This document shows, piece after piece, positions 1 to 64,000 of a DNA stretch of 64,000 bases (positions are counted from its first letter, which is position 1; each line of letters begins with the position of its first letter). Source of the DNA: Paracoccus liaowanqingii (GTDB lineage Bacteria; Pseudomonadota; Alphaproteobacteria; Rhodobacterales; Rhodobacteraceae); contig NZ_CP038439.1 in the NCBI RefSeq assembly GCF_004683865.2, positions 1,342,501-1,406,500 on the forward strand, in the 5' to 3' direction. The notes under the pieces are model-generated. The model saw nothing but the letters and a program-made list of their open reading frames with translations, had not been told where the DNA came from and searched no databases. The translations under genes were made by a program, and so were the position numbers.

Positions 1-1
1 C

Positions 2-736
2 GCGCTGATCCCCGAGGCGCAGGTGTTCTTCGTGCCCTACCTGCTGCCCGAGGACCAGGACCAGCTGGTCAGCTTCTTCCGCAATTCGGAGACCATCACC
101 GACATCTTCCCCGAGCTTTACGCCCAGCAGGGCCTGGAGCTGCTGAAGATGTATCCCGAGGGCGAGGTCATGCTGACCACCAAGGCCCCCGTGGAAACCC
201 CCGAGGACCTGAGCAACGTCAAGGTGCGGGTGATGACCAACCCGCTGCTGGTCGAAAGCTATCGCGCCTTCGGCGCCACGCCCACGCCGCTGGCCTGGGG
301 CGAGGTCTATGGCGGGTTGCAGACCGGCATCATCGACGGCCAGGAGAACCCGGCCTTCTTCATCGAATCGACGCGGATGTACGAGGTCACCGACCACATC
401 ACCCGGCTTGGCCACAACAACTTCACCACCGCGCTGATGGCCAACCAGGAGTTCTTCGAGGGGCTGGACGAGGCGGACCAGCAGGTGATCCAGGCGGCCG
501 CCGACGCGGCCTTCGACCACATCATCGAGTATCAGCAGGGCCTGACCGAGACCGCGCTGGAGACGATCATGGAGGCCAAGCCCGGCATGACCATGACCAC
601 CCTGACCGAGGAGCAGCGCGCCCCCTTCCGCGAGACCGCCGCCGATGTCGAGGCGACCTTCTTGGAGATCGGTGGGCCGCGCGCGCAAGAGGTGCTGGAC
701 CAGATGAAGGCCGATCTGGAAGCCGCCGCCAGCTGA
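2..736 (+). CDS. uehA: TRAP transporter substrate-binding protein, ectoine-type (UehA), 5' end missing
   Basis: This is the C-terminal 244 residues of a periplasmic DctP-family solute-binding protein; the signal peptide and N-lobe lie before the window. The reading frame is open from base 2. The stretch [19 protein letters not shown] followed by IIDGQEN is the classic DctP hinge and ligand-pocket region, and [12 protein letters not shown] is typical of the ectoine binders TeaA/UehA. It would capture ectoine or hydroxyectoine and deliver it to the DctQ/DctM pair that follows. The ectoine assignment rests mainly on the eutABCDE genes downstream; from this fragment alone only the DctP family is certain. 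Confidence 0.85.
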
Positions 737-750
737 TCCCGACCAAATCC

Positions 751-778
751 GGACCCGGTCGCCGTCGCGGCCGGGTCC
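751..778 (+). promoter_or_regulatory. stem-loop between uehA and uehB
   Basis: Perfect 8-bp arms, GGACCCGG (751-758) and CCGGGTCC (771-778), enclose a 12-base loop in the 67-base gap after the binding-protein gene. There is no T tract, so it is not a classical terminator. Stem-loops at this place often protect the binding-protein mRNA or weaken readthrough, giving more binding protein than membrane subunits; that role is inference. Confidence 0.45.
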
Positions 779-803
779 TCCGACCAACCCATTCGAGGCA
801 CAG

Positions 804-1496
804 GTGGCCATGACGCGCGATGTCGATCCCGGTGGGCCTGGCCCCCACGATGCCCCCCCCAACACCACGACCGTCGATGCCGAGATCCTGGCCGCCGCCG
901 AGGCGACGCAGGCCCAGGACGACATCGATGATGGACTGTACGAATCGGGTCTGCCCGGGCCGCTTGGCCTGATCGACAAGGTGATCGCGCGGATGGAGGC
1001 CTTCGCGCTGGCCTTCGGGGTCCTGGCCATGGCCGCGATGACGGTCGCCAATGTCGTCGGGCGCTTCGTCTTCGGCCAGTCGCTCTATTTCGCGGAGGAA
1101 GTGAACCAGGGGCTGATCGTGCTGATCACCTTTGCCGGCATCTCCTATGCGGCGCGGCACGGGCGGCACATCCGCATGTCGGCCATCACCGACGCGCTGC
1201 CCTTCCGGGCGCGCAAGGCGATGATGGTGATGATCTCGACCGTGACGGCGGTGCTGCTGCTGGCCTTGTCCTGGTACGCGCTGTCCTATGTGATGACCAC
1301 CGCCGGGCGGGGCCGGGTGCTGCCCGCGCTGAGCATCCCGCAATGGTGGGTCCTGGTCTGGGTGCCGGCGGGCCTGTTCCTGACCGGGCTGCAATACGCG
1401 CTGACCGCGCTGAAGAACCTGACCGATCCCGAAATCTGGCTGTCGACCGCGACACGCGACGGCTATGACCTGCCGCACAAGGACAGCGCCCCATGA
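804..1496 (+). CDS. uehB: TRAP transporter small membrane subunit (DctQ family)
   Basis: DctQ-type small permease subunit of a tripartite sodium-driven transporter. After an unusually long hydrophilic N-terminus of about 50 residues there are four hydrophobic segments, with [11 protein letters not shown] and [26 protein letters not shown] typical of DctQ. GTG at 804 follows GAGG by 5 bases; ATG at 810 is an alternative start that removes two residues. The gene overlaps the next one by ATGA. It pairs with the large subunit at 1493 to import the solute bound by the preceding protein. The family is clear; the ectoine substrate comes from context. Confidence 0.85.
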
Positions 1497-2779
1497 CCGC
1501 CGCCATTCTGGGCACGATGATCGTGCTGCTGCTGCTGGGTTTCCCGATGATGGTGCCGCTGATCATCGGGTCCATGGTGGGCTTCGTGGGCCTCTTCGGG
1601 GGCCTGGGCCAACTGGAGACGCTGGTCCAGCAGGTCGTGGCGGGCATCCAGCCCTCCAGCCTGATCGCCGTGCCGATGTTCATCTTCGCCGCCGAGATCA
1701 TGACCCGCGGCCAGTCGGCCGAGCGGCTGATCAACCTGGTCATGGCCTTTCTGGGCCATATCAAGGGCGGGCTGGCGATCTCGACCGCCGGGGCCTGCAC
1801 GATGTTCGGCGCGGTGTCGGGATCGACGCAGGCGACCGTGGTGGCGGTGGGCGGCCCGCTGCGCCCGCGCCTGCTGAAGGCGGGCTATTCCGACCGCTTC
1901 ACGCTGGCGCTGATCATCAACGCCTCCGACATCGCCTTCCTGATCCCGCCCTCGATCGGGATGATCATCTATGGCGTGGTCTCGGGCACCTCGATCTCCG
2001 AACTGTTCCTGGCGGGCATCGGGCCGGGGCTGCTGATCCTGCTGTTGTTCTCCATCTATTCCTACATCTACGCGGTGCGCCACAACGTGCCGACCGAACC
2101 CGCCGCCACCTGGCCCGAGCGGTTCCGCGCCATGCGCCGCGCCATCTGGCCCCTGGGCTTTCCGGCGATCATCATCGGCGGCATCTATGGCGGCATCTTC
2201 TCGCCCACCGAGGCGGCTGCGGCCTGCGTGCTTTACGCCATGCTGCTGGAGATGGTCATCTTCCGCGAGGTGACCCCGCGCCAGCTGTACGCCACGGCGA
2301 AATCGACCGGCCTGATCACGGCGGTCGTGTTCATCCTGGTCGGCGCGGGCGCGGCCTTCAGCTATGTCATCAGCTTCGCGCAGATCCCGCAGGAGATCCT
2401 GGGCGGCATCGGCATTGACACGATGGGGCCCTATGGCGTCCTCTTCACCATCTCGATCGCCTTCTTCATCGGCTGCATGTTCGTCGATCCGATCGTGGTC
2501 ATCCTGATCCTGGTGCCGATCTTCGCCCCCGTGGTGCAGGCCACCGGCCTCGACCCGGTGCTGGTCGGCACCATCGTCACGCTGCAGGTGGCCATCGGCA
2601 GCGCCACGCCGCCCTTCGGCTGCGACATCTTCACGGCCATCGCCGTCTTCCGGAGGCCCTACTGGGAGGTGATCCGGGGCACCCCGCCCTTCATCATCAT
2701 CCTGCTGTCGGTCTCGGTCGCGCTGATCTTCTTCCCGCAGATCGCGCTGTTCCTGCGCGATCTGGCGATCTCGGGCTGA
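1493..2779 (+). CDS. uehC: TRAP transporter large permease subunit (DctM family)
   Basis: 428-residue DctM-type channel subunit with about a dozen membrane segments throughout and the usual family length. Typical signatures are the [12 protein letters not shown] region, the [13 protein letters not shown] loop and the C-terminal [14 protein letters not shown] segment. It forms the sodium-coupled translocation path with the DctQ protein, whose stop codon overlaps this start (ATGA). In described ectoine clusters a universal-stress-protein gene (usp/teaD) often follows; here eutA begins only 5 bases later and that gene is absent. Confidence 0.88.
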
Positions 2780-2784
2780 TCGGC

Positions 2785-3489
2785 ATGCGCCGCGACAGCC
2801 TGACCCGCTTCGGCCTGGTGACCCTGGCCACCGACCTGACCATCGAGGGCGACGCCGCCGTCCTGATGCCGCGCGACACGCAGCTGCATGTCACGCGCAT
2901 CGCCTTCGACAACCCCACGACCGAGGAGAACCTGCGCCTCACCGGCCCGCGCCTGCGGGCGGCGGTCGACCTGCTGGTGCCGGGCATCACGCTTGCGGGG
3001 ATCGGCTTCGGCTGCACCTCGGCGTCGGCGGTGCTGGGCGATCAGATCGAGGGACTGGCGGGCGGCCGCGCCCCGGTCACCACGCCGGCGGGCGCGGCGC
3101 TGCGGGGCTTCGCGGCGCTTGGGCTGGACCGGGTGGCGCTGATGACGCCCTATCTGGCGGCGACCACCGATCTGGTCGGCGATCACTTCCAGGCCCATGG
3201 CGTGCAGGTGCTGCGGCGCAGCTCGATGGGCCATGCCGACGACCGCGACATGGCCATGCTGCGCGACGCCGAGATCATCGAGATGGCCGAGGAGAGCGAT
3301 CACCCCGACGCGCAGGCGCTGTTCATGTCCTGCACCGCGCTGCCCGCGCTTGGCCTGATCGACGATCTGGAGGCGCGCTTGGGCAAGCCGGTCCTGACCT
3401 CGAACCAGGTGCTGTTCTGGGCGATGCTGGACATCGCAGCGATCCCCGCGGCCGGGCCCGGCGCGCTGTTCCGGGCGCGCACATGGTAG
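2785..3489 (+). CDS. eutA: EutA, Asp/Glu racemase-like protein of ectoine utilization
   Basis: 234 residues of the aspartate racemase / maleate isomerase / arylmalonate decarboxylase superfamily. The two catalytic-type cysteines are visible: Cys77 in GFGCTSAS and Cys183 in MSCTALPAL. In the ectoine and hydroxyectoine pathway EutA is thought to handle stereochemistry or the hydroxylated intermediate, but its exact reaction is not settled. The gene lies 5 bases after the transporter and its TAG overlaps the start of eutB (ATGGTAG), so it is translationally coupled. Family assignment is firm; the EutA name depends on gene order. Confidence 0.85.
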   Translation: MRRDSLTRFGLVTLATDLTIEGDAAVLMPRDTQLHVTRIAFDNPTTEENLRLTGPRLRAAVDLLVPGITLAGIGFGCTSASAVLGDQIEGLAGGRAPVTTPAGAALRGFAALGLDRVALMTPYLAATTDLVGDHFQAHGVQVLRRSSMGHADDRDMAMLRDAEIIEMAEESDHPDAQALFMSCTALPALGLIDDLEARLGKPVLTSNQVLFWAMLDIAAIPAAGPGALFRARTW

Positions 3490-4430
3490 GGCTGGATCAG
3501 GTGCTGGCCGCCCGGGAGCGCATCGGCGGTGACGTGCTGCGCACCCCCGTCGCCCTGTCGGCGGCGCTGTCGGAACGCGCCGGGGGCGAGGTCTGGCTGA
3601 AGCTGGAACACCGCCAGACCACCGGCGCCTTCAAGCTGCGTGGCGCGACCAATGCCGTGGCGGGGCTGGGGAAGGTGGCGGGGGTCACCACCGCCTCGAC
3701 CGGCAATCACGGCCGCGCGCTGGCCCATGCGGCGCGCGCCCGGGGCTTGCGCGCGGTGATCTGCATGTCGCGCCTGGTGCCCGCCAACAAGGTCGAGGCG
3801 ATCCGCGCCCTTGGCGCCGAGGCGCGGATCGTCGGCGACAGCCAGGACGACGCCTTCGTCGAGGCGCACCGTCTGGCCCGGGACGAAGGCTTCGCGCTGA
3901 TCCCGCCCTTCGACCATGCGGACGTGATCGCGGGGCAGGGCACGCTGGCGCTGGAGATCCTCGACCAGATCCCGCAGGCGGCCAGCATTGCCGTGCCCCT
4001 GTCGGGCGGCGGCTTGCTGGCGGGGGTCGCGGCGGCCACCAAGGCGCTGCGCCCCGACATCCGCATCATCGGGATCAGCATGGATCGCGGCGCCGCCATG
4101 GCCGCCAGTCTTGCCGCAGGCCAGCCCGTCGAGGTCGCCGAATTGCCGACGCTGGCCGACAGCCTGGGCGGCGGCATCGGGCTGGGCAATCGGCTGACCT
4201 TCCCCATGGTGCGCGACCTGATGGACGATCTGATCCTGCTGACCGAGGATCAGATCGCCACCGGCATCCGCCATCTGGCGTCCGAGGGTCATGTGGTCGA
4301 GGGCGCCGCCGCCGTGGGCGCCGCCGCCGTGCTGGCCGGGCGCCTTGGCGGGCCGTTCCCGCTGGTCCTGATCCTGTCGGGCGCCAATATCGACCCCGCG
4401 CAGCATGCCCGGCTGCTGGAGGCCGCATGA
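3483..4430 (+). CDS. eutB: EutB, PLP-dependent threonine dehydratase-like enzyme
   Basis: 315-residue fold-type II PLP enzyme. The Schiff-base lysine is Lys51 in TTGAFKLRGATNA, the substrate loop is STGNHGRALA, and the glycine-rich phosphate loop is LSGGGLLAGVAAA. In ectoine clusters EutB is proposed to dehydrate the hydroxyectoine-derived intermediate, next to EutC. It is about the length of a serine/threonine dehydratase without a regulatory ACT domain. It starts 7 bases inside eutA and overlaps eutC by ATGA. In isolation it would be called a threonine/serine dehydratase; the neighbours support EutB. Confidence 0.88.
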   Translation: MVGLDQVLAARERIGGDVLRTPVALSAALSERAGGEVWLKLEHRQTTGAFKLRGATNAVAGLGKVAGVTTASTGNHGRALAHAARARGLRAVICMSRLVPANKVEAIRALGAEARIVGDSQDDAFVEAHRLARDEGFALIPPFDHADVIAGQGTLALEILDQIPQAASIAVPLSGGGLLAGVAAATKALRPDIRIIGISMDRGAAMAASLAAGQPVEVAELPTLADSLGGGIGLGNRLTFPMVRDLMDDLILLTEDQIATGIRHLASEGHVVEGAAAVGAAAVLAGRLGGPFPLVLILSGANIDPAQHARLLEAA

Positions 4431-5398
4431 CCCCGCTGATCCTGTCCGAACCCGACCTGCGCGCCCGCGTCCCCCTGGACCTGGCCGCCATCGACGTGGT
4501 CGAGGCGGCCTTCGCCCGATTGGCGGGGGGCGGCGTGGTGATGCCGCCGGTCCTGTCGATGCACCTGCCGCAGGTGAACGGAGAGGTGGACGTCAAGACC
4601 GCCTATGTGCCGGGACTTCAGGGGTTTGCGGTCAAGATCTCACCCGGGTTCTTCGACAATCCGGGGCGCGGGCTGCCCTCGACCTCGGGGCTGATGGTGG
4701 TACTGGACGCGCTGACGGGGCGGGTGCGGGCGGTGCTGCTGGACAACGGCTATCTGACCGACATCCGCACGGCGGCGGCGGGCGGCGTGGCGGCGCGGCA
4801 TCTGGCGCGACCGGACGCGACCCGCGCGGCGATCTTCGGCGCCGGAATGCAGGCGCGGCTGCAACTGCAGGCCTTGCGGCTGGTCCGGCCGCTGACCCAT
4901 GCGGTGATCTGGGCGCGGGATGCGGCCCGCGCGCAGGCGCTGGCGCGCGAGCTGGACAGCCCCGACTGCCGCGTCACCGCGACCGCCGACCCCGCGGAGG
5001 CGGCAGGGCAGGCCCATATCATCGTCACCACCACCCCCGCGACGCAGCCGATCCTGCAGGCCGACTGGCTGCGCCCCGGCCAGCACGTCACCGCGATGGG
5101 CAGCGACCAGCCCGGCAAGGCCGAGCTGCATCCCGACTGCCTGGCCCGCGCCGACCTGTATGTCGCGGACCGCACCAGCCAGACCCGCCTGATGGGCGAG
5201 CTGCGCGCCGCCATCTCCGCGGGCACGATGCCTGACGGCGAGCATCCCGAATTGGGCCAGATCATCGCCCGCACCCATCCCGGCCGCCAGTCCCCCGACC
5301 AGATCACCATCTGCGATCTGACCGGAACCGGCGTGCAGGACACTGCCATTGCCACCCATGCGCTGGACGCATTTTCGAAAGACGACCCGAATGCCTGA
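4427..5398 (+). CDS. eutC: EutC, ornithine cyclodeaminase/mu-crystallin family
   Basis: 323 residues of the ornithine cyclodeaminase / mu-crystallin / alanine dehydrogenase family. The family signatures are VKISPGFFDNP near the N-terminus, DNGYLTDIRTAAAGGVAARHL, the NAD(P)-binding glycine loop IFGAGMQARLQL, and a C-terminal ITICDLTGTGVQDTAIA. In ectoine degradation EutC acts beside EutB, probably reducing or isomerising the imine/keto intermediate to the diaminobutyrate branch. It overlaps both neighbours (ATGA with eutB, 8 bases with eutD), which indicates one polycistronic message. Confidence 0.88.
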   Translation: MTPLILSEPDLRARVPLDLAAIDVVEAAFARLAGGGVVMPPVLSMHLPQVNGEVDVKTAYVPGLQGFAVKISPGFFDNPGRGLPSTSGLMVVLDALTGRVRAVLLDNGYLTDIRTAAAGGVAARHLARPDATRAAIFGAGMQARLQLQALRLVRPLTHAVIWARDAARAQALARELDSPDCRVTATADPAEAAGQAHIIVTTTPATQPILQADWLRPGQHVTAMGSDQPGKAELHPDCLARADLYVADRTSQTRLMGELRAAISAGTMPDGEHPELGQIIARTHPGRQSPDQITICDLTGTGVQDTAIATHALDAFSKDDPNA

Positions 5399-6587
5399 AC
5401 TGCAAAGGACGCCCGAACGCTTCTCGACCGCCGAATACGAGGAGCGCCTGAAGAAGACCCGCGCCAGCATGGAAAAGCTGGGCCTCGATCTGCTGATCGT
5501 CAGCGATCCGTCGAACATGGCATGGCTGACCGGCTATGACGGCTGGTCCTTCTATGTCCATCAATGCGTGATCGTGGGGCCGACCGGGGCGCCTTTGTGG
5601 TTCGGGCGCGGGCAGGATGCCCAGGGCGCCCTGCGCACGGTGTGGATGAGCGATGACCACATCATCGGCTATCCCGACCATTACGTGCAATCGACCGAGC
5701 GGCACCCGATGGACTATCTCTGGGCGCAGCTGGCGGACCGGGGCTGGCATACCGGCTTCATCGGCGTCGAGATGGACAACTATTACTACTCGGCCAAGGC
5801 GCATGAGCGCCTGGTCCACGGCCTGCCCGAGGCGCAGATCCTGGACGCGACCGGCCTTGTCAGCTGGCAGCGCGCGGTCAAGACGCCCAAGGAGCTGCAA
5901 TACATGCGCAAGGCCGCGCGGATCGTCGAACGCATGCACCGCCGCATCGCCGACAAGATCGAGGTCGGCATGCGCAAATGCGACCTGGTGGCCGAGATCT
6001 ATGATGCGGGCCTGCGCTATGACGAATGGTCGGGCCATGGCGGCGACTATCCCGCCATCGTGCCGCTGCTGCCCTCGGGGCCGGATGCCGCCGCCCCGCA
6101 CCTGACCTGGGACGACCAGCCGATGAAGGTGGACGAGGGCACCTTCTTCGAGATCGCCGGCTGCTATCAGCGCTATCACGTCCCGCTGTCGCGCACGATC
6201 TTCCTGGGCAAGCCGCCGCAGGAGATGCTGGAGGCCGAGAAGGCCGTGCTGGAAGGGATGGAGGCGGGCCTGGGCGCCGCCCGCGCGGGCAATACCTGCG
6301 AGGATATCGCCAACGCCTTCTTCACGGTCCTGGACCGCCACGGCATCGTCAAGGACAACCGCACCGGCTATCCGATCGGCCTGTCCTATCCGCCGGACTG
6401 GGGAGAACGCACCATGTCGCTCCGCCGGGGCGACCGGACCGAGTTGAAGCCGGGCATGACCTTCCACTTCATGACGGGCCTGTGGATGGAGGGCTGGGGC
6501 TACGAGACGACCGAGTCGCTGGTCATCACCGAGGCCGAGCCCGAGCTGTTCTGTTCCATCCCGCGCCGGATGCTGGTGAAGGCATGA
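5391..6587 (+). CDS. eutD: EutD/DoeA ectoine hydrolase, M24 (creatinase-like) family
   Basis: 398 residues with a creatinase-type N-terminal domain (LLIVSDPSNMAWLTGYDGWS) and an M24 pita-bread C-terminal domain. EutD opens the ectoine ring to give N-acetyl-diaminobutyrate isomers, and acts with EutE. The start is ATG 5391, overlapping the eutC stop; the upstream in-frame TTG at 5349 would add residues that do not look like the family. The stop overlaps eutE by ATGA. Conserved features are the C-terminal GMTFHFMTGLWMEGWGYE and the EGTFFEIAGCYQRYHVPLSRT segment, both characteristic of ectoine hydrolases. Confidence 0.9.
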   Translation: MPELQRTPERFSTAEYEERLKKTRASMEKLGLDLLIVSDPSNMAWLTGYDGWSFYVHQCVIVGPTGAPLWFGRGQDAQGALRTVWMSDDHIIGYPDHYVQSTERHPMDYLWAQLADRGWHTGFIGVEMDNYYYSAKAHERLVHGLPEAQILDATGLVSWQRAVKTPKELQYMRKAARIVERMHRRIADKIEVGMRKCDLVAEIYDAGLRYDEWSGHGGDYPAIVPLLPSGPDAAAPHLTWDDQPMKVDEGTFFEIAGCYQRYHVPLSRTIFLGKPPQEMLEAEKAVLEGMEAGLGAARAGNTCEDIANAFFTVLDRHGIVKDNRTGYPIGLSYPPDWGERTMSLRRGDRTELKPGMTFHFMTGLWMEGWGYETTESLVITEAEPELFCSIPRRMLVKA

Positions 6588-7573
6588 ACCCGATCCGTCC
6601 CACCATCCCGCTGGATCAGCCCGGCAAGCATCACGGCTTCCTGCGCCTGCCCCATTCGCGCAACGACAGCGCATGGGGCAGCGTGCTGATCCCGTTGACC
6701 GTCATCGTGGGCTCGGAAGGGCCCACGGCGCTGCTGACCGGTGCCAACCACGGCGACGAATACGAGGGCCCCATCGCCCTGCAGCAACTGGCATGGGAGC
6801 TGGAGCCCACCCAGGTGCAGGGCCGGGTCATCATCCTGCCGACGATGAACGCGCCCGCCTTCCGTGCGGGCACGCGGGTCAGCCCGATCGATCAGGTCAA
6901 CATGAACCGCTGCTTTCCGGGCCGGGCCGATGGCAGCGTGACGCAGAAGATCGCGCATTACATCAGCCATGCGCTGGTGCCGATCTCGGATCTGGTGCTG
7001 GACTATCATTCAGGCGGCAAGACGCTAGACTTCCTGCCCTATGCGGCGGCGCATTACCTGAACGACGAGGATCAGCAAACGGCCTGCGTGGCGGCAATGC
7101 GGGCCTTTGCCGCGCCGTGGTCGATGATGATGCGCGAGATCGATGCGGTGGGCATGTTCGACACCGAGGTCGAGGCGCAGGGCAAGGTCTTCGTCACGAC
7201 CGAGCTGGGGGGCGGCGGCACCGCCACCGCCGCCAGCGCCCGCATCGCCATCCGCGGCGCCAGGAACCTGCTGCGCCATGCGGGCATCCTGTCTGGCGAG
7301 GTCGAGGGCGCCGAGGACAGCCGGATGCTGGACATGCCGGGCGACGACTGCTTCCATTTCGCGCCAAGCGACGGGCTGATGCATCCGCTGGCCGATCTGG
7401 GCGAGCGGGTGTCCGAGGGGCAGGCGCTGGCGCAGATCTGGCCCGCCGACCGCACCGGCGTGGCGCCCGTCACCGTGACCGCCAACCGTGCGGGCCTGGT
7501 CGCGGCGCGGCATTTCCCGGGCCTTGTCCAGTCGGGCGACTGTCTGGCGGTGATCGCGGTCGAGGTCGACTAA
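6584..7573 (+). CDS. eutE: EutE/DoeB N-acetyl-diaminobutyrate deacetylase
   Basis: 329-residue zinc enzyme of the AstE/AspA (succinylglutamate desuccinylase / aspartoacylase) family. The zinc ligands are recognisable as His56 and Glu59 in GANHGDEYEG and His142 in LDYHSGG. It deacetylates the N-acetyl-diaminobutyrate made by EutD, feeding 2,4-diaminobutyrate and finally aspartate metabolism. It is the last gene of the cluster. The usual downstream asnC/enuR regulator and the ssd and aminotransferase genes are not found here, because a convergent gene ends 4 bases inside its 3' end. Confidence 0.9.
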   Translation: MNPIRPTIPLDQPGKHHGFLRLPHSRNDSAWGSVLIPLTVIVGSEGPTALLTGANHGDEYEGPIALQQLAWELEPTQVQGRVIILPTMNAPAFRAGTRVSPIDQVNMNRCFPGRADGSVTQKIAHYISHALVPISDLVLDYHSGGKTLDFLPYAAAHYLNDEDQQTACVAAMRAFAAPWSMMMREIDAVGMFDTEVEAQGKVFVTTELGGGGTATAASARIAIRGARNLLRHAGILSGEVEGAEDSRMLDMPGDDCFHFAPSDGLMHPLADLGERVSEGQALAQIWPADRTGVAPVTVTANRAGLVAARHFPGLVQSGDCLAVIAVEVD

Positions 7574-8586
7574 CGCATCAGCCGGGCTGCGATCGGGGCC
7601 AGCAGGATCACCAGCACGATCCGCAGGATGTGGTGGCTGACCACATAGGCCAGATCGGCGCCCGCGATGATGGCGATCACCACCATCTCGGCCTGGCCGC
7701 CCGGCAGGAAGGCCAGGAAGGCGTCCAGCCCCGGGGCCAGGCCCAGCAGGTGGATCGCCTCCAGAAAGATCAGGCTGATGACGGCCAGAATCAGCGAATA
7801 GACGACGCCCGCCGTCACGTCGATGCGCAGTTCCCGCCCGGTGATGCCCATGTATTTCGCGCCGATGGCGATGCCGATGAAGAACTGCGAGGCCTGGATG
7901 ACCTCGGCCGGGGGGCGGGTCTGGATGATCCCCGCCAGCGACAGCGCCGCCGTCAGGATCATCGGCCCCAGGATCGAGGCGCCGAAGAGGCCCAACCGCT
8001 CGCCCCCCTTCCAGCCGATCAGCCCGGCCCCGGCCATCAGCGCCAGCTGGCCCCACGCGACCGAGGTCAGCGGCGCCCCGGGCGGCGCGGTCAGGTCCAG
8101 CCCCCACCACAGCGTCATGATCAGCGGCGCCACGGTCACGATGACCAGCACGCGGGTGGCGTGGATCAGCGACAGGGCGCGGATGTCGCCGCCCGCCTCC
8201 TCGCCGAAGATCAGCATGTCCTGCAGCCCGCCGGGCATGGCGGCGTACCAGGCGGTCGGGTGGTCGAAGCCGAAGACTCGGCGGAACAGCGGATAGCCCA
8301 CCGCCGCGATCACGCCCACGAAGACGGGCACGATGGACAGCGACACCGCCATCGCGGGCAGCCCGGCCAGCACGTCGGGCGTGATCGAGGCGCCGACCGC
8401 GACGCCAAGGAACGTCCGCATGAAGATGCCGATCTGCCCCGTGCCCGCCAGCCGCTGGCCCAGCAGCGCCGCGATCAGGCATGCGATCATCGGGCCCAGC
8501 AGCCACGGCAGGGGCAGGCCCAGGGCCACGAACAGCGCCGCTCCGGCGAGGGCGGTGGCAAAGGTCGCCAGATGCGTCAGGGTCAC
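7570..8586 (-). CDS. AbrB-family inner-membrane protein (PF05145-type)
   Basis: 338-residue integral membrane protein with about ten hydrophobic segments. It has the duplicated glycine-rich motifs of the AbrB/AmoA membrane family: PWLLGPMIACLIAALLGQRLAG near the N-terminus and a matching SILGPMILTAALSLAGI further on. The motif MPGGLQDMLIFGEEAGGD and the later LPGGQAEMVVIAIIAGAD are the family's repeated signature. Substrate and role are unknown; old names such as ammonia monooxygenase regulator are unsupported. The start is GTG 8586, preceded by AAGGA at 7-base spacing; longer in-frame starts run into the next gene. It converges on eutE with a 4-base overlap. Confidence 0.82.
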   Translation of the reverse strand: MTLTHLATFATALAGAALFVALGLPLPWLLGPMIACLIAALLGQRLAGTGQIGIFMRTFLGVAVGASITPDVLAGLPAMAVSLSIVPVFVGVIAAVGYPLFRRVFGFDHPTAWYAAMPGGLQDMLIFGEEAGGDIRALSLIHATRVLVIVTVAPLIMTLWWGLDLTAPPGAPLTSVAWGQLALMAGAGLIGWKGGERLGLFGASILGPMILTAALSLAGIIQTRPPAEVIQASQFFIGIAIGAKYMGITGRELRIDVTAGVVYSLILAVISLIFLEAIHLLGLAPGLDAFLAFLPGGQAEMVVIAIIAGADLAYVVSHHILRIVLVILLAPIAARLMR

Positions 8587-8681
8587 GGTCGCGTCCTTGC
8601 CGGGGGATGCGCCGGGGACGGCGCCACCCGGGACAGAGAGCAAGGATTTGCGCGATCTGCAAGGGGTGGCGCGCGGCCCGG

Positions 8682-9362
8682 TCACGGGGCGGCGGCCAGC
8701 CCCTCGGCCCGCAGGATCCGGTCCAGCAGGGCAGCCAGATCCTGTGGGTCGGACAGGAAAGGCGAATGGCCCCAAGGGGTTTCGTGCAGATGCTCGACGG
8801 GGGCGCGGGCGATCATGGCGCGCTGCAGGGCGGGCGGGATCGCGCGGTCGCCATTGCAGAGGAGATAGTGCCGCCGCACCGCGGCCCGCGACGGCCCCGG
8901 CAGGGGGTCGCGCAGCGGTCCCACGGGCTGCGGGCGCAGGCGGGCCAGCGCGGGCGCCACAACCGTTTCGGGCAGGTCAGGATACATCATCGCCCGCGCG
9001 GCCTCGAACGGCAGGATCAGGCTGCCTGACGCGTCGCGGGGCCAGCGCCGCGGGGGGCGGGGCAGCAGGCGGTCCAGCGCCGCCAGACTGTCGCCCGGCA
9101 GGGGCAGATAGGAACACAGATGGATCAGCAGGCGCGGCGGGCGGGCCAGCGCCAGCGCCTCGGCCACCATGCCGCCCATGGAATGGCCCAGCACGACCGG
9201 CGCGGATGGCAGGGCGTCCGCGCAGTCCTGCAGCCCGGTGCCGGGCGCCCCCGGCAGGTCGGGGCACAGCGCCCGATGCCCGTGCGCGGCCAGCGCCCGG
9301 GCCAGCGCCGCGAAGCAGCCACCGTCATGCCAGGCGCCGTGGATCAGCAGGACCGTCGTCAT
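8682..9362 (-). CDS. alpha/beta hydrolase
   Basis: 226-residue serine hydrolase of the alpha/beta fold. The nucleophile elbow is GHSMGG with Ser61, the oxyanion region is LIHGAWHDGG, and the likely acid and base lie in CNGDRAIPP and ETPWGHSPFLSDP near the C-terminus. The HGAWH start resembles the salicylate/methyl-ester esterase (MES/HNL) group, but the substrate cannot be told. It probably forms a unit with the AbrB-family gene, with about 95 bases between the two. No export signal is seen, so it is likely cytoplasmic. Confidence 0.8.
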   Translation of the reverse strand: MTTVLLIHGAWHDGGCFAALARALAAHGHRALCPDLPGAPGTGLQDCADALPSAPVVLGHSMGGMVAEALALARPPRLLIHLCSYLPLPGDSLAALDRLLPRPPRRWPRDASGSLILPFEAARAMMYPDLPETVVAPALARLRPQPVGPLRDPLPGPSRAAVRRHYLLCNGDRAIPPALQRAMIARAPVEHLHETPWGHSPFLSDPQDLAALLDRILRAEGLAAAP

Positions 9363-9454
9363 CGCCCGACTGTGCCGCCCCGCTGCCCCGCCCGCAAGCG
9401 CCTTGACCCCGCCCCCCGCCTGCGGCCTGATGCGCGCCCAAGGGGGACCGCGCG

Positions 9455-10336
9455 ATGATCGACAAGCTGGAGATGTTCCTGGCCGTCGCCAAGGAGGGCC
9501 ATTTCGGCCGCGCCGCCCGCGCCCTGGGGATCACCCAGCCCAGCCTGTCCGCCGGGATCAAGCAGCTGGAGGAGTCCCTGGGCGTGCTGTTGATCTTTCG
9601 CGGCTCGCGCTATGGCGGGCTGACGCCCGAGGGGCAGTCGGCGCTGGTCTGGGCGCGGCGCATCGTGGGGGATGCGCGCCAGCTGAAGGACGAGATGCGC
9701 GCCACCCGCCACGGCCTGTCGGGGCGGCTGCGCATCGCGGTGGTGCCGACCGCGCTGACCTGGGCCGCGCGGCTGGCGGCGCGATACGGCAAGGCGCATC
9801 CGAATGTGGGCTTCACCATCCTGTCGCGCAGTTCGGTCCAGATCCTGCAGATGATCGAGGATCTTCAGGTGGATGCGGGCATTTCCTATCTCGACAATGA
9901 GCCTCTGGGCAAGGTCAGCGCGGTGCCCCTCTATGACGAAAGCTATGCGCTGGTGGCGCCGCGGGATCACCCTCTGGCGGGGCAGGCATCGGTGGCCTGG
10001 TCGGCGCTGGACGGGCAGCGGCTGTGCCTTCTGACCCCCGACATGCAGAACCGCCGCATCATCAACCGCCGCCTGACGGATGCCGGGGTCAGCCCGCTGG
10101 CGATGGTCGAATCGAACTCGACCGTGGTGCTGGTCTCGCAGGTGCTGGCGGGCGGCTGGCTGACGATCCTGCCGCAGGACATCGCGGGCTTCCTGACGCA
10201 GGGCAAGCCCCTGTCGCTGATGCCGATGGAGGGCGAGGGGCCGGGCCATGCGGTGGGCCTGATCGCGCCGTGGCGGGAACCCCATACCCCGGTGCTGGAG
10301 GCGCTGCTGACCGAGGCGCGGCGCATGGTTCGATAG
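9455..10336 (+). CDS. LysR-family transcriptional regulator, probable regulator of the fds operon
   Basis: 293 residues. The N-terminal winged helix-turn-helix is evident in FLAVAKEGHFGRAARALGITQPSLSAGIKQLEE, followed by a periplasmic-binding-like effector domain starting near LRIAVVPTALTW. The gene lies directly upstream of and codirectional with fdsGBACD, 86 bases away, as LysR-type FdsR/FdhR genes do in other formate oxidisers. A perfect inverted repeat covers its own stop codon and the upstream flank of fdsG and could be its operator. A LysR protein is certain; control of fds is inferred from position. Confidence 0.88.
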   Translation: MIDKLEMFLAVAKEGHFGRAARALGITQPSLSAGIKQLEESLGVLLIFRGSRYGGLTPEGQSALVWARRIVGDARQLKDEMRATRHGLSGRLRIAVVPTALTWAARLAARYGKAHPNVGFTILSRSSVQILQMIEDLQVDAGISYLDNEPLGKVSAVPLYDESYALVAPRDHPLAGQASVAWSALDGQRLCLLTPDMQNRRIINRRLTDAGVSPLAMVESNSTVVLVSQVLAGGWLTILPQDIAGFLTQGKPLSLMPMEGEGPGHAVGLIAPWREPHTPVLEALLTEARRMVR

Positions 10337-10349
10337 GCAATGCCTATCG
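10331..10349. promoter_or_regulatory. perfect inverted repeat upstream of fdsG, candidate LysR operator
   Basis: CGATAGGCA-A-TGCCTATCG is a perfect 9-bp inverted repeat with a one-base centre. It contains ATAG-N7-CTAT, the spacing used by OxyR and several other LysR-type regulators. It overlaps the stop codon of the lysR gene and lies 74-92 bases before the fdsG ATG, a normal position for an activator site. A second, shorter palindrome GGTTCGAACC lies at 10400-10409, just before the fdsG start. Confidence 0.65.
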
Positions 10350-10422
10350 TTCGACGGAACTGCGATATTGATTTGACGCATGAATGGCGGTCTGATGGGG
10401 GTTCGAACCTGAAAGGCCAGCC

Positions 10423-10896
10423 ATGCAGTCGACCGCGCCAGCCCCGCTTCCCGAAGAAATCCGGGATGTCATCGCCCCCCTGACCGGATTGGAGGGGCCG
10501 CTTCTGCCGATGCTGCACGCCATCCAGGAGGTCTGGGGCCATGTCCCGCAGGCCGCCGTGCCGGTGCTGGCCGATGTGCTGAACCTGGGTCGGGCCGAGG
10601 TGCACGGGGTCATCAGCTTCTATCACGATTTCCGCGACCACCCCACCGGTCGCCATGTGCTGAAGATCTGCCGGGCCGAGGCCTGCCAGTCCGTCGGCGG
10701 CACCGCCGTGGCGCAGGAGACGCTGGCGCGGCTTGGCGTGGACTGGCACGGCACGACCGCCGATGGCGCGGTGACGGTCGAGCCGGTCTATTGCCTGGGG
10801 CTGTGCGCCTGCGGGCCCGCCGCGATGATCGATGGCCGCGTGCTGGGCCGGGTCGATGCCGCCCGGCTGGCCGCCGAACTGGAGGCTGCATCATGA
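10423..10896 (+). CDS. fdsG: NAD-dependent formate dehydrogenase gamma subunit FdsG
   Basis: 157-residue NuoE-like [2Fe-2S] subunit with a thioredoxin-like fold. The four cluster cysteines lie in KICRAEACQS and in VYCLGLCACGPA. It transfers electrons within the soluble formate dehydrogenase between the FdsA iron-sulfur chain and the FdsB flavin. The N-terminal helical region IREVWGHVPQAAVPVLADVL-like corresponds to the NuoE helical domain. It is the first gene of the operon and overlaps fdsB by ATGA. The protein is of normal family length. Confidence 0.92.
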   Translation: MQSTAPAPLPEEIRDVIAPLTGLEGPLLPMLHAIQEVWGHVPQAAVPVLADVLNLGRAEVHGVISFYHDFRDHPTGRHVLKICRAEACQSVGGTAVAQETLARLGVDWHGTTADGAVTVEPVYCLGLCACGPAAMIDGRVLGRVDAARLAAELEAAS

Positions 10897-12410
10897 GGAT
10901 CTGGGTTCCCCTGGACAGCGCCGCCAAGGCGCTTGGTGCCGATGCGGTGGCCGAGGCGCTGGCCCGCGAGGCCAAGGCGCGCGGCATGGACGTGCAGATC
11001 ATCCGCAACGGCTCGCGCGGGATGGTCTGGCTGGAGCCGCTGGTCGAGGTCGATGTAGGCGAGGGGCGCGTGGGCTATGGCCCGGTCACGCCCGCCGACG
11101 TGCCCGCCCTGCTGGACGGTCGGATGAACAGCCTGGGCCCGGTCGAGGATCTGGACTGGATGCGCCGCCAGACGCGGCTGACCTTCGCGCGCTGCGGGGT
11201 GATCGATCCGCTGGATCTGGACGATTACGCGGCCCTTGGCGGGTTGGTGGGCCTGCGCCGCGCCATCGGCCTGGACAGCGCCGCCATCGTGGCCGAGGTC
11301 ACCGCCAGCGGGTTGCGCGGGCGCGGCGGCGCGGGCTTTCCGACCGGCATCAAGTGGAAGACCGTGGCCGAGGCGCGGGCGGATCAGAAATACATCGTCT
11401 GCAATGCCGACGAGGGCGACAGCGGCACCTTCGCCGATCGCATGATCATGGAGGGCGATCCCTTCACCCTGATCGAGGGGATGGCCATCGCGGGTCTGGG
11501 CGTCGGCGCTACGCGCGGTTATGTCTACATGCGGTCGGAATATCCGGTGGCGATCGAGGTGCTGGAACGCGCCGTGGTGATCGCCCGCCAGCGCGGGATG
11601 CTGGGGGCGGATGTGCTGGGCAGTGGCCGGGCCTTCGACATGCAGGTCCGCGTGGGTGCAGGCGCCTATGTCTGCGGCGAGGAGACCAGCCTGCTGAACA
11701 GCCTGGAGGGCAAGCGCGGCACGGTGCGGGCAAAACCGCCGCTGCCCGCGCTGGAGGGGTTCCTGGGCAAGCCCACCGTGGTCAACAACGTGATCAGCCT
11801 GGCCACCATCCCGGTGATCTTCGAGCGCGGCGCGCAGCATTATGCAGATTTCGGGCTGGGCCGGTCGCGCGGCACGGTGACGCTGCAGATCGCCGGGAAT
11901 GTCCGGCGCGGCGGGCTGTTCGAGACGGCCTTCGGCATGTCCCTGGGCGAGGTCGTGAACGACATCGGCGGCGGCACCCTGTCGGGGCGGCCCGTCAAGG
12001 CGGTGCAGGTGGGGGGTCCCTTAGGCGCCTACATGCCCGTGTCGAAGTTCGACACGGCCATGGGATACGAGGATTTCGACGCCGCGGGCGGGCTGATCGG
12101 CCATGCGGGGCTGGTCGTGTTCGACGACAGCGCCGACATGCTGCAGATGGCGCGCTTCGCGATGGAGTTCTGCGCCATCGAATCCTGCGGCAAATGCACG
12201 CCCTGCCGGATCGGCGCGGTGCGCGGGGTCGAGACCATCGACCGCATCGCTGCGGGCGACCCCAATGCCGCTGCCCTGCTGAGCGATCTGTGCGAGACGA
12301 TGAAGGACGGGTCGCTCTGCGCCCTGGGGGGGTTCACCCCCTATCCCGTCATGTCCGCGCTGACGCAATTTCCAGACGATTTCGCCACCCTGAAGGAGGC
12401 CGCCGAATGA
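10893..12410 (+). CDS. fdsB: NAD-dependent formate dehydrogenase beta subunit FdsB
   Basis: 505-residue NuoF-like flavoprotein that reduces NAD+. An N-terminal thioredoxin-like region (about residues 1-90) precedes the FMN/NADH-binding domain with GLRGRGGAGFPTG and CNADEGDSGTFADR. The C-terminal [4Fe-4S] site is ESCGKCTPCRIG. This arrangement matches FdsB of Rhodobacter and Cupriavidus. The start codon overlaps the fdsG stop and the stop overlaps fdsA (both ATGA), pointing to strict co-translation of the complex. Confidence 0.93.
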   Translation: MRIWVPLDSAAKALGADAVAEALAREAKARGMDVQIIRNGSRGMVWLEPLVEVDVGEGRVGYGPVTPADVPALLDGRMNSLGPVEDLDWMRRQTRLTFARCGVIDPLDLDDYAALGGLVGLRRAIGLDSAAIVAEVTASGLRGRGGAGFPTGIKWKTVAEARADQKYIVCNADEGDSGTFADRMIMEGDPFTLIEGMAIAGLGVGATRGYVYMRSEYPVAIEVLERAVVIARQRGMLGADVLGSGRAFDMQVRVGAGAYVCGEETSLLNSLEGKRGTVRAKPPLPALEGFLGKPTVVNNVISLATIPVIFERGAQHYADFGLGRSRGTVTLQIAGNVRRGGLFETAFGMSLGEVVNDIGGGTLSGRPVKAVQVGGPLGAYMPVSKFDTAMGYEDFDAAGGLIGHAGLVVFDDSADMLQMARFAMEFCAIESCGKCTPCRIGAVRGVETIDRIAAGDPNAAALLSDLCETMKDGSLCALGGFTPYPVMSALTQFPDDFATLKEAAE

Positions 12411-15349
12411 AGGACTTCATCCTCCCCCAGTTCCCCCCGGGCGACGAGCGCGACATGGGCACCCCCGCCCGGCAGGGCGCCCCGGTGGCGCTGACCATCG
12501 ACGGGTTCGAGGTGGTGGTGCCCGAGGGTACCTCGGTCCTGCGCGCGGCCTTCGTGGCCGGAATCGAGATCCCCAAGCTCTGCGCCAGCGACAACCTGGA
12601 GGCCTTCGGGTCCTGCCGCCTGTGCGTGGTTGAGATCGACGGGCGGCGCGGCACGCCCGCCAGTTGCACGACCCCGGTGGCCGAGGGCATGGTCGTGCGC
12701 ACCCAGTCCGACAAGATCCGCAAGCTGCGCAAGGGCGTGATGGAGCTGTACATCAGCGACCACCCGCTGGACTGCCTGACCTGCGCGGCCAATGGCGATT
12801 GCGAATTGCAGGACACGGCGGGGCAGGTGGGCCTGCGCGACGTGCGCTATGCGCCCGGCGACAACCATTTCGACCCCTCGGGCACCGGCGCGCGGTCCCA
12901 GGCCGAGGCGCGGCTGCGCGGCGGGCAGGACAATCCGCAATTTATCCCCAAGGACGACAGCAACCCCTATTTCACCTACGATCCCAGCAAGTGCATCGTG
13001 TGTTCCCGCTGCGTGCGGGCCTGCGACGAGGTGCAGGGCACCTTCGCGCTGACCATCGAGGGCCGGGGCTTCGACAGCCGCGTCAGGGCGGGCATGGCGG
13101 CGGATGACTTCTTCACCAGCGATTGCGTCAGCTGCGGCGCCTGCGTGCAGGCCTGCCCGACCGCGACCCTGCAGGAGAAATCGGTGGTCGAGCTGGGCAC
13201 GCCCACGCGGTCGGTCATCACCACCTGCGCCTATTGCGGGGTGGGCTGCAGCTTCAAGGCCGAGATGAACGGCGACCGGCTGGTCCGCATGGTGCCGTGG
13301 AAGAACGGCAAGGCCAACCGCGGGCACAGCTGCGTCAAGGGCCGCTTCGCCTATGGCTATGCCGCCCATCAGGACCGCATCCTGTCGCCGATGATCCGCG
13401 ACAGCATCGACGAGCCGTGGCGCGAGGTGGCCTGGGACGAGGCTTTGTCCTTCGCCGCCGCCCGGATGCGCGGCATCCAGGAGCGGCACGGCAAGCGGTC
13501 GGTGGGGGTCATCACCTCCAGCCGCTGCACCAACGAGGAGACCTATCTGGTCCAGAAGCTGACCCGCGCGGTCTTTGGCAACAACAACACCGACACCTGC
13601 GCCCGTGTCTGCCATTCGCCCACGGGCTATGGGTTGGGCAAGACCTTCGGCACCTCGGCGGGCACGCAGGATTTCGACAGCGTCGAACACACCGACGTGG
13701 TGCTGATCATCGGCGCGAACCCCACGGACGGGCACCCGGTCTTTGCCAGCCGGCTGAAGAAGCGCCTGCGGGCCGGGGCCAAGCTGATCGTCGTCGATCC
13801 GCGCCGCACCGACATCGTGCGCAGCCCCCATGTCGAGGCGCAGTACCACCTGCCGCTGCGGCCCGGCACCAACGTGGCCGTGGTCAGCGCCTTCGCGCAT
13901 GTGATCGTGACCGAGGGGCTGATGGACGAGGCCTATATCCGCGACCGCTGCGATTGGGACGAGTTCCAGCATTACGCCGAGTTCATCAGCAATCCCCGCC
14001 ACGCCCCCGAGGCGACCGAGGCGGTGACCGGGGTGCCCGCCGCCGACCTGCGCGCGGCGGCACGGATGTTCGCCAAGGGCGGCAATGGCGCGATCTATTA
14101 CGGGCTGGGCGTGACCGAGCACAGCCAGGGCTCGACCACCGTGATGGCGATCGCGAACCTGGCGATGCTGACCGGCAATATCGGGCGGCCCGGCGTGGGC
14201 GTGAACCCGCTGCGGGGCCAGAACAACGTGCAGGGCGCCTGCGACATGGGATCCTTCCCCCACGAGCTGCCGGGATACCGCCATGTGAAGCTGCCCAATG
14301 TCCGCGCGATCTTCGAGGAGGTCTGGGGCGTCGAGATCGATCCCGAGCCGGGGCTGCGCATTCCCAACATGCTAGATGCGGCGGTCGAGGGGACGTTCAA
14401 GGGCCTCTATTGCCAAGGCGAGGACATCCTGCAATCCGATCCCGACACCCATCACGTCGCCGCCGGGCTGCGGGCGATGGAATGCGTGATCGTGCACGAC
14501 CTGTTCCTGAACGAGACGGCGAACTATGCCCATGTCTTCCTGCCGGGCAGCAGCTTCCTGGAAAAGGACGGCACCTTCACCAATGCCGAACGCCGCATCA
14601 ACCGCGTGCGCAAGGTGATGGCGCCCCGCAACGGCTATGAGGACTGGGAAATCACCCAGATGCTGGCCAATGCCCTGCTGAAGGAGGACGGGCGCCCGGC
14701 CTGGCATTATACCCACCCGTCCCAGATCATGGACGAGATCGCCTCGACCACGCCCAGCTTCACGGGCGTCAGCTACGAGCGGCTGGAGGAGCTGGGCAGC
14801 GTGCAATGGCCCTGCGACGAGAACGCCCCCGAAGGGACGCCGGTCATGCATGTGAACGGGTTCCAGACCGGCAAGGGGCATTTCATGGTCACCGAATACG
14901 TGGCCACGGACGAGCGCACGGGGCCGCGCTTCCCTCTGCTGCTGACCACCGGGCGGATCCTGTCGCAATACAACGTGGGCGCGCAGACCCGGCGGACCGA
15001 GAACAGCGTCTGGCACGGCCAGGACGTTCTGGAGATCCATCCCCATGATGCCGAGACGCGCGGCATCAGCGACGGTGACTGGGTGCGGCTGGCCAGCCGG
15101 GCGGGGGAGACCACGCTGATGGTGACGCTGACGGAACGGGTCTCTCCGGGGGTGGTCTATACGACCTTCCATCATCCGGCGACGCAGGCTAACGTGGTGA
15201 CGACCGATTTTTCGGACTGGGCGACGAACTGCCCCGAATACAAGGTCACCGCCGTGCAGGTCAGCCCGTCCAACGGTCCCTCGGACTGGCAGGAAACCTA
15301 CAATGCACAGGCCGAAAGGTCACGGCGGATCCTGTCAGCCGCGGAGTGA
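12407..15349 (+). CDS. fdsA: NAD-dependent formate dehydrogenase catalytic alpha subunit FdsA
   Basis: 980-residue molybdenum bis-MGD formate dehydrogenase. From the N-terminus: a plant-type [2Fe-2S] domain (CASDNLEAFGSCRLC), a NuoG-like His/Cys cluster (DHPLDCLTCAANGDCELQ), two ferredoxin-type [4Fe-4S] sites (CIVCSRCVRAC and CVSCGACVQAC), the MGD-proximal cluster (CAYCGVGC), then the molybdopterin domains. The active-site pair is Cys402-His403 in ARVCHSPTGYG, so this is a cysteine, not selenocysteine, enzyme. It oxidises formate to CO2 (reversible in related enzymes) and passes electrons to FdsB/FdsG. The ATG at 12407 overlaps the fdsB stop. Confidence 0.95.
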   Translation: MKDFILPQFPPGDERDMGTPARQGAPVALTIDGFEVVVPEGTSVLRAAFVAGIEIPKLCASDNLEAFGSCRLCVVEIDGRRGTPASCTTPVAEGMVVRTQSDKIRKLRKGVMELYISDHPLDCLTCAANGDCELQDTAGQVGLRDVRYAPGDNHFDPSGTGARSQAEARLRGGQDNPQFIPKDDSNPYFTYDPSKCIVCSRCVRACDEVQGTFALTIEGRGFDSRVRAGMAADDFFTSDCVSCGACVQACPTATLQEKSVVELGTPTRSVITTCAYCGVGCSFKAEMNGDRLVRMVPWKNGKANRGHSCVKGRFAYGYAAHQDRILSPMIRDSIDEPWREVAWDEALSFAAARMRGIQERHGKRSVGVITSSRCTNEETYLVQKLTRAVFGNNNTDTCARVCHSPTGYGLGKTFGTSAGTQDFDSVEHTDVVLIIGANPTDGHPVFASRLKKRLRAGAKLIVVDPRRTDIVRSPHVEAQYHLPLRPGTNVAVVSAFAHVIVTEGLMDEAYIRDRCDWDEFQHYAEFISNPRHAPEATEAVTGVPAADLRAAARMFAKGGNGAIYYGLGVTEHSQGSTTVMAIANLAMLTGNIGRPGVGVNPLRGQNNVQGACDMGSFPHELPGYRHVKLPNVRAIFEEVWGVEIDPEPGLRIPNMLDAAVEGTFKGLYCQGEDILQSDPDTHHVAAGLRAMECVIVHDLFLNETANYAHVFLPGSSFLEKDGTFTNAERRINRVRKVMAPRNGYEDWEITQMLANALLKEDGRPAWHYTHPSQIMDEIASTTPSFTGVSYERLEELGSVQWPCDENAPEGTPVMHVNGFQTGKGHFMVTEYVATDERTGPRFPLLLTTGRILSQYNVGAQTRRTENSVWHGQDVLEIHPHDAETRGISDGDWVRLASRAGETTLMVTLTERVSPGVVYTTFHHPATQANVVTTDFSDWATNCPEYKVTAVQVSPSNGPSDWQETYNAQAERSRRILSAAE

Positions 15350-16179
15350 ACCACGTGACCCTGCCTGCCCCCGTCCATGCCGCGACCGCCACCCATGTCC
15401 GGGCCGGCCGTCGCGGCCGCGTCTCCCGCGCCCTGCCCGAGGAACTGCCAGTGGCGATGGTCTATGGCGGCTCGACCCAGGCCGTGATGATGGCCACGCC
15501 CTCGGACCTCGAGGATTTCGCGGTGGGGTTTTCCCTGACCGAGGGGATCGTGACCCATGCGGGCCAGATCGAGCGGCTGGAGGTGATGACCCATCCCAAG
15601 GGCGTCGAGGCGCAGATGTGGCTGGGCGAGGATCGCGCCGAGGCGCTGTCGGCGCGGCGTCGCTTCATGGCGGGGCCGGTGGGCTGCGGGCTGTGCGGCA
15701 TCGACAGCCTGGACGAGGCGGTGCGCGCGCTGCCCGACCTGCACGGCGTCGGGCCGGTGCTGGACGCGGCCCAGATCGCCGGGGCGACCGAGGATCTGCG
15801 CCGCTGGCAGCCGCTGCACGACCAGACCCGCGCCGTCCATGCGGCGGGCTTCCTGATCCCGGGTCGGGGCATCGTGCTGGCCCGCGAGGACGTGGGCCGT
15901 CACAATGCGCTGGACAAGCTGATCGGCGCGATGGTCCGCCAGGGCCTGGATGCCGGGCAGGGGGCCTTCGTGCTGACCAGCCGCGTCTCGGTTGAGATGG
16001 TGCAGAAATGCGCGATGGCCGGAGGCGCGGTGCTGATCGCGGTGTCCGCCCCCACGGCCCATGCGCTGCGCCTGGCCGAAGGGTCGGGCATCACGCTGGC
16101 GGCGTTTGCGCGCGGCGAGGGCTTCGATCTGTTTTCCCACCCCGAGAGGCTGCGTGCCGAGGTGTCCGATGTCGCCTGA
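15346..16179 (+). CDS. fdsC: FdsC/FdhD formate dehydrogenase maturation sulfurtransferase
   Basis: 277 residues of the FdhD family. It hands sulfur from a cysteine desulfurase to the molybdenum cofactor before insertion into FdsA. The essential pair is Cys114 and Cys117 in GPVGCGLCGI, and the cofactor-binding motif is REDVGRHNALDKLIG. Start is GTG 15346, overlapping the fdsA TGA; GTG 15355 is an alternative three codons in. In Rhodobacter-type operons the same protein is called FdsC. Its stop overlaps the start of fdsD by 11 bases. Confidence 0.9.
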   Translation: MNHVTLPAPVHAATATHVRAGRRGRVSRALPEELPVAMVYGGSTQAVMMATPSDLEDFAVGFSLTEGIVTHAGQIERLEVMTHPKGVEAQMWLGEDRAEALSARRRFMAGPVGCGLCGIDSLDEAVRALPDLHGVGPVLDAAQIAGATEDLRRWQPLHDQTRAVHAAGFLIPGRGIVLAREDVGRHNALDKLIGAMVRQGLDAGQGAFVLTSRVSVEMVQKCAMAGGAVLIAVSAPTAHALRLAEGSGITLAAFARGEGFDLFSHPERLRAEVSDVA

Positions 16180-16369
16180 AAAGATGGTCATGATGGCCAA
16201 CCAGATCGCCACCTTCTTCGACAGCCAGCCCGGCGATCCCGCCGAGAAGGTCGCCGACCATCTGCGCGACTATTGGGAACCGCGGATGCGGGCCCAGCTG
16301 CTGGCCTTTCTGGAGAGCGGCGGGCAGGGGCTGAAGCCCTCGGCGCTGGAAGCGGCCCGCCGCCTCTGA
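16169..16369 (+). CDS. fdsD: formate dehydrogenase delta subunit FdsD
   Basis: 66-residue FdsD protein, opening with MSPEKMVMMANQIATFF, which matches the start of this small family. FdsD is needed for assembly or activity of the soluble Fds complex and is missing from membrane-type formate dehydrogenases. The ATG at 16169 lies inside the end of fdsC, giving an 11-base overlap. It is the last gene of the fdsGBACD operon. Easy to miss because of its size; the identity is supported by sequence and by position. Confidence 0.85.
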   Translation: MSPEKMVMMANQIATFFDSQPGDPAEKVADHLRDYWEPRMRAQLLAFLESGGQGLKPSALEAARRL

Positions 16370-16375
16370 GGGGTC

Positions 16376-16407
16376 ATGCAACCCTTGCCGGGGGTTGCGG
16401 GTTGCAT
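16376..16407. terminator. hairpin after the fds operon
   Basis: ATGCAACCC (16376-16384) and GGGTTGCAT (16399-16407) form a perfect 9-bp stem with a 14-base loop, 6 bases after the fdsD stop. The loop repeats the right arm (GGGTTGC twice in tandem), so two alternative foldings exist. There is no T tract, so strong intrinsic termination is doubtful; it could be an attenuator or mRNA 3' end. It also argues against a start of the next gene at the ATG at 16376. Confidence 0.45.
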
Positions 16408-16444
16408 CGGCAGAGAGAACAGTTTGGCCGGGGACAGGCAACCT

Positions 16445-17401
16445 ATGCAGGACAGCACGGACGGGTTCGACCTGTCGCATGCGCGGGTCTGCGTCGTGAT
16501 GAATCGCGGCTCGGGCAAGGAGAAGCATCAGGAATTGCGGCAGATGCTGGAGGAACGGCTGGCGCCGGCTTGCGGCAGCTACACGCTACGCGAAAGCCGC
16601 AAGGGCAGCGACCTGCCCGCACTGGCGCGGCAGGTGGCGGGCGAGGAGTTCGACCTGATCATCGCGGCAGGCGGCGACGGCACGCAATCGGCGGTGGCGG
16701 ACGCGCTGACGGGCAGCGAGACCATCATGGGCGTCCTGCCGGGCGGCACCTTCAACTATTTCGCGCGCGATCTGGGCGTCGGCGAGACCGTCGAGGACGC
16801 GCTGGAGACGATCCTGGACGCACGGGTCGAGGCCGTCGATGTGGGCGACGTGAACGGTCTGATCTTTCTCAACAATCTCAGCTTCGGCGCCTATCCCCAG
16901 ATCCTGAAGACCCGCGAGGGGATCTACAAGCGCTGGGGCCGGTCGCGGCTGGCGGCCTATTGGTCGGTGCTGGTGGCGCTGCGGCGGCTGCGCAACCCGA
17001 TGCAGCTGGTGGCCCGGGTGGAGGGCGAATCCCGCCGCTATACCAGCGCCTTGGTCTTCGTCGCGCGCAGCGCCTATCAGCTGGACAGCTTCGGGCTGGA
17101 GGGCGCGGCCGAGATCCGACGCGGCGAGTTCGCGGTGCTGATCGCCAAGGCCAAGAAGCCGCTGCCGCTGATGCGCTCGGCCCTGCGCATGGCGGTGGGG
17201 CAAAGCGCCAAGGATGACGATTTCGACCTGATCCTGACCGACGAGCTGCAGATCGAGACGCCCAAGCGGCGCCAGCTTGTCGCCCATGACGGGGAGAAGG
17301 CCACGCTGGACAGCCCCTTCCGGCTGCAGGTGCGCCATGACGGCCTGCGCGTGCTGCTGCCGCGCGACGGCGTCAGCAAGACCGCCCGTGACGAGGCCTG
17401 A
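16445..17401 (+). CDS. diacylglycerol/sphingosine kinase-like lipid kinase
   Basis: DAGK-catalytic-domain protein of about 318 residues. The ATP-binding motif is IIAAGGDGTQSAVADAL, followed by GVLPGGTFNYFARDLG, as in YegS/DgkB-type lipid kinases; the N-terminal strand is ARVCVVMNRGSG. It would phosphorylate a lipid alcohol at the inner membrane face; the substrate is unknown. ATG 16445 is chosen because the longer start at 16376 sits within a hairpin and adds 23 residues with no family character; the longer form cannot be excluded since GAGG precedes it. The next gene starts 5 bases after this stop, suggesting a unit. Confidence 0.8.
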   Translation: MQDSTDGFDLSHARVCVVMNRGSGKEKHQELRQMLEERLAPACGSYTLRESRKGSDLPALARQVAGEEFDLIIAAGGDGTQSAVADALTGSETIMGVLPGGTFNYFARDLGVGETVEDALETILDARVEAVDVGDVNGLIFLNNLSFGAYPQILKTREGIYKRWGRSRLAAYWSVLVALRRLRNPMQLVARVEGESRRYTSALVFVARSAYQLDSFGLEGAAEIRRGEFAVLIAKAKKPLPLMRSALRMAVGQSAKDDDFDLILTDELQIETPKRRQLVAHDGEKATLDSPFRLQVRHDGLRVLLPRDGVSKTARDEA

Positions 17402-17405
17402 CCCG

Positions 17406-18197
17406 GTGACGCGCATCCTGCATCTGACCGACCTGCATTTCGGCTTTCACCGCGCCACGCTGGAGGCGCCGCTGCTGAAACGCATCGCCGCGCTGCAGCC
17501 CGACCTGGTGGCCGTGGGGGGCGATCTGACCCATCGCGGGCTGACCGGCCAGATGGCGCAGGCGCGGGCCTTCCTGGACCGGATCGCGGCGCCGCTGATC
17601 TGCCTGCCCGGAAATCACGACGTGCCGCTGTGGAACCTGGTCGCGCGGACCTTCTGGCCGTTCCGCGACTATCGCAAGGTCTTTGGCCCCTCGCTGACGC
17701 CCCGGGCGCAGGCGGGGGATGTGCGGGTCATGGCGATCAACAGCGCGGACCCCTATTCCTGGCAGCGCGGCAAGATCCGCGCCGGTGAGGTCGCCCGCGT
17801 GATCGAGCATGTCGATCCGCTGGGCACGAACATCGCCGTCCTGCACCATCCGTTGCAGCAGCTGCCCCGGGTGGACAAGGCCCTGGCGCGGCAGGCGGCC
17901 GAGGGGCTGCGCCGGATGGAGGCGGCGGGCGTGCATGTCGTGCTGTCGGGGCATCTGCATCGCTGGGCGGTGGACGATCTGCTGGCGACCGGGCGCTATC
18001 CCCGCGTGCTGCAGATCCAGACGGGCACCGCGCTGTGCGCCAGGGTCACCGACGTGCAGAATGAATTCGCGCTGCTGGAGATCGAGGGCACCGAGCTGCG
18101 GCTGGAACGTCACATGGCCCCGATGGGCGGGCAGGGCTTCGGAGAGCCCGAGATCGCCCGCTATAGTCGCGCCTCGGGCGTGTGGCGGCGCGTTTAG
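17406..18197 (+). CDS. calcineurin-like metallophosphoesterase
   Basis: 263-residue metallophosphoesterase with the full set of metal motifs: LTDLHFG (D-x-H), GGDLTHRG (GD), LPGNHD (GNHD), LHHPL and SGHLHRW (GHLH). This is the class III cNMP phosphodiesterase/CpdA-like group, though UDP-diacylglucosamine-type or lipid-phosphate activity is also possible. Start GTG 17406 has GAGG 9 bases upstream; GTG 17388 in the same frame lacks a site. It follows the lipid kinase by 4 bases, so the two may act on the same phosphorylated molecule, but that is only inference. Confidence 0.83.
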   Translation: MTRILHLTDLHFGFHRATLEAPLLKRIAALQPDLVAVGGDLTHRGLTGQMAQARAFLDRIAAPLICLPGNHDVPLWNLVARTFWPFRDYRKVFGPSLTPRAQAGDVRVMAINSADPYSWQRGKIRAGEVARVIEHVDPLGTNIAVLHHPLQQLPRVDKALARQAAEGLRRMEAAGVHVVLSGHLHRWAVDDLLATGRYPRVLQIQTGTALCARVTDVQNEFALLEIEGTELRLERHMAPMGGQGFGEPEIARYSRASGVWRRV

Positions 18198-18201
18198 CCG
18201 T

Positions 18202-18229
18202 TGAATTTTGCCCCGATCGCGGGTAAGGG
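18202..18229 (+). promoter_or_regulatory. possible rpsA promoter
   Basis: TTGAAT (18201-18206) and TAAGGG (18224-18229) are 17 bases apart in the 187-base gap before rpsA. The -35 is fair and the -10 poor. Ribosomal protein genes need a strong promoter and no better match was seen in the gap, so this is a tentative placement. The gap also holds the small hairpin TGCC-N5-GGCA near 18312-18325. Confidence 0.3.
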
Positions 18230-18384
18230 GACCGCAGTCAAACGGGCGACATGGCCAGAACAGGCCGCTTTCCACCGGGTCGGGCGTCACGCCGCGACCC
18301 TTTGGCGTTGCCCTCGAGGCACCATAAAGACCGGCGGAGCCAACCGTCAGGCCGGAAAACAGACACAAAGGAAACTGCATACGC

Positions 18385-20064
18385 ATGTGCGCTAAAGCGA
18401 CTATGGAGGAGTTCGAGGCCCTTCTGAATGAAAGCCTCGAGATTGACACCCCCGACGAGGGCAGCGTTGTCAAAGGCCGCGTCATCGCCATCGAGGCGGG
18501 TCAGGCCATCATCGACGTCGGCTACAAGATGGAAGGCCGCGTCGATCTGAAGGAATTCGCAAATCCGGGCGAAGAATCGACCATCAAGGTCGGTGACGAG
18601 GTCGAGGTCTATCTGGACCGCGTCGAGAACGCCCGTGGTGAAGCCTCGATCAGCCGCGAGAAGGCCCGCCGCGAGGAAGCCTGGGATCGTCTGGAAAAAG
18701 CCTACGAGAGCGAGGAGCGCGTCGAGGGCGCCATCTTCGGTCGCGTCAAGGGCGGCTTCACGGTCGATCTGGGCGGCGCTGTCGCCTTCCTGCCCGGTAG
18801 CCAGGTCGACGTGCGCCCCGTGCGCGATGCGGGCCCGCTGATGGGTCTGAAGCAGCCCTTCCAGATCCTGAAGATGGATCGTCGCCGCGGCAACATCGTC
18901 GTGTCGCGTCGCGCCATTCTGGAAGAGAGCCGCGCCGAGCAGCGCGCCGAGGTCATCGCCAACCTGACCGAAGGCCAGTCGATCGACGGCGTCGTGAAGA
19001 ACATCACCGAATACGGTGCGTTCGTGGACTTGGGCGGCGTCGACGGCCTGCTGCATGTCACCGACATGGCCTGGCGTCGCGTCAACCACCCGTCCGAGAT
19101 CCTGGCGATCGGCGAGACCGTCAAGGTCCAGGTCATCAAGATCAACAAGGACAGCCACCGCATCAGCCTGGGCATGAAGCAGCTTCAGGCCGATCCGTGG
19201 GATACGGTCGCGGACAAGTTCCCGATCGAATCGGTCCATCAGGGTCGCGTCACCAACATCACCGACTATGGCGCCTTCGTGGAGCTGGAAGCCGGTGTCG
19301 AGGGTCTGGTCCATGTCAGCGAAATGAGCTGGACCAAGAAGAACGTGCATCCGGGCAAGATCGTCTCGACCTCTCAGGAAGTCGAAGTGATGGTGCTGGA
19401 GATCGACGAGGCCAAGCGCCGCGTGTCGCTGGGTCTGAAGCAGACCATGCGCAACCCGTGGGAAGTCTTCGCGGAAACGCACCCGACCGGCACCGTCATC
19501 GAGGGCGAGGTCAAGAACATCACCGAATTCGGTCTGTTCGTGGGTCTGGACGGCGACATCGACGGCATGGTTCACCTGTCGGACATCTCTTGGGATGCCC
19601 GGGGCGAGGATGCGATCCAGGACTTCCGCAAGGGCGACGTCGTCAAGGCGGTCGTGCAGGACGTGGATGTCGAGAAAGAGCGTATCAGCCTGTCGATCAA
19701 GTCGCTCGAGAACGAGCACATGGCCGAAGCGGTTGACGGCGTGAAGCGTGGCTCGATCGTGACCGCCGAGGTCACCGCGATCGAGGAAGGCGGGATCGAG
19801 GTCGAGTTCAACAGCGTGAAGTCGTTCATCCGCCGTTCGGATCTGGCCCGCGACCGTGCGGACCAGCGCCCCGAGCGCTTCAATGTCGGCGACAAGGTCG
19901 ATGCCCGCGTGACCAACGTGGACACCAAGACCCGCCGTCTGGGCCTGTCCATCAAGGCCCGCGAGATCGCGGAAGAGAAAGAAGCGATCGACACCTATGG
20001 CAGCTCGGATTCGGGCGCGTCGCTGGGTGACATCCTGGGTGCGGCGCTGAACCGCAACAGCTGA
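18385..20064 (+). CDS. rpsA: 30S ribosomal protein S1
   Basis: 559-residue S1 with six OB-fold S1 motifs, recognisable by repeated GxVxxIxxYGAFVxL segments (for example VVKNITEYGAFVDLGGVDGL and VTNITDYGAFVELEAGVEGL). It binds mRNA leaders and brings them to the 30S subunit. The start MCAKATMEEFEALLNES is typical for alphaproteobacteria; AAAGGAAA lies 11 bases before the ATG. Codon use shifts visibly here to the T- and A-ending codons of highly expressed genes (GGT, CGT, GAA), unlike its neighbours. A strong intrinsic terminator follows. Confidence 0.97.
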   Translation: MCAKATMEEFEALLNESLEIDTPDEGSVVKGRVIAIEAGQAIIDVGYKMEGRVDLKEFANPGEESTIKVGDEVEVYLDRVENARGEASISREKARREEAWDRLEKAYESEERVEGAIFGRVKGGFTVDLGGAVAFLPGSQVDVRPVRDAGPLMGLKQPFQILKMDRRRGNIVVSRRAILEESRAEQRAEVIANLTEGQSIDGVVKNITEYGAFVDLGGVDGLLHVTDMAWRRVNHPSEILAIGETVKVQVIKINKDSHRISLGMKQLQADPWDTVADKFPIESVHQGRVTNITDYGAFVELEAGVEGLVHVSEMSWTKKNVHPGKIVSTSQEVEVMVLEIDEAKRRVSLGLKQTMRNPWEVFAETHPTGTVIEGEVKNITEFGLFVGLDGDIDGMVHLSDISWDARGEDAIQDFRKGDVVKAVVQDVDVEKERISLSIKSLENEHMAEAVDGVKRGSIVTAEVTAIEEGGIEVEFNSVKSFIRRSDLARDRADQRPERFNVGDKVDARVTNVDTKTRRLGLSIKAREIAEEKEAIDTYGSSDSGASLGDILGAALNRNS

Positions 20065-20087
20065 TCGGAACCACCCGGTCCGACATC

Positions 20088-20119
20088 GCCCGCCCCGGTG
20101 CATCCGGGGCGGGCTTTTT
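20088..20119 (+). terminator. rho-independent terminator of rpsA
   Basis: GCCCGCCCCGG (20088-20098), loop TGCAT, and CCGGGGCGGGC (20104-20114) form a perfect 11-bp GC stem directly followed by TTTTT (20115-20119), 24 bases after the rpsA stop. It separates rpsA from ihfB, so ihfB probably has its own promoter in 20120-20300, although no convincing -35/-10 pair could be picked there. Confidence 0.93.
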
Positions 20120-20301
20120 CATGCCCGCGCCGCGGGCGGGGCCGCATCCGGCTTGCACGCCGGAATCAAAGCTGGCAACGCTATGAAACCAGTGACTTCT
20201 GTCCGGCGTTATCGGGATCACAAGGGCGGTGCCACGCTGTCCTCGCGCAGAGGCGCTTTCGTTCGCCGTGGCAGGAATGACCCGTCCATTTGGGGGAAGA
20301 C

Positions 20302-20586
20302 ATGATCCGGTCCGAGCTGATCCAGAAGATTTCCGATGAAAATCCTCACCTGTTCCGACGGGATGTCGAGCGGATCGTGAACACGGTCTTCGAGGAGGTC
20401 ATCGACGCGATGGCCCGCGGCGACCGGGTGGAGCTGCGCGGCTTCGGGGCCTTCTCGGTCAAGAAGCGCGATTCGCGCACGGGGCGCAATCCGCGCACCG
20501 GCGAATCGGTGGAGGTCGACGAAAAGCACGTGCCGTTCTTCAAGACCGGCAAGCTGCTGCGCGACCGCTTGAACGGCGATGCCTGA
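20302..20586 (+). CDS. ihfB: integration host factor beta subunit
   Basis: 94-residue HU/IHF-family DNA-bending protein. The opening [10 protein letters not shown], the body [21 protein letters not shown] with the DNA-intercalating proline region (RNPRTG), and the end [15 protein letters not shown] identify the beta subunit. It pairs with IhfA to bend DNA at promoters and recombination sites. ATG 20302 has GGGGGAAG upstream; an in-frame TTG at 20290 is less likely. The rpsA-ihfB-lapA-trpF order is common in alphaproteobacteria. Confidence 0.94.
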
Positions 20587-20637
20587 GCGGCGTAGAACAG
20601 GGTGGCCCCTTCGCCATCCGCAACCCGAGGAATTCTC

Positions 20638-21036
20638 ATGCGCTTCATCCGTCTGATCTTTGTCGCGCTGCTGGCGCTTGTGCTGGTCGGCGTGGCCTTG
20701 GCCAACCGCGAGATCGTGACCCTGTCGGCCTTTCCGGCGAATTTCGGCCAGTATCTGGGCGGCACCTGGACGATCGCGCTGCCGCTGTTCCTGGTGATCT
20801 TCGTGGCCTTCGCCGCCGGCATGCTGGCCGGTCTGGTCTGGGAATGGATGCGCGAGGCGCATTTCCGCCGCGAGGCCAAGCTGCGCAGCGCCGAGGTCAC
20901 CCGCCTCGAGGGCGAGGTCGGGCATCTGCGCGACCGCCATGCCGCGCCGCGCGACGAGGTGCTGGCGATCTTGGACGAGCCCGCGCGTGGTACGCGGCCC
21001 GGAACCAACCGCGCCAGCCTGCCTGCGGCGCGCTGA
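20638..21036 (+). CDS. lapA: LapA-domain (DUF1049) inner-membrane protein
   Basis: 132-residue membrane protein with two transmembrane segments (about residues 4-24 and 43-65) and a cytoplasmic charged, coiled-coil-like tail. The motif GLVWEWMREAHFRREAK after the second segment matches the LapA/DUF1049 family; in enterobacteria LapA works with LapB in lipopolysaccharide assembly control. ATG 20638 is preceded by GAGGAA. It sits between ihfB (51 bases) and trpF (3 bases), a place where this family is regularly found. No LapB partner is in this window. Confidence 0.75.
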   Translation: MRFIRLIFVALLALVLVGVALANREIVTLSAFPANFGQYLGGTWTIALPLFLVIFVAFAAGMLAGLVWEWMREAHFRREAKLRSAEVTRLEGEVGHLRDRHAAPRDEVLAILDEPARGTRPGTNRASLPAAR

Positions 21037-21039
21037 GGC

Positions 21040-21675
21040 GTGGCCGAGGTCAAGATCTGCGGACTGCGCGAGCCTGCCCATGTCGCGGCGGCCGTCGAGG
21101 CCGGCGCGCGCTATCTGGGGTTCGTGTTCTTTCCGAAATCGCCGCGCGCGGTGACCGGGGCCGAGGCGGCGACGCTGAGCGCCGATCTGCCTGTGGGCGT
21201 GGCGAAGGTGGGGTTGTTCGTGGACCCCTCGGACGCGTTGCTGACCGAGGTCTTGGATGCGGTGGCGCTGGATATCGTGCAGTTGCACGGCCATGAGACG
21301 CCCGAGCGGGTGGCCGAGGTCAAGGCGTTGACCGGCCTGCCGGTGATGAAGGCGGTGGGGATCTCGGGGCCCGACGATCTGGTGCTGCTGACGGAGTATG
21401 GCGTCGTGGCGGACATGCTGCTGGTCGATGCCAAACCACCGAAGGGCGCCGATCTGCCGGGCGGCAACGGGCTGGCCTTCGATTGGCGGCTGCTGGTCGG
21501 GCGCCGTTGGCTGCGTCCGTGGATGCTGGCCGGGGGTCTGACGCCGGACAACGTGGCCGAGGCGGTCCGGCTGACCGGAGCCCCGGCGGTCGATGTCAGC
21601 TCGGGCGTGGAATCGGCGGCGGGCGTGAAGGATTCGGCGCGGATCGGGGCCTTCTGCGCGGCCGCGAGGGGCTGA
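21040..21675 (+). CDS. trpF: phosphoribosylanthranilate isomerase
   Basis: 211-residue TIM-barrel enzyme of tryptophan synthesis (PRA to CdRP). Signatures are [16 protein letters not shown] with the catalytic cysteine at the first strand, [27 protein letters not shown] and [12 protein letters not shown] plus DVSSGVES at the phosphate site. Start is GTG 21040, 3 bases after lapA. trpB, which commonly follows trpF in alphaproteobacteria, is missing; instead the GTA cluster begins 232 bases downstream. trpA lies alone at 58.8-59.6 kb. Confidence 0.95.
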
Positions 21676-21777
21676 GTCGGGGCGGTGTTGCGCGGCGCGC
21701 GCCGGGGGTGTTGCACGGGTCAGGAGATTGAATTTACTGCCGAACTTCCCTGGTGAGCGCAACCCTGGGTTTATGTA

Positions 21778-21812
21778 TTGACTTCGTGAACGCTCTGAAG
21801 TAGAAATTCTAC
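21778..21812 (+). promoter_or_regulatory. candidate GTA promoter with overlapping palindrome
   Basis: TTGACT (21778-21783), a 17-base spacer and TAGAAA (21801-21806) make a good sigma-70 type promoter in an AT-richer 232-base gap before the GTA genes. The -10 lies inside GTAGAA-A-TTCTAC (21800-21812), a perfect 6-bp inverted repeat with a one-base centre that could be an operator. The first GTA gene starts about 95 bases downstream. In Rhodobacter, GTA transcription depends on the activator GafA and indirectly on CtrA; whether this palindrome is such a site is unknown. Confidence 0.6.
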
Positions 21813-21907
21813 ATGCTGGAAGAGGTGGGCAAGCGGCCGGGGGTAACCCTTGGTCGCTTTTTCGTTTCTGGGCTCGTGCGGACAGGACACGAGGCGGGGC
21901 AGATTGC

Positions 21908-22315
21908 ATGAACGACATGGAGATGGGCGGGATCGGGGACACCGAAGGACCTTTCGTGGCCGGTGCGCCGCCTGCGAAGGTGGCGGTCCGGATGCCGGAG
22001 ATTGCCGAGGGCGAGGACGAGATCGACGTCCTGCGCTGGCTGTTCTGGGACTACGTCAGGGATCTGCGGGGCCACCAGGCCGAGCTCGAGGCGCTGAAAA
22101 CGGCGGAACTTGACCCCGCCAAGCTGAAAAAGGCCATCGACACGGCGAAGACGGTCCGCGAGGCCGTGCAGCTGCTGATGGCGGAAAGGATCAAGGTTGA
22201 CAAACTTCGCAAGGATGTCGCCGGCGGGGTCGGAGGAGGCTGCCTCGACCTCGACGCCGCACGAGACGAGATCGGGCGCCGCCTGGCTTGCCTGCGCCGA
22301 GCCTCGGGAGGTTGA
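21908..22315 (+). CDS. GTA ORFg1, small terminase-like protein
   Basis: 135-residue acidic protein at the head of the GTA cluster, the position of ORFg1 (terminase small subunit, TerS) in Rhodobacter capsulatus GTA. It has a charged helical middle (LRWLFWDYVRDLRGHQAELEAL) and a C-terminal cysteine- and arginine-rich tail. In GTAs TerS helps the large terminase package random host DNA instead of a pac site. The 3' 119 bases overlap the terL gene in another frame. Similarity was judged from position, size and general character, so the identity is good but not certain. Confidence 0.75.
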   Translation: MNDMEMGGIGDTEGPFVAGAPPAKVAVRMPEIAEGEDEIDVLRWLFWDYVRDLRGHQAELEALKTAELDPAKLKKAIDTAKTVREAVQLLMAERIKVDKLRKDVAGGVGGGCLDLDAARDEIGRRLACLRRASGG

Positions 22316-23609
22316 GGAATTTCTGGGCGGTCTGTCCGAGAACGCGCTGACCAGCCTGCCATGGCTGTTCGAGTTCTGGGCCCTGCCGCATCAGCTGCCG
22401 CCCGAGGGCGACTGGAAGTCCTGGGTGATCATGGGGGGGCGCGGCGCGGGCAAGACCCGCGCCGGGTCCGAATGGGTGCGCCGCATCGTCGAGGGGCCGA
22501 CCCCCGACGCGCCGGGGCGGTGCCATCGCGTGGCGCTGGTGGGTGAGACCTTCGATCAGGTGCGCGAGGTGATGGTCTTTGGCGAAAGCGGGATCCTGGC
22601 CTGTTCGCCCCCCGACCGGCGTCCGGTCTGGGAGGCGGGGCGCAAGCGGCTGGTCTGGGCCAATCGCGCGACCGCCACGGTCTATTCCGCGCATGAGCCC
22701 GAGGCGCTGCGCGGCCCCCAGTTCGACGCGGCCTGGGTGGACGAGCTGGCCAAGTGGAAGAAGGCCGAGGATGTCTGGGACATGCTGCAGTTCGCGCTGC
22801 GTCTGGGCGCGCATCCCCAGCAGGTGGTGACGACGACGCCGCGCAATGTGGGGGTGCTGAAGCGCATCCTGGGCAATGCCAGCACGGTGGTGACCCATGC
22901 GCCGACCGACGCCAACCGCGCCTATCTGGCCGAGAGCTTTCTGGCCGAGGTGCAGAGCCGCTATGGCGGCACCCGGATGGGGCGGCAGGAGCTGGACGGC
23001 GTGCTGCTGGATGATGTGGAGGGTGCGCTGTGGACCACGGCGATGCTGGAGGCATCGCGCGTCGAGGCGGTGCCCAAGCTGGACCGGATCGTGGTGGCGG
23101 TCGACCCTTCGGTGACGGGCAGCCGGGCCAGCGACGAATGCGGGATCGTGGTGGCGGGCGTCGTCACGCAGGGCGAGCCCGCGGACTGGCGGGCCTATGT
23201 GCTGGAGGATGCCAGCGTGCGCGGCAGTCCGATGGATTGGGCCCGCGCCGCGATCGCGGCGATGGACCGGCACGGGGCCGAGAAGCTGGTGGCCGAGGTG
23301 AATCAGGGCGGCGATCTGGTCGAGAGCGTGGTGCGCCAGATCGACGCTTTGGTGCCGTTCAAGGCGCTGCGGGCGTCGCGCGGCAAGGGCCTGCGGGCCG
23401 AGCCGGTGGCGGCGCTGTACGAGCAGGGCCGCGTGAAGCATCTGCGCGGTGCCCTGGGCGCGCTGGAGGACCAGATGTGCCAGATGACGGTGCGCGGCTT
23501 CGAGGGGCGCGGCAGTCCGGACCGGCTGGATGCGCTGGTCTGGGCGATCCACGAGCTGATGATCGAGCCCGCGACGGGCTGGCGGCGACCGCAGATGCGG
23601 CGCCTGTGA
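22197..23609 (+). CDS. GTA ORFg2, large terminase (TerL)
   Basis: 470-residue DNA-packaging motor. The Walker A loop is VIMGGRGAGKTRAG, the Walker B region AAWVDELAKW, the coupling motif VTTTPRN, and the nuclease half begins with RIVVAVDPSV and ends with SPDRLDALVWAIHEL. TTG 22197 has a very good AAAGGA at 6 bases; the ATG at 22215 has AAGG directly attached and is the alternative. It packages headfuls of host DNA into the GTA head. A dispersed repeat follows before the portal gene. Confidence 0.9.
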   Translation: MTNFARMSPAGSEEAASTSTPHETRSGAAWLACAEPREVEEFLGGLSENALTSLPWLFEFWALPHQLPPEGDWKSWVIMGGRGAGKTRAGSEWVRRIVEGPTPDAPGRCHRVALVGETFDQVREVMVFGESGILACSPPDRRPVWEAGRKRLVWANRATATVYSAHEPEALRGPQFDAAWVDELAKWKKAEDVWDMLQFALRLGAHPQQVVTTTPRNVGVLKRILGNASTVVTHAPTDANRAYLAESFLAEVQSRYGGTRMGRQELDGVLLDDVEGALWTTAMLEASRVEAVPKLDRIVVAVDPSVTGSRASDECGIVVAGVVTQGEPADWRAYVLEDASVRGSPMDWARAAIAAMDRHGAEKLVAEVNQGGDLVESVVRQIDALVPFKALRASRGKGLRAEPVAALYEQGRVKHLRGALGALEDQMCQMTVRGFEGRGSPDRLDALVWAIHELMIEPATGWRRPQMRRL

Positions 23610-23613
23610 GCAG

Positions 23614-23667
23614 CCGGGGGGCAGTCTGCCCCCCGGACCCCCCTGAGGATATTTGGGCCAAGATGAA
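23614..23667 (+). repeat. dispersed intergenic hairpin repeat, copy 1
   Basis: A 54-base element between GTA terL and portal: a CCGGGGGGCA-GTC-TGCCCCCCGG hairpin, then a run of C and GAGGATATTTGGGCCAAGATGAA. A near-identical copy in inverted orientation lies at 44915-44967. The two copies differ by one inserted T, one G/C change and a paired A-T to T-A swap in the stem that keeps base pairing. This type of intergenic repeat is widespread in Rhodobacteraceae genomes as far as I recall. Its function is unknown; it may be a transcript-end hairpin. Confidence 0.8.
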
Positions 23668-23720
23668 GGCGCCGTCCCGCCGGGGCGGGGCTGTCGCATG
23701 GCGCTGAGATGGAGGCGAGC

Positions 23721-24920
23721 ATGGTGTTTCGATTGTTTTCGCGGGAGGCGGCCGTGGTGCCGGAGGGGGCCGTGCCCGAGAGGAAGGCCAGTGCCGTGGG
23801 TCGCGTGGTGGCCTTTGCCAGCGGCCTGGGGCGCGGCGGGGCCGTCTGGTCGGCGCGCGACACGGGCAGCCTGACGCGGGGCGGCTTCGTGGGCAATCCG
23901 GTGGGCTTTCGCTGCGTGAAGCTGATCGCCGAGGCGGCGGCCGCCGTGCCGCTGGTCTGCGCGGACCGGGCCAGCCGCTATGAGGTGCATCCGGTGCTGG
24001 ACCTGCTGCGCCGGCCCAATCCGGGGCAGGGCCGGGCCGAGCTGTTCGAGGCGCTGTTCGGGCAGATCCTGCTGTCGGGCAACGGCTATCTGGAGGCGGT
24101 GGGGGCTGCGGCCTCTGGCCTGCCGGAGGAGCTGCATGTCCTGCGCTCGGACCGGATGAGCGTGGTGCCGGGGGCGGATGGCTGGCCCGTGGCCTATGAC
24201 TATGCCGTGGGGGGGCGCAAGCACCGCTTCGACATGACCGGCAGTCCCGATCCGGTCTGCCACGTGAAGGCCTTCCATCCGCAGGACGACCATTACGGGC
24301 TGTCGCCCATGCAGGCGGCCGCCGTGGCGCTGGATGTGCACAACAGCGCCAGTGCCTGGTCCAAGGCGCTGCTGGACAATGCAGCAAGGCCCTCTGGGGC
24401 GATCGTCTACAAGGGGGTGGACGGGCAGGGGGTGCTGAGCCCCGAGCAGTACGACCGGCTGGTGGGCGAAATCGAGATGAACCACCAGGGCGCGCGCAAT
24501 GCGGGGCGTCCGATGCTGCTGGAGGGGGGGCTGGACTGGCGCCCCATGGGGTTCAGCCCCGCCGACATGGAGTTTCACGAGACCAAGCTGTCGGCGGCAC
24601 GCGAGATCGCCCTGGCCTTCGGGGTGCCGCCGATGCTGATGGGCATCCCCGGCGATGCGACCTATGCCAATTACGCCGAGGCGCACCGGGCCTTCTATCG
24701 GCTGACGGTGCTGCCGCTGGTGGCGCGGGTCACGGCCTCGGTCGCGTGGTGGCTGTCGGAGCATCTGGGGGCGGAGGTCGAGCTGCGGCCTGATCCGGAC
24801 CAGATCCCCGCCCTGGCCGAGGAGCGCAACCAGCAATGGGCGCGGATCAGCGCGGCGGGGTTCCTGAGCGATGCCGAGAAGCGCGCCCTGCTGGGCCTGC
24901 CGCCCCTGGAGGGGGCGTGA
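23721..24920 (+). CDS. GTA ORFg3, portal protein (HK97 family)
   Basis: About 399 residues; forms the dodecameric ring at the head vertex through which DNA enters and leaves. Typical HK97-portal features are GNPVGFRCVKLIAEAAAAVPL, FGQILLSGNGYLE, and the C-terminal FGVPPMLMGIPGDATYANYAEA. ATG 23721 has GGAGG 5 bases upstream and is preferred over the ATG at 23709. The next small gene begins 3 bases after its stop. Confidence 0.9.
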   Translation: MVFRLFSREAAVVPEGAVPERKASAVGRVVAFASGLGRGGAVWSARDTGSLTRGGFVGNPVGFRCVKLIAEAAAAVPLVCADRASRYEVHPVLDLLRRPNPGQGRAELFEALFGQILLSGNGYLEAVGAAASGLPEELHVLRSDRMSVVPGADGWPVAYDYAVGGRKHRFDMTGSPDPVCHVKAFHPQDDHYGLSPMQAAAVALDVHNSASAWSKALLDNAARPSGAIVYKGVDGQGVLSPEQYDRLVGEIEMNHQGARNAGRPMLLEGGLDWRPMGFSPADMEFHETKLSAAREIALAFGVPPMLMGIPGDATYANYAEAHRAFYRLTVLPLVARVTASVAWWLSEHLGAEVELRPDPDQIPALAEERNQQWARISAAGFLSDAEKRALLGLPPLEGA

Positions 24921-24923
24921 GGC

Positions 24924-25154
24924 ATGGAGGGGTCGCGTTTCGTCAAGGAGGGGCTGTGGCACGACCAGCGCCTGGAGGCGCAGGAGCGGATCACGGCGCT
25001 GCAATTCGGTCAGGTCGAGCGTCGGCTGGAGCGGATCGAGGCGATGATCGAGGGGCTGGAGCGGCGGTTGTGGATGACCGTCCACGGCGTCGTGGCGGTG
25101 ATCCTGACACAGGCCGTTCAGGGAATTCTGGACTATGCGCCGAAGGGGGGCTGA
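24924..25154 (+). CDS. GTA ORFg3.5, small head-formation protein
   Basis: 76 residues at the position of ORFg3.5 (rcc01685-type GTA head formation protein), between portal and protease. The first half is an amphipathic coiled coil (DQRLEAQERITALQFGQVER), the second half ends in one hydrophobic helix (WMTVHGVVAVILTQAVQGIL) that could span the membrane. The specific function is not established. Start spacing is poor (GAGG only 1 base from the ATG), so expression may rely on coupling to the portal gene. Confidence 0.7.
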   Translation: MEGSRFVKEGLWHDQRLEAQERITALQFGQVERRLERIEAMIEGLERRLWMTVHGVVAVILTQAVQGILDYAPKGG

Positions 25155-25157
25155 CGA

Positions 25158-25688
25158 ATGGTACCGGGGCTTGAGGTGAAATTCGCGGGCGGGGCGCCCG
25201 TCCTGACCGAGGGGCGGGTGATCGAGGGCTATGCCAGCCTGTTCGGGCTGACCGACCAGGGGGGCGACGCGGTCCTGCCGGGGGCGTTCTCGGCCTCGCT
25301 GGCGCGGCTGGGGGCCAAGGGGGACAAGGTGCGGATGCTGTGGCAGCACGATCCCACCCGCCCCATCGGCGTCTGGGACGAGGTCCGCGAGGACGCGACG
25401 GGCCTGTGGGTCAAGGGGCGCCTTTTGCCCGAGGTGGCGCAGGCCCGCGAGGCGGCGGCATTGATCGAGGCGGGGGCCATCGACGGGCTGTCCATCGGCT
25501 ATCGCACGATCCGCGCCGAGCGGGATGCCAAGGGCCGCCGCGCCCTGGCCGAGGTCGAGCTGTGGGAGGTGTCGCTGGTGACCTTCCCGATGCTGCCCGA
25601 GGCCAAGGTCGGCCGCAAGGAGGCCGAGGACCTGCGCGAGATGGCCGCGCTGTTCGCCCAAGCGGCCGAGGCCCTGCGGGGCGCATGA
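25158..25688 (+). CDS. GTA ORFg4, prohead protease (HK97 family)
   Basis: 176-residue serine protease that trims the major capsid protein during head maturation. The typical N-terminal EGYASLFGLTDQGGD is followed by the catalytic histidine in MLWQHDPTRPIG and the catalytic serine in IDGLSIGY, with a C-terminal EVELWEVSLVTFPMLPEA that is highly characteristic of the family. It lies 3 bases after ORFg3.5 and 128 bases before the capsid gene. No inactivating change is seen. Confidence 0.92.
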   Translation: MVPGLEVKFAGGAPVLTEGRVIEGYASLFGLTDQGGDAVLPGAFSASLARLGAKGDKVRMLWQHDPTRPIGVWDEVREDATGLWVKGRLLPEVAQAREAAALIEAGAIDGLSIGYRTIRAERDAKGRRALAEVELWEVSLVTFPMLPEAKVGRKEAEDLREMAALFAQAAEALRGA

Positions 25689-25816
25689 GGGTTTCGGGCC
25701 GGGCGGGCAATGCCCCGCGCGGTCCATCCGGAGGTTCGGACCGGCCAGGCCCCAGGCGGGCCGGCGCGGTCCGGCAACAGGGGCGCGGCCCCGTTCATCG
25801 CGATGAGGAGACGACC

Positions 25817-26980
25817 ATGACCGAGGTGAAGGCCGCGGCCGGCGGCGACATGCCTGCCGACCTGAAGGCGGCCATGATGGGGTTCGTGAACGAACTCAAG
25901 GGCTTTCGTGACCATATCCAGACCAAGCTCAATGCACAGGAAGAGCGCATGACCATGATCGACCGCAAGACCGCCCTTCGGGGCCGCGCCCCGCTGTCCG
26001 CCACCGCCGAGGTGGGCGTGCCGCATCAGAAGGCCTTCGACGCCTATCTGCGCAGCGGCGACGATGACGGCCTGCGCGGCCTTGTCCTGGAGGAGAAGGC
26101 CCTGACGGTCGCCAGCGACGGCGGCTTCCTGGCGGCGCCCCGCGTGGCCGAGACGGTGCAGAGCGTGCTGCATTCGGGTGCCTCGCTGCGCCGACTGGCC
26201 AATGTGGTCACCGTCGAGAGCGCCGTCTATGAGGCGCTGGTCGAGAAGGGCGACACGGGCGCCGGCTGGGCCACCGAGGCGGCCGCGACCGAAAGCGCCA
26301 ATGCCGGGATCGAGCGCATCAGCATTCCCGTCCACGAGCTGTCGGCCATGCCCAAGGCCAGCCAGCGTTTGCTGGACGATGCCGCCTTCGACGTGGAGAG
26401 CTGGCTGGCCGAGCGGATCGCGGACAAGTTCGCGCGCAGCGAGGCGCAGGCCTTCATCCGGGGCGACGGCGTGGCCAAGCCGCGCGGCATTCTGGCCTAT
26501 CCGACCGCGCCCGCGGCGACCGCGACGGCCAGCCAGATCGGCTTCGTCATCAGCGGCAGCCTGGGCGAGTTCCCGGCCGCGGCCCCGGCGGACTGCCTGA
26601 TCGACCTGGTCTATGCGCTGGGGGCGGAATACCGCGCCAATGCGACCTTCCTGATGAACTCGAAGACCGCGGCGCGGGTGCGCAAGATGAAGGATGCCGA
26701 CGGCCGCTTCCTGTGGACCGACGCGCTGAGCGCGGGGCAGGTGTCGCAGCTGCTGGGCTATGGCGTGATGATCAGCGAGGACATGCCCGACATCGAGAAC
26801 AACGCGCTGGCGATCGCCTTCGGGGATTTCCGCGCCGCCTATACCATCGTCGAGCGTCCCGACCTGCGGGTGCTGCGCGATCCGTTCAGCGCCAAGCCCC
26901 ACGTCCTGTTCTACGCCACCAAGCGCGTCGGCGGCGGCGTCACGGATTTCCGGGCGGTCAAGCTGCTGAAGTTCTCCTGA
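25817..26980 (+). CDS. GTA ORFg5, major capsid protein (HK97 fold)
   Basis: 387 residues. An N-terminal scaffold-like delta domain with coiled coil (about residues 1-60, GFVNELKGFRDHIQTKLNAQEE) precedes the mature shell part that begins near the EKALTVASDGGFLAAPRVAE segment. HK97 traits include FIRGDGVAKPRGILAYP and DFRAAYTIVERPDLRVLRDPFS. The N-terminal part should be removed by the ORFg4 protease. ATG 25817 follows GAGGAG. A GC-rich hairpin lies in the gap after this gene, which may keep capsid levels high compared with the downstream genes. Confidence 0.95.
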   Translation: MTEVKAAAGGDMPADLKAAMMGFVNELKGFRDHIQTKLNAQEERMTMIDRKTALRGRAPLSATAEVGVPHQKAFDAYLRSGDDDGLRGLVLEEKALTVASDGGFLAAPRVAETVQSVLHSGASLRRLANVVTVESAVYEALVEKGDTGAGWATEAAATESANAGIERISIPVHELSAMPKASQRLLDDAAFDVESWLAERIADKFARSEAQAFIRGDGVAKPRGILAYPTAPAATATASQIGFVISGSLGEFPAAAPADCLIDLVYALGAEYRANATFLMNSKTAARVRKMKDADGRFLWTDALSAGQVSQLLGYGVMISEDMPDIENNALAIAFGDFRAAYTIVERPDLRVLRDPFSAKPHVLFYATKRVGGGVTDFRAVKLLKFS

Positions 26981-27110
26981 TCCCTTCGGGGATCGGGTGA
27001 GGGGAAGGGGGCGCGTTTGCTGCCGGTCGTTCCGGTCTAGCAACTGTCCGCGCGCGCTGATGGCCGGCGTGCGGGCGCGTCCCCTTCTTTTCCCATTGCG
27101 CTGGAAGGCT

Positions 27111-27137
27111 GGCGGGCCCCCTGGGCGGGGGCCTGCC
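27111..27137 (+). promoter_or_regulatory. stem-loop after the capsid gene
   Basis: GGCGGGCCCCC (27111-27121), loop TGGGC, GGGGGCCTGCC (27127-27137): an 11-bp stem with one G-U pair in RNA, no T tract, in the 198-base gap between capsid and ORFg6. It may be a partial terminator or RNA-stabilising element that sets capsid expression above that of the connector genes. The rest of the gap shows nothing else recognisable. Confidence 0.45.
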
Positions 27138-27178
27138 TACGGTGGTGATGCGGACGGATGGCACGGGAGGTTCGCGAG

Positions 27179-27793
27179 ATGATGCTGATAGAGGAAACGG
27201 CGCCTGCGGCGGAGGCGCTGCCGGTGGCCGCCCTGCGCGGGCATTTGCGGCTGGCCCAGGGCTTCGAGGGGCCCGAGGATGCCGCCGAGACGGCGGCGCT
27301 GGCGGGCTTTCTGCGCGCGGCGATCGCCGCGATCGAGGGGCGCACGGGCAAGGTTCTGCTGAAGCGGCGCTTCCGGATGCAGCTGGACGACTGGCGCGAC
27401 CGGCTGGGACAGGCCCTGCCGCTGGCGCCGGTCCATGCGGTCGAGCGGATCGAGATCGACGACGGGTCGGGCACCGTGACCTCGCTGCCGCCCGAGGGCT
27501 GGCGGCTGGTCCCGGACCTGCAACGCCCGGTCATCCTGCCCACGGGCGTGGTCCTGCCCCATGTGCCGCGCCGGGGATCGGTGACGGTGACCTTCCTTGC
27601 GGGCTTCGGTGAGACCTGGGCAGAGGTGCCGCCCGACCTGGCGCAGGCCGTCCTGCTGCTGGCGGCGCGCTATTACGACGACCGCAGCCGGGACGAGCGC
27701 CATCATGCGATGCCCTTCGGGGTCAGCTCGCTGATCGAGCGTTGGCGGGCGGTGCGCACGCTGGCCGGGCGCGGCAACCGGGAGTGGCGCTGA
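27179..27793 (+). CDS. GTA ORFg6, head-tail connector (adaptor)
   Basis: 204 residues of the phage conserved gp6/phiE125-gp8-like connector family, which docks below the portal. The start LRGHLRLAQGFE with the acidic ETAALAGFLRAAIAAIEGRTGKVL helix pair and the C-terminal LAQAVLLLAARYYDDRS are typical. ATG 27179 has GGGAGG 8 bases upstream; an ATG at 27158 would add seven residues. Its stop overlaps the next start (TGATG). Confidence 0.85.
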   Translation: MMLIEETAPAAEALPVAALRGHLRLAQGFEGPEDAAETAALAGFLRAAIAAIEGRTGKVLLKRRFRMQLDDWRDRLGQALPLAPVHAVERIEIDDGSGTVTSLPPEGWRLVPDLQRPVILPTGVVLPHVPRRGSVTVTFLAGFGETWAEVPPDLAQAVLLLAARYYDDRSRDERHHAMPFGVSSLIERWRAVRTLAGRGNREWR

Positions 27794-28131
27794 TGGCCCT
27801 GCCGGATCTGACCACGCGCCTGGGGCTGGAGACATCCGAGCGCATCGCGGACGGGCTGGGCGGGCACGCCACCGTCTGGCGGCATCTGGGCTGGCTCTGG
27901 GCGCATCTGGATGCGCGCTCGGGGCGCGAGCAGGGCACCGGGGCGGGCCTGATTAGCGTCGTGCAGTGGCGCATCACCCTGAGGGCCGCCCCGGTGGGCG
28001 ATCCGCGCCGGCCGCGCCCGGGCCAGCGGTTCCGCCTTGGCCCCCGGCTGTTCCTGATCGAGGCGGTCGCGGAACACGACGGAACGGGGCGGTTCCTGGA
28101 CTGCTTTTCGCGCGAGGAGGACCTGACATGA
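27793..28131 (+). CDS. GTA ORFg7, head-tail stopper/closure protein
   Basis: 112-residue head-tail joining protein (phage SPP1-gp16-like family). The pattern WAHLDARSGREQGTGAGLISVVQWRITLR and RPGQRFRLGPRLFLIEAV matches the beta-barrel closure family. It seals the connector after DNA packaging. It overlaps the preceding gene by one base and the following gene by ATGA. Confidence 0.82.
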   Translation: MALPDLTTRLGLETSERIADGLGGHATVWRHLGWLWAHLDARSGREQGTGAGLISVVQWRITLRAAPVGDPRRPRPGQRFRLGPRLFLIEAVAEHDGTGRFLDCFSREEDLT

Positions 28132-28547
28132 GCTATGGGGCGGGGGTCGCCTTGCAGGCGGCCGTCTATCAGCACCTGCGCGCCGATGCCGCGCTGGCGG
28201 ATCTGGTCGGCGACGCGATCTATGACGCGATGCCGGTCGAGGCGCCGAGCGGGGTCTTCGTGTCCCTGGGACCCGAGGAGGCGCGCGATGCCAGCGACGC
28301 CACGGCCCGCGGGTCGCGGCATGACTTCGTGATCTCGGTGATGGCAGGCAGCGACAGCGGTGCGGGCTTCGGCGCGGTCAAGGCGGCGGCGGTGGCCGTG
28401 GCCAACGCGCTGGAGGCGGGCGGGCTGGTTCTGTCGCGGGGCCGGCTGGCCGGGATGTGGTTCCTGCGTGCCTCGGCACGCCGGGTGAAAAGCGGTGCGG
28501 CGCGCCAGGTCGACCTGACCTTTCGCGCGCGCATCGATCTGACGTGA
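28128..28547 (+). CDS. GTA ORFg8, tail terminator (DUF3168)
   Basis: 139 residues of the DUF3168 tail-completion family: the start ALQAAVYQHLRADAALADLVGDAIYD and the middle FVSLGPEEARDASDA are characteristic. The protein caps the tail tube at its head end. It overlaps ORFg7 by ATGA; the next gene begins 12 bases after its stop, preceded by GAGAGGACAGG. Confidence 0.85.
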   Translation: MSYGAGVALQAAVYQHLRADAALADLVGDAIYDAMPVEAPSGVFVSLGPEEARDASDATARGSRHDFVISVMAGSDSGAGFGAVKAAAVAVANALEAGGLVLSRGRLAGMWFLRASARRVKSGAARQVDLTFRARIDLT

Positions 28548-28559
28548 GAGGACAGGACA

Positions 28560-28973
28560 ATGGCGGTACAGAGCGGACGCGATCTGCTGATCAAGATGGA
28601 CATGTCCGGCGACGGCACGTTCGAGACCCTGGCGGGACTGCGCGCGACGCGCCTGTCCTTCAACGCCGAGACGGTGGACGTCACCAGCCTGGAAAGCGAG
28701 GGCGGCTGGCGCGAGCTGCTGGGCGGGGCGGGCATCCGCAGCGCGCAGATCGCGGGCTCGGGCGTGTTCCGCGACGCGGACAGCGACGGGCGGGCGCGGC
28801 AGGCCTTCTTCGACGGCGAGATCCCGCGCTTTCAGGTGATCATCCCCGATTTCGGGCGCGTCGAGGGGCCGTTCCAGATCACCGGTCTGGACTATGCCGG
28901 CAGCCATGACGGCGAGGCCACCTACGAGATGGCGCTGGCCTCGGCCGGGGCGCTGAGCTTCGTGGCTTTGTGA
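28560..28973 (+). CDS. GTA ORFg9, major tail tube protein
   Basis: 137 residues of the TP901-1-like major tail protein family. The start AVQSGRDLLIKMD, the motif ATRLSFNAETVDVTSLESE and the C-terminal ATYEMALASAGALSFVAL are typical. It polymerises into the non-contractile tail tube of this siphovirus-like particle. The TGA overlaps the ATG of ORFg10 by one base. Confidence 0.87.
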   Translation: MAVQSGRDLLIKMDMSGDGTFETLAGLRATRLSFNAETVDVTSLESEGGWRELLGGAGIRSAQIAGSGVFRDADSDGRARQAFFDGEIPRFQVIIPDFGRVEGPFQITGLDYAGSHDGEATYEMALASAGALSFVAL

Positions 28974-29287
28974 TGGCCAATGCGCTGCGCGGTGAGGTCG
29001 CGCTGGTGCTGGATGGCCAGCCCCATGTCGCCCGGCTGACCCTGGGCGCGCTGGCCGAGCTGGAGGGCCAGCTGCAGGCCGACGGGCTGGCCGGGCTGGT
29101 GGCCCGGATGGACGACGGGCGGTTTTCCAGTAGTGAGATCCTGGCGGTCGTCGTGGCGGGCCTGCGGGGCGCGGGCTGGACCGGCCAGGCGCGGGACCTG
29201 ACGGCCGTGCAGATCGGGGGCGGGCCGCTGGAGGCCGCCCGGATCGCGGCGCGGCTGCTGGCGCTGGCCTTCCGGGCGCCGGAATGA
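28973..29287 (+). CDS. GTA ORFg10, tail assembly protein
   Basis: 104 residues of the GTA-gp10 family. VALVLDGQPHVARLTLGALAELEG at the start is the hallmark. Its place after the tail tube gene and before the tape measure, with the next small gene overlapping, matches tail assembly chaperones of phages; chaperone function is inference. Coupled to both neighbours by TGATG and ATGA junctions. Confidence 0.83.
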   Translation: MANALRGEVALVLDGQPHVARLTLGALAELEGQLQADGLAGLVARMDDGRFSSSEILAVVVAGLRGAGWTGQARDLTAVQIGGGPLEAARIAARLLALAFRAPE

Positions 29288-29550
29288 GCGGGGGCGCCGG
29301 ATCCGGGGGCGCGGGCCTGGACTGGGCCGGGCTGATGCGCGCCGGGCTGCGCGACCTGCGGCTGCATCCCGACCAGTTCTGGGCGCTGACGCCCGCCGAA
29401 CTGGGGCTGATGCTGGGGCTGGGCCCGGCGGGCCTGCCCCGCATGACGCGCGACCGGCTGGCCGGGCTGGCGGCCCGATATCCTGACGCGTCCGGACCTT
29501 CGGGCGCGCGAACGGATGAACCGAGGGGACAGGACGATGGCGATGGGTGA
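29284..29550 (+). CDS. GTA ORFg10.1, small tail assembly protein
   Basis: 88 residues of the rcc01693/TIGR02216 phage-like family, with MRAGLRDLRLHPDQFWALTPAELGLMLG as the conserved core. With ORFg10 it occupies the position where lambda-like phages encode the two tail-assembly chaperones by frameshifting; here two separate overlapping genes (ATGA) replace the frameshift. The 3' end overlaps ORFg11 slightly. Confidence 0.8.
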   Translation: MSGGAGSGGAGLDWAGLMRAGLRDLRLHPDQFWALTPAELGLMLGLGPAGLPRMTRDRLAGLAARYPDASGPSGARTDEPRGQDDGDG

Positions 29551-30181
29551 GGGGGCCGGGTCCATGCTGGACCGGCTGGACGACGATCTGGGCGGCACCG
29601 CCCGCGAGACGCGCGAGTTCCAGGCCGAATTGGGGCGGCTGCGCCAGTCGATGACGCTGACCTCGCGCGAGGTGGGCACGCTGAGCTCGGGTCTGGAACG
29701 GGGGCTGGGGCGGGCGATCGACGGGTTGGTGCTGGATGGCGGCAACCTATCGGATGCGCTGACAACCATCGGCCGGTCGCTGGCCGACACGGTCTATGGC
29801 ATCGCGATGAAGCCGGTCGAGGGGGCCTTGGCCGGGACCTTCGCGGGCGGTCTGGGCAGCCTGCTGGGCACTAGCCTGACGCCCTTCGCCAAGGGCGGTG
29901 CCTTTGCGCAAGGGCGCCAGATCGGGGGCATCGTCTCGGCCCCCACGGCCTTTCCGATGCGGGGCGGGCAGGGCCTGATGGGCGAGGCCGGTCCCGAGGC
30001 GATCCTGCCGCTGCGGCGCGGCCCGGATGGCAGGCTGGGGGTCGCCGCCGCCGGAGGGGGGGGGTCGGTGAACGTCACCTTCAACATCCAGACCCCCGAC
30101 GTGGCGGGCTTCCGGCGCAGCCAGGGGCAGATCGCCGCCCAGATGTCGCGCGTGCTGGCGCGCGGCGAGCGCAACAGCTGA
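29537..30181 (+). CDS. GTA ORFg11, short tape-measure protein
   Basis: 214 residues (or 221 from ATG 29516). An amphipathic N-terminal half (TREFQAELGRLRQSMTLTSREV) and a C-terminal glycine-rich part with FAKGGAFAQGR and GLMGEAGPEAILPLRRGPDG, a signature found at the end of many tape-measure proteins. It is very short for this role, which agrees with the short tail of GTA particles, since tape length sets tail length. ATG 29537 has GAGGGGAC upstream at a suitable distance. Confidence 0.85.
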   Translation: MAMGEGAGSMLDRLDDDLGGTARETREFQAELGRLRQSMTLTSREVGTLSSGLERGLGRAIDGLVLDGGNLSDALTTIGRSLADTVYGIAMKPVEGALAGTFAGGLGSLLGTSLTPFAKGGAFAQGRQIGGIVSAPTAFPMRGGQGLMGEAGPEAILPLRRGPDGRLGVAAAGGGGSVNVTFNIQTPDVAGFRRSQGQIAAQMSRVLARGERNS

Positions 30182-30194
30182 AAGGGGGCAGCAG

Positions 30195-30827
30195 ATGGCC
30201 TTTCACGATGTCAGATTTCCCGCCAACCTGTCCTTTGGCGCCATCGGCGGCCCCGAGCGGCGGACCGAGATCGTCACCCTGGCCAGCGGCTTCGAGGAGC
30301 GCAACACGCCCTGGAGCCATGCCCTGCGCCGCTTCGATGCGGGGATGGGTCTGCGGTCGCTAGACGATCTGTCGGCCGTCATCGCCTTCTTCGAGGCGCG
30401 CGCCGGGCAGCTGCACGCCTTTCGCTGGAAGGACTGGTCGGATCACAAGAGCTGCCTGCCCTCGGCCGCGCCCGAGTTCACCGACCAGGTGATCGCGGTG
30501 GGCGACGGGCAGCGGCGCAGCTTTGCCCTGAGCAAGGCCTATCGGTCGGGGGCCACGGTCTATCACCGCCCCATCACCAAGCCGGTCGCGGGCTCGGTCC
30601 GGGCGGGGATCGGCGGCAGCGAGGTCTTTGTCGAGTTGAACTACGCCGTCGATCATGGCGCCGGGCTGATCCTGTTCCACGAGCCCCCGGGCGTCGGGGC
30701 CGAGATCACCGCGGGCTTCGAGTTCGACGTGCCGGTGCGCTTCGACACGGACCGGATCGCGGTGTCGGTGGGGTCGTTCCAGGCGGGGCAGGTGCCCAGC
30801 ATCCCGGTGGTGGAGGTGCGGGCATGA
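30195..30827 (+). CDS. GTA ORFg12, distal tail protein (DUF2460)
   Basis: 210 residues, DUF2460 family: the start FHDVRFPANLSFGAIGGPERRTEIV, the middle FRWKDWSDHKS and the end DVPVRFDTDRIAVSV are diagnostic. It forms the ring joining the tail tube to the baseplate hub. Its stop overlaps ORFg13 by ATGA. AAAGGGGG precedes the ATG at a good distance. Confidence 0.9.
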   Translation: MAFHDVRFPANLSFGAIGGPERRTEIVTLASGFEERNTPWSHALRRFDAGMGLRSLDDLSAVIAFFEARAGQLHAFRWKDWSDHKSCLPSAAPEFTDQVIAVGDGQRRSFALSKAYRSGATVYHRPITKPVAGSVRAGIGGSEVFVELNYAVDHGAGLILFHEPPGVGAEITAGFEFDVPVRFDTDRIAVSVGSFQAGQVPSIPVVEVRA

Positions 30828-31654
30828 GCGTCACGACGATGGCCCGCGCTTGGTCGCTGCGGCGCGGTGACGGGCTGGTGCTGGGCTTTACCGATCATGA
30901 CGGTCCGCTGGCCTTCGACGGCATCGCGTTCCGCCCCGACCGGGGGCTGACGGCCCGGGCGCTGGTGCAGGGCACCGGGCTGTCGGTCGACAATTCCGAG
31001 GCCACCGGCGCCCTCAGCGACGACGCGATCACCGAGCGCGATCTGATGGCGGGCCGGTGGGATGCGGCCGAGCTGCGCCTGTGGGAGGTCGACTGGACCG
31101 ATGTCGCGCAGCGGCGGCTGGTCTTTCGCGGCTCCCTGGGCGAGGTCTCGCGCAGCAACGGCGCCTTCCGGGCCGAGCTGCGCGGGCTGTCGGACCTGCT
31201 GAATGCGCCGCAAGGCCGGGTCTATCACCCGCGCTGTTCGGCGCGCTTGGGCGACGGGGCCTGCCGGGTCGATCTGGGGGCATCCGGCCTGTCGGTGGAC
31301 CGGGCGGTCGAGGGGCTGGAAGAGGGGCGCGTCTTCCGGTTCGCGGCATTCCCCGCCTTCGATGCCAACTGGTTCGAGCATGGCCGGCTGGAGGTGCGGA
31401 CGGGCGCCGCCGAGGGGTTGCAGGGCGCGATCAAGAACGACAGCGCCCTGCCCGGCGGCGGGCGGGTGATCGAGCTGTGGTCGGCGCTTGGTCTGCTGCC
31501 CGCGCCCGGCGATCAGCTGCGGCTGACGGCGGGATGCGACAAGGCGGCAACCAGCTGCCGCTTGAAGTTCGGGAATTTCGCCAATTTCCGCGGCTTTCCG
31601 CATCTGCCGCCCGAGGACTGGCTGCTGGCCCCGCAGGTGAACCGCCATGGATGA
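30824..31654 (+). CDS. GTA ORFg13, tail hub protein (DUF2163)
   Basis: 276 residues, DUF2163 family: ARAWSLRRGDGLVLGFTDHD at the start and NFANFRGFPHLPPED near the end. Four cysteines (138, 147, 238, 245) are spaced as two pairs; they could hold a metal or iron-sulfur centre as in lambda tail-tip protein gpL, which is inference. It forms the baseplate hub. The last 8 bases overlap the ORFg14 start. Confidence 0.88.
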   Translation: MSVTTMARAWSLRRGDGLVLGFTDHDGPLAFDGIAFRPDRGLTARALVQGTGLSVDNSEATGALSDDAITERDLMAGRWDAAELRLWEVDWTDVAQRRLVFRGSLGEVSRSNGAFRAELRGLSDLLNAPQGRVYHPRCSARLGDGACRVDLGASGLSVDRAVEGLEEGRVFRFAAFPAFDANWFEHGRLEVRTGAAEGLQGAIKNDSALPGGGRVIELWSALGLLPAPGDQLRLTAGCDKAATSCRLKFGNFANFRGFPHLPPEDWLLAPQVNRHG

Positions 31655-32075
31655 CCCGGTCGTCGTGGCGGCGCGGGGCTGGCTGGGCACGCCCTATGTG
31701 CATCAGGCCAGCGCGAAGGGCAGCGGTGCCGATTGCCTGGGCCTCATTCGCGGCATCTGGCGCGAGATCCGCGGGGCCGAGCCCGAGACGCCCCCCGCCT
31801 ATACCGCGGACTGGGCGGAATGCGGCGGGACCGAGGTGCTGCTGGGCGCCGCGATGCGCCACCTGGCGCCCGTTCCCGCCGATGCCGCATGGGCGCCGGG
31901 CCAGGTGCTGCTGTTCCGCATGCGTCCCGGGGCCATCGCCAAGCATCTGGGCATCCTGTCGCAGGACGGGGACGCGGCACGGTTCATCCATGCCTATACC
32001 TCTCACGGGGTCATCGACAGTCCGCTGACCCCGCCCTGGCGATCCCGGATCGTGGCACGGTTTCGGTTTCCCTGA
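31647..32075 (+). CDS. GTA ORFg14, NlpC/P60-type cell-wall peptidase
   Basis: 142-residue papain-like peptidase that probably cuts peptidoglycan during DNA delivery. The catalytic cysteine is in GSGADCLGLIRGIW, the histidine in IAKHLGILSQ, and the end is SPLTPPWRSRIVARFRF. The arrangement WLGTPYVHQASAKG before the cysteine is characteristic of phage NlpC proteins. The gene overlaps ORFg13 by 8 bases and lies 24 bases before the giant tail-tip gene. Confidence 0.9.
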   Translation: MDDPVVVAARGWLGTPYVHQASAKGSGADCLGLIRGIWREIRGAEPETPPAYTADWAECGGTEVLLGAAMRHLAPVPADAAWAPGQVLLFRMRPGAIAKHLGILSQDGDAARFIHAYTSHGVIDSPLTPPWRSRIVARFRFP

Positions 32076-32099
32076 GCATTTCGAACAAAGGAGGCCCTG

Positions 32100-35000
32100 A
32101 TGGCCACGATCGTCCTGTCTGCCGTGGGGGCCTCGCTTGGGGCGGGGTTCGGCGGCGCCGTCCTGGGCCTGTCGGGCGCCGTGCTGGGACGTGCGGCGGG
32201 TGCCTTGGTCGGGCGGGCCATCGACCAGCGCCTGCTGGGCGGCGGCGCCCGGGCGGTCGAGACCGGGCGCATCGACCGGCTGCGCATCCAGACCGCCGGC
32301 GAGGGCATGGCCGTGCCGCGCATCTGGGGACAGATGCGGGTGCCGGGACACGTGATCTGGGCCTCGCCCCTGGAGGAGATCGCGCGCAGCGAGGATGCGG
32401 GCGGCGGCAAGGGCGCGCCGCGCACGCAGGTCACCCAGATCAGCTATCGGCTGTCGCTGGCTTTGGCCCTGGCCGAGGGGCCGGTCCTGTCGGTCGGCAG
32501 GATCTGGGCGGATGGCGAGGAGATCGCGCAGCGGGATCTGAACCTGCGCATCTATCTGGGCGGCGAGGCGCAGATGCCCGACCCGGTCATCGCCGCGCTG
32601 GAGGGGGACATGGCGCCCAGCTATCGCGGCATCGCCTATGTGGTGCTGGAGAACCTGGCGCTGGAGCGATGGGGCAACCGCCTGCCGCAGCTGAGCTTCG
32701 AGGTCACCTGCCCGGCGCGCGACGGAAGCGGGCTGGTGCGCGACGTGCGGGCCGTGGCGCTGATCCCCGGCACGGGCGAATATGCGCTGGCCACGACCCC
32801 GGTGACCGAGGGCGGCGATCTGGGCGAAAGCCGCAGCTTCAACACCAACACGCCGATGGGGGGCACGGACTTCTCGGCCTCGCTGGACGTGCTGGGGCGC
32901 GAGCTGCCCGGGGTCGGGTCGGTCGCGATGGTCGTGTCCTGGTTCGGCAGCGACCTTCGGATCGGCCAGTGCGAGGTCCGCCCCAAGGTCGAGTTCCGCG
33001 AGGTCGACGGCGCCGAGATGCCGTGGCGTGCGGGCGGCATCACCCGGGCCGAGGCGGCCGAGGTCGCGCGGCAGGACGGGCGTCCGATCTATGGCGGCAC
33101 GCCCTCGGACCGCTCGGTGATCGAGGGGCTGCGGGCGCTCGGCGCATCGGGGCGGCGGGCGATCTTCTATCCCTTCATCCTGATGGAGCAGATGGCGGGC
33201 AACGGGCTGCCCGATCCCTATGGGGCCGAGGAGCAACCGGCCTTGCCGTGGCGTGGGCGCATCACCTCCAGCGTGGCGCCGGGGCGGCCGGGGACGACGG
33301 ACGGGACCGCGGCGGCGGCGGCGCAGGTCGCGGCGTTCTTCGGAACCGCCCAGCCCGGCCATTTCACGCGCAGCGGCGACCGGGTCAGCTATTCGGGGCC
33401 GGATACGTGGTCCTATCGCCGGTTCATCCTGCACTATGCCCATGTCTGCGCGGCGGCGGGGGGGTGCGACGCCTTCCTGATCGGGTCCGAGATGGTCGCG
33501 ATGACCCGGATCCGGGGGCCGCAGAACAGCTATCCGGCGGTGGCGGCGCTGCGCCAGCTGGCCGCCGACGTGCGCGCGATCCTGGGGCCGGGCGTCAGGA
33601 TCGGCTATGCCGCCGACTGGTCGGAGTATTTCGGGCATCACCCGGGCGCGGGCGAGCTGTTCTTCCACCTCGATCCGCTCTGGGCGGACCCCAACATCGA
33701 CTTCATCGGCATCGACAACTACATGCCGCTGTCGGATTGGCGCGACGGCGATGACCATCTGGACGCATCCTGGGGCCGGATCGACAATATCGACTATCTG
33801 CGCGCCAATGTGGCGGGGGGCGAGGGGTACGACTGGTACTATGCCAGCGAGGCCGACCGCGACGCGCAGGTCCGCACGCCCATCACCGACGGCACCTATG
33901 ACGAGGCCTGGGTCTGGCGCTACAAGGATCTGGCCGGCTGGTGGCAGAACCTGCATTACGACCGCCCCGGCGGGGTGCGGCAGGCGCAGGCGACGGCCTG
34001 GGTGCCCGGGTCCAAGCCCATCTGGTTCACCGAGTTCGGCTGCGCGGCGCTGGACAAGGCGACCAACCAGCCCAACAAGTTCCTGGACGCGATGTCGTCG
34101 GAAAGCATGCTGCCCTATTACTCGAACGGCACCCGGAACGACGGGCTGCAGGCGGCCTATGTCGCGGCGGTGACGGCGCATTGGCGCGATCCGGACAACA
34201 ATCCGGTCAATGCGACGGGCCTGCGGATGCTGGATCTGGACCGGGCGCATGTCTGGTGCTGGGACGCGCGGCCATATCCGGGCTTTCCGGGGCGCGAGGA
34301 TCTGTGGTCGGACGGCCCGGCCTGGGATCGCGGCCATTGGCTGAACGGGCGCGCGGGCGCGGTGACGCTGCGCGCGGTGGTGGCCGACATCTGCCGCGCG
34401 GCGGGGCTTGAGGGTGTCGATGTCTCGGGCCTGTCCGGCGTGGTGCGCGGCTATGCGCTGCAGGGGTCCGAATCGGCGCGGGCGGCGCTGCAGCCCCTGA
34501 TGCTGGCCCATGGCTTCGACGCGGTCGAGCGGGACGGCACGTTGCGCTTTGTCATGCGCGACGGGTTGGCCCGGGCCGAGATCGGGCCCGAGGATCTGGC
34601 GCTGGCCGACGAGGTCACCGGCTTCGAGACGGTCCGCCAGATCGAGGCGGCGCAGCCGGGCCAGCTGCGGCTGAGCCACGTCGCGGCGGGCGGCGATTAC
34701 GGGGTGGCCACCGCCGAGGCGAGCCTGGCCGATGCCGACCGCCGTGCGGTGTCCGAGAGCGAGTTCGCGATGGTGCTGACGCGCGCCGAGGGCCGCGCGA
34801 TCGCCGATCGCTGGATCGCCGAGGCCGAGCTGGCGCGGGACACGGCGCGCTTCGCCCTGCCGCCCTCGCGCGCTGATCTGGGGCCGGGGGATGTGATCAC
34901 CAGCCGGATGCCCGGGCAGGACAGCCGCCGCTGGCGCATCGACCGGGTCGAGCGGGCGGGCGCCATCACCATCGACGCGGTGCGGGTCGATCCCGGCCTT

Positions 35001-35981
35001 TATACCCCGCGCCTGAGCTTTCAGGAGCAGGGCGGCCTGCGCCGCTATGCGCCGCCGATGCCGGTCTTCCCGGTGATGCTGGACCTGCCGCTGCTGCGCG
35101 GCGACGAGGTGCCGCACGCCCCCTGGCTGGCGGTAGCGGCCCATCCCTGGCCGGGGTCGGTTGCGGCCTATGGTTCGGCCGAGGCCGAGGGCGGGTTCGA
35201 GCTGAACCTGATCCTGCAGCGACGGGCGCTGATCGGGCGGACGCTGACGCCGCTGGCCCCTGCGCGGCCGGGGGTGATCGACCGGGGCGCGCCCCTGCGG
35301 CTGCGGCTGATCGGCGATCCGCTGCGGTCGGTGACGGAACGCGCGCTGCTGTCCGGGGCCAATGCCCTGGCCATCGGCGATGGCAGCGTGGACGGGTGGG
35401 AGGTGATGCAGTTCGCCCGCGCCGATCTGGTGGCCCCCAATCTCTGGGAGATCAGCCACCGCCTGCGCGGGCAGGCGGGCACGGACGGGGTAATGCCGCA
35501 GGTCTGGCCCGCGGGCAGCCTGGTCGTGCTGCTGGACGGGGCACCGAAGCAGCTGGACCTGCCGCCCTCGGCGCGGGGGCGGGAACGGTTCTGGCGCGTC
35601 GGTCCCGCGCTGCGGGCGCCCGACGATGCCAGCTATCGCGACCTGACGACCGAGGCCTAGGGGATCGGGCTGCGGCCTTATGCGCCCTGCCATCTGCGGA
35701 TGGAGGGGCGCCGGGTCACCTGGGTGCGGCGCAGCCGGATCGAGGGGGATGGCTGGGACGGTCCCGACATCCCCCTGGGCGAGGAGAGCGAACGCTATCT
35801 GCTGCGGCTGATGCGTGAGGGCGTGGTGCTGGCCGAGGTCCAGACCTCGGACCCCGACTGGAGCGTGCCAGAAGCCCTCTGGGCGTCGCTGCCCCCCGGT
35901 CCGGTCACGGTCGCCGTGGCCCAACTGTCGCAGACCTTCGGGCGCGGCCCCTTTGCAAGGAGAGATTTCGATGTCCGGTGA
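32100..35981 (+). CDS. GTA ORFg15, giant tail-tip protein (megatron), interrupted by an in-frame TAG
   Basis: The frame is open for 1186 codons from ATG 32100 (AAAGGAGG upstream), stops at TAG 35658-35660, and continues in the same frame for 106 more codons to TGA 35979. The last part (GLRPYAPCHLR, IPLGEESERYLLRL, QTFGRGPF) is the normal C-terminus of this family, and the total of about 1293 matches the usual full length. Domains: an N-terminal membrane-like segment (residues 5-40), a tail-tip region, a TIM-barrel-like glycosidase-type domain (near residues 420-730, with LIGSEMVAMTRIR and WFTEFGCAALDK), and a phage-tail domain. It would penetrate the recipient envelope. Either a nonsense mutation, a readthrough site, or a sequencing error. 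Confidence 0.88.
35658..35660 (+). other. in-frame amber codon within ORFg15
   Basis: The codons are GAG GCC TAG GGG ATC GGG, giving EA*GIG. A single base change from TTG (Leu) or similar would explain it. The downstream 106 codons keep frame and family-specific sequence, so any inactivation must be recent, or the codon is read through at some level. Confidence 0.9.
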
Positions 35982-36681
35982 AACGATGCGCCTGCAGATG
36001 CCGCTGCTGGCCCCCGCCCAGGCCCAGAAGCATGTCACCGTCAACGAGGCCCTGATGCGGCTGGACGGCATGGTGAACCTGGTGCTGCAGAGCGTCTCGG
36101 TGGCGGTCCCGCCCGAGGCGGTGCTGGACGGCCAGTGCTGGGGCGTGCCGATTTCGGGCCAGGGCGCGTGGTCCGGGCAGGGGGGCCGGATCGCGGTGGG
36201 GTCGAATGGCGGATGGGTCTTCCTGCCGCCCGCGCCGGGCATGCGGGCTTTCGTGGCCGATCACGGGCTGCAGGCGATCCATGACGGCACGGACTGGGCC
36301 GTGGGTGCGCTGAGCCTGGGCGCGGGCGGATCGGGGCTGATGGCGGGCATGGCCGAGGGCGAGGCGACCCTGGGCGGCGGGACCAGCGTGGCGACGGATG
36401 TTTTCATCCCGGCGGGCGCGCTGGTGATCGGTGCGGTGGGCCGGGTGGCCAGCGGCCTGACCGGCACGCTGACCGGCTGGCGGCTTGGCACCACGGGGGC
36501 GCTGAACCGCTTCGGTCAGGGCCTGGGCAAGCAGGAGGGGTCCTGGGCACGAGGCCTGCTGGGCAGCCCCATGGCCTATTACCAGACCGAGCCGCTGATC
36601 GTGACCGCCGAAGGCGGGACGATGACCGGCGGGCGCATCCGCCTGGCGGTGCACTGGCTGGAGATGCGGCTGCCGACCTAG
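35971..36681 (+). CDS. DUF2793 tail-fibre-like protein
   Basis: 236 residues opening with the DUF2793 hallmark (LQMPLLAPAQAQKHVTVNEALMRLDGMV). The domain is attached to GTA fibres in Rhodobacter (rcc00171-like) and to phage tail fibres. The C-terminal half (WRLGTTGALNRFGQG, MAYYQTEPLIVTAEGG) looks like a receptor-binding or trimerisation part. ATG 35971 has AAGGAG 9 bases upstream and overlaps the end of the ORFg15 frame by 11 bases, suggesting coupling to the complete ORFg15 rather than to the TAG-shortened form. In R. capsulatus the fibre gene is elsewhere, so its place here is a variation. Confidence 0.8.
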   Translation: MSGETMRLQMPLLAPAQAQKHVTVNEALMRLDGMVNLVLQSVSVAVPPEAVLDGQCWGVPISGQGAWSGQGGRIAVGSNGGWVFLPPAPGMRAFVADHGLQAIHDGTDWAVGALSLGAGGSGLMAGMAEGEATLGGGTSVATDVFIPAGALVIGAVGRVASGLTGTLTGWRLGTTGALNRFGQGLGKQEGSWARGLLGSPMAYYQTEPLIVTAEGGTMTGGRIRLAVHWLEMRLPT

Positions 36682-36769
36682 GGCCGCGGATCGTTTTGGG
36701 CCCGCCCGTCTTTAACCGCATCGTCATGTGGTTTATGTAGGGGAACCAAAGGATCGGGTGGGCTTCAGG

Positions 36770-37597
36770 ATGAACATGCAACATGTCGACAAGACCCCGC
36801 TGGCGTTGGATCGCGACGCGATCTGGTCGCAGTTGCGCGACGAGGCCTCTGCCGCCGTCGCGGGCGAGCCGCTGCTGGGCGCGCTGATCCATGCGGGCCT
36901 GCTGCACCATCAGAGCCTGGAGGCGGCGCTGGCCTATCGCTTCTCGCTGAAGCTGGCCTCGGGCGAGATGAGCGAGCAGATCCTGCGCGAGATCGCCGAC
37001 CAGGCCTATGCCACCACCGCGCAGATGGGCGATGCGGCGCGGGCCGATCTGATGGCGGTCTATGACCGCGATCCGGCGACGCACCGCCTGTTGCAGCCGG
37101 TGCTGTTCTTCAAGGGCTTCCAGGCGCTGCAGGCGTACCGGATGGCGCATTGGCTGTGGCAGCAGGGGCGCCGCGACATGGCCTATTTCGTGCAGATGCG
37201 CTGCTCGGAATGCTTCGGCGTGGACATCCACCCGGCGGCGAAGATCGGCACCGGGGTGATGATCGACCATGCCCATTCCATCGTCATCGGCGAGACGGCG
37301 ACCGTCGGCAACGACGTGTCGATGCTGCATTCGGTGACGCTTGGCGGCACGGGCAAGGAGGATGGCGACCGCCATCCCAAAATCGGCGACGGGGTGCTGA
37401 TCGGCGCGGGCGCGAAGGTGCTGGGCAACATCCATGTCGGCCATCATTCGCGGATCGCGGCGGGATCGGTCGTGCTGCACGACGTGCCGGCCTGCAAGAC
37501 CGTGGCGGGCGTGCCCGCGCGCGTGATCGGGGATGCGGGCTGCCTAGAGCCGTCCTACAGCATGAACCAGCTGCTGGGGATCGAGGATTACACCTAG
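36770..37597 (+). CDS. cysE: serine O-acetyltransferase
   Basis: About 275 residues; makes O-acetylserine for cysteine synthesis. The N-terminal helical domain is followed by left-handed beta-helix hexapeptide repeats, with [27 protein letters not shown] as the active-site region and [28 protein letters not shown] after it. ATG 36770 is taken; GTG 36728 and ATG 36776 are other candidates because no clear ribosome site decides. As I recall, cysE just after the GTA cluster is recurrent in Rhodobacterales, so the position is not unusual. Confidence 0.93.
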
Positions 37598-38652
37598 ATC
37601 CAGCGCGCGGCATCGCTGCCGGTCAGTTCGGGCAGGCTGATGCGGTCCCGCGCCAGCCGCTCGTCCAGCGCCTGTGCCAGCCGGGGGGCCACCGACAGGC
37701 CCTGATAGATCATCGCCGAATAGATCTGTACCGCGCTTGCCCCGGCAGCAAGCTTGTCCCAGACATCCTGCGGGTCCGAGATGCCGCCCACGCCGATCAG
37801 CGGGATGCTGCCCTGCGTCTCGCGGTGCAGCAGCGCCAGGACGCGGGTCGACCGCCTGAAGAGCGGGCGACCGGAGAGGCCGCCGGCCTCGGCCGCATGC
37901 GGGCCGGTGATGCCGTCGCGCGACAGGGTCGTGTTGGTGGCGATGATGCCGTCCAGGCGCGCGTTGCGGGCGACGGCGGCGATCTGGGCGATCTCGGGAT
38001 CGGTCAGGTCGGGGGCGATCTTGACGAAGACCGGCACGCGGACGGGCAGGCTGTCGCGCGCCGCCAGCACCCGGTCCAGAAGGGCTGCCAGCGCGTCGGC
38101 GCCCTGCAGGTCGCGCAGCTTCTCGGTATTGGGCGAGGAGACGTTGACGGTCACGAAATCGGCCGAGGCGCCCGCGCGGATCAGGACCTGGGCGAAATCC
38201 TCGGCCCGGTCCGCGCTGTCCTTGTTGGCGCCGAGGTTCAGCCCGACCGGAATGCCCTCGGGCCGGGCGGCCAGACGGCGGCCCACCGCCTCGGCGCCCT
38301 CGTTGTTGAAGCCGAAGCGGTTGATGATCGCCTGGTCCTGGGTCAGCCGGAAGAGGCGTGGCTTGGGGTTGCCGGGCTGGGGGCGCGGCGTGGCGGCGCC
38401 GACTTCCAGGAACCCGAAGCCCGCGCGCATCAGCGGCGCGATGACGCGGCCGTTCTTGTCATAGCCCGCCGCCAGCCCGATCGGGTTGGGCAGGTCCATC
38501 CCCGCCAGCGACAGCCGCAGCCGATCCGAGGTGACCGGCGCCCCGTGCAGCGGCGCCAGCCCACGTTCCAGCGCGCGGATCGACAGGTCATGGGCGCGTT
38601 CGGGGTCGAGGCGGTGCAGCGCCTTGAGGCCGAGGCTTTCCAGCAGGCTCAT
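37594..38652 (-). CDS. pyrD: dihydroorotate dehydrogenase, class 2 (quinone)
   Basis: 352 residues. The N-terminal amphipathic membrane-binding helices (about 1-40) and the FMN barrel identify class 2. Motifs are [48 protein letters not shown] with the catalytic serine, and [14 protein letters not shown]. It oxidises dihydroorotate to orotate and reduces ubiquinone in pyrimidine synthesis. ATG 38652 overlaps the DUF952 stop by ATGA. It converges on cysE with a 4-base overlap. Confidence 0.95.
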
Positions 38653-38984
38653 GTCAGGTCCCCGGTCCGGTGGCGGCCATCCTGCAGCGGCAGGGTCCGC
38701 GACCACAGGACATCCGCCATCGCCAGCGGCCGGTAGAGATGCGGGAATATGGCCCCGCCGCGCGACGGCTCCCACCGCAACTCTGCGCCCATCTCCTCGG
38801 CGGTGCAGGCCAGAAGGACCAGCCCGTCGACATTCGCGAAGTGCTTCTCGAGCGTCACGGGCAGCTGTTCGGCGGTCGAGAGATGGACATAGCCGTCGGC
38901 CAGATCGACCGGCGCCCCGGCGGTCTGCCCGTCGCGTTGCATCTGGGCCCATTCAGGCGCGCGGAGAACCTTGTAGATCTGCAT
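38649..38984 (-). CDS. DUF952 family protein
   Basis: 111 residues starting [12 protein letters not shown], the usual start of DUF952 proteins, with [23 protein letters not shown] and [13 protein letters not shown] as family motifs. DUF952 is a small ADP-ribosyltransferase-like fold of unknown function. An upstream ATG at 39011 would add nine residues; neither start has a clear ribosome site. It overlaps pyrD by ATGA, so they are probably co-transcribed. Confidence 0.75.
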
Positions 38985-39135
38985 AGGGGCATTTGCCGTG
39001 CCTTCGGGCATCGGGTCAAGGCGTCATCGCGATGTCATGCACGCGCCCTAGGACAGGGCCATGACGGTTTGACCCGGTGGCGCGGCTGCGCCAAGCTGGG
39101 TCATCTGCCGACAGGGCCATCTCAGGGAATCACGC

Positions 39136-40737
39136 ATGACACGACGCCTTCTTGCCGCCGCCTCGGTCCTCGCGCTGTGCGCAGGCACCGCGCAGGCGGA
39201 GACCGTTCTGCACATCCTTCACACCAATGACGTGCACAGCCGGATCGAGCCGATCAACGCCTCGGACAGCACCTGCGGCGAGGAGGACATCGCCGCCGGC
39301 GCCTGCTTCGGCGGCATCGCCCGGATCGCCACAAAGATCAACGAGCTGCGCGACCAGATCACCGCCGAGGGCGGCAACGTGATCGTGCTGGATGCGGGCG
39401 ACCAGTATCAGGGGACGCTGTTCTACACGACCTACAAGGGCGCGGAGGTGGTCGAGTTCATGTCCGCCATCGGCTATGACGCGATGGCGGTGGGCAACCA
39501 CGAGTTCGACGACGGTCCCGACGGACTGGCCGTGCTGACCGACGGGGTCGAGTTCCCGCTCCTGTCCAGCAATCTCGATGTCTCGCAGTCCAACATCCTG
39601 GCCGACAAGGTCGCCAAGCACACGGTGATCGAGGTCGGGGACACGCGGATCGGCATCGTCGCGGCCTTGGCGATGGACACCCCCGAGACCTCGTCGCCCG
39701 GCCCCAACGTGATCTTCCAGGACGACGCCGACAGCCTGGCCGCCGCCGCAGCCGAGCTGGCCGATCAGGGCGTCGACAAGGTCATCGCACTGACCCATGT
39801 GGGCTATGTCCGCGATCTGGAACTGGCGGCCGAGGTGCCGGGCATCGATGCGATCATCGGCGGGCATTCCCACACGCTGCTGGGCGACATGGAGGGCGCG
39901 GTCGACGCCTATCCGACCATGGTGGCCGGGCCTGACGGCACCGAGGTGCCGGTGGCGCAGGCCTATGCCTATGGCAAGTATCTGGGTCACCTGACGCTGA
40001 CCTTCGACGATGCGGGCGTGCTGGTCAGTGCCGAGGGGCAGCCGGTGCTTCTGGACGCCTCGGTCCCCGAGGATGAGGCGATCGCGGCGCGGGTGGCCGA
40101 GATGGCCGAGCCCATCGCCGCCCTGCGCGAGGAGGTCGTGGCCAGCACGACGGCGCCCATCGAGGGCGCGCGCGAGGTCTGCCGGGCGCAGGAATGCGAG
40201 ATGGGCAACCTGGTGGCCGATGCCATGCTGGACCGCGTGGCCGAACAGGGCATCACCATCGCCATCCAGAACGGCGGGGGCCTGCGCGCCTCGATCGACG
40301 CGGGCGACGTGACGATGGGCGAGGTCTATACCGTCCTGCCGTTCCAGAACACGCTGGCGACCTTCCAGCTGACCGGGGCCGACATCATCGCGGCGCTTGA
40401 GAACGGCGCCAGCCAGTACGAGGAGCAGGCGGGCCGCTTTGCCCAGGTCGCGGGGCTGCAATACACCGTCGATCCCTCCGCCGAGGTCGGATCGCGCATC
40501 AGCGAGGTGATGGTCGAGGTCGAGGGCGAATGGGTGCCCATCGACGAGGCCGCGACCTATGGCGTGGCCACCAACAACTACATGCGCGGCGGCGGCGACG
40601 GCTATGACGTTTTCGCCAGCAACGGGCAGGATGCCTATGATTTCGGCCCCGATCTGGCCGAGGTCCTGGCCGACTATCTGGGCGCGCAAGACGGGGGATA
40701 CACCCCCTATACCGACGGCCGCATCACGGTGAAGTAA
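39136..40737 (+). CDS. periplasmic 5'-nucleotidase / 2',3'-cyclic phosphodiesterase-type protein
   Basis: 533-residue exported enzyme. A cleavable signal peptide (MTRRLLAAASVLALCAGTAQA) is followed by a metallophosphatase domain with HTNDVHSRIEP, LDAGDQYQGT, GNHEFD, ALTHVGY and IIGGHSHT, then a 5'-nucleotidase C-terminal domain (about 330-530) with NGGGLRASIDAGDVT, TVLPFQNTLATFQLTG and ATNNYMRGGGDGYDVF. It releases phosphate and nucleosides from extracellular nucleotides. The two domains are complete. A strong hairpin follows the gene. Confidence 0.92.
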   Translation: MTRRLLAAASVLALCAGTAQAETVLHILHTNDVHSRIEPINASDSTCGEEDIAAGACFGGIARIATKINELRDQITAEGGNVIVLDAGDQYQGTLFYTTYKGAEVVEFMSAIGYDAMAVGNHEFDDGPDGLAVLTDGVEFPLLSSNLDVSQSNILADKVAKHTVIEVGDTRIGIVAALAMDTPETSSPGPNVIFQDDADSLAAAAAELADQGVDKVIALTHVGYVRDLELAAEVPGIDAIIGGHSHTLLGDMEGAVDAYPTMVAGPDGTEVPVAQAYAYGKYLGHLTLTFDDAGVLVSAEGQPVLLDASVPEDEAIAARVAEMAEPIAALREEVVASTTAPIEGAREVCRAQECEMGNLVADAMLDRVAEQGITIAIQNGGGLRASIDAGDVTMGEVYTVLPFQNTLATFQLTGADIIAALENGASQYEEQAGRFAQVAGLQYTVDPSAEVGSRISEVMVEVEGEWVPIDEAATYGVATNNYMRGGGDGYDVFASNGQDAYDFGPDLAEVLADYLGAQDGGYTPYTDGRITVK

Positions 40738-40744
40738 GCCTGCC

Positions 40745-40773
40745 CCGGGGCCCGGCGCCATGCCGGGCCCCGG
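40745..40773 (+). terminator. hairpin terminator after the 5'-nucleotidase gene
   Basis: CCGGGGCCCGGC (40745-40756), loop GCCAT, GCCGGGCCCCGG (40762-40773): a perfect 12-bp stem starting 8 bases after the stop, followed only by TTCTG. It is a likely transcript end although the T run is weak. Confidence 0.65.
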
Positions 40774-40834
40774 TTCTGCGGGCGGCCGCGTTCCGCCCGT
40801 TGGCACGGGCCGCGCGATCGGCTAAGCCGACATC

Positions 40835-41428
40835 ATGCGGACGGGCTTTCCCCTCGCGCGGCCTGGCCAGCGCATCGGTCTTCTGGGGGGGTCCTTCGAT
40901 CCCGCCCACCAAGGACATGTCCAGATCAGCAAGGCGGCGCTGCGGCGGCTGCGGCTGGACCGGGTCTGGTGGCTGGTGTCGCCGGGCAATCCGCTGAAGG
41001 CGCGCGGTCCCGCGCCGCTGGACCGGCGGCTGCAGGTGGCCCGCGCCCTGATCCACGACCCTCGCATCGTCGTCACCGACCTGGAGTCCAGGCTGGGCCT
41101 GCGCATGACCGCCGACACGCTGGCGGCGCTGGACCGCCTGTATCCCGGCGTGCGCTTCGTCTGGCTGATGGGGTCGGACAACATGGCGCAGTTCCACCAC
41201 TGGGACCGCTGGCGCCAGATCGCGGGGCAGGTGCCCATCGCAGTGCTGGCCCGCCCCGGGACGCGGCTGTCGGCGCGCCAGTCGGTCGCCGCCACCGTCC
41301 TGCGCCCCGCCCGCCTGCCCGAGACGCGGGCCGCCGAGCTGCCCCTGCGAGCTGCCCCGGCCTGGGTGCTTCTGAACCTGCCGATGTCGCCCCTGTCCTC
41401 GACCGGCCTGCGCGAGGCGGGGGCATGA
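40835..41428 (+). CDS. nadD: nicotinate-nucleotide adenylyltransferase
   Basis: 197 residues of the nucleotidyltransferase (HIGH-type) family. The N-terminal motif is GLLGGSFDPAHQGHVQISKAAL and the C-terminal motif SSTGLREAG corresponds to ISSTxIR. It adenylates nicotinate mononucleotide for NAD synthesis. Its stop overlaps the next gene by ATGA. The more common alphaproteobacterial neighbours (proA, rsfS) are absent here. Confidence 0.92.
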   Translation: MRTGFPLARPGQRIGLLGGSFDPAHQGHVQISKAALRRLRLDRVWWLVSPGNPLKARGPAPLDRRLQVARALIHDPRIVVTDLESRLGLRMTADTLAALDRLYPGVRFVWLMGSDNMAQFHHWDRWRQIAGQVPIAVLARPGTRLSARQSVAATVLRPARLPETRAAELPLRAAPAWVLLNLPMSPLSSTGLREAGA

Positions 41429-42807
41429 GCCTGGACCGGCGGACCTTCCTTGCAGCCCTGGGTGCGACGCTGGCGCCGTCGTTGCTGGCAGCTCAGGGGC
41501 TGGATCTGCGCCCGCCGCGCAAGCCCGCCCCCGATCCCCGCGATCTGGTCCGGCGCACCGCGTTGCCCGGGCGCGTGGCCTATGCCCTGACCGACGGCAC
41601 CGAGCCCCTGGCGCTGGCCAAGGCCGCCATCCCCCTGGCGCCGGCAAGCACGATGAAGGCGATCACCGCGCTTTACACGCTGGACCGGCTTGGCCCGGAT
41701 CGCCGCTTCGCGACCCAGGTGATCCTGGCGGGTGACATGCTGATCCTGGCGGGGGGCGGCGACCCCGTCCTGACCACCGACGATCTGGCGGTGCTGGCCG
41801 ATCGGTTGGTGGCGACCGGCCAGCCCGCGCCCGCCCGTTTCGGGGTCTGGGGCGGCGGCCTGCCGCAGCTGCCCGAGATCGCCCCCGAGCAGGACGACCA
41901 CCTGGCCTACAACCCCGCCATCTCGGGGCTGATGCTGAACTTCAACCGGGTGCATCTGGGTTGGACCCGCAGCACCGCCGAGCCGCGCATCCGGGCCGAG
42001 GCCCGCGCCGCACTGCATTCCCCCCAGGCCTGGACGATTACCGCCCGGCCCGGCGACCATCCCGGGCTGTTCACCTATCGCCAGGACACCGCGCAGGAGC
42101 ATTGGACCATCGCGCGGGCCGCCCTGGCCGCGCCGGGCAGCCGCTGGATGCCGGTGCGCCTGCCGGAGCTTTATGCCGCGGACGTCTTCCAGACCCTCTG
42201 CCGGGCGCGGGGCTTGGCACTGCCTGCGGCCCAGGTGATCGACCGGCTGCCGCAGGGCGAGATGCTGGCGCGGCATGACAGCCCCCCGGTGGTGGCGCTG
42301 GTCCGCGACATGCTGCGCTATTCGACCAACCTGACGGCCGAGGCGCTTGGCCTGCAGGCCAGCGGGGCGGCGGACCCCGCCGCCTCGGCAGCGGCGATGC
42401 GGCTCTGGCTGGCGGATCTGGGGCAGGGGATGCGGCTGGCCGATCACTCGGGCCTGTCGCAGGGCAGCCGGATCAGCCCCTTCGCCATGACCCGCATCCT
42501 GGCCGGGCCGGGACGCGACCTTCTGCTGGCGCCCCTGATGCGCCCCGACACGGTCGAACCGCACCCCTCGGACCGCTTCACCGTCGCGGCCAAGACCGGC
42601 ACGCTGAACTTCGTGTCGAACCTTGCGGGCTATGTCACCGGCCCGTCCGGGGGGCAGGGCGTCTTCGCGATCTTCTGCGCGGACCCCGACCGGCGGCAGG
42701 CGGCCATCGGGCAGGAGATGCCCCCGGGCGTCGCGCCCTGGACCCGGCAGGCCAAGGCGCTGCAGGGCGATCTGGTGCGGGCATTCGCGGGGCGGCTGGA
42801 CGGCTAG
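41425..42807 (+). CDS. dacB: D-alanyl-D-alanine carboxypeptidase/endopeptidase, PBP4 (DacB) family
   Basis: 460 residues, S13 peptidase family. The N-terminal LDRRTFLAALGATLAPSLLAAQ resembles a twin-arginine export signal. Active-site motifs are ASTMKA (SxxK), YSTNLTAE (SxN) and AAKTGTLNFVS (KTG). It trims or cuts peptidoglycan cross-links in the periplasm. Coupled to nadD by ATGA. It converges with the TerB-like gene with a 4-base overlap. Confidence 0.88.
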   Translation: MSLDRRTFLAALGATLAPSLLAAQGLDLRPPRKPAPDPRDLVRRTALPGRVAYALTDGTEPLALAKAAIPLAPASTMKAITALYTLDRLGPDRRFATQVILAGDMLILAGGGDPVLTTDDLAVLADRLVATGQPAPARFGVWGGGLPQLPEIAPEQDDHLAYNPAISGLMLNFNRVHLGWTRSTAEPRIRAEARAALHSPQAWTITARPGDHPGLFTYRQDTAQEHWTIARAALAAPGSRWMPVRLPELYAADVFQTLCRARGLALPAAQVIDRLPQGEMLARHDSPPVVALVRDMLRYSTNLTAEALGLQASGAADPAASAAAMRLWLADLGQGMRLADHSGLSQGSRISPFAMTRILAGPGRDLLLAPLMRPDTVEPHPSDRFTVAAKTGTLNFVSNLAGYVTGPSGGQGVFAIFCADPDRRQAAIGQEMPPGVAPWTRQAKALQGDLVRAFAGRLDG

Positions 42808-43226
42808 ACAGTGATGTGGCGGACGCGGGCCGACAGCTCGATCGCGGCGGCATGCAGGCGGCTGATGTTTAGCTGGTCGCGGATCTCAGCCAGCATCATC
42901 ACCTCGCCCTCGTAGAGCCGCCCGTCGGCGGCGCCCACGTCGCAGGCCAGCGCATAGGCAGTCTCATACAGCTTCTCGGGCAGAGCGTCGCGGATCAGGC
43001 CGAACAGCGCGTCCACGCCGTCCTCCTCCTCGAACAGGGTCATCACCGTCTGGCTGATTGCGCGGATGCGGTCGTCGTCATAGGCGGCAAAGACCGGCGC
43101 GTGATCGACCATGCGCTGGATCGCCACCAGTTCGGACGTGCGGATGGTGTTGTCGGAGGCCGAGACCGCCACCATCACCGCGACCAGCGCATCGCAGGGG
43201 GACAGGGAAGGCAGGTCGATGATCAT
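42804..43226 (-). CDS. TerB-like helical protein
   Basis: 140 residues, all-helical TerB/tellurite-resistance-like fold: LVAVMVAVSASDNTIRTSELVAIQRMV in the first half and ALACDVGAADGRLYEGEVMMLAEIRDQL in the second half, both with the acidic metal-binding-like pattern (DxxxxxxE). Function in this organism is unknown; no ter operon is present. Upstream 89 bases separate it divergently from lysK. Confidence 0.75.
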   Translation of the reverse strand: MIIDLPSLSPCDALVAVMVAVSASDNTIRTSELVAIQRMVDHAPVFAAYDDDRIRAISQTVMTLFEEEDGVDALFGLIRDALPEKLYETAYALACDVGAADGRLYEGEVMMLAEIRDQLNISRLHAAAIELSARVRHITV

Positions 43227-43314
43227 GGCGGGCCTCGCTTGGGTTGGGTGCCAGAATATTGACGATATGCGACGCTTTCAATAAGGCATGCGGACCTCAA
43301 CAGGAGATCCGCTC

Positions 43315-44901
43315 ATGACCACCCTGCGCGATGCCGCGATGACGTCGAAGGCCTGGCCGTTCGAAGAAGCGCGCCGGGTGCTGAAACGGTACGAGAAGAA
43401 GGACCCCGACAAGGGCCATGTCCTGTTCGAGACGGGCTACGGCCCCTCGGGCCTGCCCCATATCGGGACCTTCGGCGAGGTCGCGCGCACCACGATGATC
43501 CGCCGCGCCTTCGAGTTGATCAGCGACATCCCCACGCGGCTGATCTGCTTTTCGGACGACATGGACGGGATGCGCAAGGTCCCCGAGAACGTGCCGCAGC
43601 AAGAGATGATGCAGGGCCACCTGCAGCTGCCGCTGACCGCCGTGCCCGACCCCTTCGGCACGCATGACAGCTTCGGCGACCACAACAACGCCATGCTGCG
43701 CCGCTTCCTCGACACGTTCGGCTTCGAATACGAATTCGTCAGCGCCACCGATTACTACAAATCCGGCCGGTTCGACGAGACGCTGCTGCGCGCCGCCGAG
43801 AAATACGACGAGATCATGGCGGTCATGCTGGCCAGCCTGCGCGAGGAACGCCAGCAGACCTATTCCTGCTTCCTGCCGATCAGCCCCAGGACGGGCCGGG
43901 TGCTGTATGTCCCCATCACCCATGTCGATGCGAAAGCCGGCACCATCACCTTCGTCGAGGACGGCCAGGAGACGACGCTTCCGGTCACCGGCGGTCAGGT
44001 CAAGCTGCAGTGGAAGCCCGATTTCGGCGCCCGGTGGGCCGCGCTCGACGTGGATTTCGAGATGTACGGCAAGGATCACAGCACCAACACGCCCATCTAT
44101 GACGGCATCTGCAGGATCCTGGGCGGCCGCCCGCCCGAGCATTTCACCTACGAGCTGTTCCTGGACCAGCACGGGCAGAAGATCAGCAAGTCCAAGGGCA
44201 ACGGGCTGTCGATCGACGAATGGCTGACCTATGCGGCGACCGAAAGCCTGTCCTATTTCATGTATCAGAAGCCGAAATCTGCCAAGCGCATGTATTTCGA
44301 CGTGATCCCCAAGGCGGTGGACGAATATCATCATCAACTGCGGGCCTGGCCCGACCAGACGCCGGACCAGCAGCTGTCCAACCCGGTCTGGCACATCCAT
44401 GGCGGCGACGTTCCGGCCTCCGACATGGTGGTGCCGTTCCAGATGCTGCTGAACCTGGCCGCCGTCGCGGGCCAGACCGGCAAGGAGGGGCTCTGGGGCT
44501 TCATCCGCCGCTACGCCCCCGACGCCTCGCCCGAGACGCATCCCGACCTCGATGCGGCGGCGGGCTTCGCGCTGCGCTATTTCACCGATTTCGTGGCCCC
44601 CACCCGGACCTTCCGCGCGCCCACCGACATCGAACGCCGCGCGATGGAGGATCTGGCCGCGCGCCTGTCCGCATGGGACCAGCCCGCCGATCCCGAGGCG
44701 CTGCAGTCCATGGTCTTCGCCATCGGCAAGGACCACGGGTTCGAGCCGCTGCGCGACTGGTTCGCGGCGCTCTACCAGGTCCTGCTGGGCGCCGATCAGG
44801 GCCCGCGCTTTGGCGGCTTCATCGCGCTCTACGGCATCGACGAGACCCGCGCCCTGATCGAGACCGCGCTGTCGGGTCACCTGGCCGTCACCCCCGCCTG
44901 A
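43315..44901 (+). CDS. lysK: class I lysyl-tRNA synthetase
   Basis: 528 residues of the archaeal/alphaproteobacterial class I LysRS. The HIGH-like motif is [17 protein letters not shown] and the KMSKS-like motif [35 protein letters not shown] and [11 protein letters not shown] match the LysK body. It charges tRNA-Lys with a Rossmann-fold catalytic core unrelated to the class II LysS used by most bacteria. ATG 43315 has AGGAG 8 bases upstream; an earlier ATG at 43288 is less likely. A copy of the dispersed repeat follows the stop. Confidence 0.95.
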
Positions 44902-44914
44902 CGCGGCCTTTCCC

Positions 44915-44967
44915 TTCATCTTGGCGCAAATATCCTCGGGGGGTCCGGGGGGCTGACAGCCCCCCGG
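44915..44967 (-). repeat. dispersed intergenic hairpin repeat, copy 2
   Basis: Reverse-complement copy of the element at 23614-23667, located 13 bases after lysK. The hairpin is CCGGGGGG-CTGACAG-CCCCCCGG (44945-44967). The stem pair differs from copy 1 as T-A against A-T, so pairing is kept while sequence changed. It may end the lysK message or the upstream side of the next gene. Confidence 0.8.
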
Positions 44968-45102
44968 CCTCATCGGCCGTTGCGCGCCTGCCCGGTGCAG
45001 CGCGCGCTGCCTTCAGCCGCCGTTAACCTTTCTTCACCTATTCCTGTCCCATCGGGACGGGCCGCGGGGTCCGGTCCCCATGCGGTCAGGAAGGGATAGC
45101 GG

Positions 45103-47397
45103 ATGAACATTGCGATCACGAACGGGCTTTTGCTGATGCCGCCCGCCTTCAGGGCGGGACTGGGCGCCTGGTCGCGCAGCGACGGGCGGTCGGGCAGCCC
45201 GACCTGGGACCAGGCAGCCAATGCCTCGCTGGTGCCCGCCGACCAGGATTTCGGCCCCTGCCTGGAAATCGCCAAGCAGCAGACCACCACCAGCCTCCGC
45301 TTCATGGGCGAGACGCCGATGATCCCCGGCGTCTACCTGCGCGTCTCGGCGCGGGTCAAGGCGGTGGCGGGTGCGCTGGCGGGGGTGCGGATCGCGGGCT
45401 GGGCGGGCAACGCCTCGCGCGGCGCCGTCGCCGGGCTGGTCACCACCGGCCCCACGGTTGCGCTGCGGACCTATGGCGAGGTGGTCGAGGTCAGCGCCAT
45501 CGTCGGCGTCGGCCGCCGCTCGGGCGTCGACATGCCCTGGGGCACGGCCGCCGCCTACGGGCATTTCGGGCTGGACCTGGTCGGCGCGAATGGTGGCGCC
45601 GTCCGCATCGAATCGATCCGGATCGAGGACATCACGGCCGCCTTCGTCCCCTCGCTGCTGGACTGGGTCGACGTGCGCGACTTCGGCGCGGTGGGCGACG
45701 GGGTCACCAACGACCGCGCGGCCTTCGTGGCCGCCGACCGGGCCAGCCGGGGGGGCGCGGTGCTGGTGCCCGAGGGGGTGTTCTTCATCTCGGGTGATCT
45801 GTCCATCGAAAGCCGCATCCGCTTTCAGGGCCGCATCGTCACCCCCGCCGCCACGCGGGTGTCCCTGATGCGCAGCTTCGACTTCCCGACCTATGCCGAT
45901 GCCTTCGGGGATGAGACGCTCGGCCTGCAGAAGGCCATCCAGGCGCTGCTGGGCTATACCGACCATATCTCGCTGGACCTCTGCGGGCGGCGGGTCGACC
46001 TGGAGGCGCCGCTGATCGTGACCGAACTGGCGCCCACGACCGACGGCTTCTCGAACCGGCGGGTGATCCAGAACGGCTCGATCCAGGCCAAGCCGGGACC
46101 GGCCTGGGAGGTGGGGCGGACGGCCAGCCCGGCGAGCTACAACCCCGCCCAGCCCCTGCTCCTGTCGGCGGTCACCAATGTCGCCGCCATCGAGGTGGGC
46201 AGCCGCATCACCGGCAACGGCGTGGGGCGCGAGGTCTATGTCACCGCCCGCGACGTGGCCAAGAAGACGCTGACCCTGTCCCAGCCCTTCTACGGCGGCG
46301 CGGGCACCCGGACCTATGCCTTCGAGCGCTACCGCTACCTGATCGACTTCTCGGGCATGCGCGAGGTCAGCCGCCTGAACTTCGCCAAGATCGACTTCAA
46401 CAGCGGCCGCGTGGCCAGCGGGGTGATGCTGGCCCCCAAGGGCGAGATGATCCAGTTCTCGGACTGCTACTTCACCCGCCCTGTCAATCGCGGCATCACC
46501 TCGATCGGGCGCGGCTGCCAGGACCTGCTGGTCGACAACTGCCAGTTCCTGTCCGACGACATGGACCTGCCCGCCCAGCAGCGCACCACCATCGCCATCA
46601 ACACCAATGCCAACGACATCAAGATCCGCAACAACCGCTTCGTGCGCTTCGCGCATTTCCTGGTGGCCAATGGCGGCGGGCACATCATCAGCGGCAACCA
46701 CTGGTTCCAGGGCGACGGCTCGGGCGAGGGGTTGCGCTATGCCGGGCTGGTGCTGACCCAGCCCAACGTCCAGACCACCGTGACCGGCAACTACATCGAC
46801 AACGCCTCGATCGAATGGACGAACGAGCACAGCGCCCTCCCCAACTTCACCGGGTCCGAGTTCAGCTTCGGCGGGCTGACCCTGACCGGCAACACCTTCC
46901 TCTGCTCCAACACCGCGCCTTGGTTCACCTGGATCACCGTCAAGCCCTACGGGACCGGGCATTTCATCCAGGGGCTGAACGTGGTCGGCAACGTCTTCAA
47001 GGCGCTCTTCGGCAACATCACCCGGATCGACCGGGTCGACACGTCGATCGCCGACCTGAACTATGCCAACATGCGCAACCTGCAGTTCGAGGCGAACACC
47101 TTCAACGGCGTGAATACCTATGTCGCCAATCCGCTGATGGTGCAGCACACGCAGAACACCGCCGCGGCGACCTGGACCACGCCCGCGCTGGCCGGGCTGC
47201 CCTTCCAGGGCTGGGCCAAGTCGGTGCAGTCGGTGGTGACCGAGACGCCGCTGCTGACGGCGGCGGGCGTGCGCAGCGATGCCAGCCCCACCGTCACCCC
47301 CGAGATCGGATCCTCGCGCCGCCAGATCCGCCTGTCCTGGGCGCAGCCGCTGCGCGGGCGGGTCTGCATCTATGCCCGAATGGACCGTCCGAACTAG
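45103..47397 (+). CDS. beta-helix (pectate-lyase-like) spike protein, GTA head-spike (GhsB) candidate
   Basis: 764 residues. An N-terminal carbohydrate-binding-like jelly roll (opening with MNIAITNGLLLMPPAF; about 1-185) precedes a right-handed parallel beta-helix starting at VRDFGAVGDGVTNDRAAF, the classic entry of pectate-lyase superfamily tailspikes, running to about residue 680. Repeated asparagine ladders (DLLVDNCQFLSDD, IKIRNNRFVRF, LQFEANTFNG) support this. The opening resembles R. capsulatus head-spike protein GhsB, which attaches to capsule; that comparison is from memory. No signal peptide is present, which fits a particle component. A TTAACC motif near 45023 may be a CtrA half site. 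AGGAAGGG precedes the ATG. Confidence 0.78.
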   Translation: MNIAITNGLLLMPPAFRAGLGAWSRSDGRSGSPTWDQAANASLVPADQDFGPCLEIAKQQTTTSLRFMGETPMIPGVYLRVSARVKAVAGALAGVRIAGWAGNASRGAVAGLVTTGPTVALRTYGEVVEVSAIVGVGRRSGVDMPWGTAAAYGHFGLDLVGANGGAVRIESIRIEDITAAFVPSLLDWVDVRDFGAVGDGVTNDRAAFVAADRASRGGAVLVPEGVFFISGDLSIESRIRFQGRIVTPAATRVSLMRSFDFPTYADAFGDETLGLQKAIQALLGYTDHISLDLCGRRVDLEAPLIVTELAPTTDGFSNRRVIQNGSIQAKPGPAWEVGRTASPASYNPAQPLLLSAVTNVAAIEVGSRITGNGVGREVYVTARDVAKKTLTLSQPFYGGAGTRTYAFERYRYLIDFSGMREVSRLNFAKIDFNSGRVASGVMLAPKGEMIQFSDCYFTRPVNRGITSIGRGCQDLLVDNCQFLSDDMDLPAQQRTTIAINTNANDIKIRNNRFVRFAHFLVANGGGHIISGNHWFQGDGSGEGLRYAGLVLTQPNVQTTVTGNYIDNASIEWTNEHSALPNFTGSEFSFGGLTLTGNTFLCSNTAPWFTWITVKPYGTGHFIQGLNVVGNVFKALFGNITRIDRVDTSIADLNYANMRNLQFEANTFNGVNTYVANPLMVQHTQNTAAATWTTPALAGLPFQGWAKSVQSVVTETPLLTAAGVRSDASPTVTPEIGSSRRQIRLSWAQPLRGRVCIYARMDRPN

Positions 47398-47429
47398 GCC
47401 CGCCGGCCGCAGCCAGTCCCATCTTGCCC

Positions 47430-47459
47430 AAGGCCCGCCGGTCCCTGCCGGCGGGCCTT
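47430..47459 (+). terminator. hairpin after the spike gene
   Basis: AAGGCCCGCCGG (47430-47441), loop TCCCTG, CCGGCGGGCCTT (47448-47459): a perfect 12-bp stem 32 bases after the stop. There is little T after it, but its strength and place make a transcript end likely. Confidence 0.65.
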
Positions 47460-47469
47460 GACGGGTTTG

Positions 47470-47566
47470 TGAAGACTTTACCGTACAGTTGTAAGTCTGG
47501 TCAATTAATTGACAAGATTATCGTTTATAAAAAACATGTTAACTTTTTGCCTCGAATGTGATTAAC
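47470..47566 (+). promoter_or_regulatory. AT-rich control region of acsA with a 14-bp palindrome
   Basis: About 95 bases here are strikingly AT-rich compared with the window. GTCAATTAATTGAC (47500-47513) is a perfect palindrome whose right half contains TTGACA (47509-47514), the consensus -35. TATAAA at 47526-47531 is only 11 bases away, so the two do not form a standard promoter; a -10 further down is weak. AACATGTT (47533-47540) and two TTAAC words (47539 and 47562) are nearby. It probably holds the acsA promoter and regulator sites, but which cannot be decided here. Confidence 0.5.
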
Positions 47567-47651
47567 ATGCATCCCAACGCAGCCCGGCATGCGGTTCAGG
47601 CCATCGAACCCGCCCCGGACCTGCCGCATGGCCGAGACGGAGGGGGATGTC

Positions 47652-49607
<1,956 letters not shown>

Positions 49608-49616
49608 CGCTTGGCC

Positions 49617-49639
49617 GGGGGCCCGGCCTTGGGGCCCCC
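49617..49639 (+). terminator. GC hairpin between acsA and the symporter genes
   Basis: GGGGGCCC (49617-49624) and GGGCCCCC (49632-49639) form an 8-bp stem with a 7-base loop soon after the acsA stop. There is no T tract; it may lower transcription into the downstream genes rather than end it. Confidence 0.4.
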
Positions 49640-49728
49640 GCAATGCCGCCCGACCCTCCGCCGGGGCGGGCGCGGACTGACACAAGGCGGATCGACCAAG
49701 ATGTCTGAACAGGGAGGGACCCAAGGAC

Positions 49729-49986
49729 ATGAGTGACAGACAATCCTCGAATGCGTATTGGCAGGCCAATCTTCGCATCATCTACGTGTGCATCGCGATC
49801 TGGGCGCTGGTGTCCTATGGCTTCGGCATCATCCTGCGGCCGCTGCTGTCGTCCATCCCGGTGGGCGGGACGGATCTGGGCTTCTGGTTCGCCCAGCAGG
49901 GATCGATCCTGTGCTTCATCGCGCTGATCTTCTTCTACACCTGGCGCATGAACCGCCTGGATGCCGAACACGGCGTGGACGAGTGA
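49729..49986 (+). CDS. small symporter subunit, DUF4212 family
   Basis: 85 residues with two transmembrane helices (about 15-38 and 50-70). The start SNAYWQANLRIIYVCIAIWALVSYG and the middle GGTDLGFWFAQQGSI are typical of DUF4212, which is nearly always found just before a VC_2705-type sodium:solute symporter. It is likely a helper subunit of the transporter encoded next. GGGAGGG lies 9 bases ahead of the ATG. Confidence 0.88.
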   Translation: MSDRQSSNAYWQANLRIIYVCIAIWALVSYGFGIILRPLLSSIPVGGTDLGFWFAQQGSILCFIALIFFYTWRMNRLDAEHGVDE

Positions 49987-49996
49987 GGAAACAGCC

Positions 49997-51805
49997 ATGA
50001 GCCAGTTTACCCTGAACCTTCTTGTCGTGGGCGCATCCTTCGCGGTGTACATCGGCATCGCCATCTATTGCCGCGCCAAGTCCACCGCCGAGTTCTATGC
50101 CGCCAACCGCGGCGTCAGCCCGGTCGTGAACGGCATGGCGACGGCCGCCGACTGGATGTCGGCGGCGTCCTTCATCTCGATGGCCGGCCTCATCGCCTTC
50201 ACGGGCTATGACAACTCGACCTACCTGATGGGCTGGACGGGCGGCTACGTGCTGCTGGCCCTGCTGCTGGCGCCCTACCTGCGCAAGTTCGGCAAGTTCA
50301 CCGTGCCGGAATTCATCGGCGACCGCTTCTATTCTCCGACCGCGCGCATCATCGGCGTGATCTGCCTGCTGATCGTCTCGATCACCTACGTGATCGGGCA
50401 GATGACCGGCGTGGGCGTCACCTTCTCGCGCTATCTGGAAGTGTCGAACTCGACCGGCCTCTGGATCGGTGCGGCGCTGGTCTTCTCCTACGCCGTTCTC
50501 GGCGGGATGAAGGGCATCACCTACACGCAGGTCGCGCAGTATGTCGTGCTGATCATCGCCTACACCATCCCGGCGATCTTCATCTCGCTGCAGCTGACGG
50601 GCAATTTCCTGCCGCCCCTGGGCCTCTTCGGCACGCATGAAGCCTCTGGCATGGAGTTCCTCTCCAAGCTGGACCTGCTGGTCACCGACCTGGGCTTCCG
50701 CGAATACACCGGGCACCACAACTCGACCCTGGACATGGTGCTGTTCACCATGGCGCTGATGATCGGCACCGCGGGCCTGCCGCATGTCATCATCCGCTTC
50801 TTCACCGTGCCCAAGGTCTCGGATGCGCGCAAGTCGGCGGGCTGGGCGCTGGTCTTCATCGCGCTGCTCTACACGGTCGCCCCGGCGGTCGGATCCATGG
50901 CGCGCTTCAACTTGACCGCCACCATGTGGCCGGGCGCCCTGACCGGCGACACCTACAGCCAGCCGGCCGTCTCGCTGGACGCCATCGAGACCAGCCCCGA
51001 GCTGGAATGGATGCGCAACTGGCAGATCACCGGCCTGCTGAACTGGGAAGACAAGAACGGCGACGGCCTGATCCAGTACTACAACGACGCCGCCACCGCG
51101 GGTCCCGCGGTCGAGATGGCAGCGGCGCAGGGTCTGGCCGGGAACGAGCTGACCACCGTGAACAACGACATCATGGTGCTGGCCAACCCCGAGATCGCCA
51201 ACCTGCCGGGCTGGGTCATCGCCATCGTCGCCGCCGGCGGCCTGGCCGCCGCCCTGTCCACCGCGGCGGGTCTGCTGCTGGCCATCTCGGGCGCCGTGTC
51301 CCACGACCTGATCAAGGGCACGCTGCGCCCCGGCATCAGCGAAAAGGGCGAGCTGATGGCCGCCCGCATCTCGATGGCCGCCTCGATCCTGGTGGCCACG
51401 ATCCTGGGTCTGAACCCGCCGGGCTTCGCGGCGCAGACCGTGGCCTTGGCCTTCGGCCTGGCCGCCAGCTCGATCTTCCCGGTGCTGATGATGGGCATCT
51501 TCTCGAAGCGGGTCGGCAAGGAAGGCGCCATCGCGGGCATGATCGCGGGGATGCTGACGACCATCCTCTACATCTTCGCCTACAAGGGGTTCTTCTTCGT
51601 CGCCGGGACCAACATCCTGCCCGACACCCCCGACGCCTGGCTGTTCGGCATCTCGCCGGCCTCCTTCGGCACCATCGGCGCGATGATCAACTTCGCCGTG
51701 GCCTTCGGTGTCTCGGCGGTCAGCCAGCGTCCCCCGGCCCATGTGCAGGAGCTGGTCGAATCGATCCGCGTCCCGCGCGGTGCCGGCGACGCCGTCGCGC
51801 ACTGA
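49997..51805 (+). CDS. sodium:solute symporter, acetate permease-like (VC_2705 family)
   Basis: 602 residues with about 13 transmembrane segments. SSS signatures are ANRGVSPVVNGMATAADWMSAASFISMAGL at the start and GLPHVIIRFFTVPKVSDARKSAGWAL in the middle. A roughly 100-residue periplasmic or cytoplasmic insert (LDAIETSPELEWMRNWQ) is typical of the VC_2705/ActP-like group. It probably imports acetate or another short organic acid together with sodium, feeding acsA upstream. ATG 49997 follows GAGGAA. A hairpin (51815-51840) follows the gene. Confidence 0.88.
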   Translation: MSQFTLNLLVVGASFAVYIGIAIYCRAKSTAEFYAANRGVSPVVNGMATAADWMSAASFISMAGLIAFTGYDNSTYLMGWTGGYVLLALLLAPYLRKFGKFTVPEFIGDRFYSPTARIIGVICLLIVSITYVIGQMTGVGVTFSRYLEVSNSTGLWIGAALVFSYAVLGGMKGITYTQVAQYVVLIIAYTIPAIFISLQLTGNFLPPLGLFGTHEASGMEFLSKLDLLVTDLGFREYTGHHNSTLDMVLFTMALMIGTAGLPHVIIRFFTVPKVSDARKSAGWALVFIALLYTVAPAVGSMARFNLTATMWPGALTGDTYSQPAVSLDAIETSPELEWMRNWQITGLLNWEDKNGDGLIQYYNDAATAGPAVEMAAAQGLAGNELTTVNNDIMVLANPEIANLPGWVIAIVAAGGLAAALSTAAGLLLAISGAVSHDLIKGTLRPGISEKGELMAARISMAASILVATILGLNPPGFAAQTVALAFGLAASSIFPVLMMGIFSKRVGKEGAIAGMIAGMLTTILYIFAYKGFFFVAGTNILPDTPDAWLFGISPASFGTIGAMINFAVAFGVSAVSQRPPAHVQELVESIRVPRGAGDAVAH

Positions 51806-51814
51806 CCATCACCG

Positions 51815-51840
51815 CCGCGTCCCCCATCCCGGGGGCGCGG
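51815..51840 (+). terminator. hairpin after the symporter gene
   Basis: CCGCG-T-CCCCC (51815-51825) pairs with GGGGGCGCGG (51831-51840) around a 5-base loop with one bulged T, ten bases after the symporter stop. No T tract. It may separate high-level transporter expression from the regulators that follow. Confidence 0.4.
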
Positions 51841-51869
51841 CATCCTCCAATCCGAAAGTTGTCCCCCGG

Positions 51870-53681
51870 ATGTCCGACCGCACCGCAGGTTTCATCGCCA
51901 CCGTGCATCCCTATGACAGCCTGAAGCGGGACGAGCTGGCGCGGGTCGCCGGTTCCTTCAGCCGCAGGAGCTTTGCCCCCGGCGATCCGGTCTATGAATT
52001 CGGCGACCGGCTGCCGGGGCTGTACCTGATCGAAAGCGGCCATGTGGCGGTCACCGACCGCAACGGCGACAGCGTCTCGCAGCTGGGTCCGCGCAATTCC
52101 TTCGGCGAACGCGGCTTGCTGCGCGACGGGGTGGCCGTGACCTCGGCCCGGGCGCTGGACGAGGCGCAGATCCTGATGCTGCCCCGGGCCGAGGTGATCC
52201 GCCTGATCTCGGAACACCGCGCCATCGCGCGCTTCTTCGACCGGGGCCGGGGGCCGGTGGATCGCGGCAGCGACGTGGCCCGGCTGAAGGTGGGCGAGCT
52301 GCTGTCGGGCAAGCCGGTCAGCTGCCCGCCCGAGACGCCGATCATCACCGCCGCCCAGATGATGCGCGACGCCCGCATCAGCAGCCTGGGGATCACCGAG
52401 GGTGGGCGCCTGATCGGCCTGGTCACCATCCGCGACATGTCCAACCGCGTCGTGGCCGAGGGCCGCGACATGCGCCAGCCGGTGCGCGAGGTGATGACGC
52501 CCGACCCGGTGACGCTGGCGCCTACGGCCCTTGGCTATGACGTGCTGAACATCATGCTGGAACGCAAGATCAGCCACCTGCCGGTGGTCGAGGACGGCCG
52601 CTTCACCGGCATGGTCAGCCAGACCGACCTGACGCGGGTGCAGGCGATCTCGGCCGCGGGGCTGATCCGCGAGGTGGCGCTGGCGCGCGACACCGCCGAC
52701 ATGGCCCGCGTGACCGCCCGCATCCCCGAACTGCTGGTGCAGCTGGTCCGCGCCCGGCAGCGCCACGAGATCGTCACCCGGATGATCACCGACATCGCCG
52801 ATGCGGTCACCCGCCGCCTGCTGGATCTGGCCGTGGCCGATCTGGGGCCCGCGCCCGCGCCCTGGCTCTGGGCCGCCTGCGGCAGCCAGGGGCGGCAGGA
52901 ACAGACCGGCGTCAGCGATCAGGACAACTGCCTGATCCTGGCGCCCGGCGCCGATCCCGCCCATCCCTGGTTCCGCGACCTGGCGGCCCGCGTCTGCGAC
53001 GGGCTGGATGCCTGCGGCTATGTCCACTGCCCCGGCGACATGATGGCCAGCAACCCGCGCTGGCGCCAGCCCGCCCCGGTCTGGCGGGCCTATTTCCGCG
53101 ACTGGATCGCCCATCCCAGCCCCGAGGCGCAGATGCTGGCATCCGTCATGTTCGACCTGCGCGCCATCGGCGGCGAGGGTGCGCTGCTGGACATGCTGCA
53201 GCGCGAGACGCTGGAGGCCGCGTCGAGGAACTCGATCTTCGTGGCGCACATGATCGCCAATTCGCTCAAGCACCGCCCGCCCCTGGGCCTGATCGGCGGC
53301 TTTGCCACGATCCGGTCGGGCGAGCATCGCCACCATATCGACATGAAGCACAACGGCGTGGTGCCGATCACCGATCTGGGCCGCTGCTATGCGCTGCAGG
53401 GCCGGATCGGGTCGGTCAACACGCGCGCCCGGCTGGAAGATGCCGAGGCGCGGGGCGTCATCTCGGGAACGGGTGCGCGGGACCTGATCGCGGCCTATGA
53501 CATGATCCAGACCGTGCGTCTGGAAAACCAGGCGCATCTGGTGCGCGCGGGGCGCAAGCCCGACAATTACCTCTCGCCGGCGGATCTGTCGGATTTCGAA
53601 CGCAGTCATCTGCGCGACGCCTTCGTGGTGGTGCGCGGCATGCAGTCGGCGGTGGGACATGGCAAGGGGATGCTGGGATGA
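51870..53681 (+). CDS. cNMP-binding, CBS and DUF294 nucleotidyltransferase-like signalling protein
   Basis: 603 residues. Domains in order: cyclic-nucleotide-binding fold (about 15-130, YEFGDRLPGLYLIESGHVAVTD), two CBS domains (about 150-270, VMTPDPVTLAPTA and SHLPVVEDGRFTGMVSQTDLTR), a DUF294 putative nucleotidyltransferase (about 325-450, ACGSQGRQEQTGVSDQDN) and its helical C-terminal partner. The G-S-x-G-R-x-E and D-x-D pattern of the nucleotidyltransferase is retained. Relatives are encoded beside acetate-type symporters in many proteobacteria and probably regulate them according to energy or nucleotide state. Its stop overlaps the next gene by ATGA. Confidence 0.87.
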   Translation: MSDRTAGFIATVHPYDSLKRDELARVAGSFSRRSFAPGDPVYEFGDRLPGLYLIESGHVAVTDRNGDSVSQLGPRNSFGERGLLRDGVAVTSARALDEAQILMLPRAEVIRLISEHRAIARFFDRGRGPVDRGSDVARLKVGELLSGKPVSCPPETPIITAAQMMRDARISSLGITEGGRLIGLVTIRDMSNRVVAEGRDMRQPVREVMTPDPVTLAPTALGYDVLNIMLERKISHLPVVEDGRFTGMVSQTDLTRVQAISAAGLIREVALARDTADMARVTARIPELLVQLVRARQRHEIVTRMITDIADAVTRRLLDLAVADLGPAPAPWLWAACGSQGRQEQTGVSDQDNCLILAPGADPAHPWFRDLAARVCDGLDACGYVHCPGDMMASNPRWRQPAPVWRAYFRDWIAHPSPEAQMLASVMFDLRAIGGEGALLDMLQRETLEAASRNSIFVAHMIANSLKHRPPLGLIGGFATIRSGEHRHHIDMKHNGVVPITDLGRCYALQGRIGSVNTRARLEDAEARGVISGTGARDLIAAYDMIQTVRLENQAHLVRAGRKPDNYLSPADLSDFERSHLRDAFVVVRGMQSAVGHGKGMLG

Positions 53682-54181
53682 CGGGGATCGGAGCGGATCT
53701 GCTGGGGGTGATCGCGGTCGCGGTCGGCGCGGCAGCGGTGCTGTATGCGGGGATGCATGCGGCGCGCAAGGCGGGGCTGAACCCGCCGCCCTGGCTGCTG
53801 ACCGGGGGGATCGGGCTGGCGATGGTCGCCTATTCGGTCTGGAACGACTATGCGTGGTTCGACCGCGCGGTGGCGACCCTGCCGCAGGGGGCCGAGGTGC
53901 TGGCCGTCGGGCGCGACAGCCAGCCCTGGGCGCCCTGGACCTATCTGGCCCCGGTCGAGGTGCGCTTCGCGGCCCTCGACCCCGCGCAGATCACCGACGA
54001 GGCGGGCGGCACCCGCAGCGCGCCGATCATGCTGGTCGAACGGCGCGGCCAGACGATCATCGTGCCGCAGGATTTCGACTGCGCGGGCGACCGCATCCGG
54101 CCTGCGCGCGGCGACTGGATGCCGGCGGGCGACGACGCGGCCTTTGCCGCCGTCTGCCCGGGGGAGGCCTCCGATGGCTGA
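53678..54181 (+). CDS. small membrane protein of the acs/symporter cluster, unknown function
   Basis: 167 residues with two N-terminal hydrophobic segments (about 6-26 and 40-56), then a soluble domain of about 110 residues rich in beta character (WTYLAPVEVRFAALDPAQI, IMLVERRGQTIIVPQDFDC) with cysteines near 133 and 159 that could form a disulfide if periplasmic. I do not recognise the family. It is coupled to both the DUF294 gene (ATGA) and the receiver gene (8-base overlap), so it very likely works in the same system. Confidence 0.8.
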   Translation: MTGIGADLLGVIAVAVGAAAVLYAGMHAARKAGLNPPPWLLTGGIGLAMVAYSVWNDYAWFDRAVATLPQGAEVLAVGRDSQPWAPWTYLAPVEVRFAALDPAQITDEAGGTRSAPIMLVERRGQTIIVPQDFDCAGDRIRPARGDWMPAGDDAAFAAVCPGEASDG

Positions 54182-54554
54182 CATCCTGATCGTCGAGGAC
54201 GAGGACAACATCGCGACCGCGCTGGATTTCCTGCTGACCCGCGACGGGCACCGCCACGACCGCATCGCCACCGGCAAGGGCGCGGTCGACCGCATCCGGC
54301 AGATGCATCCCGATCTGGTCCTGCTGGACGTGATGCTGCCCGAGGTCTCGGGCTATCAGATCGTGCAGGACGTGCGCGCCGATCCGGCGCTGGCGGATGT
54401 GCGGGTGCTGATGATGACCGCGCGCGGATCGGTCGTCGAACGCCGCAAGGGCCTGGCGCTTGGCGCCGACGGCTTCATTGCCAAACCCTTCGAGCTGGCC
54501 GAGCTGCGCGCCGAGATGGCGCGGCTGCTGGCGCCGGGACCCGCCACGTCATGA
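54174..54554 (+). CDS. stand-alone response-regulator receiver
   Basis: 126-residue CheY-like receiver with no output domain. The phosphorylation site is Asp52 in VLLDVMLPEVSG, with acidic residues Asp9, the conserved Thr82 in LMMTARG and Lys104 in FIAKPFELAELRAEM, so it should be functional. It overlaps the preceding gene by 8 bases and the following sensor-exonuclease gene by ATGA. Because the partner has no obvious phosphoacceptor histidine, the source of phosphate is unclear. Confidence 0.9.
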   Translation: MADILIVEDEDNIATALDFLLTRDGHRHDRIATGKGAVDRIRQMHPDLVLLDVMLPEVSGYQIVQDVRADPALADVRVLMMTARGSVVERRKGLALGADGFIAKPFELAELRAEMARLLAPGPATS

Positions 54555-56512
54555 CCGCGCCCGCCCCCGCCCCGGATGCCGGACCCCCCGCATCGGGCGG
54601 GGCGGTCCGCGGCTCGTTGCGGGGGCGGATCCTGCTGATGTTCGCGGGCACGCTCGGGGCGGCGCTGACGGTCGCGGGGCTGGCTTTGTGGCGCGCGGGG
54701 TCGGGCGGAACGGATGCCGCGATCCAGGGGGCGCTGCTGGCGGGCTTCGGGCTGACCGGCATCGTGACCGGGCTGTGGTATCTGTTCGACCAGAACATCG
54801 CCCGGCCCATCGAGACGCTGGCGGGCGCGCTGCGCACCGGGCGGGTGCCCGATCTGGCGCAATCCCGCTATCTGGCCGATCTGGGCCCCGCCGCCCATGA
54901 CGCGGCGCTGGCGCGGCAGCGGTCGGATCAGGCGCTGGACGCCGCCCTGCAGACCCATGCGGCGGAACTGGCGCGCGAGAAGGCCAGCCTCGAATCGATC
55001 CTGGCGGATTTCGGGGCGGGCGCGGTCATGGCCGATGCGCGGGGGCGGGTGGTCTTCTACAACGCCAGCGCGGCGCGGCTGCTGCCGGGGCTGGCGCTGG
55101 ACGGGATGATGGACCGCCTGCTGACCCCCGGCGCGCTGCGCGCGGCACAGGTGCGGCTGGCGGCGGGCGCAGGGGCGACCGACCTGACCTGTCTCACCAT
55201 GGCGGGGCTGCGCCTGTCGGGACGGCTGCGCCCTATCGACAGCATGGGCGAGGGGGGCTTGCTTCTGATCCTGCGCGACGCCGCCGTGGACCGGCCCGCG
55301 CCGCGCGCCACGCTGGAAGCGCTGCGCCGCCATGCGGCGACGCTGGTGCCGATGTTGGACGCGCTGGACGGTCCGATCCCGCCCGCGCTGGCGCAGGCCA
55401 TCCGCGCCGAGGGGCAGGGCCTGGCCCTGACCACCCGCACCCTGTCGCAGATCCTGGCCAGCGTTGCGCCGGCCCAGATGGCGGGCCTGGACGAGCTGGC
55501 CGCCGGGCTGACCTCCGCCGCCCCCCTGCCGCGCCTGGCCTTCCGCGCCGAGGCGGCGGGGCTGAACGCGCTGCTGCTGGCGCTGGACGCGCGGCTGCGC
55601 GACCGGGGCCATGCGCCGGTCCTGGCCGTCCATCCCGACCAGGCGGACCAGATGCGGCTGGCGCTGGAATGGACCGGCGCCCCCGTGCCCATCGACCTGC
55701 TGGAGGCCTGGCTGACCGATGCCCCCGATCCCGGCCAGCCCGACCTGACGGGCACCGAGATCCTTGCCCGCCACGGCACCGGCATCTGGCCCGAGACGAC
55801 GGGCCCCGGCAGCGCGCTGGTCATGCCGCTGCCCCTGGCCCAAGGCGCGGTGGACGGGTCCGGCGTGACCTATGATTTCGCGCTGGCGGCGCGAGGCGTG
55901 GCCTCGTCGCGCCTGGCGGACTTGACCTGCGTGGTCTTCGACACCGAGACGACGGGCCTGAACGACCACGACGCCATCGTGCAGATCGCCGGACTGCGGC
56001 TGGCGCGGGGCCGGCTGACGGGTGAGCGGTTCGACACGCTGGTCGATCCGGGCCGCCCGATCCCGCCCGGCTCGACCGCGATCCACGGCATCACCGACGC
56101 GATGGTGCAGGGCGCCCCCGACCTGACGGCGGCACTGACGGCCTTCCGGCATTTCTGCGACGACAGCGTGCTGATCGCCCATAACGCGCCCTTCGACATG
56201 GGCTTCCTGCGCCGGGCACGCGCGCAGACGGGCGCGCATTTCGACAACCGGGTGCTGGACACGGTGGCCCTGTCCGCGATGGTCTGGGGGCAGTCGGCGG
56301 TCCATACGCTGGACGCGCTGACCGCGCGGCTCGGCATCGAGATCCCGCCCGAGGCGCGCCACACCGCCATGGGCGACACCATCGCCACGGCGGAGGCCTT
56401 CCTCAAGCTGATCCCGGCGCTGGAGGCCAAGGGCATCACCCGCTTCGAGGAAGCCTGGGCCGAGGCCCGGCGCCATCGCGGCCTGGTCGAGGACGCGAAC
56501 CTGCCCGCCTAG
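54551..56512 (+). CDS. membrane sensor with decayed histidine-kinase core fused to a DEDDh 3'-5' exonuclease
   Basis: 653 residues. Two transmembrane helices (about 27-48 and 57-78), a helical linker, a PAS-like segment (about 140-240, SILADFGAGAVMADARGRVVFYNASAARLL), then a helical DHp-like part without a convincing H-box histidine. Next, residues about 330-440 resemble an ATPase domain but keep only the last glycine strand (HGTGIWPETTGPGSALVMPLPL). The C-terminus is a DnaQ-type exonuclease with Asp464, Glu466 (VFDTETTGL), Asp549 (HNAPFDMGFL), His604 and Asp609 (HTAMGDT), all intact. It probably binds nucleic acid or nucleotides at the membrane in response to a signal; the substrate is unknown. 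Confidence 0.85.
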   Translation: MTAPAPAPDAGPPASGGAVRGSLRGRILLMFAGTLGAALTVAGLALWRAGSGGTDAAIQGALLAGFGLTGIVTGLWYLFDQNIARPIETLAGALRTGRVPDLAQSRYLADLGPAAHDAALARQRSDQALDAALQTHAAELAREKASLESILADFGAGAVMADARGRVVFYNASAARLLPGLALDGMMDRLLTPGALRAAQVRLAAGAGATDLTCLTMAGLRLSGRLRPIDSMGEGGLLLILRDAAVDRPAPRATLEALRRHAATLVPMLDALDGPIPPALAQAIRAEGQGLALTTRTLSQILASVAPAQMAGLDELAAGLTSAAPLPRLAFRAEAAGLNALLLALDARLRDRGHAPVLAVHPDQADQMRLALEWTGAPVPIDLLEAWLTDAPDPGQPDLTGTEILARHGTGIWPETTGPGSALVMPLPLAQGAVDGSGVTYDFALAARGVASSRLADLTCVVFDTETTGLNDHDAIVQIAGLRLARGRLTGERFDTLVDPGRPIPPGSTAIHGITDAMVQGAPDLTAALTAFRHFCDDSVLIAHNAPFDMGFLRRARAQTGAHFDNRVLDTVALSAMVWGQSAVHTLDALTARLGIEIPPEARHTAMGDTIATAEAFLKLIPALEAKGITRFEEAWAEARRHRGLVEDANLPA

Positions 56513-56910
56513 AGCGCGATCTGCGGCTGGTCGGGATCGACCGGGTCGGCGCTGTCGGGATCGGGGCGCGGCGTCTCGCCCAGGGGCGGCGGCGGCGGGG
56601 CATCGTCGCGGCGGCGGATCAGGATGTCGCCGTTGGGCAGCCGCTCGGGCGCCTGATAGTTGCGGATGTCGTCGACCTGTGCGGCCAGATCCTGCAGCAC
56701 CGGCCCCATCCGGCGCAGCGCGCCGGTCAGGTCGTTGGCCAGCCCCTCGGCCTCGGGCGTCTCGCCGCCGAACAGGTCCCCGAACACGCCGTCCAGGCCG
56801 CGTTCGAACAGGCCCGGTTCCTCGGGGGCGGGGGTCGGGTCGTCCTGGGCCTGCGCGGGGCCGAAGGCCAGCGCAAGGGTCAGGGCGAGGGGGGCGAATG
56901 CATGTCTCAT
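56509..56910 (-). CDS. secreted acidic, proline-rich protein, unknown
   Basis: 133 residues with a clear signal peptide (MRHAFAPLALTLALAFGPAQA), then a proline/aspartate/glutamate-rich sequence with a helical middle (LANDLTGALRRMGPVLQDLAAQVDDIRNYQ) and a disordered tail (DDAPPPPPLGETPRPDPDSADP). Proteins of this look occur next to DnaQ or DjlA-type genes in Rhodobacterales, but I do not recognise a function. It ends by overlapping the exonuclease gene by 4 bases in convergent orientation. Confidence 0.72.
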   Translation of the reverse strand: MRHAFAPLALTLALAFGPAQAQDDPTPAPEEPGLFERGLDGVFGDLFGGETPEAEGLANDLTGALRRMGPVLQDLAAQVDDIRNYQAPERLPNGDILIRRRDDAPPPPPLGETPRPDPDSADPVDPDQPQIAL

Positions 56911-56948
56911 GTCCCGAAGATGGGCGGGATCGGGCGCCGCTGCAAGTC

Positions 56949-57692
56949 TCAGGCGGCGCCCATCTGCGGACCGGGGCGATAGCGCGTGCGATAGCTGTCC
57001 CAGGCCTCGTTCAGGCGGCGGGTCCTGGCCTCGGCCAGACGGATCGCCTCGGGCGGCAGGCCGCGTCCAATGGCATGGTCGGGGTGATTCTCGCGCAGCA
57101 GCTGGCGCCAGCGGCGCTTGACCTCGGGCAGCGGCGTGTCGGGTTCCACGCCCAGCACCTCGCAGGGGGGGCAGCCCGCGCCGCTGTCATGGCGGCGGCG
57201 GATGGCGTCGATCTGGGCGGGGGCCAGGCCGAAGATGCGCCCGACCTCGTCCAGGAAGGCGATCTCGGCCTCGTGCAGCGGCCCGTCGGCCACGGCGATG
57301 ACGAACAGCCCCTCGATCACGTCCAGCAGCACCGGATCGCCCGGCGTGAACATCGAGGCCATCTTGCGCGCCCAGGCATCGAAGCCCGCCACATCCTGGC
57401 GTGCCAGATCGAAGACGCGGGCGGCGTTCTTCTCCTCGGACCGGGGGATGATGAAGACGCGGCGAAAGGCCGCCACCTCGGACCGTGCGACGGTGCCGTC
57501 GACCTTGGCCAGCTTGGCGCCAAGCGCGATCACCGCGATGGTGAAGGCGACCGAGCGTTCGGGCGGCGTCGCGGGGCGGTTCGTCCACAGGAAGGCCACG
57601 ATGCGGTCGGACATCCGCTGCCAGAAGCTGCGGGGCGGCGGAAGGGCCGGGCAGGGGCCCGTGCAGGCCAGGGGTGTCGCGCAACAATCCAT
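56949..57692 (-). CDS. DjlA-like protein with TerB and J domains
   Basis: 247 residues. The middle is a TerB-like helical domain (AFTIAVIALGAKLAKVDGTVARSEVAAFRRVF, GLFVIAVADGPLHEAEIAFLDEVGRIF); the C-terminus is a J domain with the HPD motif in RENHPDHAIGRG. In Escherichia coli DjlA this pairing is membrane-anchored and activates DnaK, but here no clear transmembrane segment precedes it. Cysteine-rich N-terminus MDCCATPLACTGPC. The first start is ATG 57692; an internal ATG near MSDRIVAF is an alternative. Confidence 0.82.
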   Translation of the reverse strand: MDCCATPLACTGPCPALPPPRSFWQRMSDRIVAFLWTNRPATPPERSVAFTIAVIALGAKLAKVDGTVARSEVAAFRRVFIIPRSEEKNAARVFDLARQDVAGFDAWARKMASMFTPGDPVLLDVIEGLFVIAVADGPLHEAEIAFLDEVGRIFGLAPAQIDAIRRRHDSGAGCPPCEVLGVEPDTPLPEVKRRWRQLLRENHPDHAIGRGLPPEAIRLAEARTRRLNEAWDSYRTRYRPGPQMGAA

Positions 57693-57701
57693 GAGGTCAG
57701 T

Positions 57702-58235
57702 CTAGCCGCTGACAGCGTCCGGCGATAGGGGCGGGGTGTCGCGCATCGCGGTCAGGTCGCGGCCCATCAGCACAAGATCGTGGAACTGCCCGAATTTCCA
57801 GCCCGCCGCCGGAATGCGGCCCCATTGGGCATATCCCATCGCCGCATGGAAGGCGATCGAGCCCAGGTTGGACCCGGTGATCCCGCCGATCAGCACGCGA
57901 TGGCCGCGCGCGCGGGCGTGATCCTCCAACCCGCACAGCAGGGTGCGGCCCAGGCCCAGGCCGCGCTGGCCGGGCGCCAGATAGATCGTGTGTTCCTGGC
58001 TACGCGCATAGCCCGCCCCGCCGCGGAACTGCGTGTAGGTGCCAAAGCCCACGACCCCGTCCGTCTCGGCCACCAGAAAAGCGTGACCGCCGGCCTGCCT
58101 TTGGGCGATCAGGGCGGCGATGTCCGCCTCGGTCCGCTCGGTCGGCCAGAAGGTGATGGCGGTGTCGCGCACGATGGGGTTCCAGATCGCGGCGATCTGC
58201 GGCACGTCGGACGGGGCGGCGTCGCGCAGGATCAC
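57702..58235 (-). CDS. GNAT-family N-acetyltransferase (phosphinothricin acetyltransferase-like)
   Basis: 177 residues. It starts with [35 protein letters not shown], has the acetyl-CoA loop LAPGQRGLGLGRTLL, and ends with GSNLGSIAFHAAMGYAQWGRIPAAGWKFGQFHDLVLM, a pattern typical of the PAT/Bar/MnaT subgroup that acetylates amino-acid-like amines. Start GTG 58235 overlaps the stop of the glyoxalase-like gene (GTGA). Substrate unknown. Confidence 0.85.
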   Translation of the reverse strand: MILRDAAPSDVPQIAAIWNPIVRDTAITFWPTERTEADIAALIAQRQAGGHAFLVAETDGVVGFGTYTQFRGGAGYARSQEHTIYLAPGQRGLGLGRTLLCGLEDHARARGHRVLIGGITGSNLGSIAFHAAMGYAQWGRIPAAGWKFGQFHDLVLMGRDLTAMRDTPPLSPDAVSG

Positions 58236-58795
58236 AGCGTGACCTGCGTCCCGTCGCGCGTCAGGGTCAGCGTCAGGGGCGTGCCCGCGCCGGTCAGCAT
58301 CAGGCGGCGGTCGGAGAGGTCCAGGCAGTCCAGCGGCAGGGTCAGGCGGGCCAGCCGCATCCCGTGATCGGGCAGGCGGTCGGACGGGTGGGGCCCCGTG
58401 CCCCAATCGATCAGCATGGGCTGCGCCCCGTCGCGCGGCATCTGGCCCGCGCGGGGCAGGGTGATGCGCCAGGACAGATCGCCCCGCGTGGCGGTGGCGA
58501 TGTCGGTCCCCGGCGGGGCGGTCAGCGGATCGGCCCGCGCCACCCAGCCCGCCACGCAGGGCGGGCCGTCGAACCCGTCCAGGCCGAACCAGCGCGGGCG
58601 GTCGGGGCTGTCCGGGTCCGGCGCGATCAGTTCCAGATATTCGCCGGGACCAAGCGACAGCAGCATGTTGTGGGTGCCGAGGCCCGGATGCCGCCCGCCG
58701 GGCTGCAGGTCCAGCCCAAGGCGCGCCCGCAGCCAGTCCGCGCCCTCGGACAGGCTGCGGGCGGCGATGGCCACATGATCGAAGCTCAGGCTCAC
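58232..58795 (-). CDS. glyoxalase-like (VOC family) protein
   Basis: 187 residues of the Glyoxalase_3/VOC-like fold: [56 protein letters not shown] covers the first module with a H-x-E type metal pattern (His7, Glu near 54). The second half is degenerate. Function unknown. Start GTG 58795 overlaps the trpA stop (GTGA), so it is translated with trpA and the GNAT gene. Confidence 0.8.
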
Positions 58796-59589
58796 CCGCG
58801 ATGGGCCCCCGCGGCCAGGTCGCGGACGAAGCTCAGGATCTCGGGGACAGGGCGGCCCTCGCCGATCAGCTTGACGATGGCGCTGCCCACCACGCAGCCA
58901 TCCGCGACCGAGGCGATGGCCTGCGCGGCCTCGGGGGTCGAGATGCCGAAGCCCACCACGACCGGCAGTCCGGCGGCGGCGCGGATGCGCGTCACCTCTG
59001 GGGCGACATCGGCGGCATTCGCGGCGGCGGCGCCGGTGATGCCGGTGACGCTGACGTAATAGACGAAGCCGGTGGTGTTCTTCACCACGGCGGGCAGGCG
59101 GCGGTCATCGGTGGTGGGCGTCGCCAGCCGGATGAAGTTCAGCCCGGCGGCGGTGGCGGGCACGCACAGCTCGGCATCTTCCTCGGGGGGCAGGTCGACG
59201 ACGATCAGCCCGTCGACGCCCGCCTCGACCGCGTCGGTCAGGAACTGGGTGACCCCGCCCGGGCGCGCATAGATCGGGTTGTAATACCCCATCAGCACGA
59301 CGGGGGTGGTCGTGTCCTCGCGCCGGAACGCGCGCAGCATCTCCAGCGTGCGGCTGACGCTGCCGCCCTGCGCCAGCGCCCGCTGGCCCGCCGCCTGGAT
59401 GGTCGATCCGTCCGCCATCGGGTCGGTGAAGGGCATGCCCAGCTCGATGATGTCGACGCCCGCCTCGGGCAGGCCGCGCATGATCTGCAGCGCCGTGGCG
59501 TCATCGGGGTCCGACGCCATCATGTAGGCCACGAAGGCCTTGCGCCCCTGCGCCTTCAGCTCTGCAAACCTGTCGTCGATTCTGGTCAT
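58792..59589 (-). CDS. trpA: tryptophan synthase alpha subunit
   Basis: 265-residue TIM-barrel enzyme. Motifs: the catalytic glutamate in [22 protein letters not shown], the phosphate-binding PVVVGFGIS, the catalytic aspartate region in [18 protein letters not shown], and [12 protein letters not shown]. It splits indole-3-glycerol phosphate and passes indole to TrpB. It is separated from trpF (21 kb) and no trpB is in the window. ATG 59589 is used. Confidence 0.95.
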
Positions 59590-59718
59590 GTCCGTCCCCG
59601 TCTTCTTCGGTCCCAGCACTAGCCCGCATGGGCGTTGGGTGCAATCGGGCCACGGCTGGACTTGGCCGCGCAGGACGCGTAACAGCGGCACGGAAATCGT
59701 TTGGGAAAGGGTGCTGTC

Positions 59719-60816
59719 ATGGGCTTTCGCATGGGGATCGTCGGGCTGCCGAATGTCGGCAAGTCCACGCTGTTCAACGCACTGACACGGACCGCCGCCG
59801 CGCAGGCCGCGAACTTCCCCTTCTGCACGATCGAGCCGAATGTGGGCGAGGTCGCCGTCCCCGATGCGCGGCTGGACACGCTGGCGCAGATCGCGGGCAG
59901 TAAGCAGATCATTCCGACGCGGATCACCTTCGTCGACATCGCCGGTCTGGTGAAGGGCGCCAGCAAGGGCGAGGGCTTGGGCAACCAGTTCCTGGCCACG
60001 ATCCGCGAGGTCGATGCCATCGCCCATGTGCTGCGCTGCTTCGAGGATGGCGACATCACCCATGTCGAGGGCCGCGTCGATGCCCTGGCCGACGCGGAGG
60101 TGATCGAGACCGAGCTGATGATCTCGGACATGGAATCGATCGAGCGGCGGCTGGCCAATCTCGCGCGCAAGCTGAAGGGCGGCGACAAGGATGCCGCCGA
60201 CCAGCAGCGGCTGCTGCAGCAGGCGCTGGCCGCGCTGAACGAGGGCCGCCCCGCCCGCACCATCGCGGTGGCCGAGGACGACCGCCGCGCATGGGAGATG
60301 CTGCAGCTGCTGACCGCGAAACCGGTCCTCTTCGTGTGCAACGTGGCCGAGGACGAGGCCGCGCACGGCAACGCCATGTCCGAGAAGGTCCGCGAGATGG
60401 CCGAGGCGCAGGGCGCGGGCCATGTGGTGATCTCGGCCCGGATCGAGGAAGAGATCAGCCAGCTGGACGCCGAGGAGGCGCAGATGTTCCTGGGCGAGAT
60501 GGGGCTGGAGGAGCCCGGCCTGGATCGCCTGATCCGCGCGGGATACCAGCTGTTGGGCCTGCAGACCTATTTCACCGTGGGGCCGAAAGAGGCCCGCGCC
60601 TGGACCATCACCAAGGGCACGCTGGCCCCGCAGGCGGCAGGCGTGATCCATGGCGATTTCGAGAAGGGCTTCATCCGGTCGGAAACCATCGCCTATGACG
60701 ATTACGTCGCGGGCAAGGGCGAGGCCGGCGCCCGCGAGGCCGGCAAGCTGCGCGTCGAGGGCAAGACCTACGAGGTCAAGGACGGCGACGTGCTGCACTT
60801 CCTGTTCAGCGGCTGA
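59719..60816 (+). CDS. ychF: YchF/Obg-family redox-regulated ATPase
   Basis: 365 residues, the normal length of YchF. The P-loop is [19 protein letters not shown]2/G3 include [26 protein letters not shown], the altered G4 site is FVCNVAEDE (specificity for ATP), and the C-terminal TGS domain is [18 protein letters not shown], ending in [18 protein letters not shown]. It binds ribosomes and is tied to oxidative stress response and the peptidyl-tRNA hydrolase system. The in-frame TTG at 59701 is not needed; ATG 59719 has GGGAAAGGG upstream. A terminator follows. Confidence 0.96.
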
Positions 60817-60898
60817 CCGGCGGCTGCGGTCCTTCGGGCAGTCGGGTTAGGCGATTTCGTCAGCCGCCCGCAAGACTCGCCTTCCGACCCGACGACTC

Positions 60899-60931
60899 AA
60901 GCGTGGCGCCCGGCCGGTCGCCACGCTTTTT
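60899..60931 (+). terminator. rho-independent terminator after ychF
   Basis: AAGCGTGGCG (60899-60908) and CGCCACGCTT (60919-60928) form a perfect 10-bp stem followed by TTT to 60931. It lies 82 bases beyond the ychF stop. The gap down to the carboxypeptidase gene (60932-61035) shows nothing else. Confidence 0.85.
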
Positions 60932-61035
60932 CATGTCGCCGTCGCATCAATGCGCCATCGGGTGCCCCTGATCCCCGGACATGAAAACGCCCCGCCCTTT
61001 TCCAAGGGCGAGGCGCAAGGCGAGAGACCTGTGGA

Positions 61036-62745
61036 TCAGTTCCCGACGACCGTGCAGGGGCGCGAGCGGCTGCGCATCCGTTCGCAGGCCAGTTCCGCAT
61101 GGCCCTTGGACAGGTTGCCGAATCGCGGCTCGAAGCCCCGGTTCGTGTTCGCCACATGGCGACTGGCGGACCCGAAGAGGTTGCCGTCCTGCAGGGCCAG
61201 GCCCAGCAGCATCCGGTCGGCCTCGACCTGCGAGGTGGTCAGGCCAAGCGAGACGCCCCAGTGGCGGCCGCTGTCGGTCGGGCGTCGCACGACCTCCAGC
61301 GCCTCGGGACCGCCCAGATCGCCTTCGCCCATCGCCGCCAGAATCACCGTCTCGGACCGGGGGCGGGGGGCGTTGGAGCTGTCCAGCGACAGGCTGCCCG
61401 GGGCTGCCTGCGGCTGCGGGGCGGCAGGCTCGGGCGCTGCGGCGACCTGCTGGGGCTCGGCCACGGCGGCCGTGCTGGCACTGCGGCGGGGCGAGGGTGC
61501 GGGGCGGTTCGATGCGGCCAACACCGGGGCCGCAAGGCTGGCCGAGGCCGCCGGGGCCGCATCGGAGGCCACGGCGGTCGCGATCGCCTCCTCGATGGCG
61601 GCGGGGCTGGCCGGCGCGCTGCCGGGCCGGGCGCGGGGACGCGAACTGGCGGCCAGCGCAATGCCCGGGGCGGTGGGGGCAGGGGCCGTGGCGCCTGCAC
61701 GGCGCAGCGCCTCGGTCAGGTCCACCGCCGACGGCACGGGGGCTGCGGGCGCGGCCGCGACCAGCGCCGCCGCGGCGGCCGGACGGACCGAGGGCGGCGG
61801 CGAGGCCTGCAGCACCATGCGCTGCGGCTCGGGCTGGGTCGCGGCGGGGCTGGGTGCAACCTGGGCGCGACGGGTCGTCGCCTGGACCAGCATGCGCGGG
61901 CGCTGCGGCTTGACCTCGCGCACGCGGTCGGGAACACGGGGGAAGCTGTTGTCCAGCAGTTCCGCCATCACCTGGTTGCGCTGCGCGGTCGAGGTGCCGC
62001 CGAAGACCGTGGCGATCAGCCGCTTGTTGCCGCGCTGCGCCGAGGCGGTCAGGTTGAAGCCCGCCGCCCGGGTATAGCCGGTCTTGATCCCGTCCGCGCC
62101 GGGATAGTCGTCCAGGAAGCGACGGTTCGTCGCGGTCACCTGCGCGATGCCCGCATCCGCCGTCCGGCGCGAGAACAGGTTGTAATACTGGGGAAAATCG
62201 TAGAACAGGTGGCGGCCCAGGATGCTCATGTCATGGGCGGTCGAGAAATGCCCCTCCTGCGTCAGCCCGTGGGCGTTGCGGAACTGGGTGTTGTTCATGC
62301 CGAGGGCGCGCGCCATCTGCGTCATCTGCTGGGTGAAGGCCTGCTCGGATCCCGCCAGCCCCTCGCCCAGGGCGGTGGCGGCATCGTTGCCCGACTTGAT
62401 CGCCGCGGCGCGGATCAGATAGCGCAATTCGATCTGCTGGCCCGCGCGCAGGCCCAGCTTCGAAGGCGGCTCGTTGGCGGCCTTGCTGGAGATGGTGAAG
62501 CGCGAGTCCAGCCGCACCTGCCCCCGCTCGATCGCCGAGAAGGCCATGTAGAGCGTCATCATCTTGGTGAGCGACGCGGGATGCAGCCGGGTGTCGGCGT
62601 TCTGGCGATAGATGGGCTGGCCCGTCCGGGCATCCATCACATAGGCCGCGAAGGGCGCTGCGGCTGCCGGAAGCGACAGCAGCAGGGTAGCCAGCACGGC
62701 CTGACGCAGCAGCCGGAAGACTTGGGGAAATCTGTTCACTGTCAC
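61036..62745 (-). CDS. D-alanyl-D-alanine carboxypeptidase (DacA/DacF family) with a SPOR-like tail
   Basis: 569 residues. A signal-anchor or signal peptide (about residues 10-30) leads to an S11 penicillin-binding domain with SLTKMM (SxxK), KSGNDA (SxN) and GIKTGYTRAAGFN (KTG). A long alanine/proline-rich flexible linker (about 285-470) follows, and the C-terminus is SPOR-like (HWGVSLGLTTSQVEADRMLL to ACERMRSRSRPCTVVG), which binds denuded glycan at the septum. It removes the terminal D-alanine from peptidoglycan stems. Start is GTG 62745, with GAGG upstream; GTG 62739 is an alternative. About twice the usual length of DacA because of the linker. Confidence 0.88.
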   Translation of the reverse strand: MTVNRFPQVFRLLRQAVLATLLLSLPAAAAPFAAYVMDARTGQPIYRQNADTRLHPASLTKMMTLYMAFSAIERGQVRLDSRFTISSKAANEPPSKLGLRAGQQIELRYLIRAAAIKSGNDAATALGEGLAGSEQAFTQQMTQMARALGMNNTQFRNAHGLTQEGHFSTAHDMSILGRHLFYDFPQYYNLFSRRTADAGIAQVTATNRRFLDDYPGADGIKTGYTRAAGFNLTASAQRGNKRLIATVFGGTSTAQRNQVMAELLDNSFPRVPDRVREVKPQRPRMLVQATTRRAQVAPSPAATQPEPQRMVLQASPPPSVRPAAAAALVAAAPAAPVPSAVDLTEALRRAGATAPAPTAPGIALAASSRPRARPGSAPASPAAIEEAIATAVASDAAPAASASLAAPVLAASNRPAPSPRRSASTAAVAEPQQVAAAPEPAAPQPQAAPGSLSLDSSNAPRPRSETVILAAMGEGDLGGPEALEVVRRPTDSGRHWGVSLGLTTSQVEADRMLLGLALQDGNLFGSASRHVANTNRGFEPRFGNLSKGHAELACERMRSRSRPCTVVGN

Positions 62746-62888
62746 TGTCTCTCTGCCTCAAGCGGGCGCGTCGTTTGTCGCACACCCGTCGTTAATGAAC
62801 TCAGAATAGCACGGGAGTTTTTTCCTTGGAACCGTGCATTCCATCTAAATTCATCTTCCGCGGGAACTGCGGCCTTCCGCGCGGGGGG

Positions 62889-62941
62889 CTTTCATCCGGG
62901 GCGGTTTGCGCTATATTTCACCCCGAGGGCCGGTACCGGCC
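62889..62941 (+). promoter_or_regulatory. possible clpS promoter and adjacent palindrome
   Basis: CTTTCA (62889-62894) and TATATT (62912-62917) are 17 bases apart, an acceptable but weak promoter before clpS. GGCCGGTACCGGCC (62928-62941) is a perfect 14-bp palindrome just downstream and could be an operator or an RNA hairpin in the leader. The 233-base gap also serves the divergent carboxypeptidase gene, whose promoter is not evident. Confidence 0.35.
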
Positions 62942-62978
62942 ATCTTCAGGCCCGCAGCATTCAGGAATACCCCCGCCG

Positions 62979-63308
62979 ATGACGCACTGGATGACCGCAC
63001 CCGACAAGCCCGACGACCAGTCCGACCTGGCGGTCAAGCCGCGCTCCAAGTCCCAACGCCCGCCCATGTACAAGGTCCTGCTGCTGAACGACGACTTCAC
63101 GCCGATGGAGTTCGTCGTCCATGTGCTGGAACGCCTGTTCAACATGACCCACGCCCAGGCCATCGAGATCATGCTGACCGTGCATCGCCGAGGCGTGGCG
63201 GTGGTGGGCGTCTTCTCTCACGAGGTGGCCGAGACGAAGGTCGCCCAGGTGATGGAACTGGCCCGCCGCCAGCAGCATCCCCTGCAATGCACCATGGAAA
63301 AAGAGTAA
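62979..63308 (+). CDS. clpS: ATP-dependent Clp protease adaptor ClpS
   Basis: 109 residues. The N-degron-binding core [24 protein letters not shown] and [35 protein letters not shown] is classic ClpS. It delivers N-end-rule substrates to ClpAP. ATG 62979 with AGGAA 12 bases upstream is preferred; the next ATG is 62991. In many alphaproteobacteria clpA follows; here the next gene is a methyltransferase 4 bases later, so clpA is not adjacent. Confidence 0.95.
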
Positions 63309-63312
63309 CCCT

Positions 63313-64000
63313 GTGACCCAATCACGACTGGATCTGGCCTTTCCGGATGGCCATCCCGGGGGCGAGGTCCTGTTCATCGGCGCGACCGCCGCCGAGGATC
63401 TGTCCCCGCTTCTCCTGCAGCACCTGACCATCGTGCAGGGCCATGTCGCCGACCATGACGGCCTGGCCGCGCGCGGCTTCCGCGTGGCGCCCTCGGCCGA
63501 CGGCACCTTCGACGCCGCCATCGTGCGCCTGCCGCGTGCCAAGGAGGCCGCCCGGGCCCGCTTGGCGCTGGCCGCCGCCCATCTGGCCCCCGGCGCCCCC
63601 CTCTGGGTCGACGGGCAGAAGACCGACGGCGCCGACGCGATCCTCAAGGAGCTGCGCGCCCTGGCCCCGGTGACCGATGTCATCAGCAAGGCGCATGGCA
63701 AGATCTTCCGCCTGACGCTGCCGCCCGAGGGCCTGCCCGAGGCGTGGCAGGCCCGCGCCCGCGAGGTCGCGCCCGGCTTCGTGACGCTGCCCGGGGTCTT
63801 CTCGGCCGACCATGTGGATCCCGGCTCGCGGATGCTGGCCGATCACCTGCCGCCCAAGCTGCCCACGCGGATCGTCGATCTGGGCGCGGGCTGGGGCTGG
63901 CTGTCGGCGCAGGCCCTGGCGCGCGCGGGCGTCACCGAGCTGCATCTGGTCGAGGCCGACCACGCCGCCCTGACCTCGGCGCGGCGGAATGTCACGGACC
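63313..64000 (+). CDS. RsmC-like 16S rRNA guanine-N2 methyltransferase, 3' end missing
   Basis: First 229 residues of a class I methyltransferase, cut by the window end. The N-terminal domain (about 1-165) is the degenerate methyltransferase module of RsmC/RlmG, and the catalytic Rossmann domain begins with TRIVDLGAGWGWLSAQALARAG, the SAM-binding loop, followed by the acidic HLVEADHAAL. The NPPF catalytic motif would lie just beyond the edge. Start is GTG 63313, 4 bases after clpS. It probably methylates G1207 of 16S rRNA or a nearby guanine. Confidence 0.8.
   Translation, partial: MTQSRLDLAFPDGHPGGEVLFIGATAAEDLSPLLLQHLTIVQGHVADHDGLAARGFRVAPSADGTFDAAIVRLPRAKEAARARLALAAAHLAPGAPLWVDGQKTDGADAILKELRALAPVTDVISKAHGKIFRLTLPPEGLPEAWQARAREVAPGFVTLPGVFSADHVDPGSRMLADHLPPKLPTRIVDLGAGWGWLSAQALARAGVTELHLVEADHAALTSARRNVTD

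What the first reader, a model, noticed from the sequence alone, without database searches (positions are those of the whole stretch)
32100..35981. In-frame amber codon 106 codons before the natural end of the GTA megatron gene
The giant tail-tip gene is open for 1186 codons, hits TAG at 35658-35660, then continues in the same frame for 106 codons with the normal C-terminal sequence of the family (PYAPCHLR, IPLGEESERYL, QTFGRGPF). No frameshift is present and the fibre gene start still overlaps the full-length end by 11 bases. Either a very recent nonsense mutation has disabled an otherwise intact GTA, or the codon is read through to give two forms of tail tip, or it is a sequence error. The remaining GTA genes look intact, so this codon could decide whether particles can deliver DNA.
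Basis: partly seen in the sequence, partly recalled or inferred. Interest (0 to 1): 0.8.

Follow-up and report, generated by a model that had tools for sequence, protein, structure and literature searches.

The report
Recent stop in GTA tail-tip gene
A Paracoccus bacterium carries one apparently fresh stop mutation that cuts the last domain off the tail-tip protein of its DNA-carrying particle, while close relatives have the gene whole, so this looks like an ordinary early step of gene decay and not a new mechanism.

Summary
The GTA megatron gene (32100-35981) is open for 1186 codons, has TAG at 35658-35660, then 106 more codons in frame. NCBIfam GTA_megatron fits the two pieces at 1-1186 and 1191-1297 of 1299. 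The site is a sense codon in 10 of 10 equal-length relatives, and a 98% identical Paracoccus liaowanqingii protein runs through it to the normal end: the stop is young. Readthrough lacks support: no tRNA with anticodon CTA was found, RF1 is present, TAG ends the next two genes. Among 46 coding-like genes compared with P. gahaiensis only this one has a real internal stop. The lost piece is predicted to fold alone as a fibronectin-III-like domain, in the fibre-binding region. The likely result, untested, is poor fibre attachment and little DNA delivery. Breaks of this gene recur in the genus: 13 of 117 judged copies (hand count). GTA pseudogenisation is already described. A base error cannot be excluded without reads.

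The parts
32100..35660 (+). GTA megatron (baseplate multidomain protein, RcGTA g15/Rcc01698 type), truncated reading frame of 1186 aa ending in TAG
   Evidence: NCBIfam NF048004 1663 bits over 1-1186 of 1299; Pfam GTA_TIM, Phage-tail_3, Rcc01698_C; PDB 6TBA/6TEH chain residues 1-1186
35658..35660 (+). In-frame TAG; a sense codon in 10 of 10 equal-length relatives
35661..35981 (+). Former C-terminus beyond the stop, 106 codons plus TGA: predicted FnIII-like terminal module of the fibre-binding domain
   Evidence: NF048004 1191-1297; 6TBA residues 1195-1299; model pLDDT 86.5; fold matches
35971..36681 (+). DUF2793 tail-fibre gene, start overlapping the former megatron end by 11 bases; ends in TAG
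   Evidence: Pfam PF10983; PDB 8GTC chain S, 9 copies, E 4e-30
36728..37597 (+). cysE-like serine acetyltransferase, right-hand neighbour of the GTA cluster; ends in TAG
   Evidence: Pfam SATase_N
31647..32075 (+). GTA NlpC/P60 peptidase, intact
   Evidence: TIGR02219, same length as in P. gahaiensis
30824..31654 (+). GTA hub protein, intact
   Evidence: TIGR02218
30195..30827 (+). GTA distal tail protein, intact
   Evidence: TIGR02217 1-209 of 210
29516..30181 (+). GTA tape measure protein, intact
   Evidence: NF058675
28560..28973 (+). GTA major tail protein, intact
   Evidence: TIGR02126
25158..26980 (+). GTA prohead protease (25158-25688) and major capsid protein (ends 26980; start not settled), no internal stop seen
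   Evidence: TIGR01543, TIGR01554
22197..24920 (+). GTA large terminase (22197-23609) and portal (23709-24920), intact
   Evidence: TIGR01630 below its cut-off, TIGR01537

Best explanation
A single recent nonsense mutation in a Paracoccus lineage close to P. liaowanqingii ends the GTA megatron early, so that the site and the 106 residues after it are lost. It falls just before a module predicted to fold by itself (FnIII-like), the last part of the fibre-binding domain. Inferred: the trimeric baseplate core can probably still form, because the central, hub-binding and TIM-barrel parts remain, but the tail fibres dock badly or not at all, so particles deliver little or no DNA. The gene is at the first stage of decay; no regulated function of the stop is needed. 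Shown: the site, its youth relative to relatives, isolation of the lesion, no amber suppressor found. Inferred: the effect on particles.
For: Sense codon in 10 of 10 equal-length relatives (12 genes looked at, 2 one codon shorter and not scored), one mutational step away in P. gahaiensis. A P. liaowanqingii protein, 1115/1138 identical to the first piece, continues to the normal end with 102 of 106 residues identical; of those 4 differences 2 are derived in that protein, none is shown to be derived in the window, 2 are unresolved. Window-lineage changes in the C piece: 3 synonymous, 0 non-synonymous with two outgroups; 2 and 1 with eight. Only real internal stop among 46 coding-like syntenic genes, 16,767 codons. 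One megatron locus in the genome, so no spare copy was found. The lost piece corresponds to residues 1195-1299 of RcGTA Rcc01698, inside the published fibre-binding domain 985-1304 (PMC7296036, passages); it is predicted to fold alone. Tail fibres are reported as essential for gene transfer (PMC7296036; PMC10218006; PMC13420450, a preprint; passages only).
Against: Reads were not available, so a base error is not excluded. Which two of the three regions of the fibre-binding domain bind fibres is not said in the passages read (PMC10276861), so the lost module could be dispensable. The C piece has a higher dN/dS than the rest (0.316 against 0.121 with P. gahaiensis), though the four pairs of intact relatives computed show the same direction.
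Confidence: 0.82

Rival explanations
1. Sequencing or assembly error: the real chromosome has a sense codon and the megatron is whole.
For: A single substitution is all that is needed, and the closest named relative differs from TAG by one step; the rest of the cluster is intact.
Against: The assembly is in few contigs (4.93 Mb in 11, completeness 100). No other real internal stop or frameshift among 46 coding-like genes, 16,767 codons, compared with P. gahaiensis, so the assembly is not error-rich here. Similar single stops exist in other assemblies (G117, G024, G091), which could themselves hold errors.
Confidence: 0.12
2. The TAG is read through or suppressed, giving a short and a long tail tip in a set ratio.
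For: The 106 codons stay open and conserved. A stable hairpin follows the stop (-46.3 kcal/mol, z -2.05; z -1.54 in a second run, where none of 20 windows tiled along the gene reached -46 kcal/mol and 1 of 20 had z of -2 or less). 7 of 9 in-frame stops located in megatron genes of the genus are TAG.
Against: No anticodon CTA among the 44 RF00005 hits typed; an exact motif for such tRNAs gave 0 matches, while the same motif for GTA found tRNA-Tyr. RF1 is present. TAG ends the next two genes. The stop is in none of 10 equal-length relatives. The hairpin predates the stop: 3 of 10 relatives without a stop have a lower z than the window in the same run (L053 -3.50, L057 -2.14, L056 -1.74) and P. 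gahaiensis has -1.37. A TAG share of 0.66-0.70 is expected from codon use, P 0.37-0.46.
Confidence: 0.03
3. Same mutation, but the truncated megatron still works: the terminal FnIII-like module is dispensable or only tunes fibre attachment, so the stop is a near-neutral shortening (overlaps with the best explanation as to the mutation).
For: The stop lies after a complete Rcc01698_C domain (1043-1143), and the lost piece is predicted to be an autonomous fold. G091 has its stop only about 30 codons from the end.
Against: The module has 14 invariant columns in 63 aligned sequences (62 of the 79 usable loci plus the window) and is present in 79 of 80 loci. Apart from the broken copies, the judged Paracoccus copies run to the usual end (104 of 117, hand count).
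Confidence: 0.1
4. The C-terminal 93 residues are made as a separate polypeptide by restart at ATG 35700 and join the truncated protein in trans.
For: An in-frame ATG lies 13 codons after the stop.
Against: No Shine-Dalgarno-like stretch before it by eye; the Met is also in 5 of 10 aligned relatives without a stop, P. gahaiensis among them, so it is no adaptation; the restart would drop the first conserved residues of the module.
Confidence: 0.02

Closest known systems
RcGTA megatron Rcc01698 (g15) of Rhodobacter capsulatus, PDB 6TBA/6TEH
   Same: Colinear over both pieces (window 1-1179 with 1-1186; C piece 1-100 with 1195-1299); the same tail genes precede it
   Different: The window gene carries TAG before the last module; here a DUF2793 fibre gene follows directly, whereas the R. 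capsulatus fibre is Rcc00171, from an ectopic locus, and a hypothetical gene g16 follows g15
Roseophage vB_DshS-R4C baseplate (megatron 016 and fibre 017), PDB 8GTC
   Same: Fibre of 230 aa matching the window's fibre gene (chain S, E 4e-30); C piece matches chain M 1336-1441
   Different: R4C is a phage whose megatron has an extra carbohydrate-binding domain; no stop
P. gahaiensis and P. liaowanqingii GTA megatron genes (intact alleles)
   Same: 94.5% identical over 1186 residues and 98% over 1138 residues; both run to the natural end
   Different: Sense codon at the site
Pseudogenised GTA clusters of alphaproteobacteria
   Same: Pseudogenisation and loss of GTAs in several lineages is already described (PMC10883770, passages)
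   Different: Here a single lesion was found in an otherwise whole cluster, caught early

Membership tests
RcGTA-type gene transfer agent cluster | Conserved head-to-tail gene order terminase, portal, protease, capsid, tail genes, hub, peptidase, megatron | tested here: met
RcGTA-type gene transfer agent cluster | Chromosomal, same place in related species, not a newly integrated phage | tested here: met
   Synteny with P. gahaiensis on both sides over the window; terminase matched in 119 of 125 and portal in 122 of 125 genomes of the genus, weak and partial hits included
RcGTA-type gene transfer agent cluster | Makes particles that move host DNA | not testable with these tools
   Needs culture and a transfer assay
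RcGTA-type gene transfer agent cluster | Genes outside the main cluster (regulator, head spikes, lysis genes) present and intact | not tested
   No search was made for them
GTA_megatron NF048004 (equivalog) | Score over 800 bits and full-length match | tested here: inconclusive
   Score met (1663 bits for the truncated piece; 1764 with the stop passed over by the tool); full length not met as read by the ribosome, since positions 1191-1299 lie beyond the stop
Programmed stop-codon readthrough gene | Stop conserved in relatives | tested here: not met
   0 of 10 equal-length relatives have it
Programmed stop-codon readthrough gene | Suppressor tRNA, or a downstream element absent from stop-less relatives | tested here: not met
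Recent pseudogene (nonsense allele) | Intact orthologue in close relatives and no further lesions | tested here: met
Recent pseudogene (nonsense allele) | Relaxed selection after the lesion | tested here: inconclusive
   Too few changes: C piece 3 syn / 0 nonsyn or 2 / 1 by outgroup choice

The most novel reading that the evidence does not exclude
The lineage keeps making and releasing particles but no longer delivers DNA: a natural delivery-dead GTA in which packaging and release stay under selection for another reason (for example DNA or debris as shared goods in biofilm), and the same step has been taken independently by other Paracoccus lineages in which one megatron stop is the only lesion seen in the genes tested (G117, G024).
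Probability: 0.05. Interest if true: 0.6.

Novelty: new member of a known kind. Interest (0 to 1): 0.22.

Why it matters
It is a clean natural truncation: one stop at a domain border removes only the terminal FnIII-like module of a GTA tail tip, and a near-identical intact allele exists in the same or a sister species. That pair would let one ask what the module does and whether GTA loss can begin with delivery. As a genomic event it is ordinary, since GTA decay is known and recurs in this genus.

Tried and rejected
Amber excess as a sign of recoding: 7 of 9 in-frame stops located in megatron genes of the genus are TAG (G000 plus eight; one of the nine lies in a frameshifted gene; a further stop in G023, a copy in many pieces seen, was left out; the list was capped). 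Codon use predicts 0.66-0.70 TAG, P 0.37-0.46. Rejected.

Hairpin after the stop as a readthrough signal: strong for this gene, but present in relatives without a stop. Rejected.

Megatron as a preferred place of GTA inactivation: single in-frame stops in the GTA copy were seen in 4 megatrons (G000, G091, G117, G024) and 1 terminase (G038), none in the portal (listed orthologues); with 1293 against 873 codons that is no excess (P 0.33), and cases were collected by looking at the megatron first. Dropped.

The first synteny control flagged 18 of 45 ORFs. Twelve of the 18 were checked by codon-position GC: apart from the megatron the flagged frames do not look coding, or, in one ORF (window 58795-60371), only the part after the break does. 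It was replaced by a set filtered on that pattern (69 coding-like ORFs, 46 with a match of 70% or more in the window, 4 flagged: the megatron, two cut by the window edges, and the distal tail ORF, whose stop lies in an upstream extension of the P. gahaiensis ORF).

A 309-residue model of the whole fibre-binding region was poor (pLDDT 49) and was not used. Viral contig search for the site: 0 matches. Plasmid search to name the host: best identity band 90-95% and little of the query covered, so no name. The RF00005 list missed tRNA-Tyr and showed no Ile or Ala-TGC tRNA, so it is incomplete; hence the motif search, which is exact and could miss an odd tRNA.

Full report
What is there. The window holds an RcGTA-type cluster on the + strand: terminase 22197-23609, portal 23709-24920, protease 25158-25688, capsid to 26980, tail genes, distal tail 30195-30827, hub 30824-31654, peptidase 31647-32075, megatron from 32100, a DUF2793 fibre gene 35971-36681, then cysE 36728-37597. 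The megatron frame ends at TAG 35658-35660 after 1186 codons and goes on for 106 codons to TGA 35979-35981. The two pieces match the same NCBIfam model and the same solved chain (6TBA/6TEH) at 1-1186 and 1195-1299. In the genome (4.93 Mb, 11 contigs) no second megatron was found.

Relatives. The C piece is found in 123 of 125 genomes of the genus, own genome included. Of 12 relatives looked at, 10 have the same length, and in 10 of these 10 the site is a sense codon; in P. gahaiensis, the nearest named genome, it is one mutational step from TAG. A protein named Paracoccus liaowanqingii (P0001, partial at its N end) is 1115/1138 identical to the first piece and 102/106 to the second, without interruption. 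No tool names the window's own species; kinship to P. liaowanqingii is inferred from this identity. In 79 of 80 loci from genome contigs the C-terminal piece is present and open; the 80th is cut at 15 residues, near its contig end.

Age and isolation. Polarised by P. gahaiensis, the 23 differences to P0001 in the first piece are 17 derived in P0001, 3 in the window, 3 unresolved; in the C piece 2, 0 and 2. Codon changes on the window branch in the C piece are 3 synonymous and 0 non-synonymous (two outgroups) or 2 and 1 (eight outgroups). dN/dS of the C piece is higher than of the rest (0.316 against 0.121 with P. gahaiensis), but so it is in the four pairs of intact relatives computed (for example 0.429 against 0.176 for P. 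gahaiensis and P. nototheniae; 0.194 against 0.160 for P. nototheniae and L054). These numbers are small and show only that no decay after the stop is visible. Against P. gahaiensis, 46 coding-like genes with 16,767 codons were compared; the megatron is the only one with a real internal stop. An earlier unfiltered pass flagged 18 of 45 ORFs; 12 of these were checked and, the megatron apart, did not look coding where flagged.

Readthrough. None of the 44 tRNAs listed reads TAG. The list lacked tRNA-Tyr, so a motif search was made: 0 matches for anticodon CTA, and the same motif with GTA recovered tRNA-Tyr. RF1 is present. The fibre gene and cysE end in TAG. The hairpin after the stop is strong for this gene but exists in relatives without a stop. 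TAG makes up 7 of 9 in-frame stops located in megatrons of the genus (and the window: four GTA copies with one TAG, G121 with TGA in a frameshifted gene, and four phage-type copies with three TAG and one TAA), which is what codon use predicts.

What is lost. The 106 residues are modelled with fair confidence as one beta-sandwich domain (pLDDT 86.5, pTM 0.79). Most of the best fold matches are proteins with fibronectin-III domains (partly known to me by recall), with lambda tail-tip and tail-fibre chains (8IYK, 8XCI, 9E7M) and megatron 8GTC among the first 50; no match reaches E 0.001. Published work (passages only) places residues 985-1304 of Rcc01698 in the fibre-binding domain (PMC7296036) and describes three regions in the R4C homologue, two of them binding fibres (PMC10276861). 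Fibres are called essential for transfer (PMC7296036). So the stop should weaken or abolish fibre docking. Whether the last module is one of the two binding regions I could not settle.

Frequency. By hand count: of 123 genomes with the C piece (best copy each), 6 were set aside (5 cut by contig ends: G085, G086, G103, G118, G055; and G104, whose GTA copy was not listed), 104 have an open frame of 1280 aa or more to the end, and 13 are broken: G000, G117, G024, G091 (single stop; G091 also has its terminase in two pieces), G121, G023, G093, G096 (several pieces), G062, G010, G073, G061, G098 (large deletions). Four of the 13 are genomes of 79-84% completeness (G023, G091, G093, G096), and some lesions may be errors. 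G106 and G123 had no C-piece match. In G117 and G024 none of the other tested GTA genes was broken. Further decay outside the megatron: portal in two frames in G075 and a terminase stop in G038, a rearranged cluster in G051.

Prior work. Pseudogenisation and loss of GTAs in several alphaproteobacterial lineages, and cheater models for it, are discussed in PMC10883770 (passages). In the listings (partly cut: 15 of 21, 10 of 24 and 8 of 21 shown in the last three) I saw no title or abstract opening on this allele or on Paracoccus megatron stops. The cheater idea fits poorly here, since a broken tail tip would not spare the producer from lysis (inference).

Verdict. A true, recent nonsense allele, or less likely a base error; ordinary decay of a known kind, useful as a natural domain deletion. 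GTA genes outside the main cluster were not tested.

Noticed in passing
L208-L210 and L216-L222: A graded series of GTA decay in Paracoccus: single megatron stop with the tested rest intact, several lesions, and clusters deleted down to a 3' remnant (megatron end plus fibre gene).
   Followed up: partly
L058 (G075) portal; L224 (G038) terminase; G051:C13: Other GTA lesions: portal in two frames, terminase with a stop near residue 180, and an inverted portal fragment between terminase pieces and the megatron.
   Followed up: partly
G031:C18:17054-21016 and many G genomes: Many Paracoccus genomes carry further phage-type megatron genes of about 1324-1335 aa besides the GTA copy; in the window's genome none was found.
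   Followed up: no
G000:C8:30577-30738 and G000:C7:73385-73457: Smaller contigs of the genome carry tRNA-Met, one with tRNA-Leu(taa) right beside it.
   Followed up: no
window 61440-61527: ARAGORN calls tRNA-Ala(ggc) here, but the Rfam tRNA search of the genome does not list it; probably a false positive, though that list also missed tRNA-Tyr.
   Followed up: no
P0001 against window: The P. liaowanqingii megatron has 17 derived residues against 3 in the window (first piece), so the intact allele sits on the faster branch.
   Followed up: no
window 35971-36681: The gene after the megatron is a fibre here, whereas R. capsulatus has a hypothetical gene g16 there and its fibre at an ectopic locus; g16 was not compared with the window.
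   Followed up: partly
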